From assembly GCF_032854445.1 (NCBI RefSeq), contig NC_088295.1, positions 83,250,644 through 83,314,643 of the forward strand: 64,000 nt of DNA, written 5' to 3'. Of this stretch, positions 1 to 64,000 are shown piece by piece (position 1 is the first letter of the stretch; each line of letters begins with the position of its first letter). The notes under the pieces were generated by a model. The model was given only the letters and a program-made list of their open reading frames with translations. It did not search any database and was not told where the DNA came from. This DNA comes from Liolophura sinensis (taxonomy: Eukaryota; Mollusca; Polyplacophora; Chitonida; Chitonidae). The translations under genes were made by a program, and so were the position numbers.

Positions 1-496
1 CTTTTTATATTCTCTATTAATTTATTATCGATAACCCTCTTAATATGTATGTATGAATGTATGCTTGGGGTTTTACGACGGACTGTTTCAAAATCGTCAT
101 ATGACGACGAGGAGTACTGCCTATAGATGATGGGATAGCGCTCGCCACGAATGACATTAACATGAGTCGACAATTCAGCTTAGTTTTCAAGGAAGAAGGA
201 AGGTGCATAAAGTGACATACTACCTCTAATCTAACAATGATATGCAGTAATTTAGTATAATTGTGGTGGATTTCAAGTAATTGAGGGATTTGATTATGCC
301 TGTTTGATTTCACGTTCTCGTTTATGATTAGTTGGAAGTTTCATGTGAGTCAGGGCAGGGGAAGGGAGGGATTTGTAAGGAAGCCGATAGAGATCACATC
401 CCTGTTTTGCTGCCTCGTTACCTAGTTTCGCTCCCTCACTGTATTAGAAATGTCTAAGAAGCGAGATGTCCTCTATCGACTTCCATATAGATTGCT

Positions 497-716
497 CTAT
501 TTATTTCATTGCGATAGAATATTCAACGGCGGCCAGCATTATGGTGGGAAGAAACCGGACGGAACCCGGAGGAAACCCACGACCATCGGCAGGTTGCTGG
601 AAGACCTTCCCACATGCAGTCGGAGAGGAGCCAGCATGAGCTGCACTTGAACTGCATTGGCGAGAGGTCATTTCGCCGTGCTGTCATCCTAACGACCTCG
701 GACACGGAGGCCCACG
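497..716 (-). mobile_element. SINE family A, minus strand, inside repeat copy 1
   Basis: Reading the minus strand gives the family A body: CGTGGGCCTCCGTGTCCGAG at the tRNA-like head, then the conserved GCTGGCTCC / GTGGGAAGGTCTTCC / CAACCTGCCGATGGTCGTGG core, then the TATTC...AAATAAATAG tail. It is diverged from the full-length copy at 56736-56990 and lacks part of the head and the GTATAAGTGA stretch. Confidence 0.8.
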
Positions 717-1054
717 ATTTGTTTTAAAATAAGCGAAAATGCATACACATCGACAGTTGATAATTATCACCCGTTTAATTCGTCACGTGTATAAACTTAA
801 ATTATATCAATTGCAGTAAGCTTCCTGCTTTCGGTGTGCTAATGCAAATGATAATTGTTTAAAAGTTACCGTCATTTTAAGGTTCTGTAGAACACGTGAT
901 GACCATGACATTGAATGTAATATAACATTTGCGCATGGAGATACGTATAAAGAAACATGACTATGAAACAGCCTGAAATTAAAATGCGCTTGAAAGTATT
1001 TTGGTGTGTAACGTGTGAGTTTATTTTGCCGTATGACGTCATTCACTTTAGTTT

Positions 1055-1402
1055 TATGTATGTACATAAGCCTGGGGGGTTACGTCATACTTAACGATTT
1101 TTCAGTCATATGGCGACGAGGAGTCACTTGGTATGTGTACGTATTCTGTGTCTTCTTCTGGCAGGGCGAGTTCATGCCGCCAACGTGCTGCCGCTACTGA
1201 AGTATCATGTCGAAGACACCAGACATGACACCCCGCCCAGTCGCCGGGCCAATCAGTCATATTTCCTTGCTGTAACCTCTCAGTGCTGAGCGCCAAGCCA
1301 GGCAGCAAGAAATACCATTTTTAAAGCCTTTTGTATGTGACCCGACCCGGGTTTGATCCCGAGTCTCCCGACATCTTAACCATTAGGCCACCGAAGCAGT
1401 TC
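1055..1402 (-). mobile_element. SINE family B, minus strand, inside repeat copy 1
   Basis: On the minus strand a tRNA-like head reads GGTGGCCTAATGGTTAAG (A-box-like) followed by GGGATCAAACCCGGGTC (B-box-like). A body then contains GCTGCCTGGCTTGGCGCTCA and GGTGTCTTCGACATGATACT, and the 3' end is ACGTAA...CATACATA. The same order of blocks is found at 11497-11844 and 13411-13767, with partial copies at 47462-47610 and 57806-58015. The name is local; I do not assign it to a published family. Confidence 0.8.
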
Positions 1403-1424
1403 CCATATACCACCTACATATGCC

Positions 1425-1478
1425 ATATATTCTTGAGTACAGTGTACACCAACCAAATAAATAAATAAATATATGTAC
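1425..1478 (+). mobile_element. Isolated SINE/LINE 3' tail
   Basis: The sequence ATATTCTTGAGTACAGTGTA followed by CACCAACCAAATAAATAAAT matches the 3' tail of family A without its head. It is a tail-only fragment, repeated in the second copy of the block at about 11867-11916. Confidence 0.6.
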
Positions 1479-1932
1479 ATGCACAGTGTCTGACGGAATG
1501 CATACCTCTGGGATAAAATCTATGTTCAAACCGACTTGACATTACATTTTTTTCATATTACATAAAGCTATGTAAACTAAATAGCTAAAGTAATGCTACC
1601 TTTATGCAAGATATATCAAAAAGTGATTGATGATAACAAGTTTCTCCATACACGGTTAATGTATATGTACAGCAGGTATGCTGATTGAGCCATATTATGG
1701 ATTCCACCAACCATAAACCTCTCCAAATAATGCAGAGACTGGCATAAAACCGGGACCAAATAATGAAAAAAATAATGCCATCGCACTGATGAACTGGATT
1801 ATGACGATGACCTTTCCTCATACTAGACTCTACGAAAAGTATGCTTATCGATTTCATATCCCTCACTCTCTCTGTGTATGATAAATGTCAGCTATCATAG
1901 CACCGAAACGATGGTTTACATATATATGACAA

Positions 1933-2020
1933 CTTATTTATTTTATTGTTTTACGCCGCACTCAGGAATATTTCACATATACAAGGGCGTCCAGCATTGT
2001 GGTGGTGAAATTGATGACGA
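1933..2020 (-). mobile_element. SINE family A tail fragment, minus strand
   Basis: The text TTATTTTATTGTTTTACGCC, then CACTCAGGAATATTTCACAT, then GGCGTCCAGCATTGTGGTGG is the reverse complement of the family A 3' end. The copy is broken off after about 85 bp, and the following 250 bp (to 2270) show nothing recognisable. Confidence 0.65.
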
Positions 2021-2269
2021 ATTAAACAGGAAGTTTTTGAAAAGGCGTATAGTGCTTTTAACTTTTCCTGTTCATCGTTAAATTTTGCCACCGAAGTCCA
2101 GAATTGGAACTGCATGATGTTGTGTGCGGTAACAAGCTTGGCGACAACTGTCGGCCTTTTCATTGTCTTCGTGGAATTACGTGTATCAGGTATGTGCTAA
2201 AGTATTTCTCATTCCCCCCAGCGCAATGGGTTCTAGATGACTAGCAGGAAAGTGACACGTTCGGTGGAA

Positions 2270-4345
2270 TATAACTGCTATTATAGTAATGTGGATAGCC
2301 TGTTGTCCTGGTAATGTGGACAGCCTGTTGTCCTGGTAATGTGGATAGCCTGTTTTCATGGCAATGTGGATAGGCTGTTGTCCTGGTAATGTCAAATCAC
2401 CAGGGTAATGTGGATACCCTGTTATTAAGGTAATATGGATATATTAGGATATATGAGGTTAGGATAGTATACATTGCCTTTTGCCAAAATAATGGCATGG
2501 AAGGCTTGCTGTTAAATGTGGACAGTCTCTCTGTCGGTGTAATGTGGGTAGTCTGTTGAAATTGTAATGTGTGTAATCTGTTGTCAGTGTAATGTGGGTA
2601 ATCTGTTGTCAGGTTAATGTGGGTAATCTGTTGTCAATGTAATGTGGGCAATCTGTTGTCAGTGTAATGTGGATAATCTGTTGTCAGAGAAATGTGGGTA
2701 ATCTGTTGTCAGTGAAATGTGGGCAATCTGTCGACAGGGTAATGTGGATAATATGTTGTCAGGGTAATGTGAGCAAACTGTTGTCAGGGTAATGTGGGTA
2801 AACCGTTGTCAGGGTAATGTAGACAATCTGTTGTCAGGGTAATGTGGGCAATATGTTGTCAGGGTAATGTGTGTAATATGTTGTCAGGGTAATGTAGGTA
2901 ATCTGTTGTCAGGGTAATGTGGGTAATATGTTGTCAGGGCAATGTAGGTAATCTGTTGTCAGGGTAATGTGGATAATCTGTTGCCAGGGTAATGTAGGTA
3001 ATCTGTTGTCAGGGTAATGTGGGCAATATGTTGTCAGGGTAATTTAGGTAATCTGTTGTCAGGGTAATGTGGATAATCTGTTGTCAGGGTAATGTGGGTA
3101 ATATGTTGTCAGAGTAATGTGGGTAATCTGTTGTCAGGTAATGTGGATAATCTGTTTTCAGGGTAATGTGGGTAATCTGTTGTCAGGGTAATGTGGGTAA
3201 TCTGTTGTCAGGGTAATGTGGGTAATATGTTGTCAGGGTAATGTAGGTAATCTGTTGTCAGGGTAATGTGGGAAATCTGTTGTCAGGGTAATGTGGGTAA
3301 TCTGTGGTCAAGGTAATGTGGGTAATATGTTGTCAGAGTGATGTGGGTAATCTGTTGTCAGGGTAATGTGGATAATCTGTAATCAGGGTAATGTATGTAA
3401 TCTCTTGTCAGGGTAATGTGGATAATATGTTGTCAGGGTAATGTGGATAATCTATTGTCGGTTTAATGTGGGTAATCTGTTGTCAGTGTAATGTGGGTAA
3501 TCTGTTGTCAGGTTAATGTGGGTAATATGTTGTCAGGGTAATGTGGGTAATCTGTTGTCAGGGTAATGTGGGAAATCTGTTGTCAGGGTAATGTGGGTAA
3601 TCTGTGGTCAAGGTAATGTGGGTAATATGTTGTCAAGGTAATGTGGATAATCTGTTGTCAAGGTAATGTGGGTAATATGTTGTCAGAGTAATGTGGGTAA
3701 TCTGTTGTCAGGGTAATGTGGATAATCTGTAATCAGGGTAATGTATGTAATCTCTTGTCAGGGTAATGTAGGTAATCTCTTGTCAGGGTAATGTGGATAA
3801 TATGTTGTCAGGGTATTGTGGGTAATCTATTGTCGGGGTAATGTGGGTAATATTTTGTCAAGGTAATGTGGGTAATCTGTTGTCAGGGTAATGTGGGTAA
3901 TCTGTTGTCAGGGTATTGTAGGTAATCTGTTGAAATTGTAATGTGAGTAATCTGTTGTCAGGGTAATGTGGGTAATCAGTTGTCAGGGTAATGTGGGTAA
4001 TATGTTGTCAGGGTAATGTGTGTAATATGTTGTCAGGGTAATATGGGTAAACTGTTGTCAAGGTAATGTGGATAATCTGTTGGCAGGGATTATGGGTAGT
4101 CTGTTGTCTGTGTAATGTGGGAAATCTGTTGTCAAAGTATTGTGGGTAATCTGTTGTCAGGGTAATGTGGATAATCAGTTGTCAGTGTAATGTGGGTAAT
4201 ATGTTCTCAGGGTAATGTGGATAATCTGTTGTCAGTGTAATGTGGGTAATCTGTTGTCAGGGTAATGTGGGTAATATATTGTCAGGGTAATGTGGGTAAT
4301 ATGTTGTCAGGGTAATGTGGGTAAACTGTTGTCAGGGTAATTGCC
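2270..4345. repeat. 25-bp minisatellite, about 80 copies
   Basis: The unit is approximately GTAATGTGGGTAATCTGTTG plus TCAGG. The first 200 bp (2275-2460) use a variant, AATGTGGATAGCCTGTTGTC plus CTGGT. Units carry repeated variants (GGGTAATATG, GGATAATCTG, AATCAGGG) in a recurring order around 3200-3430 and 3500-3780, so parts of the array were duplicated in blocks. It ends cleanly at TAATTGCCCTGCAG. Unit length 25 is not a multiple of three, and no coding function is visible. Confidence 0.95.
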
Positions 4346-5682
4346 CTGCAGCTTACAGGACACAGAATCAACATGTTTAAGCGTTTTTTTGTGTGTGTAA
4401 CGTATCTAAACATTTTTATTCTGCCTTATCTCCGTGAACTGTTTACAATAATCCTAATGAAGGGCAAACATACACAATTCACATGGCCTAATTATGTGCT
4501 AAGAATGAACGAATGATTATGGCTTAAGGTGATGTCACCGATGTTTTAGGCGTATTATGGCGAAATGTACTAAGAAATAGCAAGAGCAGGCGTGCAAATT
4601 TCATACATTAATTATCACGTGGAACAGTGTTGTGTGGCCCCGCAATTGAAAAGCCCTAAATGTTCTTCTAGGGATACAAAAAGGCTTGCACTGTGTCTTA
4701 ATCAGTGTTGATAGGGGAAGATTTTAAAATGGTCTGTATTTTCTACCCACTGCCATTGTTTTAAGGGACAGAATTTCTAATTTGGATTTGATAGTTTTGA
4801 AATCTTGATTCTATATGCCGTGTGTATCATATATGCTTTGATGGTCATTTTAATGGGTTGGTTGTTTGTCTTGTGTAAAATAGGCACAAAGGTAGAGTGA
4901 AATCCAGATATCTTAGTCATACTTTCGCTTGTCATCGAGTCCGATCTAAACTGCTGGCTTCGACTTCTACTTCTACTCGACATAAATAGTGCCAATTTAT
5001 TTAGATTGCAAAAAGTTTGGAATTTGGTCTCACCATACATGCATCACTACTTTACGTTATGTCTGACGAAAACAACTGCCCAGAAATCGAGATTATTTCT
5101 CATGCCAATGCATGTCCTAACAACTTTCCCTCGGAACTGGATGCAATATAAAGCACTCGCGGTCGAACAACAGCGTCGTTATGTAAGAAGGGTATCGCCC
5201 TTTGCTTGGGGTGTTTGATCTCGGTTTATACATTTGGTAAGCGGTAAAATTATAGAACTGAGGCTCAAGCCCTCGGTCTATTATGTAAAGGCGTGTAACC
5301 GGTATCCAACACCTCAAGCTCAGCTGATAACACTTAATAAGACTATAAGGTAGACGATGAGTGTAGAGTGGGGTGGGGGGATGGGGAGGCGTTGCGGAGG
5401 CCTGAATTTTGAATGATTATTAAGTTGATTGCAGCACCATAAATTGTTCATTTCTAATGTTCCGGGTAACTGAAAACAAACATATAGTTTCCCCCAATGG
5501 ACGAGATAATTGTCTCCAAAATATATCGCAACATACGCAGTAGTATGCGGAATATGTGGAGAAGTTAATGGTAGCTATTTATAATAAATTATTGCTAAAA
5601 TACAGTTAAAAATGACCCTGTCACTTAATAATTTGTTTCAGTGCTACAGATTGTCTTTTCATGCTGATAGTTTAACCACCAG
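4346..5682. other. Non-coding stretch upstream of first visible EGF exon
   Basis: I see no convincing exon, RNA gene or repeat here. Open frames of up to about 87 codons occur but lack domain features. If the EGF gene has upstream exons, this stretch is probably intron, and the earlier exons lie beyond the left edge or are too short to recognise. Confidence 0.5.
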
Positions 5683-5829
5683 GTGTCGATCCCTGCCAAG
5701 GAAACGTGGCTTGTGGCAACGGAACCAAGTGTTTGGCAACGGGTGATCACCTGGACGACTATAAGTGTGAATGCAAAACAGGGTTCCAAAATATTACAAA
5801 GGATGTCAACCAACCCTTTACCTGTATTG
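5683..5829 (+). CDS. EGF-repeat transmembrane protein, EGF module 1 exon (5' partial gene)
   Basis: First visible coding exon of a gene running to 9382. It encodes one complete EGF-like module: VDPCQGNVACGNGTKC, then DYKCECKTGF and TCI, with six cysteines in EGF order. The acceptor is ...CCACCAG at 5681-5682 and the donor GTATGA at 5830. Both boundaries are phase 1, typical of shuffled extracellular modules. The exon's last base G joins the next exon to give GAT, so the junction reads ...TCI-D-ENEC. EGF modules are extracellular, disulfide-bonded binding or spacer units. The full model is 5683-5829, 6888-7007, 7414-7530, 8888-8966 and 9235-9382, with all phases compatible. No signal peptide or start codon is visible, so the 5' end is missing. 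The ligand and the family beyond EGF-type membrane protein cannot be stated. Confidence 0.85.
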
Positions 5830-6560
5830 GTATGACAGTTTTGTTTTGTTTTTTTTTTATTAAGAAAACCATTGGAATAAGTCGCCGTCTAATAGTGTCT
5901 CTCATAACACTATAGCTTTAAATGAATTTTTAAGCGCCAGTAATTAGCTCCCAGTAAGCATCCTCATACCCCCAAAAATGTTATTTTGATAAATGACCAG
6001 TACATTTATAAGATGGTAACATATATGGGGTTGGCGGAGTTCTGAAGATGGCTAGCCCTTGACCATTGTGTCCGCACATTCCCTAAGAGCACAGCTGTTA
6101 CTTCGGCGGCTTTATGTCAAGAAGTTTATCTGGTACATGGCAAAAGTTTTCTCCAGGATCTACATGCCCGTGTTCTCCGCCCATAAACATCACCGATATC
6201 ATATATCTGGAATATGCTGAAATAATTTTTTGACCAACGACAACATATGAGGTAGCATGGTACACTATTTGGACATTGATTTAATTTATTCCCTAAGAAC
6301 TTCCATTGTGTCTTTTCGTAATCTATGAAAACTCTTGATTGGTTTTCTTTACATGACCCCATCTTAATTTCTTAATCAATATAATTGAAATTGGTCTGGC
6401 GAATATTGACCCGGGATGTTCATTGTGGTAAACGGCTGGTAGGCCCACAAGAATGTATGTACAGTACGTGCTAACCGTCAGTCAAATAAATAAATAATGA
6501 TTGACATGTGAGAGATAAAACAAACTATGCTTTATGAAAAGTGTAGATAATTACAGGGTT

Positions 6561-6700
6561 GAGGGCCGTGGTTGAGTGATTAAGAATATTGTCTTTCAAT
6601 CACCAGGGCAAACGAGGTGCGGTTCAATCCTCACCTTACACAGGGCATTTGTTGGAGTTGTCGCTCTTCCGAAAATAAACGAGTGACGATGTTCGTGTGA
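6561..6700 (+). mobile_element. Possible SINE head (family C) in EGF gene intron
   Basis: GAGGGCCGTGGTTGAGTGAT resembles a tRNA 5' arm with an A box, and about 40 bp later GGTGCGGTTCAATCCTCACC resembles a B box. A body follows but no clear tail is seen. A related head may be present at 58750. A separate A/T tail, GTCAGTCAAATAAATAAATA, lies upstream at 6478-6498 and may be a remnant of another copy. Confidence 0.5.
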
Positions 6701-6887
6701 CAGTTTGCGCAGTCCGTTGAAAACCACTTTTCGTCCAGGAATATGATCAGCGTGTTAATCGGTTGTTTATTAGGGTACTTTGGTTTCCTTCGATTATAAA
6801 ACTTACTATAGATGACAACTTTTAGCATTTTGCACAGCTATTGGACAGCACGGAGATGATATTTGAAGTATGGTATCATTTGCACAG

Positions 6888-7007
6888 ATGAAAATGAATG
6901 CATCATCAAGTCCCCGTGTTTATTCAATGAGGAGTGTGTTAACACATACGGGGGTTACCGCTGTAACTGTGAGAAGGGATATGCGGTCAAATCCGGTACA
7001 TGTTCAG
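6888..7007 (+). CDS. EGF-repeat transmembrane protein, EGF module 2 exon (calcium-binding type)
   Basis: The spliced peptide starts D-ENECIIKSPCLFNEEC and continues NTYGGYRCNCEKGYA to TC. The D-E-N-E-C start plus the N-T-x-G-x-Y/F pattern after cysteine 3 is the signature of calcium-binding EGF modules, so this unit probably rigidifies the ectodomain by binding Ca2+ at the inter-domain junction. The acceptor is TTTGCACAG (ending 6887) and the donor GTACGG at 7008. The exon is 120 bp and phase 1-1, like its neighbours. It is separated from module 1 by an intron of about 1.06 kb. Confidence 0.88.
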
Positions 7008-7413
7008 GTACGGTCTTTAAAGCAGAAGCCCTTAACTCAAAATGAATATTATTTGTTTCGGAAAGCGGACAGAACGAAATGATATTGATATTGATGCCAC
7101 TAATGTCTCTGATGACGATCGCTTCCAGTGAACTGCTATACAAAATTTGATTAGCTGATAAGTAAAATAGAAAACAAACATGGTTAAAAGTCATTTAAAT
7201 TGAATCCCTGAGGGACCAGTTTCAATTTTCACTTTACTTACACCACTCGCATTTGTTGTAATTTGACGCCATGGGGTATATTTTGTGGAAGCACGTAAGT
7301 TAAGGTGAAAAAATGAAACGATTTCATTCCCCTTATTATATTTGTATAAAATATATAAGGGTTAAAATGGTAATAGTGTTTCTCATTTTGTTGGTTGTTC
7401 AACACCGTTTTAG

Positions 7414-7530
7414 ATATAGACGAATGTGCGGACAAAGAAGCCTGTGGGGCTGGGACGTGTAACAATACGCACGGATCGTACGCGTGTGAGTGTGAGGACG
7501 GTGGCGTGATTCACGGTACACCATGTAAAG
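7414..7530 (+). CDS. EGF-repeat transmembrane protein, EGF module 3 exon (calcium-binding type)
   Basis: The spliced peptide begins with the classical D-IDEC motif, then ADKEACGAGTC, NNTHGSYACECEDGG and TPCK. It has six cysteines and the N-T-H-G-S-Y calcium-binding EGF consensus. The acceptor is CGTTTTAG (ending 7413) and the donor GTAAGA at 7531. It is 117 bp and phase 1-1. This is the last EGF module before the membrane segment in the visible model; the next recognisable exon is the transmembrane exon at 8888. I found no other exon in the 1.36 kb intron, but a short linker exon cannot be excluded. Confidence 0.9.
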
Positions 7531-8887
7531 GTAAGAACTTTATCTTCGTAGGTGCCTTAGAAATCAAGCTGTGTAAACATTCTGGAAATATTTAAGTCGT
7601 AAAATGGGCGATCAATTTTGCACATCTTATCACAGTGTAAAACTGATCGGACATATGTGTGTCAGTCACCAAACAGAAAGAGTAAATGTCTGATATCGGC
7701 AAGATTTTACACAACAATGAAACCAAAATGCAGACATTCTTCACATGTTGTCAATACTTAAGTTCCCAAACTATATGCTCATTGTCATACATAAGAAACA
7801 TTTCCCATGCGTAATTTAGCTAGTCCCATTAAAGTTTAATTTGACCTTTTCTCGCCTGTTTACCATATACCAGTTTACGTTTAGTGTCATTTTTCAAAAG
7901 CAATTTCATAGTAAGAAAATAAATTCGAATCAAGGCTCGCAGAGAAGCACGCGTAACTAAAGAATACAGTCGTTTTCTCAACAAATCAAACAAATGCCTC
8001 AACTATGATGGTAAACTGGTTCCAGCATGTCGAGTAGAGCAGTGTAGGAGTCATAAAAGAAAAATCCTCCATAAATGAAACCTTGCATGTTCAAGCCAAC
8101 CTTATATGAATATTTTGCACTTAAGCTACCAAGGAGAAAACATGTTTCATTTAAATTAGATTCTGACGGTGCAACCTACCTTGAATGAAAAGGGCCTACC
8201 ATACCTATAATTTAAGGACTGGCTCAGCAGCAGTTGTTAATACACTGTGTATATGGCTGGTCACATTTAAGGTATCATGGCCGTTTTACATTGCATAGAA
8301 ACAGAACTGCAAATATTTCATTGATAAAGATTGTGAATTTACGATTACATCAGTCAAATTTCCTGATCTCTATTTTTGTTTTGTGTGTGTGTGTTTTAAC
8401 GGAAAAAGAACAAGTATAAAAAAACATGGTATATGCGCATTTTCTTCCAACTTTCTTAGTCTTACCTATGTAGCACTCGTTTTTGTTTTTCAAATGGTAT
8501 CAAAGACAAGACGTTCCGGACAATAAGTAAGTACATCAACGTACAATTAATTACAGACTAATGCATTCATGCGCTAAATGTTAAAATTAAGTCGCATATA
8601 TTGTAACCATTCTTTATACTTCTTAGTTGGATTTAATTATAAATGATTGATTACCAAAACACGTGGAGTAAATAGTTTAAGGCAGGTCTGGAAAATACCT
8701 TTTAATACATGCCAGAGAGTATAGCAGAGACATTGCTTCAGCGTCATAGTAGGGCAGTCAAAGTTAAGCTTGGTTTTGATTTGAGAAAAACATGTGGCCG
8801 GGATGTGGCCAGTCATGTTCGAAGAATGCATTCAAGTGAAAAACCAAACTATAATACCGATAAAAATGTGCATATTTTCCATTGTAG
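7531..8887. other. Intron between EGF 3 and transmembrane exon
   Basis: The stretch is A/T-rich intronic sequence. Open frames at 8234-8419 and 8637-8831 lack splice context and domain features. No repeat family is recognisable. Confidence 0.6.
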
Positions 8888-8966
8888 TTGTTGCCGTGAC
8901 TATGGGTGTCGTGGGGCTGCTGGTGTTGTTGTTAGTTCTCGGAGGGCTGATTCGCGCCAGTAGAAG
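8888..8966 (+). CDS. EGF-repeat transmembrane protein, transmembrane exon
   Basis: The exon opens after TTTCCATTGTAG (phase 1). With the upstream G it reads VVAVTMGVVGLLVLLLVLGG followed by LIRASR. This is an uninterrupted hydrophobic helix of about 22 residues, then arginines, as expected for a stop-transfer type I membrane anchor with a positive cytoplasmic edge. The donor AG|GTGGGA leaves phase 2, and the next exon begins with the single base that completes an arginine codon. In the joined model the helix follows the last EGF cysteine (CK-V) almost without linker, which would hold the third EGF module against the membrane. Confidence 0.8.
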
Positions 8967-9234
8967 GTGGGAAACGTTGATATCGCGCTGCAAAAATTCG
9001 CTAAAAATGAGCAGAATATAGAACATTACTACAGATAGAATCACTTCTTGATGCATTTAACACACTGATGTGAAGAGTCGACGAGCAAGAGCGACGCATA
9101 AAACAAATACATTTTAGCGACTTTCACTATCACTTATCCTAACATCGTAAGGATAAATTGTTGTTACGCTCGTTTTCCTCATTTTTGAATTCTCTTTGTT
9201 TTACACTTTTTAAAAGAACTTCTTCTTTTTTTAG

Positions 9235-9382
9235 AAAACCTCGAGCTGTTCAACCACTCTGCACTCTTTCTTCTCTGCAACGCGTGGTCCGTACCTCAGA
9301 ACCTGAAAATGGAGATGGAAGACTTCCAGATACTGGAATACGTTATATGCTGAAAGAGAAATACACAATTCCATCACAATAA
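9235..9382 (+). CDS. EGF-repeat transmembrane protein, cytoplasmic tail exon with stop
   Basis: The acceptor TTCTTTTTTTAG ends at 9234. The first base completes AG-A (Arg) from the previous phase 2 donor, and the frame then runs KPRAVQPLCTLSSLQRVVRT, followed by SEPENGDGRLPDTGIRYMLK and EKYTIPSQ, ending at TAA 9380-9382. The tail is about 50 residues, rich in basic and Ser/Thr residues, with no domain I recognise and no clear kinase, ITAM or YxxPhi motif. Phase agreement on both sides of this short exon is the main support. No strong AATAAA is seen in the next few hundred bases. Confidence 0.7.
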
Positions 9383-10426
9383 TTCAGTCGGCGGAGAGGA
9401 AAGGGAATGTTTCTATTCGTTGTCTAAATATTGAAACTCCAGGAGCACGTGTACAGACCTATCGTCTCAGTTATATTCAGAATCGATCCAGCTAAATGTT
9501 TACGTGACACAAACTTTTTAGGCTCACTTCGAGGTTATATGTTTATATAAACGATGATAAATACCATGATAATTAATTACACTGACTTTCACACTTTGGT
9601 TTCATAATTTTGTACATCTAATCAGCCTCATCACATGATGTCCAGCGTTTACAGCCTGATGGTAAAAGTCACCTGGATTGTTTTTAAACACTGAAAAGTT
9701 CAGTTTTATTTCGTCACTCTACCAGACCCTGTCGTGAACAACAAGCCACCTTAAACAGGAATAATGACGTATCTCTCTCTCGCTCCACAGAAACCACTGT
9801 GCTATTATCGTATGCTAACAGTTTTTTTAGATCCCATGTATCTGAAGTTTGTGAGAAGGAAGTTAGACAGCCGAGCGCCTTAAAGTTTATGAGCTATTTG
9901 CTAAACGTAAAACGTACTATCTCAAGACATTTGTGAGAGTTCATTTTCTCCACTGGTCTCCGATGCTCCGATACGTATATAATGACTTACTAATCAAATA
10001 GCGACCTTCTTGATGATGAATTCAAATTTGTGCTCAATACTACTTCATCGACGGAGACGGCCAAGGATGAGAGATTTTTAAATCTATGAAAAGTTAAACT
10101 TCTTGGTGCATTCAGTCTTTTCTGTGTCACGAGCACGCATTATAATCTCAGAGCTAAATTTACACCGGAAGTTCCACGAGTAAAAACAAACACTTTTCTT
10201 AATAATTTGTTATGATTTATTGTTCTAGTCAAGTCTGTGAAAAATTTAGGAATACTAAAAAACTTAAAACTAATTATATGAGTCCGATTGTAATTTTTGA
10301 CTGATTCGGAATAATATGTAAACAAAATCAACTTCTAGGATATGAAACGGTACAAACGATGTTCTTGCATTTGTTTCCGATTGATACACACGGTATATAA
10401 CATACCTCATTTGTCTGTCTATTTCT
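9383..10426. other. 3' flank of the EGF gene, non-coding
   Basis: Probably 3' untranslated region followed by intergenic DNA. Nothing else is recognisable before the second copy of the 1.6 kb direct repeat starts. Confidence 0.5.
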
Positions 10427-10920
10427 CTTTTTATATTCTCTATTAATTTATTATCGATAACCCTCTTAATATGTATGTATGAATGTATGCTTGAGGTTTT
10501 ACGACGGACTGTTTCAAAATCGTCATGTGACGACGAGGAGTACTGCCTATAGATGATGGGATAGCGCTCGCCACGAATGACATTAACATGAGTCGACAGT
10601 TCAGCTTAGCTTTCAAGGAAGAAGGAAGGTGCATAAAGTGACACACTACCTCTAATCTAACAATGATATGCAGTAATTTAGTATAATTGTGGTGGATTTC
10701 AAGTAATTGAGGGATTTGATTATGCCTGTTTGATTTCACGTTCTCGTTTATGATTAGTTGGAAGTTTCATGTGAGTCAGGGCAGGGGAAGGGAGGGATTT
10801 GTAAGGAAGCCGATAGAGATCACATCCCTGTTTCGCTGCCTCGTTACCTAGTTTCGCTCCCTCACTGTATTAGAAATGTCTAAGTAGCTAGATGTCCTCT
10901 ATCGACTTCCATATAGATTT

Positions 10921-11157
10921 CTCTATTTATTTCATTGCGATAGAATATTCAACTTATACAACGGCGGCCAGCATTATGGTGGGAAGAAACCGGACGGAAC
11001 CTGGAGGAAACCCACGACCATCGGCAGGTTGCTGAAGACCTTCCCACGTGCGGTCGGAGAGGAGCCAGCATGAGCTGGACTTGAACTGCATTGGCGAGAG
11101 GATCCTGGGTCATTTCGCCTTGCTGTCATCCTAACGACCTCGGACACGGAGGCCCAC
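10921..11157 (-). mobile_element. SINE family A, minus strand, inside repeat copy 2
   Basis: This is the counterpart of 497-716 but slightly more complete. It keeps AACTTATACAACGGCGGCCA at the tail side and GAGAGGATCCTGGGTCATTT at the head side, both shortened in copy 1. Confidence 0.8.
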
Positions 11158-11496
11158 GATTTGTTTTAAAATAAGCGAAAATGCATACACATCGACAGTT
11201 GATAATTATCACCCGTTTAATTCGTCACGTGTATTAACTTAAATTATATCAATTGCAGTAAGCTTCCTGCTTTCGGTGTGCTAATGCAAATGATAATTGT
11301 TTAAAAGTTACCGTCATTTTAAGATTCTGTAGAACACGTGATGACCATGATATTGAATGTAATATAACATTTGCGCATGGAGATACGTATAAAGAAACAT
11401 GACTATGAAACAGCCTGAAATTAAAATGCACTTGAAAGTATTTTGGTGTGTAACGTGTGAGTTTATTTTGCCGTATGACGTCATTCACTTTAGTTT

Positions 11497-11844
11497 TATG
11501 TATGTACATAAGCTTGGGGGGTTACGTCATACTTAACGATTTTTCAGTCATATGGCGACGAGGAGTCACTTGGTATGTGTACGTATTCTGTGTCTTCTTC
11601 TGGCAGGGCGAGTTCATGTCGCCAACGTGCTGCCGCTACTGAAGTATCATGTCGAAGACACCAGACATGACACCCCACCCAGTCACCGGGCCAATCAGTC
11701 ACATTTCCTTGCTGTAACCTCTCAGTGCTGAGCGCCAAGCCAGGCAGCAAGAAATACCATTTTTAAAGCCTTTTGTATGTGACCCGACCCGGGTTTGATC
11801 CCGAGTCTCCTGACATCTTAACCATTTGGCCACCGAGTTGGTTC
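11497..11844 (-). mobile_element. SINE family B, minus strand, inside repeat copy 2
   Basis: Counterpart of 1055-1402 with a few substitutions. The tRNA-like head is at the right end (B-box-like GGGATCAAACCCGGGTC on the minus strand). Confidence 0.8.
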
Positions 11845-12052
11845 CATATACCACCTACATATGCCACATATTCTTGAGTACAGTGTAGAACACCAACCAA
11901 ATAAATAAATAAATATATGTACATGCACAGTGTCTGACGGAATGCATACCTCTGGGATAAAACCTATGTTCAAACCGAATTGACATTACATTTTTTTCAG
12001 TTTACATAAAGCTATCACATTTGCCCAACATGAGAGGAATCGTTATCGTTAT

Positions 12053-12217
12053 CCGTGGCCGAGGAGGGTTAGCGTGGTGCAATGCCCCAGGAACCTCTCA
12101 CCAATGCGATCGCTGTGAGTTCAAGTCCAGCTCAAGCAGCGTTCTCTCCAACCGTACGTGGGAAGGTCTGTCAGCAACCTGCGGATGGTCGAGGGCTTCA
12201 CCGGGTTCTCTTCGATA
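12053..12217 (+). mobile_element. SINE family A, plus strand, 3'-truncated
   Basis: The head reads CCGTGGCCGAGGAGGGTTAG, then CCTCTCACCAATGCGATCGC and the B box GAGTTCAAGTCC. The core CGTACGTGGGAAGGTCTGTC and AACCTGCGGATGGTCG follow. The copy stops after CACCGGGTTCTCTTCG without the tail. It starts shortly after the end of the 1.6 kb repeat. Confidence 0.85.
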
Positions 12218-13410
12218 TATAATAGATATCATGTATGTGAGCTGCAGAACACAACAGATTAGCAATCTAAAAGGTTATATTCATTACCGTTAAGTAAATT
12301 ATTCTTGCGTTGATATAATTAATAGACTTCATACAACTTACATTTTTTGGATGAGGAAGTTCTCTCCCTTTAATCGTTTCGATATCACGAGAAGTCCACG
12401 CACTCGGAATGTGGAACTCCCAACCATGAGACACTTGGAATTGGCATTAAACAATGACATCACGTTATAGCACCCTGTCCGACACAGCCTGATTCCAGGG
12501 CCTCGCTGTTGTCAACTCTACGGATGTTAAGCCGGCTAAGTAAGAGATGTTTGGCATAGCTGTTGTGGAATTGCGGATCATAACCAAGTCGCGGTGTTCA
12601 TGGTCACATGAAATTTACACATATGGAAATAGCAAAATGACACATGTTTTTTTGTGATGTATAAGTATTTCACCTACTTTTCCATCACTCAATCAGACAG
12701 TCCCCTATTTGGCTTGAGTCATTTCTGTGTACAATATGTACGCCTTCTGGCAAATTTGTGCTCTATGCCACTTCGTGCTTTATTTATGGTCCCAGAAGCC
12801 GCGCAATAAAGGTAAATCAGAGTTATTTAAATCCTCTCCATGGATTGAGCCTCTTTTGCCCTTAGCGACAGCGAAAACCAGTGCTTTGCACGACCAGTGG
12901 TTTGTCCACCATATCATGTGTTATCATGCTCCTCCTCGTCACTTCTCCCTCTGATTGTTACTTCAGCCATATTTTTTGATGATGCTTTTCGGTTGTCAGA
13001 AAAAAAAAATGCGTATTTTAATTTCAATTTGTAGATTTGCCTAGCAGAGTATTGTCTCTTTGGTAGGGCCCATTTCTTACATTTTAAGCTGTGGCGATCA
13101 TCTTGTACATGATCTTAAGGTGTGATCAATTGGAATTACTACAGACTGATATAACATCATTCACTCCTTCAGTCCACGTGCAGATTAGGAAGTTTAACTT
13201 CTGTTATATAGTGAGTATCAGTTTATTATTTTTCAAGCTTGATGATATATAAATTGCAATTCAAGTTTAAGAATGAAAGGTTGGGTTGAGGTTAGTTTTT
13301 TATGTAGAATGAGACGCTAAGGGTTTTCCTTCGTTAATCACTGGACGAAGCAAAACTGCATTGGAATGTCAATATTAAAATCAAAATGCCAGAAACACGG
13401 AAAGGGCTTT
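12218..13410. other. Intergenic, nothing recognised
   Basis: A/T-rich sequence with short open frames only (for example 12727-12954) and no domain or repeat signature that I recognise. Confidence 0.5.
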
Positions 13411-13767
13411 TATGTATGTATCCTTGGAGTTTTACGTCCTCCGTTTTTAGTCTTATAATGAGTCGTTAGGTGCGTTTAGATATACTGTGTCCTCTTGTAG
13501 CAAGGCAAGCCCTTGCCGCCAATGTGCTGCCGTCACTGTCGTATCATGCTGAAGACACCACACAAGACTCAGCCCAGTCGCATTAAACTCACACCGGGCC
13601 AACCAGTTCTGTTTCATTGCTCTATGCCTCTCACTGATGAGTGCCAAGCCAGGAAGTAATAAGTACCATTTTTAAAGTCTTTGGTATGACCCGACCCGGG
13701 TTTGATCCTGGGTCTCCCGAATTCAAGGCGGGCGCTCTAACCATTACGCCACCGGAGCGGTCGAAAG
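13411..13767 (-). mobile_element. SINE family B, minus strand, full length
   Basis: On the minus strand the head reads CGGTGGCGTAATGGTTAGAG (A box), then CGGGAGACCCAGGATCAAAC and CCGGGTCGGGTCAT (B box region). The body has CTTCCTGGCTTGGCACTCAT and GGTGTCTTCAGCATGATACG. The 3' end is ACGTAAAACTCCAAGGATAC followed by ATACATA. This is an independent insertion outside the 1.6 kb duplication, which confirms that family B is a dispersed repeat. Confidence 0.85.
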
Positions 13768-14065
13768 TGTTTACATCACGTGTACTCTGTCCATACGATC
13801 TAGAGAGGAGCAACATGAAGAAACAACATGTAGACTTTACTGAGGTTCTACAAGCCTTACAATATTATTTATCGAAATCGCTAATTTCTTCATCGTCTGG
13901 CAGTAATTGGCTATTAATTCTTCTTTGCTCAGCAAAGTCTTCCCTCTGAGATATCTGAAATGCTTGATGCTATGGAGTCAGCCGTATGAGACCAAGAGCC
14001 AGTTTATAAAGTGATTCTAATATCTAAGTGATATCTAATTACTAACAGTGAAAATGATTTACTTG

Positions 14066-14246
14066 TTATTTATTTATTTATTGATTGATTTATTTGAATT
14101 ATGTTTTTAGCTGTACTCAAGAATATTTCACTCACACGACCTGACGACGGCGACCAGCCTTATGGTGGGAGGAAACAGGGCAGAGTCCTATGGAAACCCA
14201 AGACCATCCGCAGGTTGCTGCAAGACCTTCCCACGTGCAGTCATGT
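14066..14246 (-). mobile_element. SINE family A, minus strand, head-truncated
   Basis: It begins with the A/T tail (TTATTTATTTATTGATTGAT) and contains ACTCAAGAATATTTCACTCA, CCTTATGGTGGGAGGAAACA and CCATCCGCAGGTTGCTGCAA. It breaks off after the conserved CTTCCCACGTGC. The tRNA-like head is missing, as expected for 5' truncation by target-primed reverse transcription. Confidence 0.85.
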
Positions 14247-16231
14247 AAAATTCAATTTAATAGACGTCACTGATGCAAAATGTTAACTTTCTTCCCTCAT
14301 AGTATAAGGTGCGACAAACGCTATAATGTCAATCGTGCATCTGGTGGCCTCACATGATTTGTAAGCTTTGGTTCTTGATTCCGGACATGAGCCGTGCCGG
14401 TATTAGAGCTCATGTATCACCTCCCTAGGGTTTCACATCTATTTCGTGTCATCAGGGTTGCCAAAGATTCAAAAATAGTTATTCCTACCTCTATTTGTGA
14501 TTACTTGTCTGCCAGCCCAAAAGAATTGGCCTAATGCAAAATGTCAAGGGCCATACCTAACCTGGGGCGTGATCAATTGCCAGATGAAACATTGTCTGGT
14601 GCCTCTGCTCTTACTGAACCGTTTTCTTAGCGGTACAGTTTCTTTGATCTGACCCCTTTACGTTGGGTGGGTAAGACTCGCTTTTCGAGCACTGGCAAAT
14701 CAGAGTAGATGGGGTTTTAATTCCCCCACTTAACACGGGTAATTTGTGTCTTGCCGTCAGAGCGAAGCGCGTTTTAGCCGCGTACCACACGTTTGGGAAG
14801 TGTAGTAGGGCAGGGCATGATGGGCAATTAAGTAGAGACAAGACTGAAATGTAGGAGCGCAAGGTGATCTATTGCTGGAAACGCTAGTAATGATGACTGA
14901 TGAGCACTTGCCGGTACGTGTCGGTAAACAGAACAAGCCCGGCTTAACAAGGCCAACCCGCAATCCATTCCTACATCTGCTAGAAGATGATGGCACTCTA
15001 CTCTGCAGCTTTCCTCAACCCCAACCCCTGTTGTCACCGACAGAAGACCTCCGTCCCTTTCCAAAGTTTCACCTCTGTTACACGCACTACGAGTGCACAC
15101 TCTTACTGGGGCGCCTTTCCACTCGAAGATTCATTGCAGCTTTATATTTACACATATTGGCTGAATAAGGTAAGTGAGTTTCTGCTATATATTGCAGATT
15201 CGCTATCTGTGGATCAAAGTTCTTATTTCAGTAGTTCATGTCTGTAAAAGTACAGCAGTGGCCCCAAATCTGTAGGCATGACAATCTTGCCGCGACCCAG
15301 GCATTGCGCAAAAAGGTAGCTCTAAACACTCTTGGGTAAATTTCGTTACGTACATTTTACATGTTTTCTTTCATGGTCGAGATTGGAAAGATCTCGATGT
15401 TTCATTTCATGTCGATACGTTAATACAGTCTAGTCTCGTAACCCGAATCCGGCTGCCATAACCTCTGACAGTGCCTCAGAACTAAATTGGCATGGAAGCC
15501 CGCTAGAACAGCCACTTAAGATCACGTCTGTAGAAAATCAATACCCAGCACTGCAGCTTCTTCCCCTCGCCTGCCAGGCTTTATCCACCAGATTTGCTTT
15601 TTTACGACTGTGCACACACACAGACCAGCTTGATGCAAAATTTAAAACCATCTTCCCATTCGCGAAATGGTCATTATTTTTTTAACTAAACTGGGAGATT
15701 ATGGTTTCTCCCGGCATTGCCATAAAATTAAACGTAGACAAATTAAAAAGGCAGTACTTCAAACGTTTAAGCAGGGCACGGTGGAGTAGATCATTTAGGG
15801 TATGGCGTCCAGGGACCTTTTCTAATGAAGGATGGCTTCATTAGGACTTGAGATTCTGGAGAGACGGTAAGAAAATCTTTTCTTTCCGGAATACTTTCTG
15901 CGGTAAAGCTGTTTGTTGGCTGTTTTAATAATCTATAATGTTTTTATTTTAAAGATGAAGTGAAAACGTTGGTGAAAGATCTGGAAATAGTTAAGTCGCA
16001 TCATTTGAACTGTTTTCCACTAGTAGGAAGACTTACAAGAACTGTGTAGGAAGAAGTGAACATTTTATGTTCGTTTGAACCACGTATTTGTATTTATTCG
16101 TTCATAACTTATAAAAGGAGAAAGCCACTCTTGTTGGTAAAATCAAGATTTCTGCTAGAATCAATCAGCACAAGCAGCAGTTAAATTTAGCTCAAAAAAA
16201 GTAAATCCGTAACTTTCTTTTTTTTTTTCAG
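14247..16231. other. Upstream region / possible 5' UTR intron of the carboxylesterase gene
   Basis: No coding exon is recognised. Overlapping open frames at 14611-15247 on both strands lack domain features. The esterase start codon lies only 8 bases after a strong acceptor (polypyrimidine tract ending CAG at 16231), so a 5' untranslated exon should lie upstream, possibly in this stretch; I cannot place it. Confidence 0.5.
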
Positions 16232-16238
16232 ACATGCA

Positions 16239-17824
16239 ATGCCCGGAACAAAGAGTGTAAGGAATTTGTATAACGCGATGACTTGGCTTTTCATTTTCTT
16301 GTTGCATTTCAACTCCATCGGTTTTACTCTTCAACTGACGCCATCAGAATGTAAACCGGTTCAAATAGACACAACCAGCGGAGTGTTGGAGGGCTGTGAT
16401 ATCTATGTCGAATCCAGGCAAGCAAATGTGAAACAATTTCTAGGAGTGCCTTACGCAGAACAACCGATCGGCCATCGGCGTTTCAGACGACCGGAGCTTA
16501 AGAAAAGATCACGGGAAGTAGTTATTACAAAGGAATTCGGAAATATCTGTCCTCAAAACCATGGTTGGCTTAACTCTGTGGATGTTAACTTTACTATCGG
16601 AGAGGACTGTCTTTGGTTGAATTTATACGCCCCGGAATCCGCTTCCGAAAACAGAACAGTGGATGTGATGTTCTTCATCCATGGGGGCTCTTACTTGGAC
16701 GGAACAGGAAGCTACTATGAAGGAAAGCACCTGGCTCTTGTAGGGAATGTCGTTGTTGTCACAATAAACTACAGGTTAGGCCTACTGGGTTTTTTGTCCT
16801 CGGAAGACTCCACGTTAATGGGAAATTACGGGCTGTGGGATCAACTCATGGCTCTTCAATGGGTACAGAAAAACATTAAAAAGTTTGGCGGTAATCCCAA
16901 AAGGGTGACCATATTTGGCAACTCAGCCGGCTCCAGTAGTGTGGGAATTTTGGCCTTGTCGCCAAAAAGTAAAGGTTTGTTTAGGCGGATAATAACGCAG
17001 AGCGGTTCTCCGCTAACGCCGTGGGCCTTTGTCCGAAACCCCAGGAGGTTTGTGGAAAAGCTGTCTCACAGTGTCCACTGCACGCGTGATTCGAAAGTGG
17101 AGGACTTCCCGCTAGTGGACTGCATGCGTTTGTTGACAGCAGAGGAGATTTTCAAATTACAGCATCTTGGCCACGTAAAGTGGTCCTATCCGGAGGGTAG
17201 TCTGTTATGGGCTCCTTGGGTTGACGGGGAGTTAATTCTGCACGACCCTGAAATTCTAATCGCCAACAAGTCCTTTTGGCACTCGCCAGAAGTCAAACTT
17301 TTCGGTGAATTTGACCAACTGATTGGTGTAACCAACCAAGAGGCGGCATTTGTGTACGAGGCGAAGATGAAAATAGGAAACAAAGATAAATTGCCGGAGT
17401 TAACGCATACAAAATATCGGAGTTTACTGCGGGAAGTGTCGGCGGCTGTTGTTCCCATAGAATACACGGATGCCTTTGAATCTGTCCTAAGGTTTTCTTA
17501 CAGAGAATTTGATCAACCGATTACTTCCAAAGACAGAGTGGTTCAGTATATTAACATTTACTCTGATTACGCTATTTACACTGGAACGTTGTCTTTGGCC
17601 AAGTTCCATTACAATGTTGCCAAGGGCAAGGGCAAAACTTTTTTCTACAGATTTGATTATCGGGCCAGTTGGAGGTCACGCGAGGCTTGGAGGGTGGGAG
17701 CCACGCATGAAGACGAGTTGCCATTTGTGTTTGGTTACCCAGAAGTCTACTCACAGGGGTCATTCATGGAACGAGCACTCGCTGACACAATGATGATACT
17801 TTGGTCAAATTTTGCCAAAAATGG
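16239..17824 (+). CDS. Type-B carboxylesterase / cholinesterase-like enzyme, exon 1 of 2
   Basis: Alpha/beta hydrolase of the carboxylesterase type-B family, expected to hydrolyse carboxylic esters in the secretory pathway or at the cell surface. Visible features, numbered from the first Met: a hydrophobic leader at about 14-30 (MTWLFIFLLHFNSIGF), oxyanion-hole HGG at 148-150, type-B signature EDCLWLNLY at 122-130, nucleophile Ser229 in GNSAG, acidic residue Glu368 in GVTNQEAAF, and catalytic His490 in GATHEDELPFVFG. The triad is therefore intact. Cys104/Cys124 and Cys281/Cys295 match the conserved disulfides. The acceptor CAG ends at 16231 and the donor GTAAGT follows 17824 (phase 2), joining to 22672-22981. 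Met14 (16278) may be the true start since it sits directly at the leader, and an out-of-frame ATG lies at 16234. The intact triad argues against neuroligin; the substrate (choline ester or other) is not determined. Confidence 0.95.
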
Positions 17825-17934
17825 GTAAGTTTTGTAGCACTGTACATAAGCGAGGTGTGTTCTTGGCAGATTATTTATTTATTTATCTTACCATTCAAGG
17901 ACGGCTCTTAAACTACAAACTGAATCTAATAGAA

Positions 17935-18310
17935 GGCATGTCCAGTGTCACAGTACAACCTTTACGACACACATTCTCATGGTACAAAATCTTATGGTAC
18001 AACCTTGACGTCACAGAATCCCATGGTATAACTTTAACCTCAGATAGTATTGTGGTACAGTCCGTGGGCCGGTTGTTCAAAAGTGTATTAAAAGTTAAGC
18101 CAGGCTTAAGTACAAAATTAATCGCACTTTAGTCCAGACTTAACTTAATACCGGGTTTAACTGCTAGGACACGTTGGAACAAATGGGCCCTGACGTCAAA
18201 CAGTCACACAATTTAAGGTTACAACCATGACGTCATACAATCTCAGACCACAACTCGGACGTCACACAATCGCATGGTACAACACTGGCGTCACTCAAAG
18301 CATAAGAAAG
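17935..18310. repeat. Degenerate repeat of about 30 bp with CRE-like octamers
   Basis: Imperfect units of the type CATGGTACAACCTTGACGTC followed by ACACAATC recur, interrupted near 18050-18180. Perfect TGACGTCA octamers (CREB/ATF consensus) fall at 18006, 18191 and 18228, with near matches GGACGTCA and GGCGTCAC at about 18258-18295. Confidence 0.6.
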
Positions 18311-19489
18311 CATCAAGAATAATATGACAGTGTACAGTATATCTGAAACAGTCGACAAGTATTGTGTCCACCGTTATCATATGGATATTTTATAAAGATT
18401 CCTGTGATAAGTCTCTCATCTACATTACTCTACATTACGTAAACAAGAAGGTATAAAGGTATAAACCTTTCTAAGTATGTCTCGAAAGCGGTCAAGCATT
18501 TCAGCTGTTTCGTAATATCCGATTCATATGCGATACCCCACACAGTCACATTATAATGAGACCAGTTCTTGTTGCATGCTGAGCGATAAGCAAGACAGCA
18601 GCAGAGTCATCGGTATTACCATACGTTTAAATAAACCCAGAATCTACTGATTATGAGACAAAAACTCTATCCAGTACGCCACCCCATTTTGAGAGTGACC
18701 AGTTTATTTTGTGGATGAGGTCCAACCGCGAAGCCCATCGATGTGGTAGGTATAGCCCGTCTCGTGGTCGTATATCGCCCAACAGGAAAGTTTCACTAAC
18801 CTTTATAACTCGAGTTTTTCCTAATATTTGGTATTCATTGAATCCATAAGTTTAAATTTGTCAAAACAAGCTCTGGCAAACCACTTCTAACATTAATCCA
18901 GCCGTTGAAAATTTTGAAAAGAAAAAGTCTATGGCCTCAATGCATGCTGGAAGCTCCGGCAATGTACATTCTGGCTGTTGAAAGGTAAACTGTTGACAAC
19001 CAAGTCCAATGACTAGAGTGCCCTTACACTTGAAATAAAACGGCCAAAACCCAAAAATTCGTAACATGGCGGACGTTGGTTCGACTTGTTCGATTCCGAT
19101 ATTTAAACAACTAGATTACTTTTAAAAGACGGTTTCTCGGTTTAAGCTTCTACACCTGGATCACTTAAGAAATCATTGTACATTTCATAGCAAGGACTTA
19201 CATTGTATATGTTTGTGACATTTTAATTTCTGATACAAGCATTATTGGGCTAGAACCTCATGATAACATTGACCTTTCAACTGGTAATGGGGCAAATACA
19301 TTGGATCCTTAGCTGATTCCAACACACCACAGAATCTATCGTGGGCTGTTGTTTATTAGCGGAAACGATATATAGCACTAATCTAAGTATACATTGTAAG
19401 AACTGCTTTACAAAATTCACAGTGGAGTTTAATGTCATGGGAAAATTATAACACGAATTCAACTTACTTTTGAGGTAGCCCTCCTCTGA

Positions 19490-19614
19490 CAGCAACCTGC
19501 GGATGGTCGTGGCTTTCCCCCGGGCTCTGCCCGGTTTCCACCCACCATAATGCTGGCCGCCGTCGTATAAGTGAAATATTCTTGAGGACGGCGTAAAACA
19601 CCAATCAAACAAAT
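19490..19614 (+). mobile_element. SINE family A, plus strand, 5'-truncated
   Basis: It starts inside the core (CAGCAACCTGCGGATGGTCG) and runs through CTCTGCCCGGTTTCCACCCA, ATAATGCTGGCCGCCGTCGT, ATAAGTGAAATATTCTTGAG and the tail GGCGTAAAACACCAATCAAA. The tRNA-like head is absent. Confidence 0.88.
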
Positions 19615-21289
19615 AAATATTTATTTTATTTTATTGTGAGCGAGATAATGTGGAAATTCGCCTGCCCAAGACAAGGTCTAAAGCCACAGGTTAATAGCTG
19701 AGAGTCGCGCACCTTGCAACTGAGCCACTTTTGGCTCCATAAGTGTTTGTCTATAAACTATCAGTTGTGAAGAAATCCTACAGTAAAGACTGTGTTTCAC
19801 GTGCTCATTGACTAAATGAGGATTTACAAATGATTACAGGTTTGGTTACACAAGCACCTTTGCTGGCGTTTTTCTCTGTCGCCAGTTCGTTGTCTGTTCA
19901 TTCAAGTGAGCTCTTTTTACCAAAGGTTTCTACCATTTTGGTAATTTTTATTTCATTATTTTAATCCAGGTGTCGTTAACGTTTTTTGTTGTTGTTGTTG
20001 TTGTATGCCTATGTTATTTCTACCATTTGCTTATGGTTGAACAGTTTGGCATACCAATCGTCTCTAAAAAATATCATCTAATTTCATTTGCAATTCCAAC
20101 TAGCCATGCGTGTTTACAACAAAGAGATGTTGTGGGCTATAGTCACAACGGCGCAAGCTCAGTTCATGGCATACTTGTTGATATTGGGGATTTGTGTGTC
20201 AAGGATAGAGTCAACCCGAGAAAGACGGAGTAACCCCAGTCACACTATACATTAAACCTTGTGATTTAACCTTCAGGGGCCTGCTTAACCACATGCCAAT
20301 AACAGCTAACTATCTTGTTACATCTGCAGCTCACACCGTCTTTACTGGATATCTCCAGGGTAAGGACATCATCACGTAGAAATCAATACTGTGCCAATCA
20401 GGCTTGAGTCTGTTTAACACCAAATGCTGACGGAGGCAACGGTTCCTTGTTACCACAGTCAATCAAATCAAGTTTATCGGACTTCGCCATATCATCCGTG
20501 AATTGACCAACCTTTGAATACAGTTCATCCATAGAATTGCACAGTCTCTTTCAGCAAGCCTCTGTGTTCATATTGTCGATTTCGCACGAATTTAAACAGA
20601 AAGAGCACTTCTGCCTTTGACAGTCAAAAGTGGAACTTTCGTGCGCAATTGATTCAGAAAATGACCATATGAATTCTTTGTTCTTGTCGGGTTTGCCCCA
20701 GACATTGTATTACCTCACTTTAACTTTGCACAAGCCGTGGTTTAACATCGCAGCACCAAGTATAAGCTACGATGCTCAGTCGTTTACTTAGAAAAGTATG
20801 CAATTGAGCAGTGATTTTTAAGCACCGTACCATTGAACGATGTTACCAGATAATTTGACTGTAATTTAGGCCTACTTTCCCAAGTTCTAATGCTTAGTAG
20901 TAGCTTATGAGTCCATGCTCAAACATTTATTAGCACGTGACTCAATAGGATCCTTGAGAGATTTATATACGTTAAGATTTGTTTTCTGTTGGATTTCTTG
21001 CATTACTTTTCTATCTGAAATATGGGTGAAAACCAGTTCCTGTTTAATGTATGTGCACGGCTCTTTTGTGGCCAATCACGGTCCGTAACATTAAGTACTT
21101 CTGAGGTTTCAGTAAAACCTTTGATTGGAATCAGGGGAAGGGTGTAAAGAAAATCGCATCAGAGTCATACACTGATCTTCTTATTTGTGCCAGACCGAAT
21201 TAGTCTGTTGGTCGTTTGAGTCGTGATGGCTGCTTGACATCATTTTTAGTTCTCATCATTATTCACGTCAGTCTAATTTTTCCTGCCTT

Positions 21290-21865
21290 TTGGAGACTAT
21301 ACAACGCCAGGCTAATATATCCGGGTATTTTGTCTTTTTGTCCCGTTGATGTTCCTTCTCTTTCTCTTATCTATGTATGACCAGACTAATATGTTCATCT
21401 AGTCTGTCTTGTTGCCTAGACGATACTTTCTCTCTGATCAACGATATCCCTATCTATATCCATGACCAGACTAATATGTCCATCTATTCTGTCTTGTTGC
21501 CCAGTGGGTACTTCCTCTCTGATCACTGATTTCCCTGTATATATGTGACCAGACTAATATGTCCATCTGTCTTGATGCCCAGTCGAAACTTTTTCCCTGA
21601 TCACCGATATCCCAAAATATGCATGACCAGGTTAATATGTTAATATGTCCATCTGTCTTGTTGCGCAGTCGATACTTTCTCTTTGATCACTGATATCCCT
21701 GTGTATACGTGACCAGACTATTATGTCCGTCAGTTCTGTTTTGTTGTGCAGTCGATACTTTCTCTCTGATCACCGATGTCCCTCTATATACATGACCAGG
21801 CTAATATGTTCATCTGTTCTGTCTTGTTGCCCAGTGGATACTTTCTCTCTGATTACTGATTGACG
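21290..21865. repeat. Tandem repeat of about 83 bp, 6 to 7 copies
   Basis: TGACCAGACTAATATGT starts recur at about 21378, 21463, 21546, 21624, 21710 and 21793. Each is followed by CTGTCTTGTTGCCCAG, then GATACTTTCTCTCTGATCAC and a TGATATCCCT...TATA segment. The period varies from 78 to 86 bp with many substitutions, so the array is old. Confidence 0.85.
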
Positions 21866-21954
21866 GTCAGAGAACAGGTTTGTGACAAGTCTGTACTGGA
21901 AACGGGTAACTTGATCTGACATTAAATGATACTTGGAACGCTTGGTTTTTATTT

Positions 21955-22290
21955 CTTATACGGAGTGTATGATGTGAACTAACACATATACGGAGTGTAC
22001 GATGTGAACTAACACATATACGGAGTGTATGATGTGAACTAACACATATACGGAGTGTACGATGTGAACTAACACATATACGGAGTGTATGATGTGAACT
22101 AACACATATACGGAGTGTATGATGTGAACTAACACATATACGGAGTGTACGATGTGAACTAACACATATACGGAGTGTATGATGTGAACTAACACATTTA
22201 CGGAGTGTATGATGTAAACTAACACATATACGGAGTGTATGATGTGAACTAACACATATACGGAATGTATGATGTGAATTAATACTTGTA
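21955..22290. repeat. 30-bp tandem repeat, 11 copies
   Basis: The unit is CACATATACGGAGTGTATGA plus TGTGAACTAA, nearly identical from copy to copy, with a recurrent T/C variant in GTGTAT/GTGTAC. Because 30 is divisible by three, both minus-strand frames stay open and give artificial 10-residue repeats (CVSSHHTLRI type). The array lies in the esterase intron, so these frames are not credible genes. Confidence 0.93.
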
Positions 22291-22490
22291 AGTACAAAAA
22301 AGCTTTTCAGCATTCTTCCCTAGGCATAAAAACTGTTTTAAACACAGTGATCAGTCTGGAAATTAAGAAGCGTGTTGTGGTGATCTACGCTGTCAAAACA
22401 ACTTTGTTGGTGGGCAGAGCCTGGATTAGGGATGCAAGGGCGCTTTATGTAATATGATTTTGTTTTTGTGTTGTTTTGTTTTTAGTTGGG

Positions 22491-22493
<3 letters not shown>

Positions 22494-22522
<29 letters not shown>
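22494..22522. repeat. GT dinucleotide microsatellite
   Basis: Uninterrupted GT run of about 14 units, about 150 bp upstream of the acceptor of the last esterase exon. Confidence 0.9.
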
Positions 22523-22524
<2 letters not shown>

Positions 22525-22671
22525 CATTTTTATTTTTTTCATTTTTATTAAAAACATACTGTTCGTTTCGAAGTCCTTTTAATTTCATGTATTCTTTAAT
22601 GAGATCGGCCTATCTAATCTGTCTGTTTTAAATTGTTATATGGCTTAAATTCTTTTATTCTCTTATTACAG

Positions 22672-22981
22672 GGACCCTAACGTTGGACAAGACCCGGGAC
22701 TGGGAATCACCTGGCCGGAATATGAAGTTGGCGAAGAGAAATTTTTAAAATTTTCATTTAACACGTCTACTAATGTCTCAGTAGATGAGAAAATGTTCTT
22801 GAGAAGGAACAAGTTCTGGTCAGAGTTTATTCCAGATTTCAAACGTTCGCTTCTTGAAGGTCGGCGGCTTACTTGCAGTTCGGGTGTTAGAAAAGAGCAG
22901 ATAACTCTATCATTTTTTCTTGGCCTTCTCTGTGTATCTTTATCGCGCATTTTCTTGACTACGCCGCATTTCCGTCTTTGA
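22672..22981 (+). CDS. Type-B carboxylesterase, exon 2 (C-terminus with hydrophobic tail)
   Basis: The acceptor TCTTATTACAG ends at 22671. The first base completes Gly in phase with the 17824 donor and gives NG-DPNVGQDPGLGITWPEYE, then KFLKFSFNTSTNVSVDEK, FLRRNKFWSEFIPDF and a stop TGA at 22979-22981. The WPEY...F(L)KF...FW-EF pattern is the normal C-terminal end of the carboxylesterase fold. Beyond it the frame adds TCSSGVRKEQ and a hydrophobic run ITLSFFLGLLCVSLSRIFL. Small residues, a short polar spacer and a hydrophobic end resemble a GPI-anchor signal or a membrane tail, as in some cholinesterases. The polar last residues (TTPHFRL) make the GPI call tentative. An internal donor-like GAAG|GTCGGC at about 22858 is weak. 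The joined protein is 631 residues from the first Met, a normal length for the family. Confidence 0.9.
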
Positions 22982-23477
22982 CCGGACTGTCTCTAAACGA
23001 ATTCCTCGATGTAGCCTGTTATAAGAGATAGAAGTAGTACCACGTCTTCCCTTAGTAACTGAATCGGTTATGTTCGTTAGGCTGATTCAAGACACAATTC
23101 GCATCTGGAATCTTACCAGTGTAATTTCTGGCAGTAGTAATCGAATCAAAGATCAGATGGCGAAGAGAGAGTGGTTATTGGTTTGTGAAACCGCAGGTAA
23201 ATTTCGATCGAGTAAAACCAGAGCACCGACGACAGTGTGATAGTTTGCAAATGGTCATACGGAACCTGTAATATACAGCTTCCCGTCAATTTACCTCAGT
23301 TAAGGTTTTAATCTAACTATTACACTCATTTAACGAGCGGCGTGGGTGTCAGACGACACGAAATCCTATACAGGAGATTCCACAGCTATTGCGTTTTTCA
23401 CTACTTTAATGACCAGTGTTAATCATACTCATGATCGTGCTCATGACATTTTCACTTATACATGATGGTGATCAGGC

Positions 23478-23612
23478 GTATGGGTGAACAAACATCGGGT
23501 GCCACCGCTCATCACATGGTACATGGCAATCTTCCTGGCTTAAGGCCGCATAAAAGCGAAAGATAGATGAATTCGAACCAGCAATCTCACTGGTCGAAGA
23601 CCGACAGGTTAA
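23478..23612 (-). mobile_element. SINE-like element, family D, minus strand
   Basis: On the minus strand a tRNA-like head ends in GCTGGTTCGAATTC (B box) and is followed by CTTTTATGCGGCCTTAAGCC, AGGAAGATTGCCATGTACCA and GGTGGCACCC. The same order (GTTCGAATCC, then GCTGCGGCTTTAAGC, then GGTAGGTGGTTCACCG) occurs at 45205-45395. Confidence 0.55.
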
Positions 23613-26600
23613 TGCAAGAACAAATAGTTTTAAGCGACTTATTCAGCGAGGACATCCCACAATAACAAATAATAACAAATAATAACAAAGTAAACCCCGA
23701 ATAAGGTTTTGTCTTCTACATTAAAGCGAGAACGTCCAGCACGAACATATAGTACAATCTCGATTCCGCATGATTCTTGCCAGGTAAAAGTGTATTGTCC
23801 AAGGCTGATGGTAAAGGTGTTGAACTCTATATGACCTCCACTGCATCTGACAGAATTGTTTGCTTGATGGACAAAAATGCAAATTTGTTATTAAATCCTT
23901 TCAATTTTTTTTATTAGAACATGCAGCAGTCAGTGTGATTAGGATTAATTATAGATAGATACCTGAGAGTTATAAATATAAGGATGCTCATATCGCTTTA
24001 TTGTTACTTTAGATCCCTTATACTGTTGTACTTTCCATGGGCCTTTGGTTTACTCTGGTCATCGAATGCGGGATAACAGCTGTGACATGTCACAGAACCA
24101 AGGGAGCAAACTGGGGCGCCGACATGGTTGACGAGGTTATTCCTCTTGAGCTGTATGCCGCATTTTAAAACATCAACGCTGTGCAGAAAGTGAAGGTTAC
24201 CGATTGATAAACACCATTTATATACACTGAAGAAAATGAAGTGACGATTTATATCATTATATGATTTTAAGTTGAATAAGTGCTTTATTTTTTCTTATTT
24301 TAGCCAAACGACACATCTCGTTGGCACAAATGTAAGCTGCCTCTGCAATTCCATTTTTCTTCCCAAACGTACCTGATTCGAACACTTTCTCGCAGGTAAA
24401 CTTAAGACTCAACGACTTATTCATTAAGGATTTTTGACCTAAGTGAACATTAGGTTGTTTGGGCATCGTTATTGTAAACAAGCCAAATAGGATTATAAAC
24501 TGCAGGAGAATGCCTTGGCTGAAGAACCGCAAGTGTTCAGCACAAAAAGTGGTCTACTGGAAATAGTATTTGTACCTGTTAAATTAATTAACCTTATTTA
24601 ACTATTACCAGGGATAAAAGTGAGTGAGGGCTTAGGGTTTAACGTTGTATTTAACTCCAGGGATAGGAAGATTAAAGCCATTTTAAGGACCTGACAGCTT
24701 AACTGAACTGAACTGCACAATGTTTATGTGCGACTGAGCAAATAATACGCAATGTACCAATATAAGACCAGACAAAGGTGTATTTTTGACAATTTATGAA
24801 ATTAGTGTGACATTCGGAGAAGCCATTGGAAAACGAACAGAAAAGTAACAGAAATCATGCGACATTTAACCCTTCATAAATCACAAATATTGGAGTGGAG
24901 GTAAGGCGGAAGAGTGATGGGTGTCTCCCCCTGTAAGAGATGTTTTTTTGTCCAAGGTTAGTTGAACTGTGTAGGAGACCTTATTCGTTTCTTATCACAT
25001 GTTGTAACATGTCCATCCAATGTCATAAGCTGTCATGGTGAATACGGAGGACAGTTCCACAAGCGTTGTAAGATTTATAGGAGCTCATTCTTCACATCAT
25101 AGTAAACTGTACGTCGCTAGTATAGTCATAGTTAAGTTTACATGGGTGTGGTGGATGTCAGTTACTGATAATATAAATAATGTCTGAATGTAAATGCATT
25201 TTTCACTTTTATACCTAATGATATTGTTGACAGTACGAAGTTCGTGGTGCATGTATATTTACAGGTGTATGCTTAGATAATGTTTGCCTAGTCTACATGT
25301 CTTGTGAAGATAAACTATATATCTGTCGTGAATGTAAAAACTTTGAATGTGTCGTTTCTATTGCCCTGCTCTTATTTGTGTACCAAACTATCCCTTGTCA
25401 TATCTGTGGAATTTATGTGTGAAAAGACTCGTCAATAAATATGTCCAGAAAGATATTGAAGTTTTATATTAATTGCTACACTATTAACATTCTCCTCTGT
25501 AGGCCTACTTATCTTCTGCCCATGTGACTCAGAATGTGCTATTACCCAGGACATGGGAGAGTTCGCTTCTCTCCCCTGTGTACGTCAGTCAGTATGCTCT
25601 TAATCCACACATCGCCAGTGCCAAACACCCCCATTTACTTTAAAGCAGATGAATCTTTATCACCAAAGTTCCTGGCGCGACTGTTATCTGTTAAAAACAT
25701 GAAAAGCTTGAGTAACCTTTCTCCTAATTATGAACCACCGTTTCCTCTCTCGCCAGCCACGTGATTTCTGCATCAGCGTAAAAACACAACCGAGTAAAGC
25801 CGGTCATAGTCGACTCGTTAGTCGTCTCATGACGGGTTAATTAGTTGACTTGACGCACGACCTACAACTGGTTGATTTATTGAATGTCTACCTGCTCCAT
25901 TAATAACCCGGCAAAGATAGTAAGGTATTATCCAATTGGTGTGTTCCGCAGCTCGTTCCCCCTTACCCGCCTGATCGATGTACATCAACGTCTTCTTGGC
26001 TATGTGCCTGGGTAGCGCGAAGATAACTGTGGCAGTCGACTGTGCCTGTCTGTCTGTAAGGTAGCTATGATGATCCTTCTGGCGTCAATGTCTTTTCTGT
26101 ACAACTATTCAGCGATCATTGTGCATATGTGCACTCACTGACATAAAGGTTTCCAGCCGCTTTTTCACACTATATTGTCAAGTTGTGTACACACCTTCAT
26201 TTGAGCTTGATGTTTGACTGATGGACTGGTTCTTTTTAGGCTGTTCGTTTTCATCCTACATTTGTTTTTGTAACAGATCTGAAGTATCCCTGTATCACGC
26301 CATAGACACGTCATTGTTACGAAATATTGATACAAAGACAAAAAGTTCTTTTGTTTTCCTTGCGAACAAGAATGTTTCGATTCTTAACGTGGAAATGTGT
26401 CTTCTTTAGAACAACAATGTTTGCAGTTCACAAGTATGGATAAGTGCGTATCTCATCGCCACAGATAGGTTCAAGAAGAACGAAGCCTTGACCGTATTCC
26501 CGGTGATTGGTTTACTCAGAAATTACTATGAATTGCCATTAATAAGCCCTGACGTAGGTGATGATGTCACAGCATTGTCAGAGGTTCAAGCTGTGAATAG

Positions 26601-28517
26601 GTGTGACGATATAGTATACGTCCAAGGAGCCTTTGGTTCCATGTGTCCGTCTGCATCTTTTGTACCGCTATCATTAGAAACAACCTTTTGGCGTTTCACA
26701 CACCTGCTTCTGTCACATACTGCAAGCATAGGAAACACGAACCATGACTTATATAAGCTAATCTCACAACATTATATAGAATGGGTGCCACTGGAACTAT
26801 TTAATGTTCTTTATTTGACTGCAAACCGGGGATTTCGCTTATGGATTAGTTGTACGAGTTCATTTTACTAAAAGCCATGGTTTGTGAGAAGATTTCACAT
26901 TGAGGGTATAGGCTGGGAGGTGAGCTGGCTTCTACAAAGGACCTGGTAAGGTAAGGCGGAGAATCGCCCTCAGAGTGGTACGATAGTATAGTGCAAACTT
27001 CAAAATCTTAGTAAAAGTTTGTAATCTCTCCGAATTAGAAGTATAAAACCTCGCCAAAGAACCCATAAAAGTTACAGGTCATAAAAGTGATGGCTGCTTA
27101 TCAAGAACCCACCAAAAATGCACTCTCGGTAAAAAATGCCAATTTTTCGTTCATACGAGGCACTGTGTTTTAGGCGCTAATTTACAGTATGATGATCAAT
27201 GTTAACTAGAAAAATGTTTTTACTGAAACTTTCACCTATGTTTTCAAATTTTCCTTTTGGTTAACGTTTCTCTTCATTAGCAGAACATGGACATGGAGTT
27301 TTGTCATAGTTTGACAAGTCTAAAATATCCACCATAGTTTAAAATATCTACAATAGTTTCTCGTTTATCTTTCATAGTACAATGAACTAACTATGTCTCT
27401 ATTGAGAACAGGTAGAACACCAAGGAAGAGTTCGAATCTTCGTGGTTATTTTATTTTTCTTTGTTAACATACTTTAAAGCGAGTAAAGATATCGACCGTC
27501 TTGCATTAAATAAGTGTCATCATAAATTAGTATGGATAACTGTTAAGGTAATAGTATACGTAACATGAGGCAAATAAGCGAAATCATATGAGAGCAAATC
27601 GCAGGTGTTTGTCTATTATTAGCAATAACATGTTATTCATAGCGGAATTATAAGGCTGAAAATTGCATTTGTTATATATTTATTTGAATTGATTGATGCA
27701 TAGAATTTTTCAGAAAGTTACAGTGTCTAATGCAAAACAGATATATTAGTGTGACTGAAGCAAGCAAGCTGCCGCTTTTTCATGACCTATATATCGATTC
27801 AGTGTATGTTTGAAGCTTTCTAGGTAGCATGATTCTTTTCCTATACAACAATACTGAAAAAGGCCTTTCTAGTGTCGGGGGCTGTCACGCACAGCTATAG
27901 TTTCGCGTCTTGGGGTGCAGAATGTCTTTAACTGGGTCCGATTGCCTGCCTAACCATACTAGTAAATATGTGCTGAAGGCTTTCCACATGAGTGACCACA
28001 TGCCTATGTTAAGTGATTCCATGTTTGTGTTAAGCGGTCTCACGTCTGTATAATGTGATTAGTTGTCTATATATCGTTACTCCATTTCTGTTTTACGCCT
28101 GTGTATAGTGATCCCTTCACTGCATCCTTTATTTCCTTATTTAGTTATCCAGTGGATACCTTGACTTTTTCACAGATTTTAAGTTTATATTAATGATCCA
28201 ACTATTCAGATTCTAGGATGCCTACATTTAATCCTCAAACAAATGTTGTCTCCGTGAGGTCTGTGAGCGTAATGATCGCACGGTCCTGATGCATTCCGTG
28301 CTCTCGTCATCCTGGTGTTCTCGGGTATAACAGGCATGTTTTTCTTTCAGGAAACTGCATATTATTGACTCCATTTCTCTACATATCCAAGCATATGTCT
28401 GTACACTAAGCTACATAATGCAACTTGTTAACGATGGTTTTAGAACGTTTTAAGCCATGTTAACCCAGTATTACCGCCAATGGTGCCATTTATTGAATTG
28501 TTGATTAACGCCATACT

Positions 28518-28716
28518 TAAGTCCAGCTCATGCTGGCTTCCTCTCCGGCCGTAAGTGGGAAGGTCTGCCAGCAACCTGCGGATGGTCGTGGGTTTTCCCC
28601 GGGCTCTGCCCGGTTTCCTGCCACCATAATGCTGGCCGCCGTCGTATAAGTGAAATATTCTTGAGTACGGTGTAAAACACCAATCAAATAAATAAATAAA
28701 TAATCAAATAAATAAA
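28518..28716 (+). mobile_element. SINE family A, plus strand, with 12-bp target-site duplication
   Basis: It runs from GTCCAGCTCATGCTGGCTTC through CGGCCGTAAGTGGGAAGGTC, AACCTGCGGATGGTCGTGGG and ATAATGCTGGCCGCCGTCGT to the tail CAATCAAATAAATAAATAA. TAACGCCATACT is present on both sides (28506-28517 and 28717-28728), a target-site duplication showing insertion by target-primed reverse transcription. The tRNA-like head is truncated. Confidence 0.93.
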
Positions 28717-29477
28717 TAACGCCATACTGACATGACTCATGATTTTTTTATTTATTCGATGGTGGTCAGAGAAGGAAACCAGATAGCCTATGGATAGACC
28801 ACTGAATTTCGGCATGTTACTGACGAACTTTTCCTCCTGCATTAAGCACATCTTATTAAATGCATCGTACTGGAGCCCAGTCATGTTAACTGACAGCAAA
28901 CTGGCTAGCCGATATTCCCTTAGTATGCATAGGTAACAAATGACGTGGTGCCTATGTACTGTACATCGGCAGTTTTAGACGATGGAGTATAGCTTTATGA
29001 ATCATGAACAAGCAGACGATGTGCTTAACTTGTGACATTTAATTTATTAGCGAATTTACAATGCAGATATATGGCAGTGGGCATACTGTAAGAGCACGTA
29101 TGGGACTTATGCACCGGGCATGGAAATCGTGCTTGGTGTGGATAACAAAGTGTCTGATATTTATGGCTCCATATCTTTAAGTGTTAGTAAAGTAAGCCTG
29201 TCTTAGTCCCCCAAATTAATTTTGTTATACCACTTAAGCCTCCATTAAATCAGCCCTTCTCCGCTTCGCACAATCAATCGAATCATTGTCTGTCTAGGGT
29301 TTATAGTATGTCGGGCTATGTGGAGAGCTATCTGTCAGGCGTGTACATCTAGCCCTGGCGCTAAATAAAGCGGTAGTTGTTTAGGTGAAAATAGATCAGC
29401 TTAGACCTGACGTAAGAGGTTTACACAGTAGAACTCCGTACATGAATCTTCTTTAATTAAGGGGGGAAAGACTATCC

Positions 29478-30230
29478 TAAACATCATGCTTGCGTCAGTT
29501 CAGAATGATGTATACCAGACTGTCTCTTGTGTCACCATAAGTACCATGTCTGTCTCATTTCAGAGAGTTATATAACGGTCGTTCTCTTGTGTCAGAATAA
29601 ACAGCATGCTTGCCTCATTTCAGAAAGTTTTATAACACTCCCTCCTGTATCAGCATAAACAGCATGCTTGCCTCATTCAGAGAGTCATATAACACTCCCT
29701 CCTGTATCAGCATAAACAGCATGCTTGCCTCATTCAGAGAGTTTTATAACACTCCCTCCTGTATCAGCATAAACAGCATGCTTGCCTCATTTCAGAAAGT
29801 TATATAACACTTCCTCTTGTGTCAGCATAAACAGCATGCTTGCCTCATTCAGAGAGTTATATAACACTCCCTCCTGTATCAGCATAAACAGCATGCTTGC
29901 CTCATTTCAGAAAGTTATATAAAACTTAGTCTTGTGTCAGCATAAACAGCATGCTTGCCTCATTTCAGAGAGTTATATAACACTCCCTCCTGTATCAGCA
30001 TAAACAGCATGCTTGCCTCATTTCAGAAAGTTATATAACACTCCCTCCTGTATCAGCATAAACAGCATGCTTGCCTCATTTCAGAGAGTTATATAACACT
30101 CCCTCCTGTATCAGCATAAACAGCATGCTTGCCTCATTTCAGAAAGTTATATAACACTCCCTCCTGTATCAGCATAAACAGCATGCTTGCCTCATTTCAG
30201 AGAAATATCTAACAGTCTGCCTCTTCTGTC
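29478..30230. repeat. Satellite 1, 58-bp unit, about 13 copies
   Basis: The unit reads CATAAACAGCATGCTTGCCT, then CATTTCAGAGAGTTATATAA, then CACTCCCTCCTGTATCAG. The first copies (29478-29600) are the most diverged and the central ones nearly identical. It shares ATAAACAGCATG, the CCTCATTTCAG segment and the CTC(C/T)TGTGTCA segment with satellites 2 and 3, which follow directly. Confidence 0.93.
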
Positions 30231-31015
30231 ATGATAAACGACATAGGTTACCTTGTTTCACAGTTGTATATGCATGATAGAACTGTCTCTTGTGTCACAC
30301 TTACCTCATTCCAGAGGTGTATATGCATGATATAAGTGTATCTTGTGTCATATTCACCTCAATCCAGAGGTGTATATGCATGATATAACTGTCTCTTGTG
30401 TCACGCTTACCTCATTCCAGAGGTGTGTATGCATGATATAACTGTCTCATGTGTCACGCTTACCTCATCCCAGAGGTGTATATGCATGATATAAGTGTAT
30501 CTTGTGTCATATTTACCTCAATCCAGAGGTGTATATGCATGATATAACTGTCTTTTCTGTCACGCTTACCTCATTCCAGAGGTGTGTATGCATGATATAA
30601 CTGTTTTTTTGTGCCACTCTTACCTCATTCCAGAGGTGTATATGTAAGATATAACAGGCTTCTTGTGTCACGTTTGCTTTATTCCATAGGTGTATATGGA
30701 TGATATAACTATCTTTTGTGTCACGCTTACCTCATCTCAGAGGTGTATATGCATAATATAACTGTCTGTGTGGCGCTTACCTCATTCCAGAGGTGTATAT
30801 GCCGGATATAAGTGTATGCTGTGTCACGCTTACCTCATTCAAGAGGTGTATATGTATGATACCACAGGTCAATTGTGTCACGCTTACCTCATTCCATAGG
30901 TGTATATGCGAGATATAACAGGTCTCTTGTGTCACGCTAATCTAATTCAAGAGGTGTACATGCATAATATAAGTGTATCTTGTGTCACACTTACCTTATA
31001 TCTGAGAGATACATG
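30231..31015. repeat. Satellite 2, about 53-bp unit, about 14 copies
   Basis: The unit reads AGGTGTATATGCATGATATA, then ACTGTCTCTTGTGTCACGCT, then TACCTCATTCCAG. It shares CTGTCTCTTGTGTCA and TTACCTCATT(C/T)CAG with satellite 3 but lacks the ATAAACAGCATGG segment, so it looks like a shortened relative. Confidence 0.92.
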
Positions 31016-31049
31016 TATATAGCAACATGCTTCCGGTGTAACCATAAAC

Positions 31050-34000
31050 AATATGCTTGCCGAGAGTATAACGGCCTGTCTCCTGTGTCATAATAAACAT
31101 CATGGTTACCTGATTTCAGAGGAGAGTATAACAGCCTGTCTCCTGTGTCATAATAAACATCATGGTTACCTGATTTCATAGGAGAGTATAACAGCCTGTC
31201 TCTTGTGTCATGATAAACGTCATGGTTTCCTGATTTCAGAGGAGAGTATAACAGCCTGTCTCTTGTGTCATGATAAACATCATGGTTACCTAATTTCATA
31301 AGAGAGTATAACAGCCTGTCTCTTGTGTCATGATAAACGTCATGGTTACCTGATTTCAGAGGAGAGTATAACAGCCTGTCTCTTGTGTCATGATAAACAT
31401 CATGGTTACCTGATTTCAGAGGAGAGTATAACAGCCTGTCTCTTGTGTCATGATAAACAGCATGGTTTCCTGATTTCAGAGGAGAGTATAACAGCCTGTC
31501 TCTTGTGTCATGATAAACGTCATGGTTACCTGATTTCAGAGGAGAGTATAGCAGCCTTTCTCTTGTGTCATGATAAACAGCATGGTTACCTGATTTCAGG
31601 GGAGGGTATAACAGCCTGTCTTCTGTGTCATGATAAACATGATGGTTACCTGATTTCAGAGGAGAGTATGGCAGCCTTTCTCTTGTGTCATGATAAACAG
31701 CATGGTTACCTGATTTCATAGGAGAGTATAACAGCCTGCCTCTTGTTTCATGATAAACGTCATGGTTACATGATTTCAGAGGAGAGTATAGCAGCCTTTC
31801 TCTTGTGTCATGATAAACAGCATGGTTACCTCATTTCAGAGGAGAGTATAACAGCCTGTCTCTTGTAACATGATAAACAGCATTGTTGCCTGATTTTAGA
31901 GGAGAGTATAACAGCTTGTCTCCTGTGTCATGATAAACAGCATTGTTACCTGATTTTAGAGGAGAGTATAACAGCTTGTCTCCTGTGTCATGATAAACAG
32001 CATTGTTAACTGATTTTATAGGAGAGTATAACAGCCTTTCTCTTGTGTCATGATAAACAGCATGGTTGCCTGATTTTACAGGAAAGTATAACAGCCTGTC
32101 TCTTGTGTCATGATAAGCAGCAAGGTTACCTCATTTCAGAGGAGTGTAGGCTATAACACCCTGCTTCTTGTGTCACGACAAACAGCATGATTACCTGATT
32201 TCAGGGGAGAGTATAGCAGCCTGTCTCTTGTGTCATAATAAACAGCATGGTTACCTGATTTCAGGGGAGAGTATAACAGCCTGTCTCTTGTGTCATGATA
32301 AACATCATGGTTACCTGATTTCAGAGGAGAGTATAACAGCCTTTCTCTTGTGTCATGGTAAACATCATGGTTACTTGATTTTATAGGAGAGTATAACAGC
32401 CTGTCTCTTGTGTCATGATAAACAGCATGGTTACCTGATTTCAGGGGAGAGTATAACAGCCTGTCTCTTGTGTCATGATAAACAGCATGGTTACCTGATT
32501 TCAGAGGAGAGTATAGCAGCCTGTCTCTTGTGTCATGATAAACAGCATGGTTACCTCATTTCAAATGAGAGTATAACAGCCTGTCTCTTGTGTCATGATA
32601 AACATCATGGTTACTTAATTTCAGAGGAGAGTATAACAGCCTGTCTCTTGTGTCATGATAAACAGCATGGTTTTCTGATTTCAAAAGAGAGTATAACAGC
32701 CTGCCTCTTGTGTCATGATAAACAGCATGGTTTCCTGATTTCAGAGGAGAGTATAACAGCCTGTCTCTTGTGTCATGATAAACAGCATGGTTACCTGATT
32801 TCAGGGGAGAGTATAACAGCCTGTCTCTTGTGTCATGATAAACAACATGGTTGCCTGATTTCAGGGGAGAGTATAACAGCCTGTCTCTTGTGTCATGATA
32901 AACAGCATGGTTAGCTGATTTCAGGGGAGAGTATAGCAGCCTGTTTCTTGTGTAATAATAAGCAGCATGGTTACCTGATTTCAGAGGAGAGTATAACAGC
33001 CTTTCTCGTGTGTCATGATAAACTGCATGGTTACCTCATTTCAGCGGAGAGTATAACAGCCTGTCTCCTGTGTCATGATAAACATGATGGTTGCCTGATT
33101 TTATAGGAGAGTATAACAGCCTGCCTCTTGTGTCATGATAAACATCATGGTTACTTGATTTCAGAGGAGAGTATAACAGCCTGCCTCTTGTGTCATGATA
33201 AACATCATGGTTACCTGATTTCAGAGGAGAGTTTAACAGCCTTTCTCTTGTGTCATGATAAACAGCATTGTTACCTGATTTCATAGGAGAGTATAGCAGC
33301 CTGTCTCTTGTGTCATGATAAACAGCATGGTTACCTCATTTCAAATGAGAGTATAACAGCTTGTCTCTTGTGTCATGATAAACATCATGGTTACTTAATT
33401 TCAGAGGAGAGTATAACAGCCTGTCTCTTGTGTCATGATAAACAGCATGGTTTTCTGATTTCAAAAGAGAGTATAACAGCCTGCCTCTTGTGTCATGATA
33501 AACAGCATGGTTTCCTGATTTCAGAGGAGAGTATAACAGCCTGTCTCTTGTGTCATGATAAACAGCATGGTTACCTGATTTCAGGGGAGAGTATAACAGC
33601 CTGTTTCTTGTGTCATGATAAACAACATGGTTGCCTGATTTCATCGGAGAGTATAACAGCCTGTCTCCTGTGTCATGATAAACAGCATGGTTAGCTGATT
33701 TCAGGGGAGAGTATAGCAGCCTGTCTCTTGTGTAATAATAAGCAGCATGGTTACCTGATTTCAGAGGAGAGTATAACAGCCTTTCTCGTGTGTCATGATA
33801 AACTGCATGGTTACCTCATTTCAGCGGAGAGTATAACAGCCTGTCTCTTGTGTCATGATAAACAGCATGGTTACCTCATTTCAGAGGAGAGTATAACAGC
33901 CTGTCTCTTGTGTCCTAATAAGCAGCATGGTTACCTGATTTCAGAGGAGAGTATAACAGCCTTTCTCTTGTGTCATCACAAACATCATGGTTACTTGATT

Positions 34001-37000
34001 TCAGAGGAGAGTATAGCAGCCTGTCTCTTGTGTCATGATAAACAGCATTGTTACCTGATTTCAGAAGAGAGTATAACAGCCTTTCTCTTGTGTCATCATA
34101 AACATCATGGTTACTTGATTTCAGAGGAGAGTATAACAGCCTGTCTCTTGTGTCATGATAAACATCATGGTTTTCTGATTTCAGAGGAGAGTATAACAGC
34201 CTGTCTCTTGTGTCATGATAAACAGCATGGTTTCCTGATTTCAGAGGAGAGTATAACAGCCTGTCTCTTGTGTCATGATAAACAGCATGGTTACCTGATT
34301 TCAGGGGAGAGTATAACAGCCTGTCTCTTGTGTCATGATAAACAGCATGGTTACCTGATTTCAGAGGAGAGTACAACAGCCTGTTTCTTGTGTCATGATA
34401 AACAACATGGTTGCCTGATTTCAGCGGAGAGTTTAACAGCCTGTCTCATGTGTCATGATAAACATCATGGTTACCTGATTTCAGATGAGAGTATAGCAGC
34501 CTGTCTCTTGTGTCATAATAAACAGTATGGTTGCCTGATTTCAGAGGAGAGTATAGCAGCCTGTCTCTTTGTGTCATGATAAACAGCATGGTTACCTCAT
34601 TTCAAAGGAGAGTATAACAGCCTGTCTCTTGTGTCATGATAAACAGCATGGTTACCTGATTTCAGGGGAGAGTATAACAGCCTGTCTCTTGTGTCATGAT
34701 AAACAGCATGGTTACTTGATTTCAGAGGAGAGTATAGCAGCCTGTCTCTTGTGTCATGATAAACAGCATGGTTACCTCATTTCAAAGGAGAGTATAACAG
34801 CTTGTCTCTTGTGTCATGATAAACATCATGGTTACTTAATTTCAGAGGAGAGTATAACAGCCTGTCTCTTGTGTCATGATAAACAGCATGGTTTTCTGAT
34901 TTCAGAAGAGAGTATAACAGCCTGCCTCTTGTGTCATGATAAACAGCATGGTTTCCTGATTTCAGAGGAGAGTATAACAGCCTGTCTCTTGTGTCATGAT
35001 AAACAGCATGGTTACCTGATTTCAGGGGAGAGTATAGCAGCCTGTCTCTTGTGTAATAATAAGCAGCATGGTTACCTGATTTCAGAGGAGAGTATAACAG
35101 CCTGTCTCTTGTGTCATGATAAACATCATGGTTACCTGATTTCAGAGGAGAGTATAACAGCCTTTCTCTTGTGTCATGGTAAACATCATGGTTACTTGAT
35201 TTTATAGGAGAGTATAACAGCCTGTCTCCTGTGTCATGATAAACATCATGGTTGCCTGATTTTAGAGGAGAGTATAACAGCCTGCCTCTTGTGTCATGAT
35301 AAACAACATGGTTGCCTGATTTCAACTGAGAATATAACAGCCTTTCTCGTGTGTCATGATAAACTGCATGGTTACCTGATTTCAGAGGAGAGTATAACAG
35401 CCTGTCTCTTGTGTCATGATAAACATTATGGTTACCTCATTTCAGGGGAGAGTATAGCAGCCTGTCTCTTGTGTCATAATAAACAGCATGGTTACCTGAT
35501 TTCAGAGGAGAGTATAACAGCCTTTCTCTTGTGTCATGATAAACATCATGGTTACTTGATTTCAGAGGAGAGTATAACAGCCTGCCTCTTGTGTCGTGAT
35601 AAACATCATGGTTACCTGATTTCAGGGGATAGTATAACATCCTGCCTCTTGTGTCATGATAAACATGATGGTTGCCTGATTTTATAGGAGAGTATAACAG
35701 CCTGCCTCTTGTGTCATGATAAACAGTATGGTTACTTGATTTCAGAGAAGAGTATAACAGCCTGCCTCTTGTGTCATGATAAACATCATGGTTACCTGAT
35801 TTCAGAGGAGAGTTTAACAGCCTTTCTCTTGTGTCATGATAAACAGCATTGTTACCTGATTTCATAGGAGAGTATAGCAGCCTGTCTCTTGTGTCATGAT
35901 AAACAGCATGGTTACCTCATTTCAAATGAGAGTATAACAGCTTGTCTCTTGTGTCATGATAAACATCATGGTTACTTAATTTCAGAGGAGAGTATAACAG
36001 CCTGTCTCTTGTGTCATGATAAACAGCATGGTTTTTCTGATTCAAAAGAGAGTAGATAACAGCCTGCCTCTTGTGTCATGATAAACAGCATGGTTTCCTG
36101 ATTTCAGAGGAGAGTATAACAGCCTGTCTCTTGTGTCATGATAAACAGCATGGTTACCTGATTTCAGGGGAGAGTATAACAGCCTGTTTCTTGTGTCATG
36201 ATAAACAACATGGTTGCCTGATTTCAGCGGAGAGTATAACAGCCTGTCTCTTGTGTCATGATAAACTGCATGGTTACCTCATTTCAGCGGAGAGTATAAC
36301 AGCCTGTCTCCTGTGTCATGATAAACAGCATGGTTACCTCATTCCAGAGGAGAGTATAACAGCCTGTCTCTTGTGTCATAATAAGCAGCATGGTTACCTG
36401 ATTTCAGAGGAGAGTATAACAGCCTTTCTCTTGTGTCATCATAATCATGGTTACTTGATTTCAGAGGAGAGTATAGCAGCCTGTCTCTTGTGTCATGATA
36501 AACAGCATTGTTACCTGATTTCAGAAGAGAGTATAACAGCCTGTCTCTTGTGTCATAATAAGCAGCATGGTTACCTGATTTCAGAGGAGAGTATAACAGC
36601 CTTTCTCTTGTGTCATCATAAACATCATGGTTACTTGATTTCAGAGGAGAGTATAACAGCCTGTCTCTTGTGTCCATGATAAACATCATGGTTTTCTGAT
36701 TTCAGAGGAGAGTATAACAGCCTGTCTCTTGTGTCATGATAAACAGCATGGTTTCCTGATTTCAGAGGAGAGTATAACAGCCTGTCTCATGTGTCATGAT
36801 AAACAGCATGGTTACCTGATTTCAGGGGAGAGTATAACAGCCTGTCTCTTGTGTCATGATAAACAGCATGGTTACCTGATTTCAGAGGAGAGTACAACAG
36901 CCTGTTTCTTGTGTCATGATAAACAACATGGTTGCCTGATTTCAGCGGAGAGTTTAACAGCCTGTCTCATGTGTCATGATAAACATCATGGTTACCTGAT

Positions 37001-38850
37001 TTCAGATGAGAGTATAGCAGCCTGTCTCTTGTGTCATAATAAACAGTATGGTTGCCTGATTTCAGAGGAGAGTATAGCAGCCTGTCTCTTTGTGTCATGA
37101 TAAACAGCATGGTTACCTCATTTCAAAGGAGAGTATAACAGCCTGTCTCTTGTGTCCATGATAAACAGCATGGTTACCTGATTTCAGGGGAGAGTATAAC
37201 AGCCTGTCTCTTGTGTCATGATAAACAGCATGGTTACTTGATTTCAGAGGAGACTATAGCAGCCTGTCTCTTGTGTCATGATAAACAGCATGGTTACCTC
37301 ATTTCAAAGGAGAGTATAACAGCTTGTCTCTTGTGTCATGATAAACATCATGGTTACTTAATTTCAGAGGAGAGTATAACAGCCTGTCTCTTGTGTCATG
37401 ATAAACAGCATGGTTTTCTGATTTCAGAAGAGAGTATAACAGCCTGCCTCTTGTGTCATGATAAACAGCATGGTTTCCTGATTTCAGAGGAGAGTATAAC
37501 AGCCTGTCTCTTGTGTCATGATAAACAGCATGGTTACCTGATTTCAGGGGAGAGTATAGCAGCCTGTCTCTTGTGTAATAATAAGCAGCATGGTTACCTG
37601 ATTTCAGAGGAGAGTATAACAGCCTGTCTCTTGTGTCATGATAAACATCATGGTTACCTGATTTCAGAGGAGAGTATAACAGCCTTTCTCTTGTGTCATG
37701 GTAAACATCATGGTTACTTGATTTTATAGGAGAGTATAACAGCCTGTCTCCTGTGTCATGATAAACATCATGGTTGCCTGATTTTAGAGGAGAGTATAAC
37801 AGCCTGCCTCTTGTGTCATGATAAACAACATGGTTGCCTGATTTCAACTGAGAATATAACAGCCTTTCTCGTGTGTCATGATAAACTGCATGGTTACCTG
37901 ATTTCAGAGGAGAGTATAACAGCCTGTCTCTTGTGTCATGATAAACATTATGGTTACCTCATTTCAGGGGAGAGTATAGCAGCCTGTCTCTTGTGTCATA
38001 ATAAACAGCATGGTTACCTGATTTCAGAGGAGAGTATAACAGCCTTTCTCTTGTGTCATGATAAACATCATGGTTACTTGATTTCAGAGGAGAGTATAAC
38101 AGCCTGCCTCTTGTGTCGTGATAAACGTCATGGTTACCTGATTTCAGGGGATAGTATAACAGCCTGCCTCTTGTGTCATGAAAAACATGATGGTTGCCTG
38201 ATTTTATAGGAGAGTATAACAGCCTGCCTCTTGTGTCATGATAAACAGTATGGTTACTTGATTTCAGAGGAGAGTATAACAGCCTGCCTCTTGTGTCATG
38301 ATAAACATCATGGTTACCTGATTTCAGAGGAGAGTTTAACAGCCTTTCTCTTGTGTCATGATAAACAGCATTGTTACCTGATTTCATAGGAGAGTATAAC
38401 AGCCTGTCTCTTGTGTCATGATAAACAGCATGGTTACCTGATTTCAGGGGAGAGTATAACAGCCTGTCTCTTGTGTCTTGATAAACATTATGGTTACCTG
38501 ATGTCAGAGGAGAGTATAACAGCCTTTCTCTTGTGTCATCATAAACATCATGGTTACTTGTCATGATAAACAGCATGGTTGGCTGATTTCAGCTGAGAAT
38601 ATAACAGCCTTTCTCGTGTGTCATGATAAACTGCAATGGTTACTTAATTTCAGAGGAGAGTATAACAGCCTGTCTCCTGTGTCATGATAAACATGATGGT
38701 TGCCTGATTTCAGAGGAGAGTATAACAGCCTGTCTCCTGTGTCATGATAAACATCATGGTTACCTGATTTCAGAGGAGAGTATAACAGCCTGTCTCTTGT
38801 GTCATGATAAACAGCATGGTTACCTGATTTCAGAGGAGTGTATAACATTT
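31050..38850. repeat. Satellite 3, 60-bp unit, about 130 copies, with higher-order repeats
   Basis: The unit reads TCTTGTGTCATGATAAACAG, then CATGGTTACCTGATTTCAGA, then GGAGAGTATAACAGCCTGTC. Period 60 is kept almost throughout, with rare 1-bp indels (about 34569, 36672, 37156), a 3-bp loss near 36440 and a deletion near 38560. Multi-unit blocks recur: 32521-32980 against 33301-33760 (780 bp = 13 units), and about 34030-35960 against 36550-38480 (about 2522 bp, 42 units). Because 60 is divisible by three, both strands carry long frames of 20-residue repeats (CHDKQHGYLISEESITACLL on plus, KSGNHAVYHDTRDRLLYSPL on minus). These are a by-product of the period, not supported genes. Confidence 0.97.
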
Positions 38851-41287
38851 TGCATGCTGAGTCTAAAGCAAACGCCTTCGTTTGTAACATTCTTTTGGAT
38901 AGAACCCTGTATGGCAGAGTTTATCCAATAAGGAAGAATCACGGCTGTTACTGCCTATGTTACTGCCATTGTACAACAGTTTGTCTTGGGTGTTAGAAAG
39001 GGTAAAAGCTACTCAACTTAGATGTTTCCGTAAACCATATCCTCGGTCAAATATATACCGTAACTAAATAACAGGAAATTACTCTAAACGTATGTCCTGG
39101 AATACACTAGTGATTACAAAACTCCGCCTTAATAGCTTGAAGGAATAAACAAATTTGTGGCTTACAACCATCTCCACTGAGATAATGCGCATTGACCACT
39201 GCGCGTTATTCTTCTCTTATTTTATGTACTCACCTCCTTTTTCAGATCGAAACAATTTTATTTCACCTTTTTTATTTACACAGAACTTTAACTTTGTTGG
39301 TAGTCTTGATGGGAGTAAAAACATCGATCTGTGCAAATAACTATAGTCTGTTTCCTATAGCCGGTCGCTGATAATCAGCTCTCCGTAAAATCAGTCATAC
39401 TCGTTGCCGAAATCGCCTTTCGTTAGTGACAGGTAACATCGCAAGCTATACACATTGATATGTCATAGGTCTGTTTTACTGCAAGGAAAATGTAGTTAGA
39501 GTACTTTCTCTAAAAGTTTTTAAACTCCATAAGCCTGGTTTTGACGGCAAGAACTCATTATTCAAAAGGAAGTGGCACGCTGGACAATGGGCGTGAAGAG
39601 TATTTTATTTTCCACGATAGCGGCTCCAACATGCGGTTAGAACAAACTCCACGCGGTAACACAGCCTATACTACTGTCTCAGGGAATAGACTACATTGTT
39701 TTATATAACAGAATTTCCAGATATTTAACTCTAAAACCAGACTGCCATTAGCTCCTATGCAACAAAAGATAAAATAAAAATCATTTATGAGGAACATATT
39801 ATAAACGTGCGAACAATGTCAAGAATTGCAGTATCTGAACATGGTTTAAATTAAAGTGGAGCGCTGTTTAGGTAACTGGTGTCACCCTTTGTCGATACAT
39901 ATTGAACTCTGCCCAATATCCGGCATGCCACTGTTTTTTTTTAGTAATTGACGTCATCCGAGTCAATGAGTTCTTGTCGTCGAAACCGAGCTTATGCCGT
40001 TTAACACTATGAATAAGAAAAAATATTCTAACAACATAATATTGTTTATGCTGCAATAATATTGGACTTCCAACATATCCACGTGCAGACCTTGCCTTCT
40101 TACGTGTCACTGACTAAAGGCAATTTTAATACCGACACAAATTAGCCCCAACACACCAATTCGAAGTCTCGACCTATTTGGGCAAGGAGGACCATCAGCC
40201 GGTCATGCTATCTGCTGTCTCAAGGCAAGATAATTAGGTTACAGGAACAATTACATTCTGTAAAAGACTGGCTTAGTGTAAATAATCATGTTCTAGGCTG
40301 AAAAAGGGTTTTAAAGACTACATACACCTGTACAAAAATCGTGACAATGTTCCACCATAATAAATATTTAAATATAAATGAATTTTTATAAACAAACACC
40401 AATTATTTTTTAAATATTCGCCATATTACCTAATTTAATAAAACAGGGTTTCGTTTATATTCATTTTTAAAAGGAAATAACTCACAATGAAGAGATGAGA
40501 AAAGTTAGAAAATAAACATGTAGAAGTATTACATTAAGACATTAAATACGGAATGAGGACCTGTTCATCTCTAGAACTTTGTGTGGAAAGGAGAGAAAAC
40601 GACGCAATCTTGTTATATAGCAAAATGGAATGTCCTGATGAAATCATCTAACATGTATTTGTAACATTTTTGTATGGACGACGATTAACAACTGGGTGTA
40701 ATAGTTGTATAAATACGAGTGGGTTTTCTTCTTGTTTTTTGTTTTTGTTTTTTGTTTTGCTTTTTTCTTTTTTCTGTGGGAGGGGCGGTGGCTTATGTTT
40801 CTACAAAATCAACAACATGTAAAGCATAGGAAGTTTGGAAGCTTGGGACCGATTCATCCATTATTTGGGCGTGTGAGTGCTGTAAGGAAACACAACCCAA
40901 TTTGTTTGACGTTTTGACGTTTTTAAAAATCATGTCACGCAAAGGTCTCCTTTTCTAGCCTGACATGTTACATGTACCAGTACATATGTGTCAGAAGATC
41001 AGATTATATGCGTGTGTGTGTGCCAAACGCGCGCATGAAATGAGTAGAAACGCTTTGAAAAAATGACATGAACCTGTAAAATGTACCATTTTTTTTCTCC
41101 GCTGATGTTCGAAGATTCCATTGGAGTTTGGTTCGATAAAGAACCAGAACACGCAAGCTACAATGGTAATGACCAGACACCAGCCATCCTCCGCCGTCCC
41201 ATTATAGGGTGTCAAGATCCCACTATATATATACGATGATCGATGGAACAACTGACACTCTTTTCTCAATGTGTTCATTTCTCAATC
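38851..41287. other. Intergenic, between satellite 3 and GPCR 3' end
   Basis: No coding exon is recognised. A tRNA/SINE-like scrap (CCAATTCGAAGTCTCGACCT, about 40155-40180) may be a family D remnant. T-rich runs lie near 40728-40772. The right part probably includes the 3' UTR of the minus-strand GPCR gene. Confidence 0.45.
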
Positions 41288-42035
41288 TTACACTCTGCTT
41301 TTGCTCTCGTCTCGAATTTGAAAGCATTGCGGTTTAGCTGGCAGCAGTCTGAGCAATGCGAGCCTAAAACGTCGAGACATGACGTTATACACAATAGGAT
41401 TCACGGCACTGTGAAGGTATACTAGGATCTGAGGAAACCGCAGCAAGCTCAGATAACCGACAATTCCTAGCTGAAGCAGACTTTTCTTAGAAGCATAAAT
41501 CATCCAGAGACTGACAATCCGGAATGGCAGTACGCACATAAAGAGCAAAGTAATCAAAGCGATCAGCATAAATATCACTTTCCTTCTAGCTCGTGACACA
41601 GAAGGCCTTGAACTGCCGTCTCCAAAAACGCAATCATCATTGTCCATTCCTGTCGGAGTAATGTCCTTGGACAAACGGCGAATTAGAGCGCTGTAAAGGT
41701 AAGCAAAGACAATGACAGGAACCAGGTACATGACAACCACCATGCCCACGATGTACACCTGCTTCCACTGGTCCTCGATAGTCACCCTACAGACGGGCAC
41801 CATTCTGCCGTCATAGAACTTGGATAGTTTGTGCGTTGTGATGAAGACAAGTGGCAGGCATATGAAGACGGCCAGAGTCCAGAGACAGAGCAGCGTTGCT
41901 AGCTGTCGGTCCCGCAGACAGGTGTTACATCGGCGGAATGGGTGGCAGATGGCAATATAACGCTCTAGGCTAATCACCAATACCGTTAGAATGGACACCG
42001 TCGTCGCCGTGTTCTCCAGAAAGGGATGACTCGAC
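41288..42035 (-). CDS. Class A peptide-receptor-like GPCR, exon 2 (TM3 to C-terminus), frame broken in TM3
   Basis: Membrane receptor signalling through G proteins; the ligand is unknown. Visible features: end of TM3 with ERY (SLERYIAICHPF), TM4 tryptophan (LLCLWTLAVFICLPL), ECL2 cysteine (MVPVCRV), TM5 (VVVMYLVPVIVFAYLYSALI), TM6 (FMLIALITLLFMCVLPFRIV, where the usual CWxP is CVLP), TM7 NPIVY, then helix-8-like SRRFRLALLRLL and stop at 41288. Acceptor CCCCCTCACAG precedes 42035. Spliced in phase 1 to exon 1 it gives MC-RVIPF and then shifts frame; the downstream frame resumes as LENTATTVSI. One base appears missing near 42020. The LPFR motif in TM6 and general pattern suggest an invertebrate neuropeptide receptor (TRH- or ghrelin-receptor-like names are common by similarity), but I cannot fix the subfamily. 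Confidence 0.9.
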
Positions 42036-45000
42036 CTGTGAGGGGGACAAAGACAAATTACACCTTGTACAACAAGACAATATGGGCAGAGAAACGATGG
42101 AGCTACAGGAAAGGAATCCTTGTAATAGGCTGTATGGGCCCTCGAATACAGCAGACGATATAGGGCTGTTGGCGACTGTGGGTGGTGGGATAATGCAAGT
42201 CGCCAACCGGAGAGTAGGATCAGTCCTGATTAACAATAATGGGTCTAATAATAATACACACGAAGTTCACAAAACTCACCCAGCGTAACATATGAAAATG
42301 TTATATACACAGGCCAACTGCACACAAGTATAGGAGAAAACAACTAGAAGTTTTTAGTGATAAAATAGGCAAGAAATTGTTTCCAAGCATATAAGCTTAG
42401 CTTAAAATACAAGACGTCGTTACCATTTGTCAGCTATCACACTGTCGTTGTTGCCAGCTTGTTTACTCTCCGTGCTATAACTGAAGTCTTTTATTATATT
42501 TAAATGCACATATTCTCCCCTGCCCCTTTGTGGTCAATCAGATTCACACCAACATATACACATATAAAGACGTGCTCATGGGGTATTAAAAAACCAGTAT
42601 CTGTAAAATGTGGAAAAAATAAAAACATAAATTAAACATATCCTGACATATGTAGTGGTAAGGAAGTGTGTACCAAATGTGAACAGTTTTACTTATTTAG
42701 TTTTTACAATAGCGTGGTCACAAGATTACGTCACACGCAAACACACTAATGCACTGACAGACCCTCACGATCATATATGAACAGGTGCACGCCCCATGAA
42801 GATTGGGACGTACTTTTTCGGGGCTTCGGGAATGACGTCACAAATTCGTGTTTTTAGCATCTACTTGTCATAATGAACATCTGCAAAGAAGGACAAAGTC
42901 GTGATTCCATGCATGAGACCGCTGAAAAAGGGTAGGCGGGGCGATAAGTTAGAAATTGTTACAATTTTTCAGATGTGACGTATATGTAAATATGACGGGG
43001 AAATACAACCATGACCCCTCACTCCTCCCCCACACGAAAAGTAATTCAGGCAGTTTTCTCCTTTTCAGTTAGGGAAGAACTTCGAAAATGAGATTTTTTC
43101 TGTATCTCGCTGGAAATTATTATCCAAACACAACTTCAACTAATCCGCCTGTTTGCCATTGATGAAATTAAATTCTACGTTTCTTGTTTGTTGATAATCT
43201 TATTTCCGTTTTAAGGACAAACGTTAGGTCTGGGTGAAAACTAATAACAATGAAACTGATAGATGTATGGCCATGTTAGTGAGGGATTTCCCATCATCTT
43301 AACCTAGAAATAGTTACCCTCTTTGCATACACAAGGCTGTCATGATTTAAAGAGAAATTTGCAGACAGCCAGTAAGTAATAAAGTAATGGCGCTGAAGTG
43401 TTATAAATGTAAATCGTTTGAAGCGTCTGGTCTAAAACGCAAGTGACAAACACCTCTGATTAGCTTTGTTTGGGGGGTCAAATGGCTAGAACAGCGTCAA
43501 GTCAAGGCATCCATTCCTGGTAGCTATGTGACGGCTTGACACCATTTCGTGAGTCTTGTTTCTCCTCACTTTATCCTGATGGCATTTGAATACGCATGAT
43601 AAGTGAAATTAAGTACGAGATAGAGGAATGGATTAAATATACCGCTATTTTCGATTATCACTGGCTTTGACCAATCATTGACGATCATTGGTTGTATTTG
43701 TTGAGAATTTGAGTTCTGGAGACCAAATCGGCTTGCCTAGAAGAAATAATCGAAGATGTGAGACACTTGATCTCTGTGCAATGTCATCATTGGCGGCTTG
43801 CCCTTCTCCCACTAGACAAACTATTGCTCAGTATTCCCGGGCCATCAATAATTTAGCTAGAGAGCAACATCCCCTCAACGGTTTGTTCTCATCACATGAT
43901 GCCTAATAAACGACTACATAAGACACTCGGATCCCAGAAGTATCATTAATGCATACAGGCCACTGTCAGAAAATATGGCTGAGGCATTAATCAAACGTTA
44001 ATGGATGCGTGAACAGTCGTGATACTTCAATCTTTCCTATGATGTGTGTCCTAAAAACATGCTCTTTTACCCGTGATATGTTGATCACAAACATCTTGAC
44101 ATCGCTTGGCAGGGCGATAAAGCCTGGGAGGAGTTTTACCTGGAACACACACGCAGTTCTCATTGCAAAGGGTCAATGAGGGGCTTCTTCAGAATGGCAT
44201 CGTGATGGTGATTTAGAAAAAGCGAAATACTTGCACATTGGGGTTATAAAATCGAACGTGCAATCAATGATAGACATACACAATGTGATTTTGAAAAACG
44301 ACAGTGCGATCAGCGATAGACGTGTGCACTGGAGTTATCAAAAACGATCGTGCATTCAACGAATGTACATTGTGGTTATGAAAAAAAAGCGATAGGCATA
44401 TGCACTGGAGTTATCTATGTATGTTTCTATGCTTGGTTTAACATTTAAAATGCGGGTTTTAGGGCCACTTCCCTTTCCGATATCGTGGCCCGTCAAATCA
44501 GTGCTTTTATTAATACATATTACATTTCTTTGTTTTGTTTTGTTTTTTTTGTTTACACACTTACTAGTCCATATTTACATTAGTTTTACGTTTGTGTTCA
44601 TTCAGTATATAAGATGATTTGAGCAGATTATAAATACTGTGTTATCGAAGAAATGATAGCAAATAGTAATAATAATAACACTAATAGTAATAATAGTAAT
44701 TACAACAGCTGTGATAAAGATAGAACAAAATATCTATGGATTGAAACACCAATAACAGGCTTGATAGATAATAGTTCCCTTGCCTCCTTCTCTGTGACAA
44801 GGTGTACAAGTGCCTCTGACATCAATACTGGACTGTTCTCCAAAATCCTTTGTCACTTCAGGAAGTGGCTATAGGAGAAAGCAAATTCGACGTTAACGTG
44901 TTATGTGTGTCTTACTTTTGAAGCTTTACTTATTGACTAAAGTGAAATAGGTACAAGAGTTTTACTATTGAAGTTTTACTTGACTGAAATAATAATAGTA

Positions 45001-45204
45001 AAAGTGTGACCAGGCATTCTGTGAAAAAGACCCGAGAGCTTTCGTAAGTTGTGGCCGATTAAATACAGCCCACTCACACTGGATTCTTAAATTAATTTTC
45101 AACCCAAATTTTCCTGCTTATGATGGGTGTCACGTTCGTATTAATAACATTGTGCGTTTTAACCCCAAAACCTTCAATACATTCATATATGTTGTTTTAT
45201 CTAA

Positions 45205-45395
45205 TCGGTGTTTTACGTCGTATTCTAGCATTTTATTTACTCATTTTTATGGAAGGTTGAAATCAGAATGTGTGCGGTGAACCACCTACCTTCCCCCAGA
45301 TTCCTCACAAACCTCACAAGCTTAAAGCCGCAGCTGAAGCAACGAAAGCTGGATTCGAACACTCGACCTCATTGGTCAAGGGTATTATGGTTAGT
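45205..45395 (-). mobile_element. SINE-like element, family D, minus strand
   Basis: On the minus strand it reads CTTGACCAATGAGGTCGAGT, GTTCGAATCC (B box), GCTTCAGCTGCGGCTTTAAG and GGTAGGTGGTTCACCG. It ends with ATGCTAGAATACGACGTAAA followed by ACACCGATTAGAT, a variant of the family A type tail. It lies inside the GPCR intron. Confidence 0.6.
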
Positions 45396-47461
45396 AGTGC
45401 TTTAAAGCACATATAAACTTTGCCAACTATAAAGTAAATTTCCAGCTTGATGCCACAGAAGGGGTCATATCACAGAGCTGTTAACTGTGCCAGATAAACA
45501 CGAAGTGATTTAAACAGAACAACATATAATGGTTATAGAATTGCACTCCACGGTGCATTTTACAACTTGGGTTTTTATACTCTGGGTTGTGTAGAGAGAT
45601 TCGGCCACAAGGAATTGCTATCGACCTTGTTATTCTGTCCTATAATAGACCAGTTTTCACAATTTCTACATATCAGTGTGACTGATCTGCTGACCAACTA
45701 ATGGAAAACCAGGGAAACACGACATCTGTCCAGGGGGAGCCTACCTTGAATCAGAATTTGTGTTAGGTCTGTTAGGATTTGTGGATTCGTGGTAGAAAAA
45801 TAGACAATAAAGTTAGGAGTAAAACCGCAGTGCGTAATCAAACAGACGCCCCATCACAGTGTCCTATACGGATGTTTATACATCCTCCATCTCCGGTGTT
45901 GCTCGGGTGAATATCTTACTCGGAATTGACTTTCTAGTTTGAGCCTGAACGCTGGCCAATAAATGACGCACAGCGTTTGTGGGATTTCATAAAGGGGCTG
46001 GCATAAATAAGTGCTTACCTTGACATTTCAGTAGGATTCATAAAATAAAATAATGCGGAGAAGTCAAACTATTATTCTCATTTATAAAAGAGTTTTTCAT
46101 GAACATTTTAGACTATGCCAAATCTTTTCCTTCTGTACCAGAGGTACAATATTGACGGTTATGTTTAAACTCGCAGAGCAACGGAATATTGCAGGGTTAG
46201 AATATAAAGACTGCCCTCCCTCTACGTTATGCAGTGTGCTGCAGTCGTTTCCAATCACGTTTTATGACACAGGCCTGTACATTCTGAGAAGCTATAAGAC
46301 GGCCCTCGTCCATTGTATGACTTTTGCTAATAAAGAGTGGCACAATACACGGACACGTTTTATGAGTGGTTAGCGATGGAGGGGAAGTTAAGTGACATAT
46401 GTCGATACAAACTTGATTAACGACACCTTTAGAAAGCCCACGTAAATGGGGCTTCTAATCTAATGTCAAAATAATCCCTTCGTTTTCTAGGAAGTGTTGC
46501 ACTCTGTAATAGCATGTATTACATAAGACCATGGAACAGCGATTATTTGGGTTCATGATGATGTTACGTTCGCGGATACTAGAAGATTACGACGAAAAAG
46601 AGTCCAATAGAGTCCGAGATTACTAATGTGGGCATAAGCTCACGCTTTGGGCATAAGCTCACGCTGAGTTCAGAGTTAGTAGGCTGCTTATTTAGTCCGT
46701 ATAGTTAAACTCTGACAACAGACTAGGTTTAACGAAGGCTACATTTATTTCATGACGTACTAAACCAGATACACGATAGGTCTATTTTCAAAACTCTATT
46801 TACTTAACTTGGCTTAACCAGGACAAAGTAGGGATAATATAACACTTCATGTCGTGAAACATTGTGTTTTACGGATTGTGTGAACAACGGTAACCAATCT
46901 TACATCATTCCTAAACCCCATGGTCTGGCAAAGCCACATCCAAAAAGTGGGTACCGGAGCCATGATCTATGACAAGGGAAGGTTAGCGGTTACCCCTGCC
47001 GTTGACAATATCCACAGGCGTATTGTGTAGAAAGTGGTTATTGGTAGTGGGTTTTATCAACTAATAGTTATCTATAACACCATATAACGACATTTGTCTG
47101 ACGATCGCACATTTCTGCGAACGCCATTTCCGTACTTAGCAGATGCTTGTGAATGATTCCTATACATACAACAGAGCAACATAGAAGATACTTCAGTCCA
47201 AAGCCCGTTATACATATTTTGTTTGTAAAGAAAATGCATACTGTATATATTTCCAATAGATTTCTTACCAATGAGTGTTGCTCCTGACAGTCTCCTGTTT
47301 TCTGTACAGTGGAGATGGTTTTACCTAGCTACGCTCTGCTTATTCAGTGTAAAAGACTACAGCAGAGAGAGCCAAGTAGTGCGGCGACAACAATGTGACA
47401 AATCAGGCCTCTTGTCTGGTTACCTGATGGTTTTATTCTAACTTTTTTGTAAATGCTTCTG

Positions 47462-47610
47462 TGTCGGGTCATACGAAAGACTTGAAAAATAGTACTTATT
47501 GTTGCCTCGATTGGTGCTCAGCACGGAGAGGTTACAGCAATGAAACGGGACTGGTTGGCCCGGTGTCAGTATAATGTTACTAAGTATGGTGTCATGGTTG
47601 GTGTCACACA
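47462..47610 (+). mobile_element. SINE family B fragment, plus strand
   Basis: GTGTCGGGTCATACGAAAGA, ATTGTTGCCTCGATTGGTGC, TCAGCACGGAGAGGTTACAG and GGACTGGTTGGCCCGGTGTC match the middle of family B. The tRNA-like head and the 3' tail are absent, and a CA-rich microsatellite follows directly. Confidence 0.7.
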
Positions 47611-50350
47611 CGCACACACGCACACGCACGCACACATACACACGCACATACATGTAAATGCTTAAACAGTGACAACGTATACCCCCAAATCTCCCTGGCT
47701 AAAGCAGAAATAGGTAAAAAAAAGGTGGGTGTGGGAGTTAGTTTGGGCAGCAATTTATCAGACGTCACAAGTCCAGGATTACTTAAAAGGCTGAGTCGTC
47801 ATCACACTTAATAAGCAAGATGAAATCAATGCAAAGAGTTACGATTTTGGACATGGTCAGTCATATCAGTCTGTGAGGAGTTTAACTTGGTGCTAATTAA
47901 GCATTTAGGTGAACACTTTGAACAAAACCTTAACACAGATAAATCGACAAGAGGTCGTATTTGACCGGTTATGTGTGACCACTTGCCAATTATCACACTG
48001 TCGTCACTGCTATGGTTTTAAACTCTGTGTTGTAAGTTTTTTGTTATTTTATATCATCTCGTGGCGCAAATATAAATGCTTGGTTTCTGATGTGAGCTGT
48101 CTGGATCGTTCCCTTTACGTTAACTTTGCGAAAAAGTTTTTAGTCAACGAAGTAGCCAAGGTATATCAGATAAGCTTTTTTTTTCAGCTTCCTTTCCAAA
48201 CCCGAGAGCAACCGATTAGCCTTCACTTCACTAAGTGGTAGAACCTTCTTATTCCTTGTATTGCAGGTATTTGTATCCTGCCCCAAAGTTGTAGCTGCGA
48301 CGTTACACAAAGCTGTCATCAAGGGATCATGTTTTCAACCAGTATGATAATACAACGGGAGAGTCAGGTAACAGGTTGAGCTGTGCACACACAGTCAGTG
48401 CTCCGCCTCCGTACACTGTCAAAAATCATATAGTGTAAGGAAAAGTTGTCATTTCAAATTAGAACAAAATGCATTAGCTAAAGATACAAAATGGGTTATA
48501 CTAAAAAGGGTGCGTTTTTAATGGGATGCATTTTTAGTGCATATTTTCCTTGAACTTCACAATAAAAAACAGAATGGCAAATTTCAGCATAGCTTCCGGA
48601 AACAAATATTCCGATGCATTACTGTTCGGAATAAAGCGCTAGATGATTAGTTTGCGATCCGCAACCGGCTTCAATCGGCTTAAATCTGCAGGAAACCATG
48701 CTACCACTAAAAAAAATTTTTCAAAAAAATTTTTCAAAAGGACTTTGACATCAAGTACGCTCCTAAAATGATGTCATTCTTTTAATACCAAAAGCAAAAT
48801 AATAGATATAAAATTTAAAAAGATACAGGAAAACTCCCAAACTGACAATATCACCAGTTTTGCACGTTTCACTAAAACTTTTCAAATCCTTCTGCCATGG
48901 CGATGTTCCAACACGCAAATCATCCAGATTGTTTCTCGCTTACCTCTAACATAATGTTTTATCTTTCTACGGGGTAATAGCGAAAGTGAAATTGTATTGA
49001 TCTTGTTTAGCATAACGCAACATTCAGTACTGATCTAAACAACACGCTGTCTAACCTATCATGTTAACTCGTGAAAGGTTTCTTGACAACAGTTAACTGT
49101 AATCAAGCAAAGTTCATGACGTTTTATGCATACTGGTTGTAATAAAAAGGTAACAGGAATAACTCAAAATAGATTGACTACATGAAAATAAATAGAAACA
49201 GCATCCAACCTCAAGTAATTGTCAGACAGGAAACTTCTCCATACCTGTTATGAAGTAATGGGATACAGAGTAGAGCGTTTGATGACGGGACAAAGTTCAG
49301 AGAACTTTATATCACGCATCATTCAGCCAATCCGATAACTATATAGAAGATAGAAGTTAATGGTGTGCTTAACCACAGTGGCACAGAAAAGCATCGAACA
49401 AACCAATAATGCTGAGAGCTTTATTGGAGCACCACGAACATCAGCGCTGCTTTGTAACGGTATAGTTGTTTAGTAAATCTTTCATAATGTTATGTTTGGC
49501 TATATGTATATATATTCAGTGTACAAAAGTTTGTTTTAGCTTCCATTTACGCTTTATATTCTAAGTTATAAAATATAACTTATGAATATAAATATGAATA
49601 TAAATATTCATAACACGGCGTAAAACACCAATCCAATAAACAAACAGACCCTATATCCCTCTTATATAACAAGATTAGGGCATTTCTTACATTTAGAAAG
49701 GTCACAAAAGTGCAGGGTGATAAGATGGGTTTCTCCGTGATGTGTCAAACCATCGGTTTCTCCAGCAGATGTTCTGGAGATCACGGACCATCCTTTCATG
49801 GATAAAAACATACACGTTTCGCTATGATTGCAACGCCAGTGTAAGAGAAACATGTATGTTATGTTGACATTACTGATGCCAACCCATATTAAATATCAGT
49901 TTTTGTTAAGCCGGTCCAATCAACATATTCCCACGATATCAATGCATTACAGCAGAACTGGTGTTGGGCCCCAATCATCCATTCATCCCATCAACATAAA
50001 CGATTCACGCAATCTTAACAGAAGATAAACTATTTTAAACATCGTTTTTCGTTTGAAGTTATCGGAGTGTGCTTTGTCCGCTGTTGGCGTTGAGACCCAT
50101 AGAGTGGGATCTTTAACATTTTTCACTTTTCGTAGAAATCTCTTGGTTATTTCATATTTGGAAACAAAAATATTGCAAAGAAAAGAACAGCAGACAAATT
50201 AGCCTGTGTTTAACAAGCTATTGATTTAGCATCTGTAGTTTCTGTATTGGTCATTCTAAGAAACCAACTGCTACATAGCCATGCATCAAAAGAAAAACAT
50301 GTATAAATAGCATCATCCTTAAAAACGAGACAAAGGAAAGCAGGACTCAC

Positions 50351-50660
50351 ACATGACTTCTCCCAGATACCAGATCTCTTGTGTAAACAGATCCATGAGA
50401 GCTGTGGGCTGGGCTATGAGGATGACCAGCAAGTCAGCTACAGCTAGGTTCAGCAGAAAAACTCCTGTTGTCTCAAACAACCCTCGATTCTTCAACAAAA
50501 CCCCTATGACGGCCACGTTACCCAAGAGTCCCGCCAGGAAAATGACGACGTTCAGTGAGGTCATTAACACCAGGAAGTAGGTCGGGGTCTCAAACTGGCC
50601 GCAGTCTACCCTGTTGTCAGCACAAGGTTCTTCGCTTGCATTCATTGTAGTCCCTTTCAT
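50351..50660 (-). CDS. Class A peptide-receptor-like GPCR, exon 1 (N-terminus to start of TM3)
   Basis: Starts at ATG 50660 (MKGTTMNASEEPCADNRVDC). A short extracellular N-terminus carries one N-glycosylation sequon (Asn7-Ala-Ser). TM1 spans about 28-54 with the conserved Asn48 in GLLGNVAV. TM2 spans about 67-90 with Asp76 in NLAVADLL. Trp97 in ECL1 (EIWYLG) is followed by Cys104, the TM3 disulfide cysteine, whose codon is split by the intron (ATG T|GTGAGT). The donor GTGAGT is canonical, and the phase 1 junction matches the exon 2 acceptor. Exon 1 coding (310 nt) plus exon 2 (748 nt) is 1058 nt, one base short of 353 codons, consistent with a single missing base. Most of the 5' UTR is probably the next 150 bases upstream. 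Confidence 0.9.
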
Positions 50661-51796
50661 CAATGAACTTTGAGTGTCAGGACGGAGAGTAGTCTGGTTG
50701 AAGTCGGGCCCCGGCTCTCCCGGTCTCTATCTGAAGATTGACTGAGCAGTTAGCAGCCTCGTCCACTGCGATCTGTGAAGGCGTATCCATACGCTGTGGT
50801 TCAGGCCAGGTGTGTTCTACAAATGGCAAACGAGTCGCTATCCACTCACATCGATAATCTCACACCCGTAGAGACATGAAAATTTACATTTTGAATAATT
50901 TCCTCTCTCTAACGTTTCTAGCACGTGTCGTGAATCTGTTTTTTTTTTTTTTTTGTTTTTGTTTTTTTTTTTGTTTTTTTTTATCATGTGTCTTATTCAT
51001 GGTTTCAGTTAAACCCAATGACGTTTATTACACCCGTGCGTGTAGAAAATGACGCGAGCCTGGCCCGTTTGCACAATATTCAGCATGTGGTCAGGGAAAT
51101 CGCTCGTATTGAATTTTTACTGACATTTACTGGCTTTTGAAGATTTGTATTCATGCACATTAAATCAGCAAACAATATAAATTTACATTCCCCCTGGAAG
51201 TTCATCGAATTAGTTCAAAGGAACAAATGTTACCGTTTGGTGTTTTACACGACTTCAACGCGAAACCTTACAAAGAATACACATTACCAATCAAGATTGC
51301 TGTATCACTGAAGCTGTTTTCTGGGGTTGTAACTATCCACCCGCAGTGACATTTTCATCTGAAATATAATCCATACTACATCACTGCAATTTAGAAATAA
51401 TGTGACACTAACAGATAGCAACACTCCAGGGCAAGTTCAAAAAAACACAGTTATTCTTAAAATATACCACACATTTGAAGACGTTTGACGTAAGCAAGCT
51501 CAGTGATTTTGCTGGATTCTCTCATTTGTTATGAAGTATAACTGAGCTCGTTGAAGTTAGCACAAGATTCCAAGACAATACTCAACACCATATTTGACAG
51601 AATGCAGCTCGTGCAATGTGTAGTACTTGAAAGTCTGAAAACACTATTTATCAAAATATAACCAGAAAATGTATTGTCCAGTCATTGTCAACACCGAGCA
51701 AGAGCCAAACATACATTTTCTCATTTCCGTCAAATGAAACTACTTGACTGTCAGCATGTTTATAACTTACAGTGAGAAACATCAATCACAAACCAG
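50661..51796. other. Upstream region of the GPCR gene
   Basis: It probably contains the 5' UTR and promoter of the minus-strand receptor gene (the G/C-richer stretch 50661-50830). A T-rich run with scattered G lies at 50938-50983. No TATA box or exon can be assigned with confidence. Confidence 0.4.
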
Positions 51797-52142
51797 AGAG
51801 CCTGGGCTAGATTCACTAGCGACCAAGGCTGGATTCACAAAGGACCAGGGTTGGATTCACAAAGGATGGAAACTGGATTCACCAAAAACCAGTGCTGGAT
51901 TCCCAAAGGACCTAGGCTGGATTCACAAAGAACCAGAGCTAGCTTCATAAAGTACAAGGGTTGGATTCACAGAGAACAAGGGCTGGATTCAGAAAGGACA
52001 AGGACTGGATTTACAGAAAATCAGGACTGGATTCACAAAGGACAAGAGCTGGCTTCACAAAACATAAGGGTTGGAACCATTGTTAGATTCACAAAGAACC
52101 AGTGTTGGATTCACAAAGGACCAAGGTTGGATTCACAGGGAC
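51797..52142. repeat. 22-bp minisatellite, about 15 copies
   Basis: The unit is TGGATTCACAAAGGACCAGG plus GC or GT, diverged between copies. Open frames across it (51744-51950, 51851-52213) translate to WIHK/GLDS-type repeats in several frames, as expected from a 22-bp period that steps through all three frames. It is not a supported gene. Confidence 0.9.
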
Positions 52143-53639
52143 GGAACAGGTACGGAGCTACTTTTGTCAATTTTCCCTCAGTTTGTTTCGCTCAGTCCTG
52201 TGAAAATGTTTAAACTTCCAGTGAAAATTATTGTGAGATGTCAGAAAAGAGAAATAATCAGAGGGATAAAATGCTGAATTATGTAAATTGATAAATATTA
52301 TTAATACTTCATTTATCCATACCTATAAATGATGTGTTAATATCGATAAATGATGTATTGATATCGTTTTTCATGTCTCTGTGAAGCGCCGCTTAAAGAT
52401 AAGGTGTCAGTTTAATAACTGACTGTTATTTTTAACACCATATGTAAAACTGCCTTCTGTTGTTCACCAAGGCTTTGTTTTAATTTGGTACATCACGATG
52501 ACGCCATAGATGATACTTTATAGTGAAGCTAATCATTAATTGACATCCAATCGACGTAGAACGTGAAATGCAATAGCAGATGTGTTCGGGTAGCTTTCCG
52601 TAGATAATTTTTTCTGGGCTATACTTTGCATTTTATAAAGGAATCAAATTTTCCTGCAAAAATGCAATGTAAAGTTCACGAGTCAAGCTTTTCTTACGGA
52701 TTCTAAATACGTATAAAAAAATCAATGTTTAGCAAGAATAGATCTTTCAGGAGAGGATAACATGAAGTATTTTGGCATGTAAGGTAATAAGAATCCTACA
52801 GGGACAAGCTATACATCGCCATGGCAAAGTTTTTTTTTGGTTTTTTTTTTTTTTTGTCAGCTTTCCATCATTGAAAGCTTATTTCCTCTGGCCGGCTTTC
52901 CATAGCTTGTGCTGGTATGTTCTCGAAGGAGTGCCATAATATCAAGGCAGAAAACTCCTTGGCCGAGTGAAATAAGGGACAAACAAATAAATACATAAAT
53001 AAATTGGGTATTTTGTATTTATTTGCTTTATCTTTCATGGTAGACTGCCACCGTGATAGATATAATGTAATAGTCAATTAGTATATAAATATGGTCACCG
53101 TTCACAACGCCATATTTATATAGTTCATAGTCAGTGCAGTTCTTGATGTATTCGGGCATGTTGTGGTTTGATCTCTCGGTCTATAATAGGTACTGTTCAC
53201 TAAAGTAACAGTGCATAGTATGTATGAACGGAGCTCGGTGTTTCTATCTTCCACAGTCAGATTTGTGCTGTTCGCTAGCTGTTTATACTCATATTGCGTT
53301 TCGTTACACAAGGCCATCTGAGCTAGGCTGATACCTACAAATGCAGCTAGATTTTCTTTCGATTAGACCGCTTTGTTAAAAAGCTAGAGGATTGAGACTT
53401 AAACTTCATCTCAGAAATACATCACATCGTTAGATATTTTATTCTGCAGTCATCAGTAACTTGATGCTGCTATTTCTCCTGAAAAGACAAAGAAGCAAAG
53501 TTTTTCGAAAACCTAACCTGTGCATATAGCAAACAAGAAAATAAACTTACTCTAAAACTTTATTTACATGACACAAAAGTTAACCTGCATTCAGGGCTTT
53601 CAGATCTGATATACTGGAGTTGTGCTTGGGTTATCTATA
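52143..53639. other. Intergenic, nothing recognised
   Basis: A/T-rich sequence with a T-rich run at about 52827-52857 and an A/T repeat AAATAAATACATAAATAAAT at 52985-53004. No gene or SINE body is recognised. Confidence 0.5.
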
Positions 53640-53918
53640 TATAAACACATCAAGACTACAGTTAAGGAACATTGAATTCAAAGTTAACACCCACACCGCT
53701 TGGAATTTGAATTCAATGTTCCCTAACTGTTGTCTAGATGTGTTTATACCTTGGATCCCTATACACAACAAGGAATCCATGGTGCTGTGATTGGCATTCA
53801 GCTGGAACAACATCTAAGTTAACACCCCCACCGCTTGGAATTAGATGTTGTTCTTCCCAGCTGAATGCCAATCACAGCACCATGAATTCCTTGTGGTATA
53901 TGGGGATCCAAGGTATTA
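53640..53918. repeat. Twin inverted repeats (two hairpins) with a shared 23-nt loop
   Basis: Hairpin 1: left arm 53640-53682 (TATAAACACATCAAGACTAC...) pairs with 53706-53748 with about four mismatches; loop 53683-53705. Hairpin 2: left arm about 53746-53817 (TACCTTGGATCCC... to AACAACATCTAA) pairs with 53841-53917 with few mismatches and a 3-nt gap; loop 53818-53840. Both loops read GTTAACACCC, A or C, CACCGCTTGGAA in the same orientation, although the stems are unrelated. The hairpins abut with no spacer. The arrangement equals rc(S)-loop-S-loop-rc(S), where S is 53706-53817 and the outer copies are partial. No transposase or RNA family is recognised. Confidence 0.92.
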
Positions 53919-54720
53919 ACAGCCAGAAATAATTGATACATTTATAACCATGACCGGAAATGAATTACTGCTTGACCTGGTTCGAGAAATGCGCATAATA
54001 AATTGACTTATATAGTCCCAGTCGTTTGGCTTCCGTTGTGCTTTAAACAACAGTTTGTTAGCTTCCTATATAGAGCTTTCAGACAAGAGATAAACGAGTA
54101 AAGCTCTGATGTGTTAAAGATTGCTATATTGAACATTATATAGTGCTTACGTGGCCTACATAAACATCTATCCAGAAAAGCACGTATAGGTGACTTGTTT
54201 TGTGCACAAAAAGTACAAGAAATCAAGGCTAAGGATTTGGAAATTGTGTCAGCCAGATAGTATCCAAGACTCTAATACATCCCAGGTGATTACAGAGGCT
54301 GGGTTTTGGTATTGTTCGTGGTATCGTTAATAATACTAGGGAAATGTATTTCATTAGAAAGATAAAATCTTTTCATCCGTAGGTTGATTTGTGCTTTATT
54401 TGCCAAATGGCGAGCTAAGACTCTATTACACATACAAAAGATCTATCAAAATGTGGGAAAAACAACGTTTTCCGGTCACCTTTCCCTATATTTGTCCCAA
54501 ACAAATTGTAATTGGAAGTAAAGTTGATCACCTGAAATAGAATCCAGTAAATTCGCTACGTGATTCATTACTGTAAGTTTAAACATCACATGTCAAGCTG
54601 TCTTTGTGGCATCAGACATGGATTCGATTTTGACATTTTTAATTATTCTTGCTTGGATAGCCATATACCCAAGGGTCTTACTGGCATGTACATATCTCGC
54701 CTTGAAGCATTTGCTAGACC
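53919..54720. other. Intergenic, nothing recognised
   Basis: A/T-rich sequence without recognisable genes or repeats. Confidence 0.5.
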
Positions 54721-54768
54721 CTGTCTGTCTGTCTATATATATATATATATATATAGACAGACAGACAG
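54721..54768. repeat. 48-bp perfect palindrome
   Basis: Fourteen bases of CTGT repeats, ten AT units, then the fourteen-base complement made of ACAG repeats. The sequence equals its own reverse complement over 48 bp and could extrude as a cruciform. Confidence 0.95.
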
Positions 54769-54798
54769 ATAGCACCATGATATATATAGCACCAGGAA

Positions 54799-54801
<3 letters not shown>

Positions 54802-54867
<66 letters not shown>
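54802..54867. repeat. TA dinucleotide microsatellite, about 33 units
   Basis: Long uninterrupted AT run. The flanking text ATAGCACCATGATATA occurs on both sides (54769-54784 and about 54866-54881), so the AT expansion lies between short direct repeats. Confidence 0.95.
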
Positions 54868-54869
<2 letters not shown>

Positions 54870-54881
54870 CACCATGATATA

Positions 54882-56735
54882 AAAATGTGTATTGTGTAAA
54901 TTTCACTTAACCCAGGGCTAGGGGACGTATACCCATCGGGCTGGATAAAATCGCAGTTTATGCCCCCAAGACCATTCCTTACGGTTGGAGGGAGGGGTGG
55001 GGTGCTAGCGCAGCATAATGTTCTGGGAACCCCTCACTGATATATGCGGATTTCAATCAAGTCCACATTCTTTTGCAGCCTGTTCATAGTTTCACTTCCG
55101 TATATTCCTCATGTAGAATTATATCGCTATCTTGTATACCCGAACAGCTGCAAACAAAGCTCAACTAAGACACATATTTTGATTATCATCAAATTATAAA
55201 CTAGCATGGTACACGATGTGGAGTTTTAATTTACTCACCTAGAACACCCCATGCCTTCTTTCAACACAATTCTTTGGTGGTTTGTGTTGAACGTTCTTTT
55301 GGGAATTGGCCTTGCGCTTTATAGCGTGGATCTCTAGTTATCTAGATGATTTTGAACATGTCAAGCTATGCTTTAAAAAAAGCAGGATTAAAAACAACTG
55401 CTGTTCTCTTTTTGTTATACATGTATGTATCTTTCTACGGCTCTGTTGTTATGGAGTAAGGTAACTACATGCCAGGAGTGTGAAATAAATTCTGTAATTT
55501 ATGCATTCTTTTATGTATTGTACAAAGAAAAATTAATCAATCTTTGATAACAAATCATTAACTTCTATACTGAACTGGCTAACCAATATGTAAAGTCATA
55601 TTATCTTTTATTCCGGAAAATGTCAAAACTGAAGAAACCAGAAGTCCCAACAGCAAAATCCAGACCTCATATTTAGCAACGAAATAAAACAATCTTGCTG
55701 ACGTGCACGCTGGGCGTGCATGTGTTGTCAAGTTGAGCACACTTGGTTTCACTTTGGTTTTGTTATTAAAGTATTAGAAGATATGTTAGATTTTCAAACA
55801 ATCATTAGCTGTTGCCTGGAAGTCATGTTTTCGTCAAATAACAACCAGAGCGATACATTTACCTTACATATAAATAATAAATGCCATAAACAGTTCCCAC
55901 AGTTGTAATTATTCAAATTAGATGGATTAGGAATTTCCGATGTACTTGATCAAAACCCCGTGCATCAACGGACGGAAAAATAATCATGGGCTATACATAT
56001 GACACAAATCCATATAATACAACGAATCTGTGGATTACTTATCATGAAAGATGTAATCACCACCGGGAAAAAAGCTAATGTATCACCTGAGAACGCTTAC
56101 ACTCTCTACCGATGAGTTCCGCCTTCAAATCCTCTTGTCCTGTCAAATCAATCAATGTTGCTGTAAACAAAAGCGTTGAACCAGCTCATTTCTGTTGTTA
56201 AGTCTCTAACTTCCACAGATGTTAGTTCAGTAAAAATAATATCTGTAAGATAAATCGTTTAGGGTGAAAACTGCACTGGTTATTCTACAACAAAAATATG
56301 GACTATTTTTACAAGACTGGCAGTGAACTTCCTGTAGTAAATCATGGTTGTTTTGTAGTTTTGTCACATACGCAGACACAAAGCATAGACTACATTAGAA
56401 TTGTGCTCTTTCGTACTATACTGAAGAATGCTGGGTAACGACAAGACAAGTGTTCATGGTCAAATGTAATAAAATATATTTAAACGATTCAAAATTAGGA
56501 CGTGGTATGTAAAAAAAGATATATGACGTGAATTTTCCGATGTGTTTCACTGTGAAGAATTCTCTTAATCCCACTCAACGAGCAACCTAGGTTACCCATC
56601 ATATTTAACAAGGATGTTCTTTGTTAAGTTAACCCGCAACGTGACATGATTCCTACTCTACCATAACCCAGGTTAAATAAGTATGAGCACTTTGTCTAGA
56701 TATTTTATTTCTGGTGTCATTTATTTATTTATTAT
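54882..56735. other. Intergenic, nothing recognised
   Basis: No exon, RNA gene or repeat family was recognised; open frames are short. Confidence 0.5.
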
Positions 56736-56990
56736 GGCCTCCGTGGCTCAGTTGGTTAGCGTGCTAATGACCCAGGAGTCTCTCACCAATGCGGTCTCTG
56801 TGAGTTCAAGTCCAGCTCATGCTGGCTTCCTCTCCGGTCGTACGTGGGAAGGTTTTCCAGCAACCTGCGGATGGTCATTGGTTTCTCCCTGGCTCTGCCC
56901 GGTTTCCACCCACCATAATGATGGCCGCCGTCGTATAAGTGAAATATTCTTAAGCACGGCGTAAAAAACCAATCAAATAAATAAATAAAT
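56736..56990 (+). mobile_element. SINE family A, full length, plus strand
   Basis: Best reference copy in the window. The tRNA-like head has A box GTGGCTCAGTTGGTTAGCG and B box GTGAGTTCAAGTCCAGC. The core has GCTGGCTTCCTCTCCGGTCG, ACGTGGGAAGGTTTTCCAGC, AACCTGCGGATGGTC and CTGCCCGGTTTCCACCCACC. The 3' part is GTATAAGTGAAATATTCTTA, GCACGGCGTAAAAAACCAAT and CAAATAAATAAATAAAT. A Pol III promoter is therefore present. The layout (tRNA head, conserved core, LINE-like tail) resembles the V-SINE/CORE-type elements reported from molluscs; the exact family name needs a repeat library. Confidence 0.93.
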
Positions 56991-56991
56991 A

Positions 56992-57281
56992 TTTATTTGT
57001 TTTATTACACTGGTGTTTATCCAGAAATACTTAACATATACGACGGCGGCCCACCACCATTATCCTCACGTCGACCTATAACTGGCATTCATCAATATTA
57101 TAGTGGAAGGAAATCGTTCGCAGCCCGGGGGAAACTCACGACTATCCGCAGACCTTCCCACGTACGGCTGGAGAGGGAGGCAGCATGAACTAGACTTGAA
57201 CTCATAGCAACCGCATAGGTGAGAGGCTCCCGAGTCATTGCGCCGCACGGGCACTCTTACCACTGAGGGCCACGAAAGGCC
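56992..57281 (-). mobile_element. SINE family A, minus strand, with 46-48 bp insertion
   Basis: It starts with the reverse-complement tail and reaches CGACGGCGGCC, where consensus AGCATTATGG is interrupted by foreign sequence from about 57051 to 57096. It then continues ATAGTGGAAGGAAATC, CACGACTATCCGCAGACCTT, CCCACGTACGGCTGGAGAGG and the head ACTTGAACTC (B box). It lies tail-to-tail with the copy at 56736-56990, forming a long inverted repeat. Confidence 0.85.
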
Positions 57282-57288
57282 TCTGTTT

Positions 57289-57431
57289 GATTGGTGTTTT
57301 CAGGTTGCTGGCAGACCCTCCTACTAACGACTGGAGAGCAAGCCAGGGTGAGCTGGAATTGAACTCACAGCGATGAGAGGCTCTTGAGTGTTTGCTCCGC
57401 GCTGGCCAGCTTACTGCTCGGCCACGGAAAC
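57289..57431 (-). mobile_element. SINE family A, minus strand, internally deleted
   Basis: TTTGATTGGTGTTTTCAGGT joins the tail directly to GTTGCTGGCAGACCCTCCTA, so about 90 bp of the 3' half is missing. The head side is intact, with GGAATTGAACTCACAGCGAT and GCTCGGCCACGGAAAC. Confidence 0.8.
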
Positions 57432-57805
57432 ACTCTCTTGTGTCAACGGGTTAAAAGCGAATTCTCTTATACCTAGCACGTTACAAAATTGTCTGAATTT
57501 GTCTTATCCTATTGTGATATTGCTATAAATGATGCGTGGTTCAAAAGTATAACAATGTTGTTTTCTTGAAACAATAAACTTTTAATTAGGGATTAAATCT
57601 AATAAAATGTAATTATCATATCACCTGCAACCATGATGTTATATTGTTCAGTTGTTGTTATACAAGTGTAAACGATTTTGGTATGTTCATCAAAGCATTG
57701 TTCAGTTATTATGCACTATATTGGCCGGTGCCAAAAAGAACTCCAGGGTATGACCTCCATAATGTTAGTGCAATATGGACTTAGTGTAATATATTCTTTT
57801 GTGTC

Positions 57806-58015
57806 ATATATATGTATGTATGCTTAGGTGTTTACGTTGTACAACTGAAGTATCATGCGAAGACACCAGAGATGACTCCCAACCCAATCACATAATACTG
57901 ACACCGGACCAACAAGTCCCGTTTCCTATCCCTAACCTCTCCGCGCTGAGCGCTTGGCGAGGCAGCAACAAGCACAATTTTGGTATAATACGACCCGTGT
58001 TTGATCCTGTGAAGC
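57806..58015 (-). mobile_element. SINE family B, minus strand, rearranged
   Basis: ATGTATGTATGCTTAGGTGT starts the reverse-complement tail, then CTGAAGTATCATGCGAAGAC, ACACCGGACCAACAAGTCCC, CCTCTCCGCGCTGAGCGCTT and GACCCGTGTTTGATCCTGTG (B box region) follow. About 90 bp present in full copies after the tail is missing. Confidence 0.75.
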
Positions 58016-58749
58016 TCTCTTTGTTGGCGTAACTAGTCAATCACCTAATGGCACCGTGTTGAAATCGACTTCAACACAGACGCTTACATTACCTGATGGA
58101 ATGGAAATACAAACTGGAGATAGGCTTCGCTACAATTACTGCGAATGTAAGTGTTTTTTCTGGATAAGCCACATAAAGCCATCGATGTCTCCAAAACGAT
58201 GCGGATCCGTAATCGCTATGTGGCAATGAGAAAAACTTCAATTTGGTACTTTGGGCGTCTGGACATCCCGAAATAGGCCATTCGTTCCCAGCGACTGTCC
58301 AGGATGTGTAAGATGTGTTGCGTCTTCGCGGCAAAGATCACGGTGAACTCACACGACGCTCCCGAATGTAACACGACACATGCAATTAGCCGCCGAGACG
58401 TTCCAATTTCCCGCAACGTAATTTCAATTAGGATGAAAGCGAATTTTGTAAACTGCTCGGCTGTAACGCTGGTTGGGAACTCGATAACATGATAAGAAGG
58501 TACAGGCTTGCACGAATCAGTATATTCTCCCTCATCTGTTTGAATATTGCGAACTTCCTCCTCGGTCCGAAAGACACAACTTCACAGCACATCTACAAGT
58601 ATACAGTTGAGTGCGTAAGCGGGTTATACAATACTCGCTCTAAAATATGTCCCTGAAGCTTCATGAAATTCCCGTCACTTTTCTGTATTCATAACCGAAG
58701 ATCTCAGTGAGGGAGCCTTTTATATTAATAACGTGATGCAAACACAAAG

Positions 58750-58975
58750 GACGAGATCCGGGTTCAAACCCAACGATTGGCAGGGAATTTGTGCATTTCC
58801 CCTACTGTCTCTACTCGTGGGCTCTTAGTGATCATAAGCGGTCGTCGACGCTCATGTGGCCGTTAATGCAGTCTAAGGGCTGCTGAAGTTAACTTGTCTT
58901 TTTCTCTAACCAAACACCTGACTACCGTCGTGCCTGTGAAAAATTCTTGAGTGTGGTGTTAAAAAACAATCGAGT
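58750..58975 (+). mobile_element. SINE-like element (family C-like head, family A-like tail)
   Basis: GAGATCCGGGTTCAAACCCA is a good B box. The 3' end reads CCTGTGAAAAATTCTTGAGT then GTGGTGTTAAAAAACAATCG, a variant of the tail shared with family A. The body between is different from families A and B. Confidence 0.55.
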
Positions 58976-59597
58976 ATACCTTGCTGTAAGGCTGGATTTC
59001 TATTTACAAGAAGCTCACGACAGTAATTCCGGCGCAGAAGTGTTTTGAGCCGAGTAAAACTCACCGACAGGATGGGTTGTTTCTTTCAACTTTGTCGCCA
59101 ATATTCAGCTATGTTTATAAAACCACTCACCACCATACTTGCTTTAATTCATTTTCAATAAACTTTCAAATTCAACTTTCTCTTAATTTTGTACTCGTAA
59201 ATGATGTCATCAGGGTTGTAGAGCCATACGATGACTTGATTTAAGAGAAAAATGACTAAAAATTGATTTTACAAAGGCTTGTGAAAGTGTGTGCGGTATG
59301 GTATGACTGAGATTCTTGCTTCTTTACTTACCTGATATATGACTAACTCTACTTTAAGATTTGTTTCTAACATTGTCATATTTTTTTTTTGTTTTCAAGG
59401 TTTACTACCAGTATTTTATTTTATGTCATATATTGTCATACAGTGCCATACACATTCAACGTGAAATGTAGACTTAGTTACTGCTTGTAGGTAGTTTTGG
59501 CCGATTGGGATGCAACACGAGATTTATATCGCTGTCACTACTAGACAAGCTTTGGACCTTTGGAGCTTGCGGACGCGCTTAGGCGTGTTTAGGTATA

Positions 59598-59647
59598 GGC
59601 CCACCACCATTATCCTCACGCCGACCTATAACTGGCATTCATCAATA
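59598..59647. repeat. 50-nt segment shared with the insertion in the SINE at 57048
   Basis: GGCCCACCACCATTATCCTC to ACTGGCATTCATCAATA matches 57048-57097 in the same orientation with one difference (T/C). The flanks on the two sides are unrelated here, so a small defined segment was copied between the two sites or from a common source. Confidence 0.85.
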
Positions 59648-60109
59648 CAAGTGTTTTAGATGGCTGTTAGAATCATGTTGCCCATACTCTAGATAAAGAG
59701 AGTACACATTTATATCTTGAGTCAAAGTTTGAGTTTTCTGACATCACTTCCTCGTATACCTCGTCAACTTGACCTTGGCCTTGTTCATGACGTGCAAAAT
59801 TTGCTGCATGTAGTGGTGACAGTTGAAAGCACCGTTCATAGAGAGCGGGAAATGCGTTGTACAGAATATGGTAATTAGTATGCTCGACCATTATATAGCA
59901 TGCGTACTCTTTTTTTTTGTAAAAAAACATCTCGAAAACAAGCTAATACGGTTTAACTTAACGAAATTGAAGTATTCTAACTGCACTTTATTTTCTTAAT
60001 TTTTTTTCTTGCAATAATACCAGTGTTCAACATACGTGTGAAGCTTGTAATGTTACGTGTCAATGACGAAAGGCAAATTTGGTAAAGGACCTCCATCACC
60101 GAGAGGGTC

Positions 60110-60206
60110 AGCACGCACGGCGCTAGGACCCCAGGAGCCTTTCACCAATGCGGTCGCTTTGAGTTCAAGCCCAGCTGACACTAGCTTCCTCTCCGGCCGT
60201 AAGTGT
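60110..60206 (+). mobile_element. SINE family A, plus strand, 3'-truncated
   Basis: CACGGCGCTAGGACCCCAGG, AGCCTTTCACCAATGCGGTC, B box GAGTTCAAGCCCAGC and CTAGCTTCCTCTCCGGCCGT. It is cut at GTAAGTG, where the 19-bp minisatellite begins. Confidence 0.8.
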
Positions 60207-60375
60207 GTAAGTCACATTGATGAGAGTAAGTCACATTGATGCGTGTAAGTCACATTGATGAGAGTAAGTCACATTGAAGAGAGTAAGTCACAATGATGAG
60301 AGTAAGTCACATTGAAGAGAGTAAGTCACATTGATGAGGGTAAGTCACATTGATGAGAGTAAGTTAGATTGATGG
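60200..60375. repeat. 19-bp minisatellite, about 9 copies
   Basis: The unit is GTAAGTCACATTGATGAGA, with starts at 60207, 60226 and 60245 and onward. The first GTAAGTG belongs to the truncated SINE core, so the array probably grew out of the SINE end. Every unit carries GTAAGT, the consensus 5' splice site. Confidence 0.9.
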
Positions 60376-63300
60376 CAGTCCTATAAACCGAAATGCTGTT
60401 TCAGGTTAACCGTGTTTTAGGTATGAATCCAGTGAATGGAACCTGACCTTATCAAGAAGATCAGATTCAGTCTGTAATTATCTTGCCAATGTTCGCACCA
60501 CAGTTGCCATTTTGCGATCGCGAGGTAGACCGGATGTTTGATCTATACGGTCATCTAATTCGACAGATGTGGTTCTTTGCCGCGATGAAAGTGAGTATCA
60601 CACTGGCCTGGGGGAAAAAACCCTACCATACTGATGACGGAGTCCGAATTGATTAGTCTGATCCCCTACCATCTGACAGAACTCCAACCCTTGAAATCAG
60701 TGTTCCACACAAGGCAATCAGAGGCACACTTTATGTTTGCCTTAAGTTTAAATCTGAGATTCGAGGTGAAAAGCTTGCAACATGTTCAAAGGGTCACAAT
60801 ATCTAGGTTTAATTCAACCAGCCTGAGTGTGGTGCCGAACAGTTTCATGTGAGGATGGTCAAAACTCACAGAAGAATTGTAACACTCTGCTTGTTCTTTC
60901 CACTTTTCTTCTTTTGCTTCTATATGTGGGCGCATTTTAATTCGGCGTCCTGAGATATGCCGAGCATGCATAATACACTTAAAACTCTATGCTTTTGACG
61001 CAGTAAAAAAAGCGAATCGATCTCCGTACTATTCACACCTTAATGTTTCCTTGGAAACTACTCAGGTAAACGAAAAGCTCAAGTTTTTCAATACTGATGG
61101 ATTCTCTGGCGTTTAATATAGTTTTATAACCACAATAAACATCCTTTGTTGTAACGTATTACTTAAAAAAATTATTTCTCCTTATGTAAGTTATAAAAAC
61201 AGGCCAACAGCAATTTCCTACCATGATGTCTAAATAAATGGAGTGTTGATGTAGGTCCTCAGCATGGGAGGTTTTATCCATACGCCGAGACTGTAAGCAT
61301 GCCTAGATCGTATGACATGACGCATGTGGCGAATCATGTGAAAAAACACGTACAATTCTTAAGTCTATCTCACTTTTATATAAGGAAGCTAGTGTAAATG
61401 AGGCGAATAATAATGACTCCCAGCTGTGAGAGGTTTTATTAACCCACAGCTGATTTACGTCAGTGATGTATGGGATGTGTCGGAGGCAGACATACGTAAG
61501 AAGCTTTGGCGTGGTTTTTGTTGAAGAAAGTCCTGAACGAGTTGCAGCCTTGCTGTCACCACCACCATCTGTTCAGTTCACTGACGCAGTTATCTCCCTT
61601 GATATCCTCAACCATTACACTCGTTTTCTGACTTGTACGGTACACCATGTTGGTGGAAGACAAATGGTGTTCGATGAAAGTAGATTAGACTGCATAAACT
61701 GGGTTGTCGGCCGCTTACAACCACCACAGGCACTGGGAATTGACATCAGTCTGTTGTGTGTTACAGACCCGTAGAATTGAAAGGTTTTTTTTATCCATAA
61801 ATGTTGTCACGTATAACGAGGTTTTCTTTTGTGCTTTAACAATTAATTTTGTCCCAAAGATATTAGTGTGCCTCAGGCTCATAGCCAGTCTACTACTCCT
61901 CATTTCTGTTGCAACGAACATTTTCAAGAAATTGTTTCATTACCACTTGCGCCGAACTCTATGTATTCTAATGACCGTGGTTGGATAAATGATGGATAAT
62001 TCATAGCTCTCAAGTTCACCTTAGTCTTAGGTGGCTTATCTCCGCTGAACTCAACATCCTTGGAAATTAGCACACTCTACCGCGACTACACAGTTTCAAT
62101 CCGCGATCGTAGATACTTACACAGAATGTACTCCAAATACTGCGTTGGGCTACGAATATATCTCTATCTCATATAAAGACCTGGATGATTTTATTGTCTC
62201 ATGAAATTACAAAAATCGGTGTGTCTAATAATCCACTCAGATATTGTAAAGATACTACACGTTTGATTCGCACGTTACCTAACGTCAGAAGACCATTCTA
62301 TGACTTGAGAGTTAAACTGTCACCGTAGAGGCTAGACTGTTGGAGCAGACGGATAGACTCGATCAGATGATGATGAAAGAACTTTCATACTGAAATGAGT
62401 GAGAGTGATAAATAAAGGCCGTTATTAGTTAAGCAACAATTCGTAGCCAGTGGAGGGATATCAACACAGAATCTAACCCACTTGAACATGATAAAAGAGA
62501 GCTCTTCACAAAGAAGTTCCTCGTCACATCACTTAAAAATTGTGAAGAACGCCGTTAAACTTAACGCACTCACTCATTCATACAGAAGTCACGCCAGTGC
62601 AATCTACTTTAAAGATCACCTTTTTGTACAAGAGGGGTAAAGTATCTCAACGGAGCCGACATCCGCTCCGTGAAAGAAATGATTAACATCCTTAACCTGA
62701 GTAACTTTTGTGTTGAGTTAGTGAGATATGGCTTCCAACCCTCGCACAGAAAGCTGACCGCAAGGACCAAATGGAAGTATTAATATAAATAAAGACGTAT
62801 AACACAGACAGCAAAACCAGGGTAGCAACGAAAGTGTGGTAGCTGAAAAATGGTCACAGGTAACCGGTGAAATAGGGCCTATTGTCAGTTTGTCGTATGT
62901 TCATCCTATTTCTTTAATGCAGAGACATGAGACTGATATGGATGACTCCGCTCTCCCCCCCCCCCTCCCCACTTCAACCTGCCTAAGTACCTAAGAGTAA
63001 AATTCAAGCTATACCTGTTAGTGAGCAGTATACTGTCTCAAGAAAAAGGCCGCCATCATACAGTGGCTTCTCGTGTAGTCTGTGACTGTTGTACATCATG
63101 TATGAATTGGGCCAACTAGAGTTTTCGTGTACTTATTCTTCAGGACGTTTTCGTGCATTTAAATTACTACATAAGCAGTATGGTTAGCTTTTTAAGTTAC
63201 GTTACATCTAACAGAAGACAATACTGCCCATGGAATTGATTTTCTACCAGAAATATCTGACTTTTCTACTACATCACACAACCTTGTGAGAAAACAAATC

Positions 63301-63707
63301 TTCGAGTTTCTCTCGGCACGGATGGTAGGATGAGAGCTGTCTGGAGAATGCAGAATATTCATTCTTAAAATAAATAGTATCTTTCTTTCAGAATGATTTC
63401 TTGTTCTTGAACCTGCAGTAAAATGTATGACGCTTTTCCTATACGCGTGTAAACAAATACCGGATGAAATTTGGGGTAGCCCACTCTACAAAAAAAACTT
63501 CCAAAACTGGGTTAATTGGCATTCTGGTCATGTTACTGATGATGTAAGACCACGGCCGCTTGGGAACGTTATGCATGTAAGTGATACGTTGTTTTCATGT
63601 TAGTGCTTAATATCACAATTCACCCCATCAATCAGTCTCTGCTATTGCAATTTTCTCCATAAACTGTCAAATAATCTGCACTGTAACCTATCATGCGTGT
63701 GCACAAT
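60376..63707. other. Intergenic, no supported gene
   Basis: The longest frame of interest is 61463-61774 (plus, 103 codons; SVQFTDAVISLDILNHYTRF and MVFDESRLDCINWVVGRLQP within it). Its codon use looks more coding-like than the surroundings, but no domain is recognised and no good splice sites bound it. It could be an unplaced exon. The rest shows nothing recognisable. Confidence 0.4.
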
Positions 63708-64000
63708 CACCGGTCACAGTGTATAGGCCGAAGTGCAGCTGGGTATCAGGCGTGTCTGTCGTCACCGGTCACAGTGTATAGGCCGAAGTGCAGCTAGGTA
63801 TCATGCGTGTCCGCCATCACCGGTCACAGTGTATAGGCCGAACTGCAGCTGGGTATCATGCGTGTCTGTCGTCACCGGTCACAGTGTATAGGCCGAAGTG
63901 CAGCTGGGTATCATGCGTGTCTGTCGTCACCAGTCACAGTATATAGGCCGAAGTGCAGCTGGGTATCATGCGTGTCTGTCGTCACCGGTCACAGTGTATA
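63708..64000. repeat. 55-bp tandem repeat, at least 5 copies, continues past window end
   Basis: The unit reads CACCGGTCACAGTGTATAGG, then CCGAAGTGCAGCTGGGTATC, then ATGCGTGTCTGTCGT. Copies start at 63708, 63763, 63818 and onward with few substitutions. The last base of the window is still inside the array, so its true length is unknown. Confidence 0.95.

Follow-up and report, generated by a model that had tools for sequence, protein, structure and literature searches.

Two adjoining hairpins around a common loop

The DNA analyzed here is a 64,000-nucleotide stretch of Liolophura sinensis contig NC_088295.1 (hereafter, the window, to which all coordinates refer). At window positions 53640–53921, it holds 2 long hairpins in the order a-L-a'-b'-L-b, where a and b denote the outer arms, a' and b' the inner arms, and L the loop. 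In stem 1, the outer left arm a (53640–53682, plus strand) pairs with the inner arm a' (53706–53748, plus strand), an inverted copy of a, the 2 arms being complementary at 40 of 43 positions. Stem 2 is formed by the inner arm b' (53741–53817, plus strand), an inverted copy of b, and the outer right arm b (53841–53921, plus strand), which are complementary at 72 of 77 aligned positions; the outer arm is longer by 4 nt, located near 53854–53857, which appear as one 4-nt gap in the alignment. Each stem encloses a copy of L of 23 nt on the plus strand (53683–53705 and 53818–53840), the copies having identical orientation and differing at a single position (A/C). As a direct repeat, the loop extends to 27 nt (53681–53707 and 53816–53842), with AA and TT at its ends. 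The stems are mutually unrelated (local alignment scores of 6 and 7). These measurements bear out the initial annotation of the locus as 2 hairpins with unrelated stems around one 23-nt loop kept in the same orientation. The same annotation had the hairpins touching without a spacer; a spacer is indeed lacking, but the stems go beyond mere contact and overlap by 8 nt (53741–53748).

The inner block S, composed of a'b' (53706–53817, 112 positions), is tiled by the 2 outer arms, with a covering positions 1–43 and b covering positions 36–112, in agreement with the layout originally described, in which the outer arms are partial copies of S. Within the 8-position overlap, TGTTTATA (from a) and TGTTAATA (from b) are alike at 7 of 8 positions; agreement at 7 or more of 8 positions was reached in 0.2% of 200,000 draws of random flank 8-mers. 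The sequence TGTTTATA constitutes the join of a' and b' (53741–53748, plus strand) and recurs in inverted form at both outer ends, as TATAAACA at 53640–53647 and as TATTAACA at 53914–53921. The outer ends therefore bear almost the same 8 nt in direct orientation (TATAAACA/TATTAACA), a possible target-site duplication that we tend to read as microhomology because these 8 nt also occur, inverted, at the inner join. Other candidates for a target-site duplication around the locus were just shorter or overlapping A+T-rich matches. Since the outer arms cover S once, with an overlap of 8 nt, a single ancestral a-L-b suffices, and the 2 partial outer copies complete one another, so that S reads as inverted a followed by inverted b. 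Inverted copies of flanking DNA adjoin the joint on both sides, over 43 and 77 nt. Arm a, continuous with the left flank, and arm b, continuous with the right flank, would be ancestral, and the inner arms a' and b' would be new sequence; if a-L-b is the ancestral arrangement, the sole new material would be one insert, consisting of the second L plus a'b'.

Divergence between the copies amounts to 3 of 43 positions in stem 1, 5 of 77 positions plus one indel in stem 2, and 1 of 23 positions between the loops. Pooled over the arms, 8 of 120 positions differ (4 transitions and 4 transversions), in addition to the 4-nt indel. Fisher tests comparing stem with stem and stems with loops yielded p = 1.0, with little power given the few sites, and the counts are compatible with a single age for arms and loops, as would be expected if a single event was succeeded by neutral decay. 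Of the 5 mismatches in stem 2, that at 53745 falls inside the 8-nt join and could have arisen when the ends were joined.

Both strands are predicted to fold strongly. For a 361-nt region, z-scores were −19.6 for DNA folding of the plus strand and −18.5 and −18.9 for RNA folding of the minus and plus strands, respectively; in each prediction, 0 of 100 shuffled sequences did as well. The loop pattern was observed 2 times in the window, against 0.00 expected from shuffling. At gathering scores, Rfam gave no match at the locus, its sole match in the window being a tRNA at 13687–13758 (minus strand; 33.1 bits, against a cut-off of 29), which may be a tRNA gene or else a repeat derived from a tRNA.

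Copy number in the genome and recurrence of the layout

When searched against the 609-Mb assembly, the full 279 nt of the locus returned the self-match alone, and the loop L, with up to 3 mismatches allowed, was found at its 2 occurrences within the locus and nowhere else. The left flank (1,141 nt) likewise produced only its own match. The right flank (1,086 nt) enters a dispersed repeat from about window position 54602, and its first 687 nt were untouched except by the self-match among the 43 matches listed (best 40 of 791 candidates scored). The repeat, of approximately 100 bp (about 54602–54735), has many genomic copies and lies beside runs of TCTG/TA and an extended (AT)n tract. The genome search scores the best candidates only and passes over very common words, and the assembly may contain gaps; the same search readily picked up repeats, including that of the right flank and 3 control hairpins. 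A genome-wide search for the loop flanked by inverted arms, which the initial annotation had put forward as a check, thus revealed none beyond this locus in the 609-Mb assembly. Compared with viral_contigs, a collection that may omit near records, L had 0 exact matches.

Recurrence of the layout was assessed in a sample of 26 pieces of 10 kb taken at preset places plus the window, totaling 324,000 bases in 27 sequences; L001 and L002 were excluded because they repeat the locus. The sample contained 63 hairpins, 40 of which had a score of at least 12 and a loop of at least 10. Loops recurring within 1.5 kb were found, among those 40 hairpins, at this locus and in tandem arrays only, the arrays being located at window positions 29478–30214, L016:1253–2051, and L023:2380–3922. 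Five hairpins scored at least 22, namely, the 2 described here and 3 from the 260 kb of sampled pieces, and a sixth scored 20–21. These 3 long hairpins (L013:9498–9650, L013:6090–6271, and L025:7439–7696) are members of MITE-like families with many copies. No second a-L-a'-b'-L-b scar was detected among the 324 kb, which represent about 0.05% of the genome, using an ungapped detector. This detector caught stem 2 only in part, reading its loop as 51 nt, and can therefore miss such scars; together with the small share of the genome sampled, this means that the recurrence result says little about rarity.

A putative two-ended fold-back event

The structure is real and unusual, and is best explained as a two-ended fold-back scar, not as a new kind of element. 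Probably, this single-copy scar was left by one germline accident, in which 2 ends folded back, copied their own sides, and were joined. Whereas the anatomy, the tiling, the microhomology at the junction, the single copy found, and the compatible ages can be read directly, we infer the ancestral state, the involvement of a break or of forks, the mode of copying (priming or capping), and the enzymes.

In the proposed course of events, the ancestor would have carried a-L-b once. Two 3' ends, one per side and both extended through L, could have been generated either by a staggered break with overhangs of approximately 23–27 nt or by 2 forks converging on L. Each end would then have folded back at the edges of L, leaving L as the loop; the putative fold-back site is a short imperfect inverted repeat, TCAAA...TTAGA, with 4 of 5 bases complementary. 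From there, each end would have copied its own side, namely, 43 nt of a and 77–81 nt of b, by fold-back priming or, alternatively, via an end capped as a hairpin and subsequently nicked away from its centre. In the capping variant, the overhang would be ligated to its own recessed strand before the off-centre nick. The new 3' ends, TGTTTATA and TATTAACA on opposite strands, may subsequently have paired across 8 nt, one of them mismatched, before being joined. The resulting a-L-a'-b'-L-b would display a common loop orientation, different stems, and no spacer, all from a single event, and the loop would be the same and in the same orientation because L is the stretch common to both ends. By this route, which we somewhat favor, an ordinary stretch of approximately 145 nt would have turned into 2 long hairpins with a common loop in a single step. 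The earlier suggestion of template switching on a small circle was in the right neighborhood, but the circle is unneeded, with 2 fold-backs and a microhomology join being sufficient.

The edges of the 2 loops coincide to the base. In a rough model of random breaks combined with independent random 2-bp snap-backs, such coincidence arose in 322 of 200,000 draws, and in an equally rough model with both termini given, its frequency was 1 in 72. A single stagger or a single inverted repeat would produce the coincidence by geometry, and the coincidence provides the strongest indication that both edges were set by one or the other. The inverted repeat bordering L is itself a weak one. Flanking repeats of the TCAAA/TTAGA grade accompany 16 of 773 (2.1%) 23-nt intervals in the joined flanks and 792 of 63,957 (1.2%) such intervals in the window, and there are 86 equally good inverted-repeat choices nearby, with spacers of 10–59 nt. 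As much AA/TT as found at the loop edges is present in 50 of 686 random intervals. As for amplicons formed by ODIRA, their 2 ends use different inverted repeats.

The individual steps of the proposed event are already known singly. No title or abstract opening listed in searches of the open-access literature described a two-ended shared-loop product, subscription papers being mostly outside the scope of those searches. The V(D)J P nucleotides offer a programmed counterpart, in which 2 hairpin ends opened off-centre give the joint a-a'-b'-b; unlike at this locus, no loop lies between a and a', the copies are tiny, and the process is programmed. P-nucleotide copies comprise one to three base pairs (PMC3528771).

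Human Pol theta extends stem-loops from 2 terminal base pairs, after which end joining can ensue, and the reported inverted insertions measure 3–30 bp in mammalian cells, with 6-nt loops being most favorable in Drosophila (PMC11292364). The snap-back reaction outlined in that report resembles the one proposed here in that a 3' end folds on 2 terminal base pairs, copies its own side, and is joined through microhomology; at this locus, however, both ends would be involved, the copies are 43 and 77 nt long, and a loop of 23–27 nt is duplicated (PMC11292364). The 23-nt loop is larger than the loops favored there, and the 43- and 77-nt copies exceed the Pol theta inserts given, which counts against a simple fit (PMC11292364).

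In yeast, fold-back annealing at inverted repeats of 3–15 bp leads to hairpin-capped ends; wild-type fold-back priming events at breaks are described with a 5-bp repeat and a 35-bp spacer, and Mre11 is said to act less well on hairpins whose spacers exceed 12 nt (PMC10622511). Inverted junctions attributed to ODIRA, also in yeast, are ascribed to errors of replication rather than breaks, and the preferred repeats plus spacer span 40–80 bp, compared to the shorter spacing at this locus (PMC10766183). If taken as a model, the ODIRA study leans toward forks over breaks as the possible source of the ends here (PMC10766183). In both yeast systems, short spaced inverted repeats centre inverted duplications, as at this locus, but the products described are large inverted duplications or triplications (PMC10622511, PMC10766183).

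Protruding ends get duplicated on joining after paired nicks, such that the stretch between the staggered nicks is doubled in direct orientation, as is L; in the simple case presented, unlike here, no inverted flank copies separate the duplicates (PMC5730883). Closer to a two-ended event, cancer genomes have yielded 23 instances of reciprocal foldbacks at both ends of one break, and under breakage-replication/fusion, a staggered end gives rise to 2 offset breakpoints, the fusion of which is a fold-back (PMC12807874). The likeness is that each end of one break yields a fold-back; those events are from cancer genomes and were paired under a 20-kb adjacency threshold, and they are not described as linked in cis over 112 bp, whereas the locus analyzed here would be an old scar in the germline whose two sides have a 23-nt offset in common (PMC12807874). 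Microinversions, for which flanking inverted repeats and a break-repair model have been reported, also place a short inverted segment beside inverted repeats, but the segment is replaced by its own reverse complement between the flanking repeats, whereas at this locus, L is doubled without being inverted and the copying affects the flanks (PMC8755829).

On these grounds, we lean toward viewing the locus as a germline fossil resolved to the base pair, in which both ends of one staggered break, or 2 converging forks, were self-primed or capped and rejoined in cis. If this is true, what appears to be the layout of an unknown element would be the readable trace of one repair or replication accident, and paired hairpin loci would have a one-step origin from unstructured DNA, the 2 long hairpins being raw material for hairpin RNAs. 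The signature a-L-a'-b'-L-b would then be searchable in any genome, the stagger, the copied length, and the joining microhomology would all be readable from it, and such a search would measure the frequency with which breaks fold back on both sides.

Alternative origins and the surroundings of the locus

Although we doubt it, the locus could have been produced by a single replication event with 3 template jumps, that is, a six-point template switch. Starting from the same ancestral a-L-b and giving the same junctions, the polymerase would copy a and L, jump back, and copy a in reverse, then, at TGTTWATA, jump to the distal end of b, copy it in reverse, and return to the start of L. Short-range template switches with inserted segments of up to 128 nt, as well as switches whose return point precedes the departure point, occur in great apes (PMC7954356), and template switching can create hairpins (PMC8794818). 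The published four-point event, however, copies one contiguous inverted segment; a-L-b contains no such continuous counterpart of a'b', and the polymerase would have to jump a third time. This jump must reuse the 2 positions of the first one in the opposite sense, a coincidence for which the rough models described above, at 322 of 200,000 or, with the termini given, 1 in 72, indicate the order of magnitude for an equivalent case. Simpler switches were considered and rejected. A single four-point template switch fails because, read as a reverse complement, a'b' would require b to lie directly before a, an order that a-L-b does not offer, and serial four-point switches, followed through by hand, yield no second direct copy of L without a return to the original template.

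Insertion of a closed dumbbell, close to the small circle or hairpin evoked in the initial annotation, is unlikely. Here, a 112-bp duplex S with the same loop L capping both ends would have been nicked in mid-stem and captured. A nicked dumbbell does reproduce exactly the order rc(S1)-L-S1-S2-L-rc(S2) along the strand, its 2 loops face the same way, and the outer 8-nt near direct repeat could pass for a target duplication; that supposed target repeat, however, would also need its inverted occurrence in mid-stem. Moreover, the dumbbell requires 2 identical loops without a visible source, given that L, S, and the left flank were otherwise absent from the genome search and that L is without an exact match in viral_contigs.

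A functional origin, as a source of long hairpin RNAs that enter small-RNA processing, appears very improbable. The strong predicted folding of both strands as RNA would suit such a role, as would a position approximately 3 kb upstream, with respect to the minus strand, of the rhodopsin-like receptor frame at 50319–50726. Set against these are the lack of an Rfam match at gathering scores and the shared loop and the tiling, which this explanation does not address. Such a role could still have been acquired by the scar at a later stage.

Elements mobilized by the same transposase have ends in common. Two neighboring foldback or MITE insertions from a family with a conserved loop would be expected to do so as well, but the 2 stems are unrelated and provide no common terminal sequence. 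Long hairpins in this genome are often repeats, and the 3 other sampled hairpins scoring at least 22 are multi-copy; for the loop and arms described here, no further copy was found in the genome. The element family was dropped after the genome searches with the 279 nt, the loop, and the left flank found this locus alone, and the foldback element with the loop as its recognition site, one of the possibilities raised initially, is contradicted by these searches, in which neither the loop, with up to 3 mismatches allowed, nor the arms were found elsewhere. We consider such insertions scarcely probable. Equally hard to credit is a sequencing or assembly artefact by read-through of a hairpin-adapter library molecule, since, although a dumbbell library molecule, L being its adapter, would yield this order, the arms differ by 8 substitutions and one 4-nt indel and the loops by one substitution, L is found nowhere else in the genome and is presumably not the PacBio adapter, and the outer arms end in mid-stem, the left one continuing into single-copy DNA.

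Elsewhere in the window, tandem arrays are prominent. A 60-bp array of about 125 copies occupies 31062–38557; as its period is divisible by three, either strand gives long open frames composed of 20-residue repeats. It is adjoined by a 58-bp array (29478–30214) and a 53-bp array (30265–30996). A further array, with a 25-bp period and about 72 copies, extends over 2532–4341, and the GC skew reaches 0.51 over 2001–4000. Minus-strand open frames at 41288–42229 and 50319–50726 encode rhodopsin-like receptor domains and are perhaps exons of one gene; for the former frame, the best solved-structure matches are neuromedin-U and neurotensin receptors. A long plus-strand frame at 16191–17828 belongs to the carboxylesterase family (Pfam COesterase, E = 7.4e-125).
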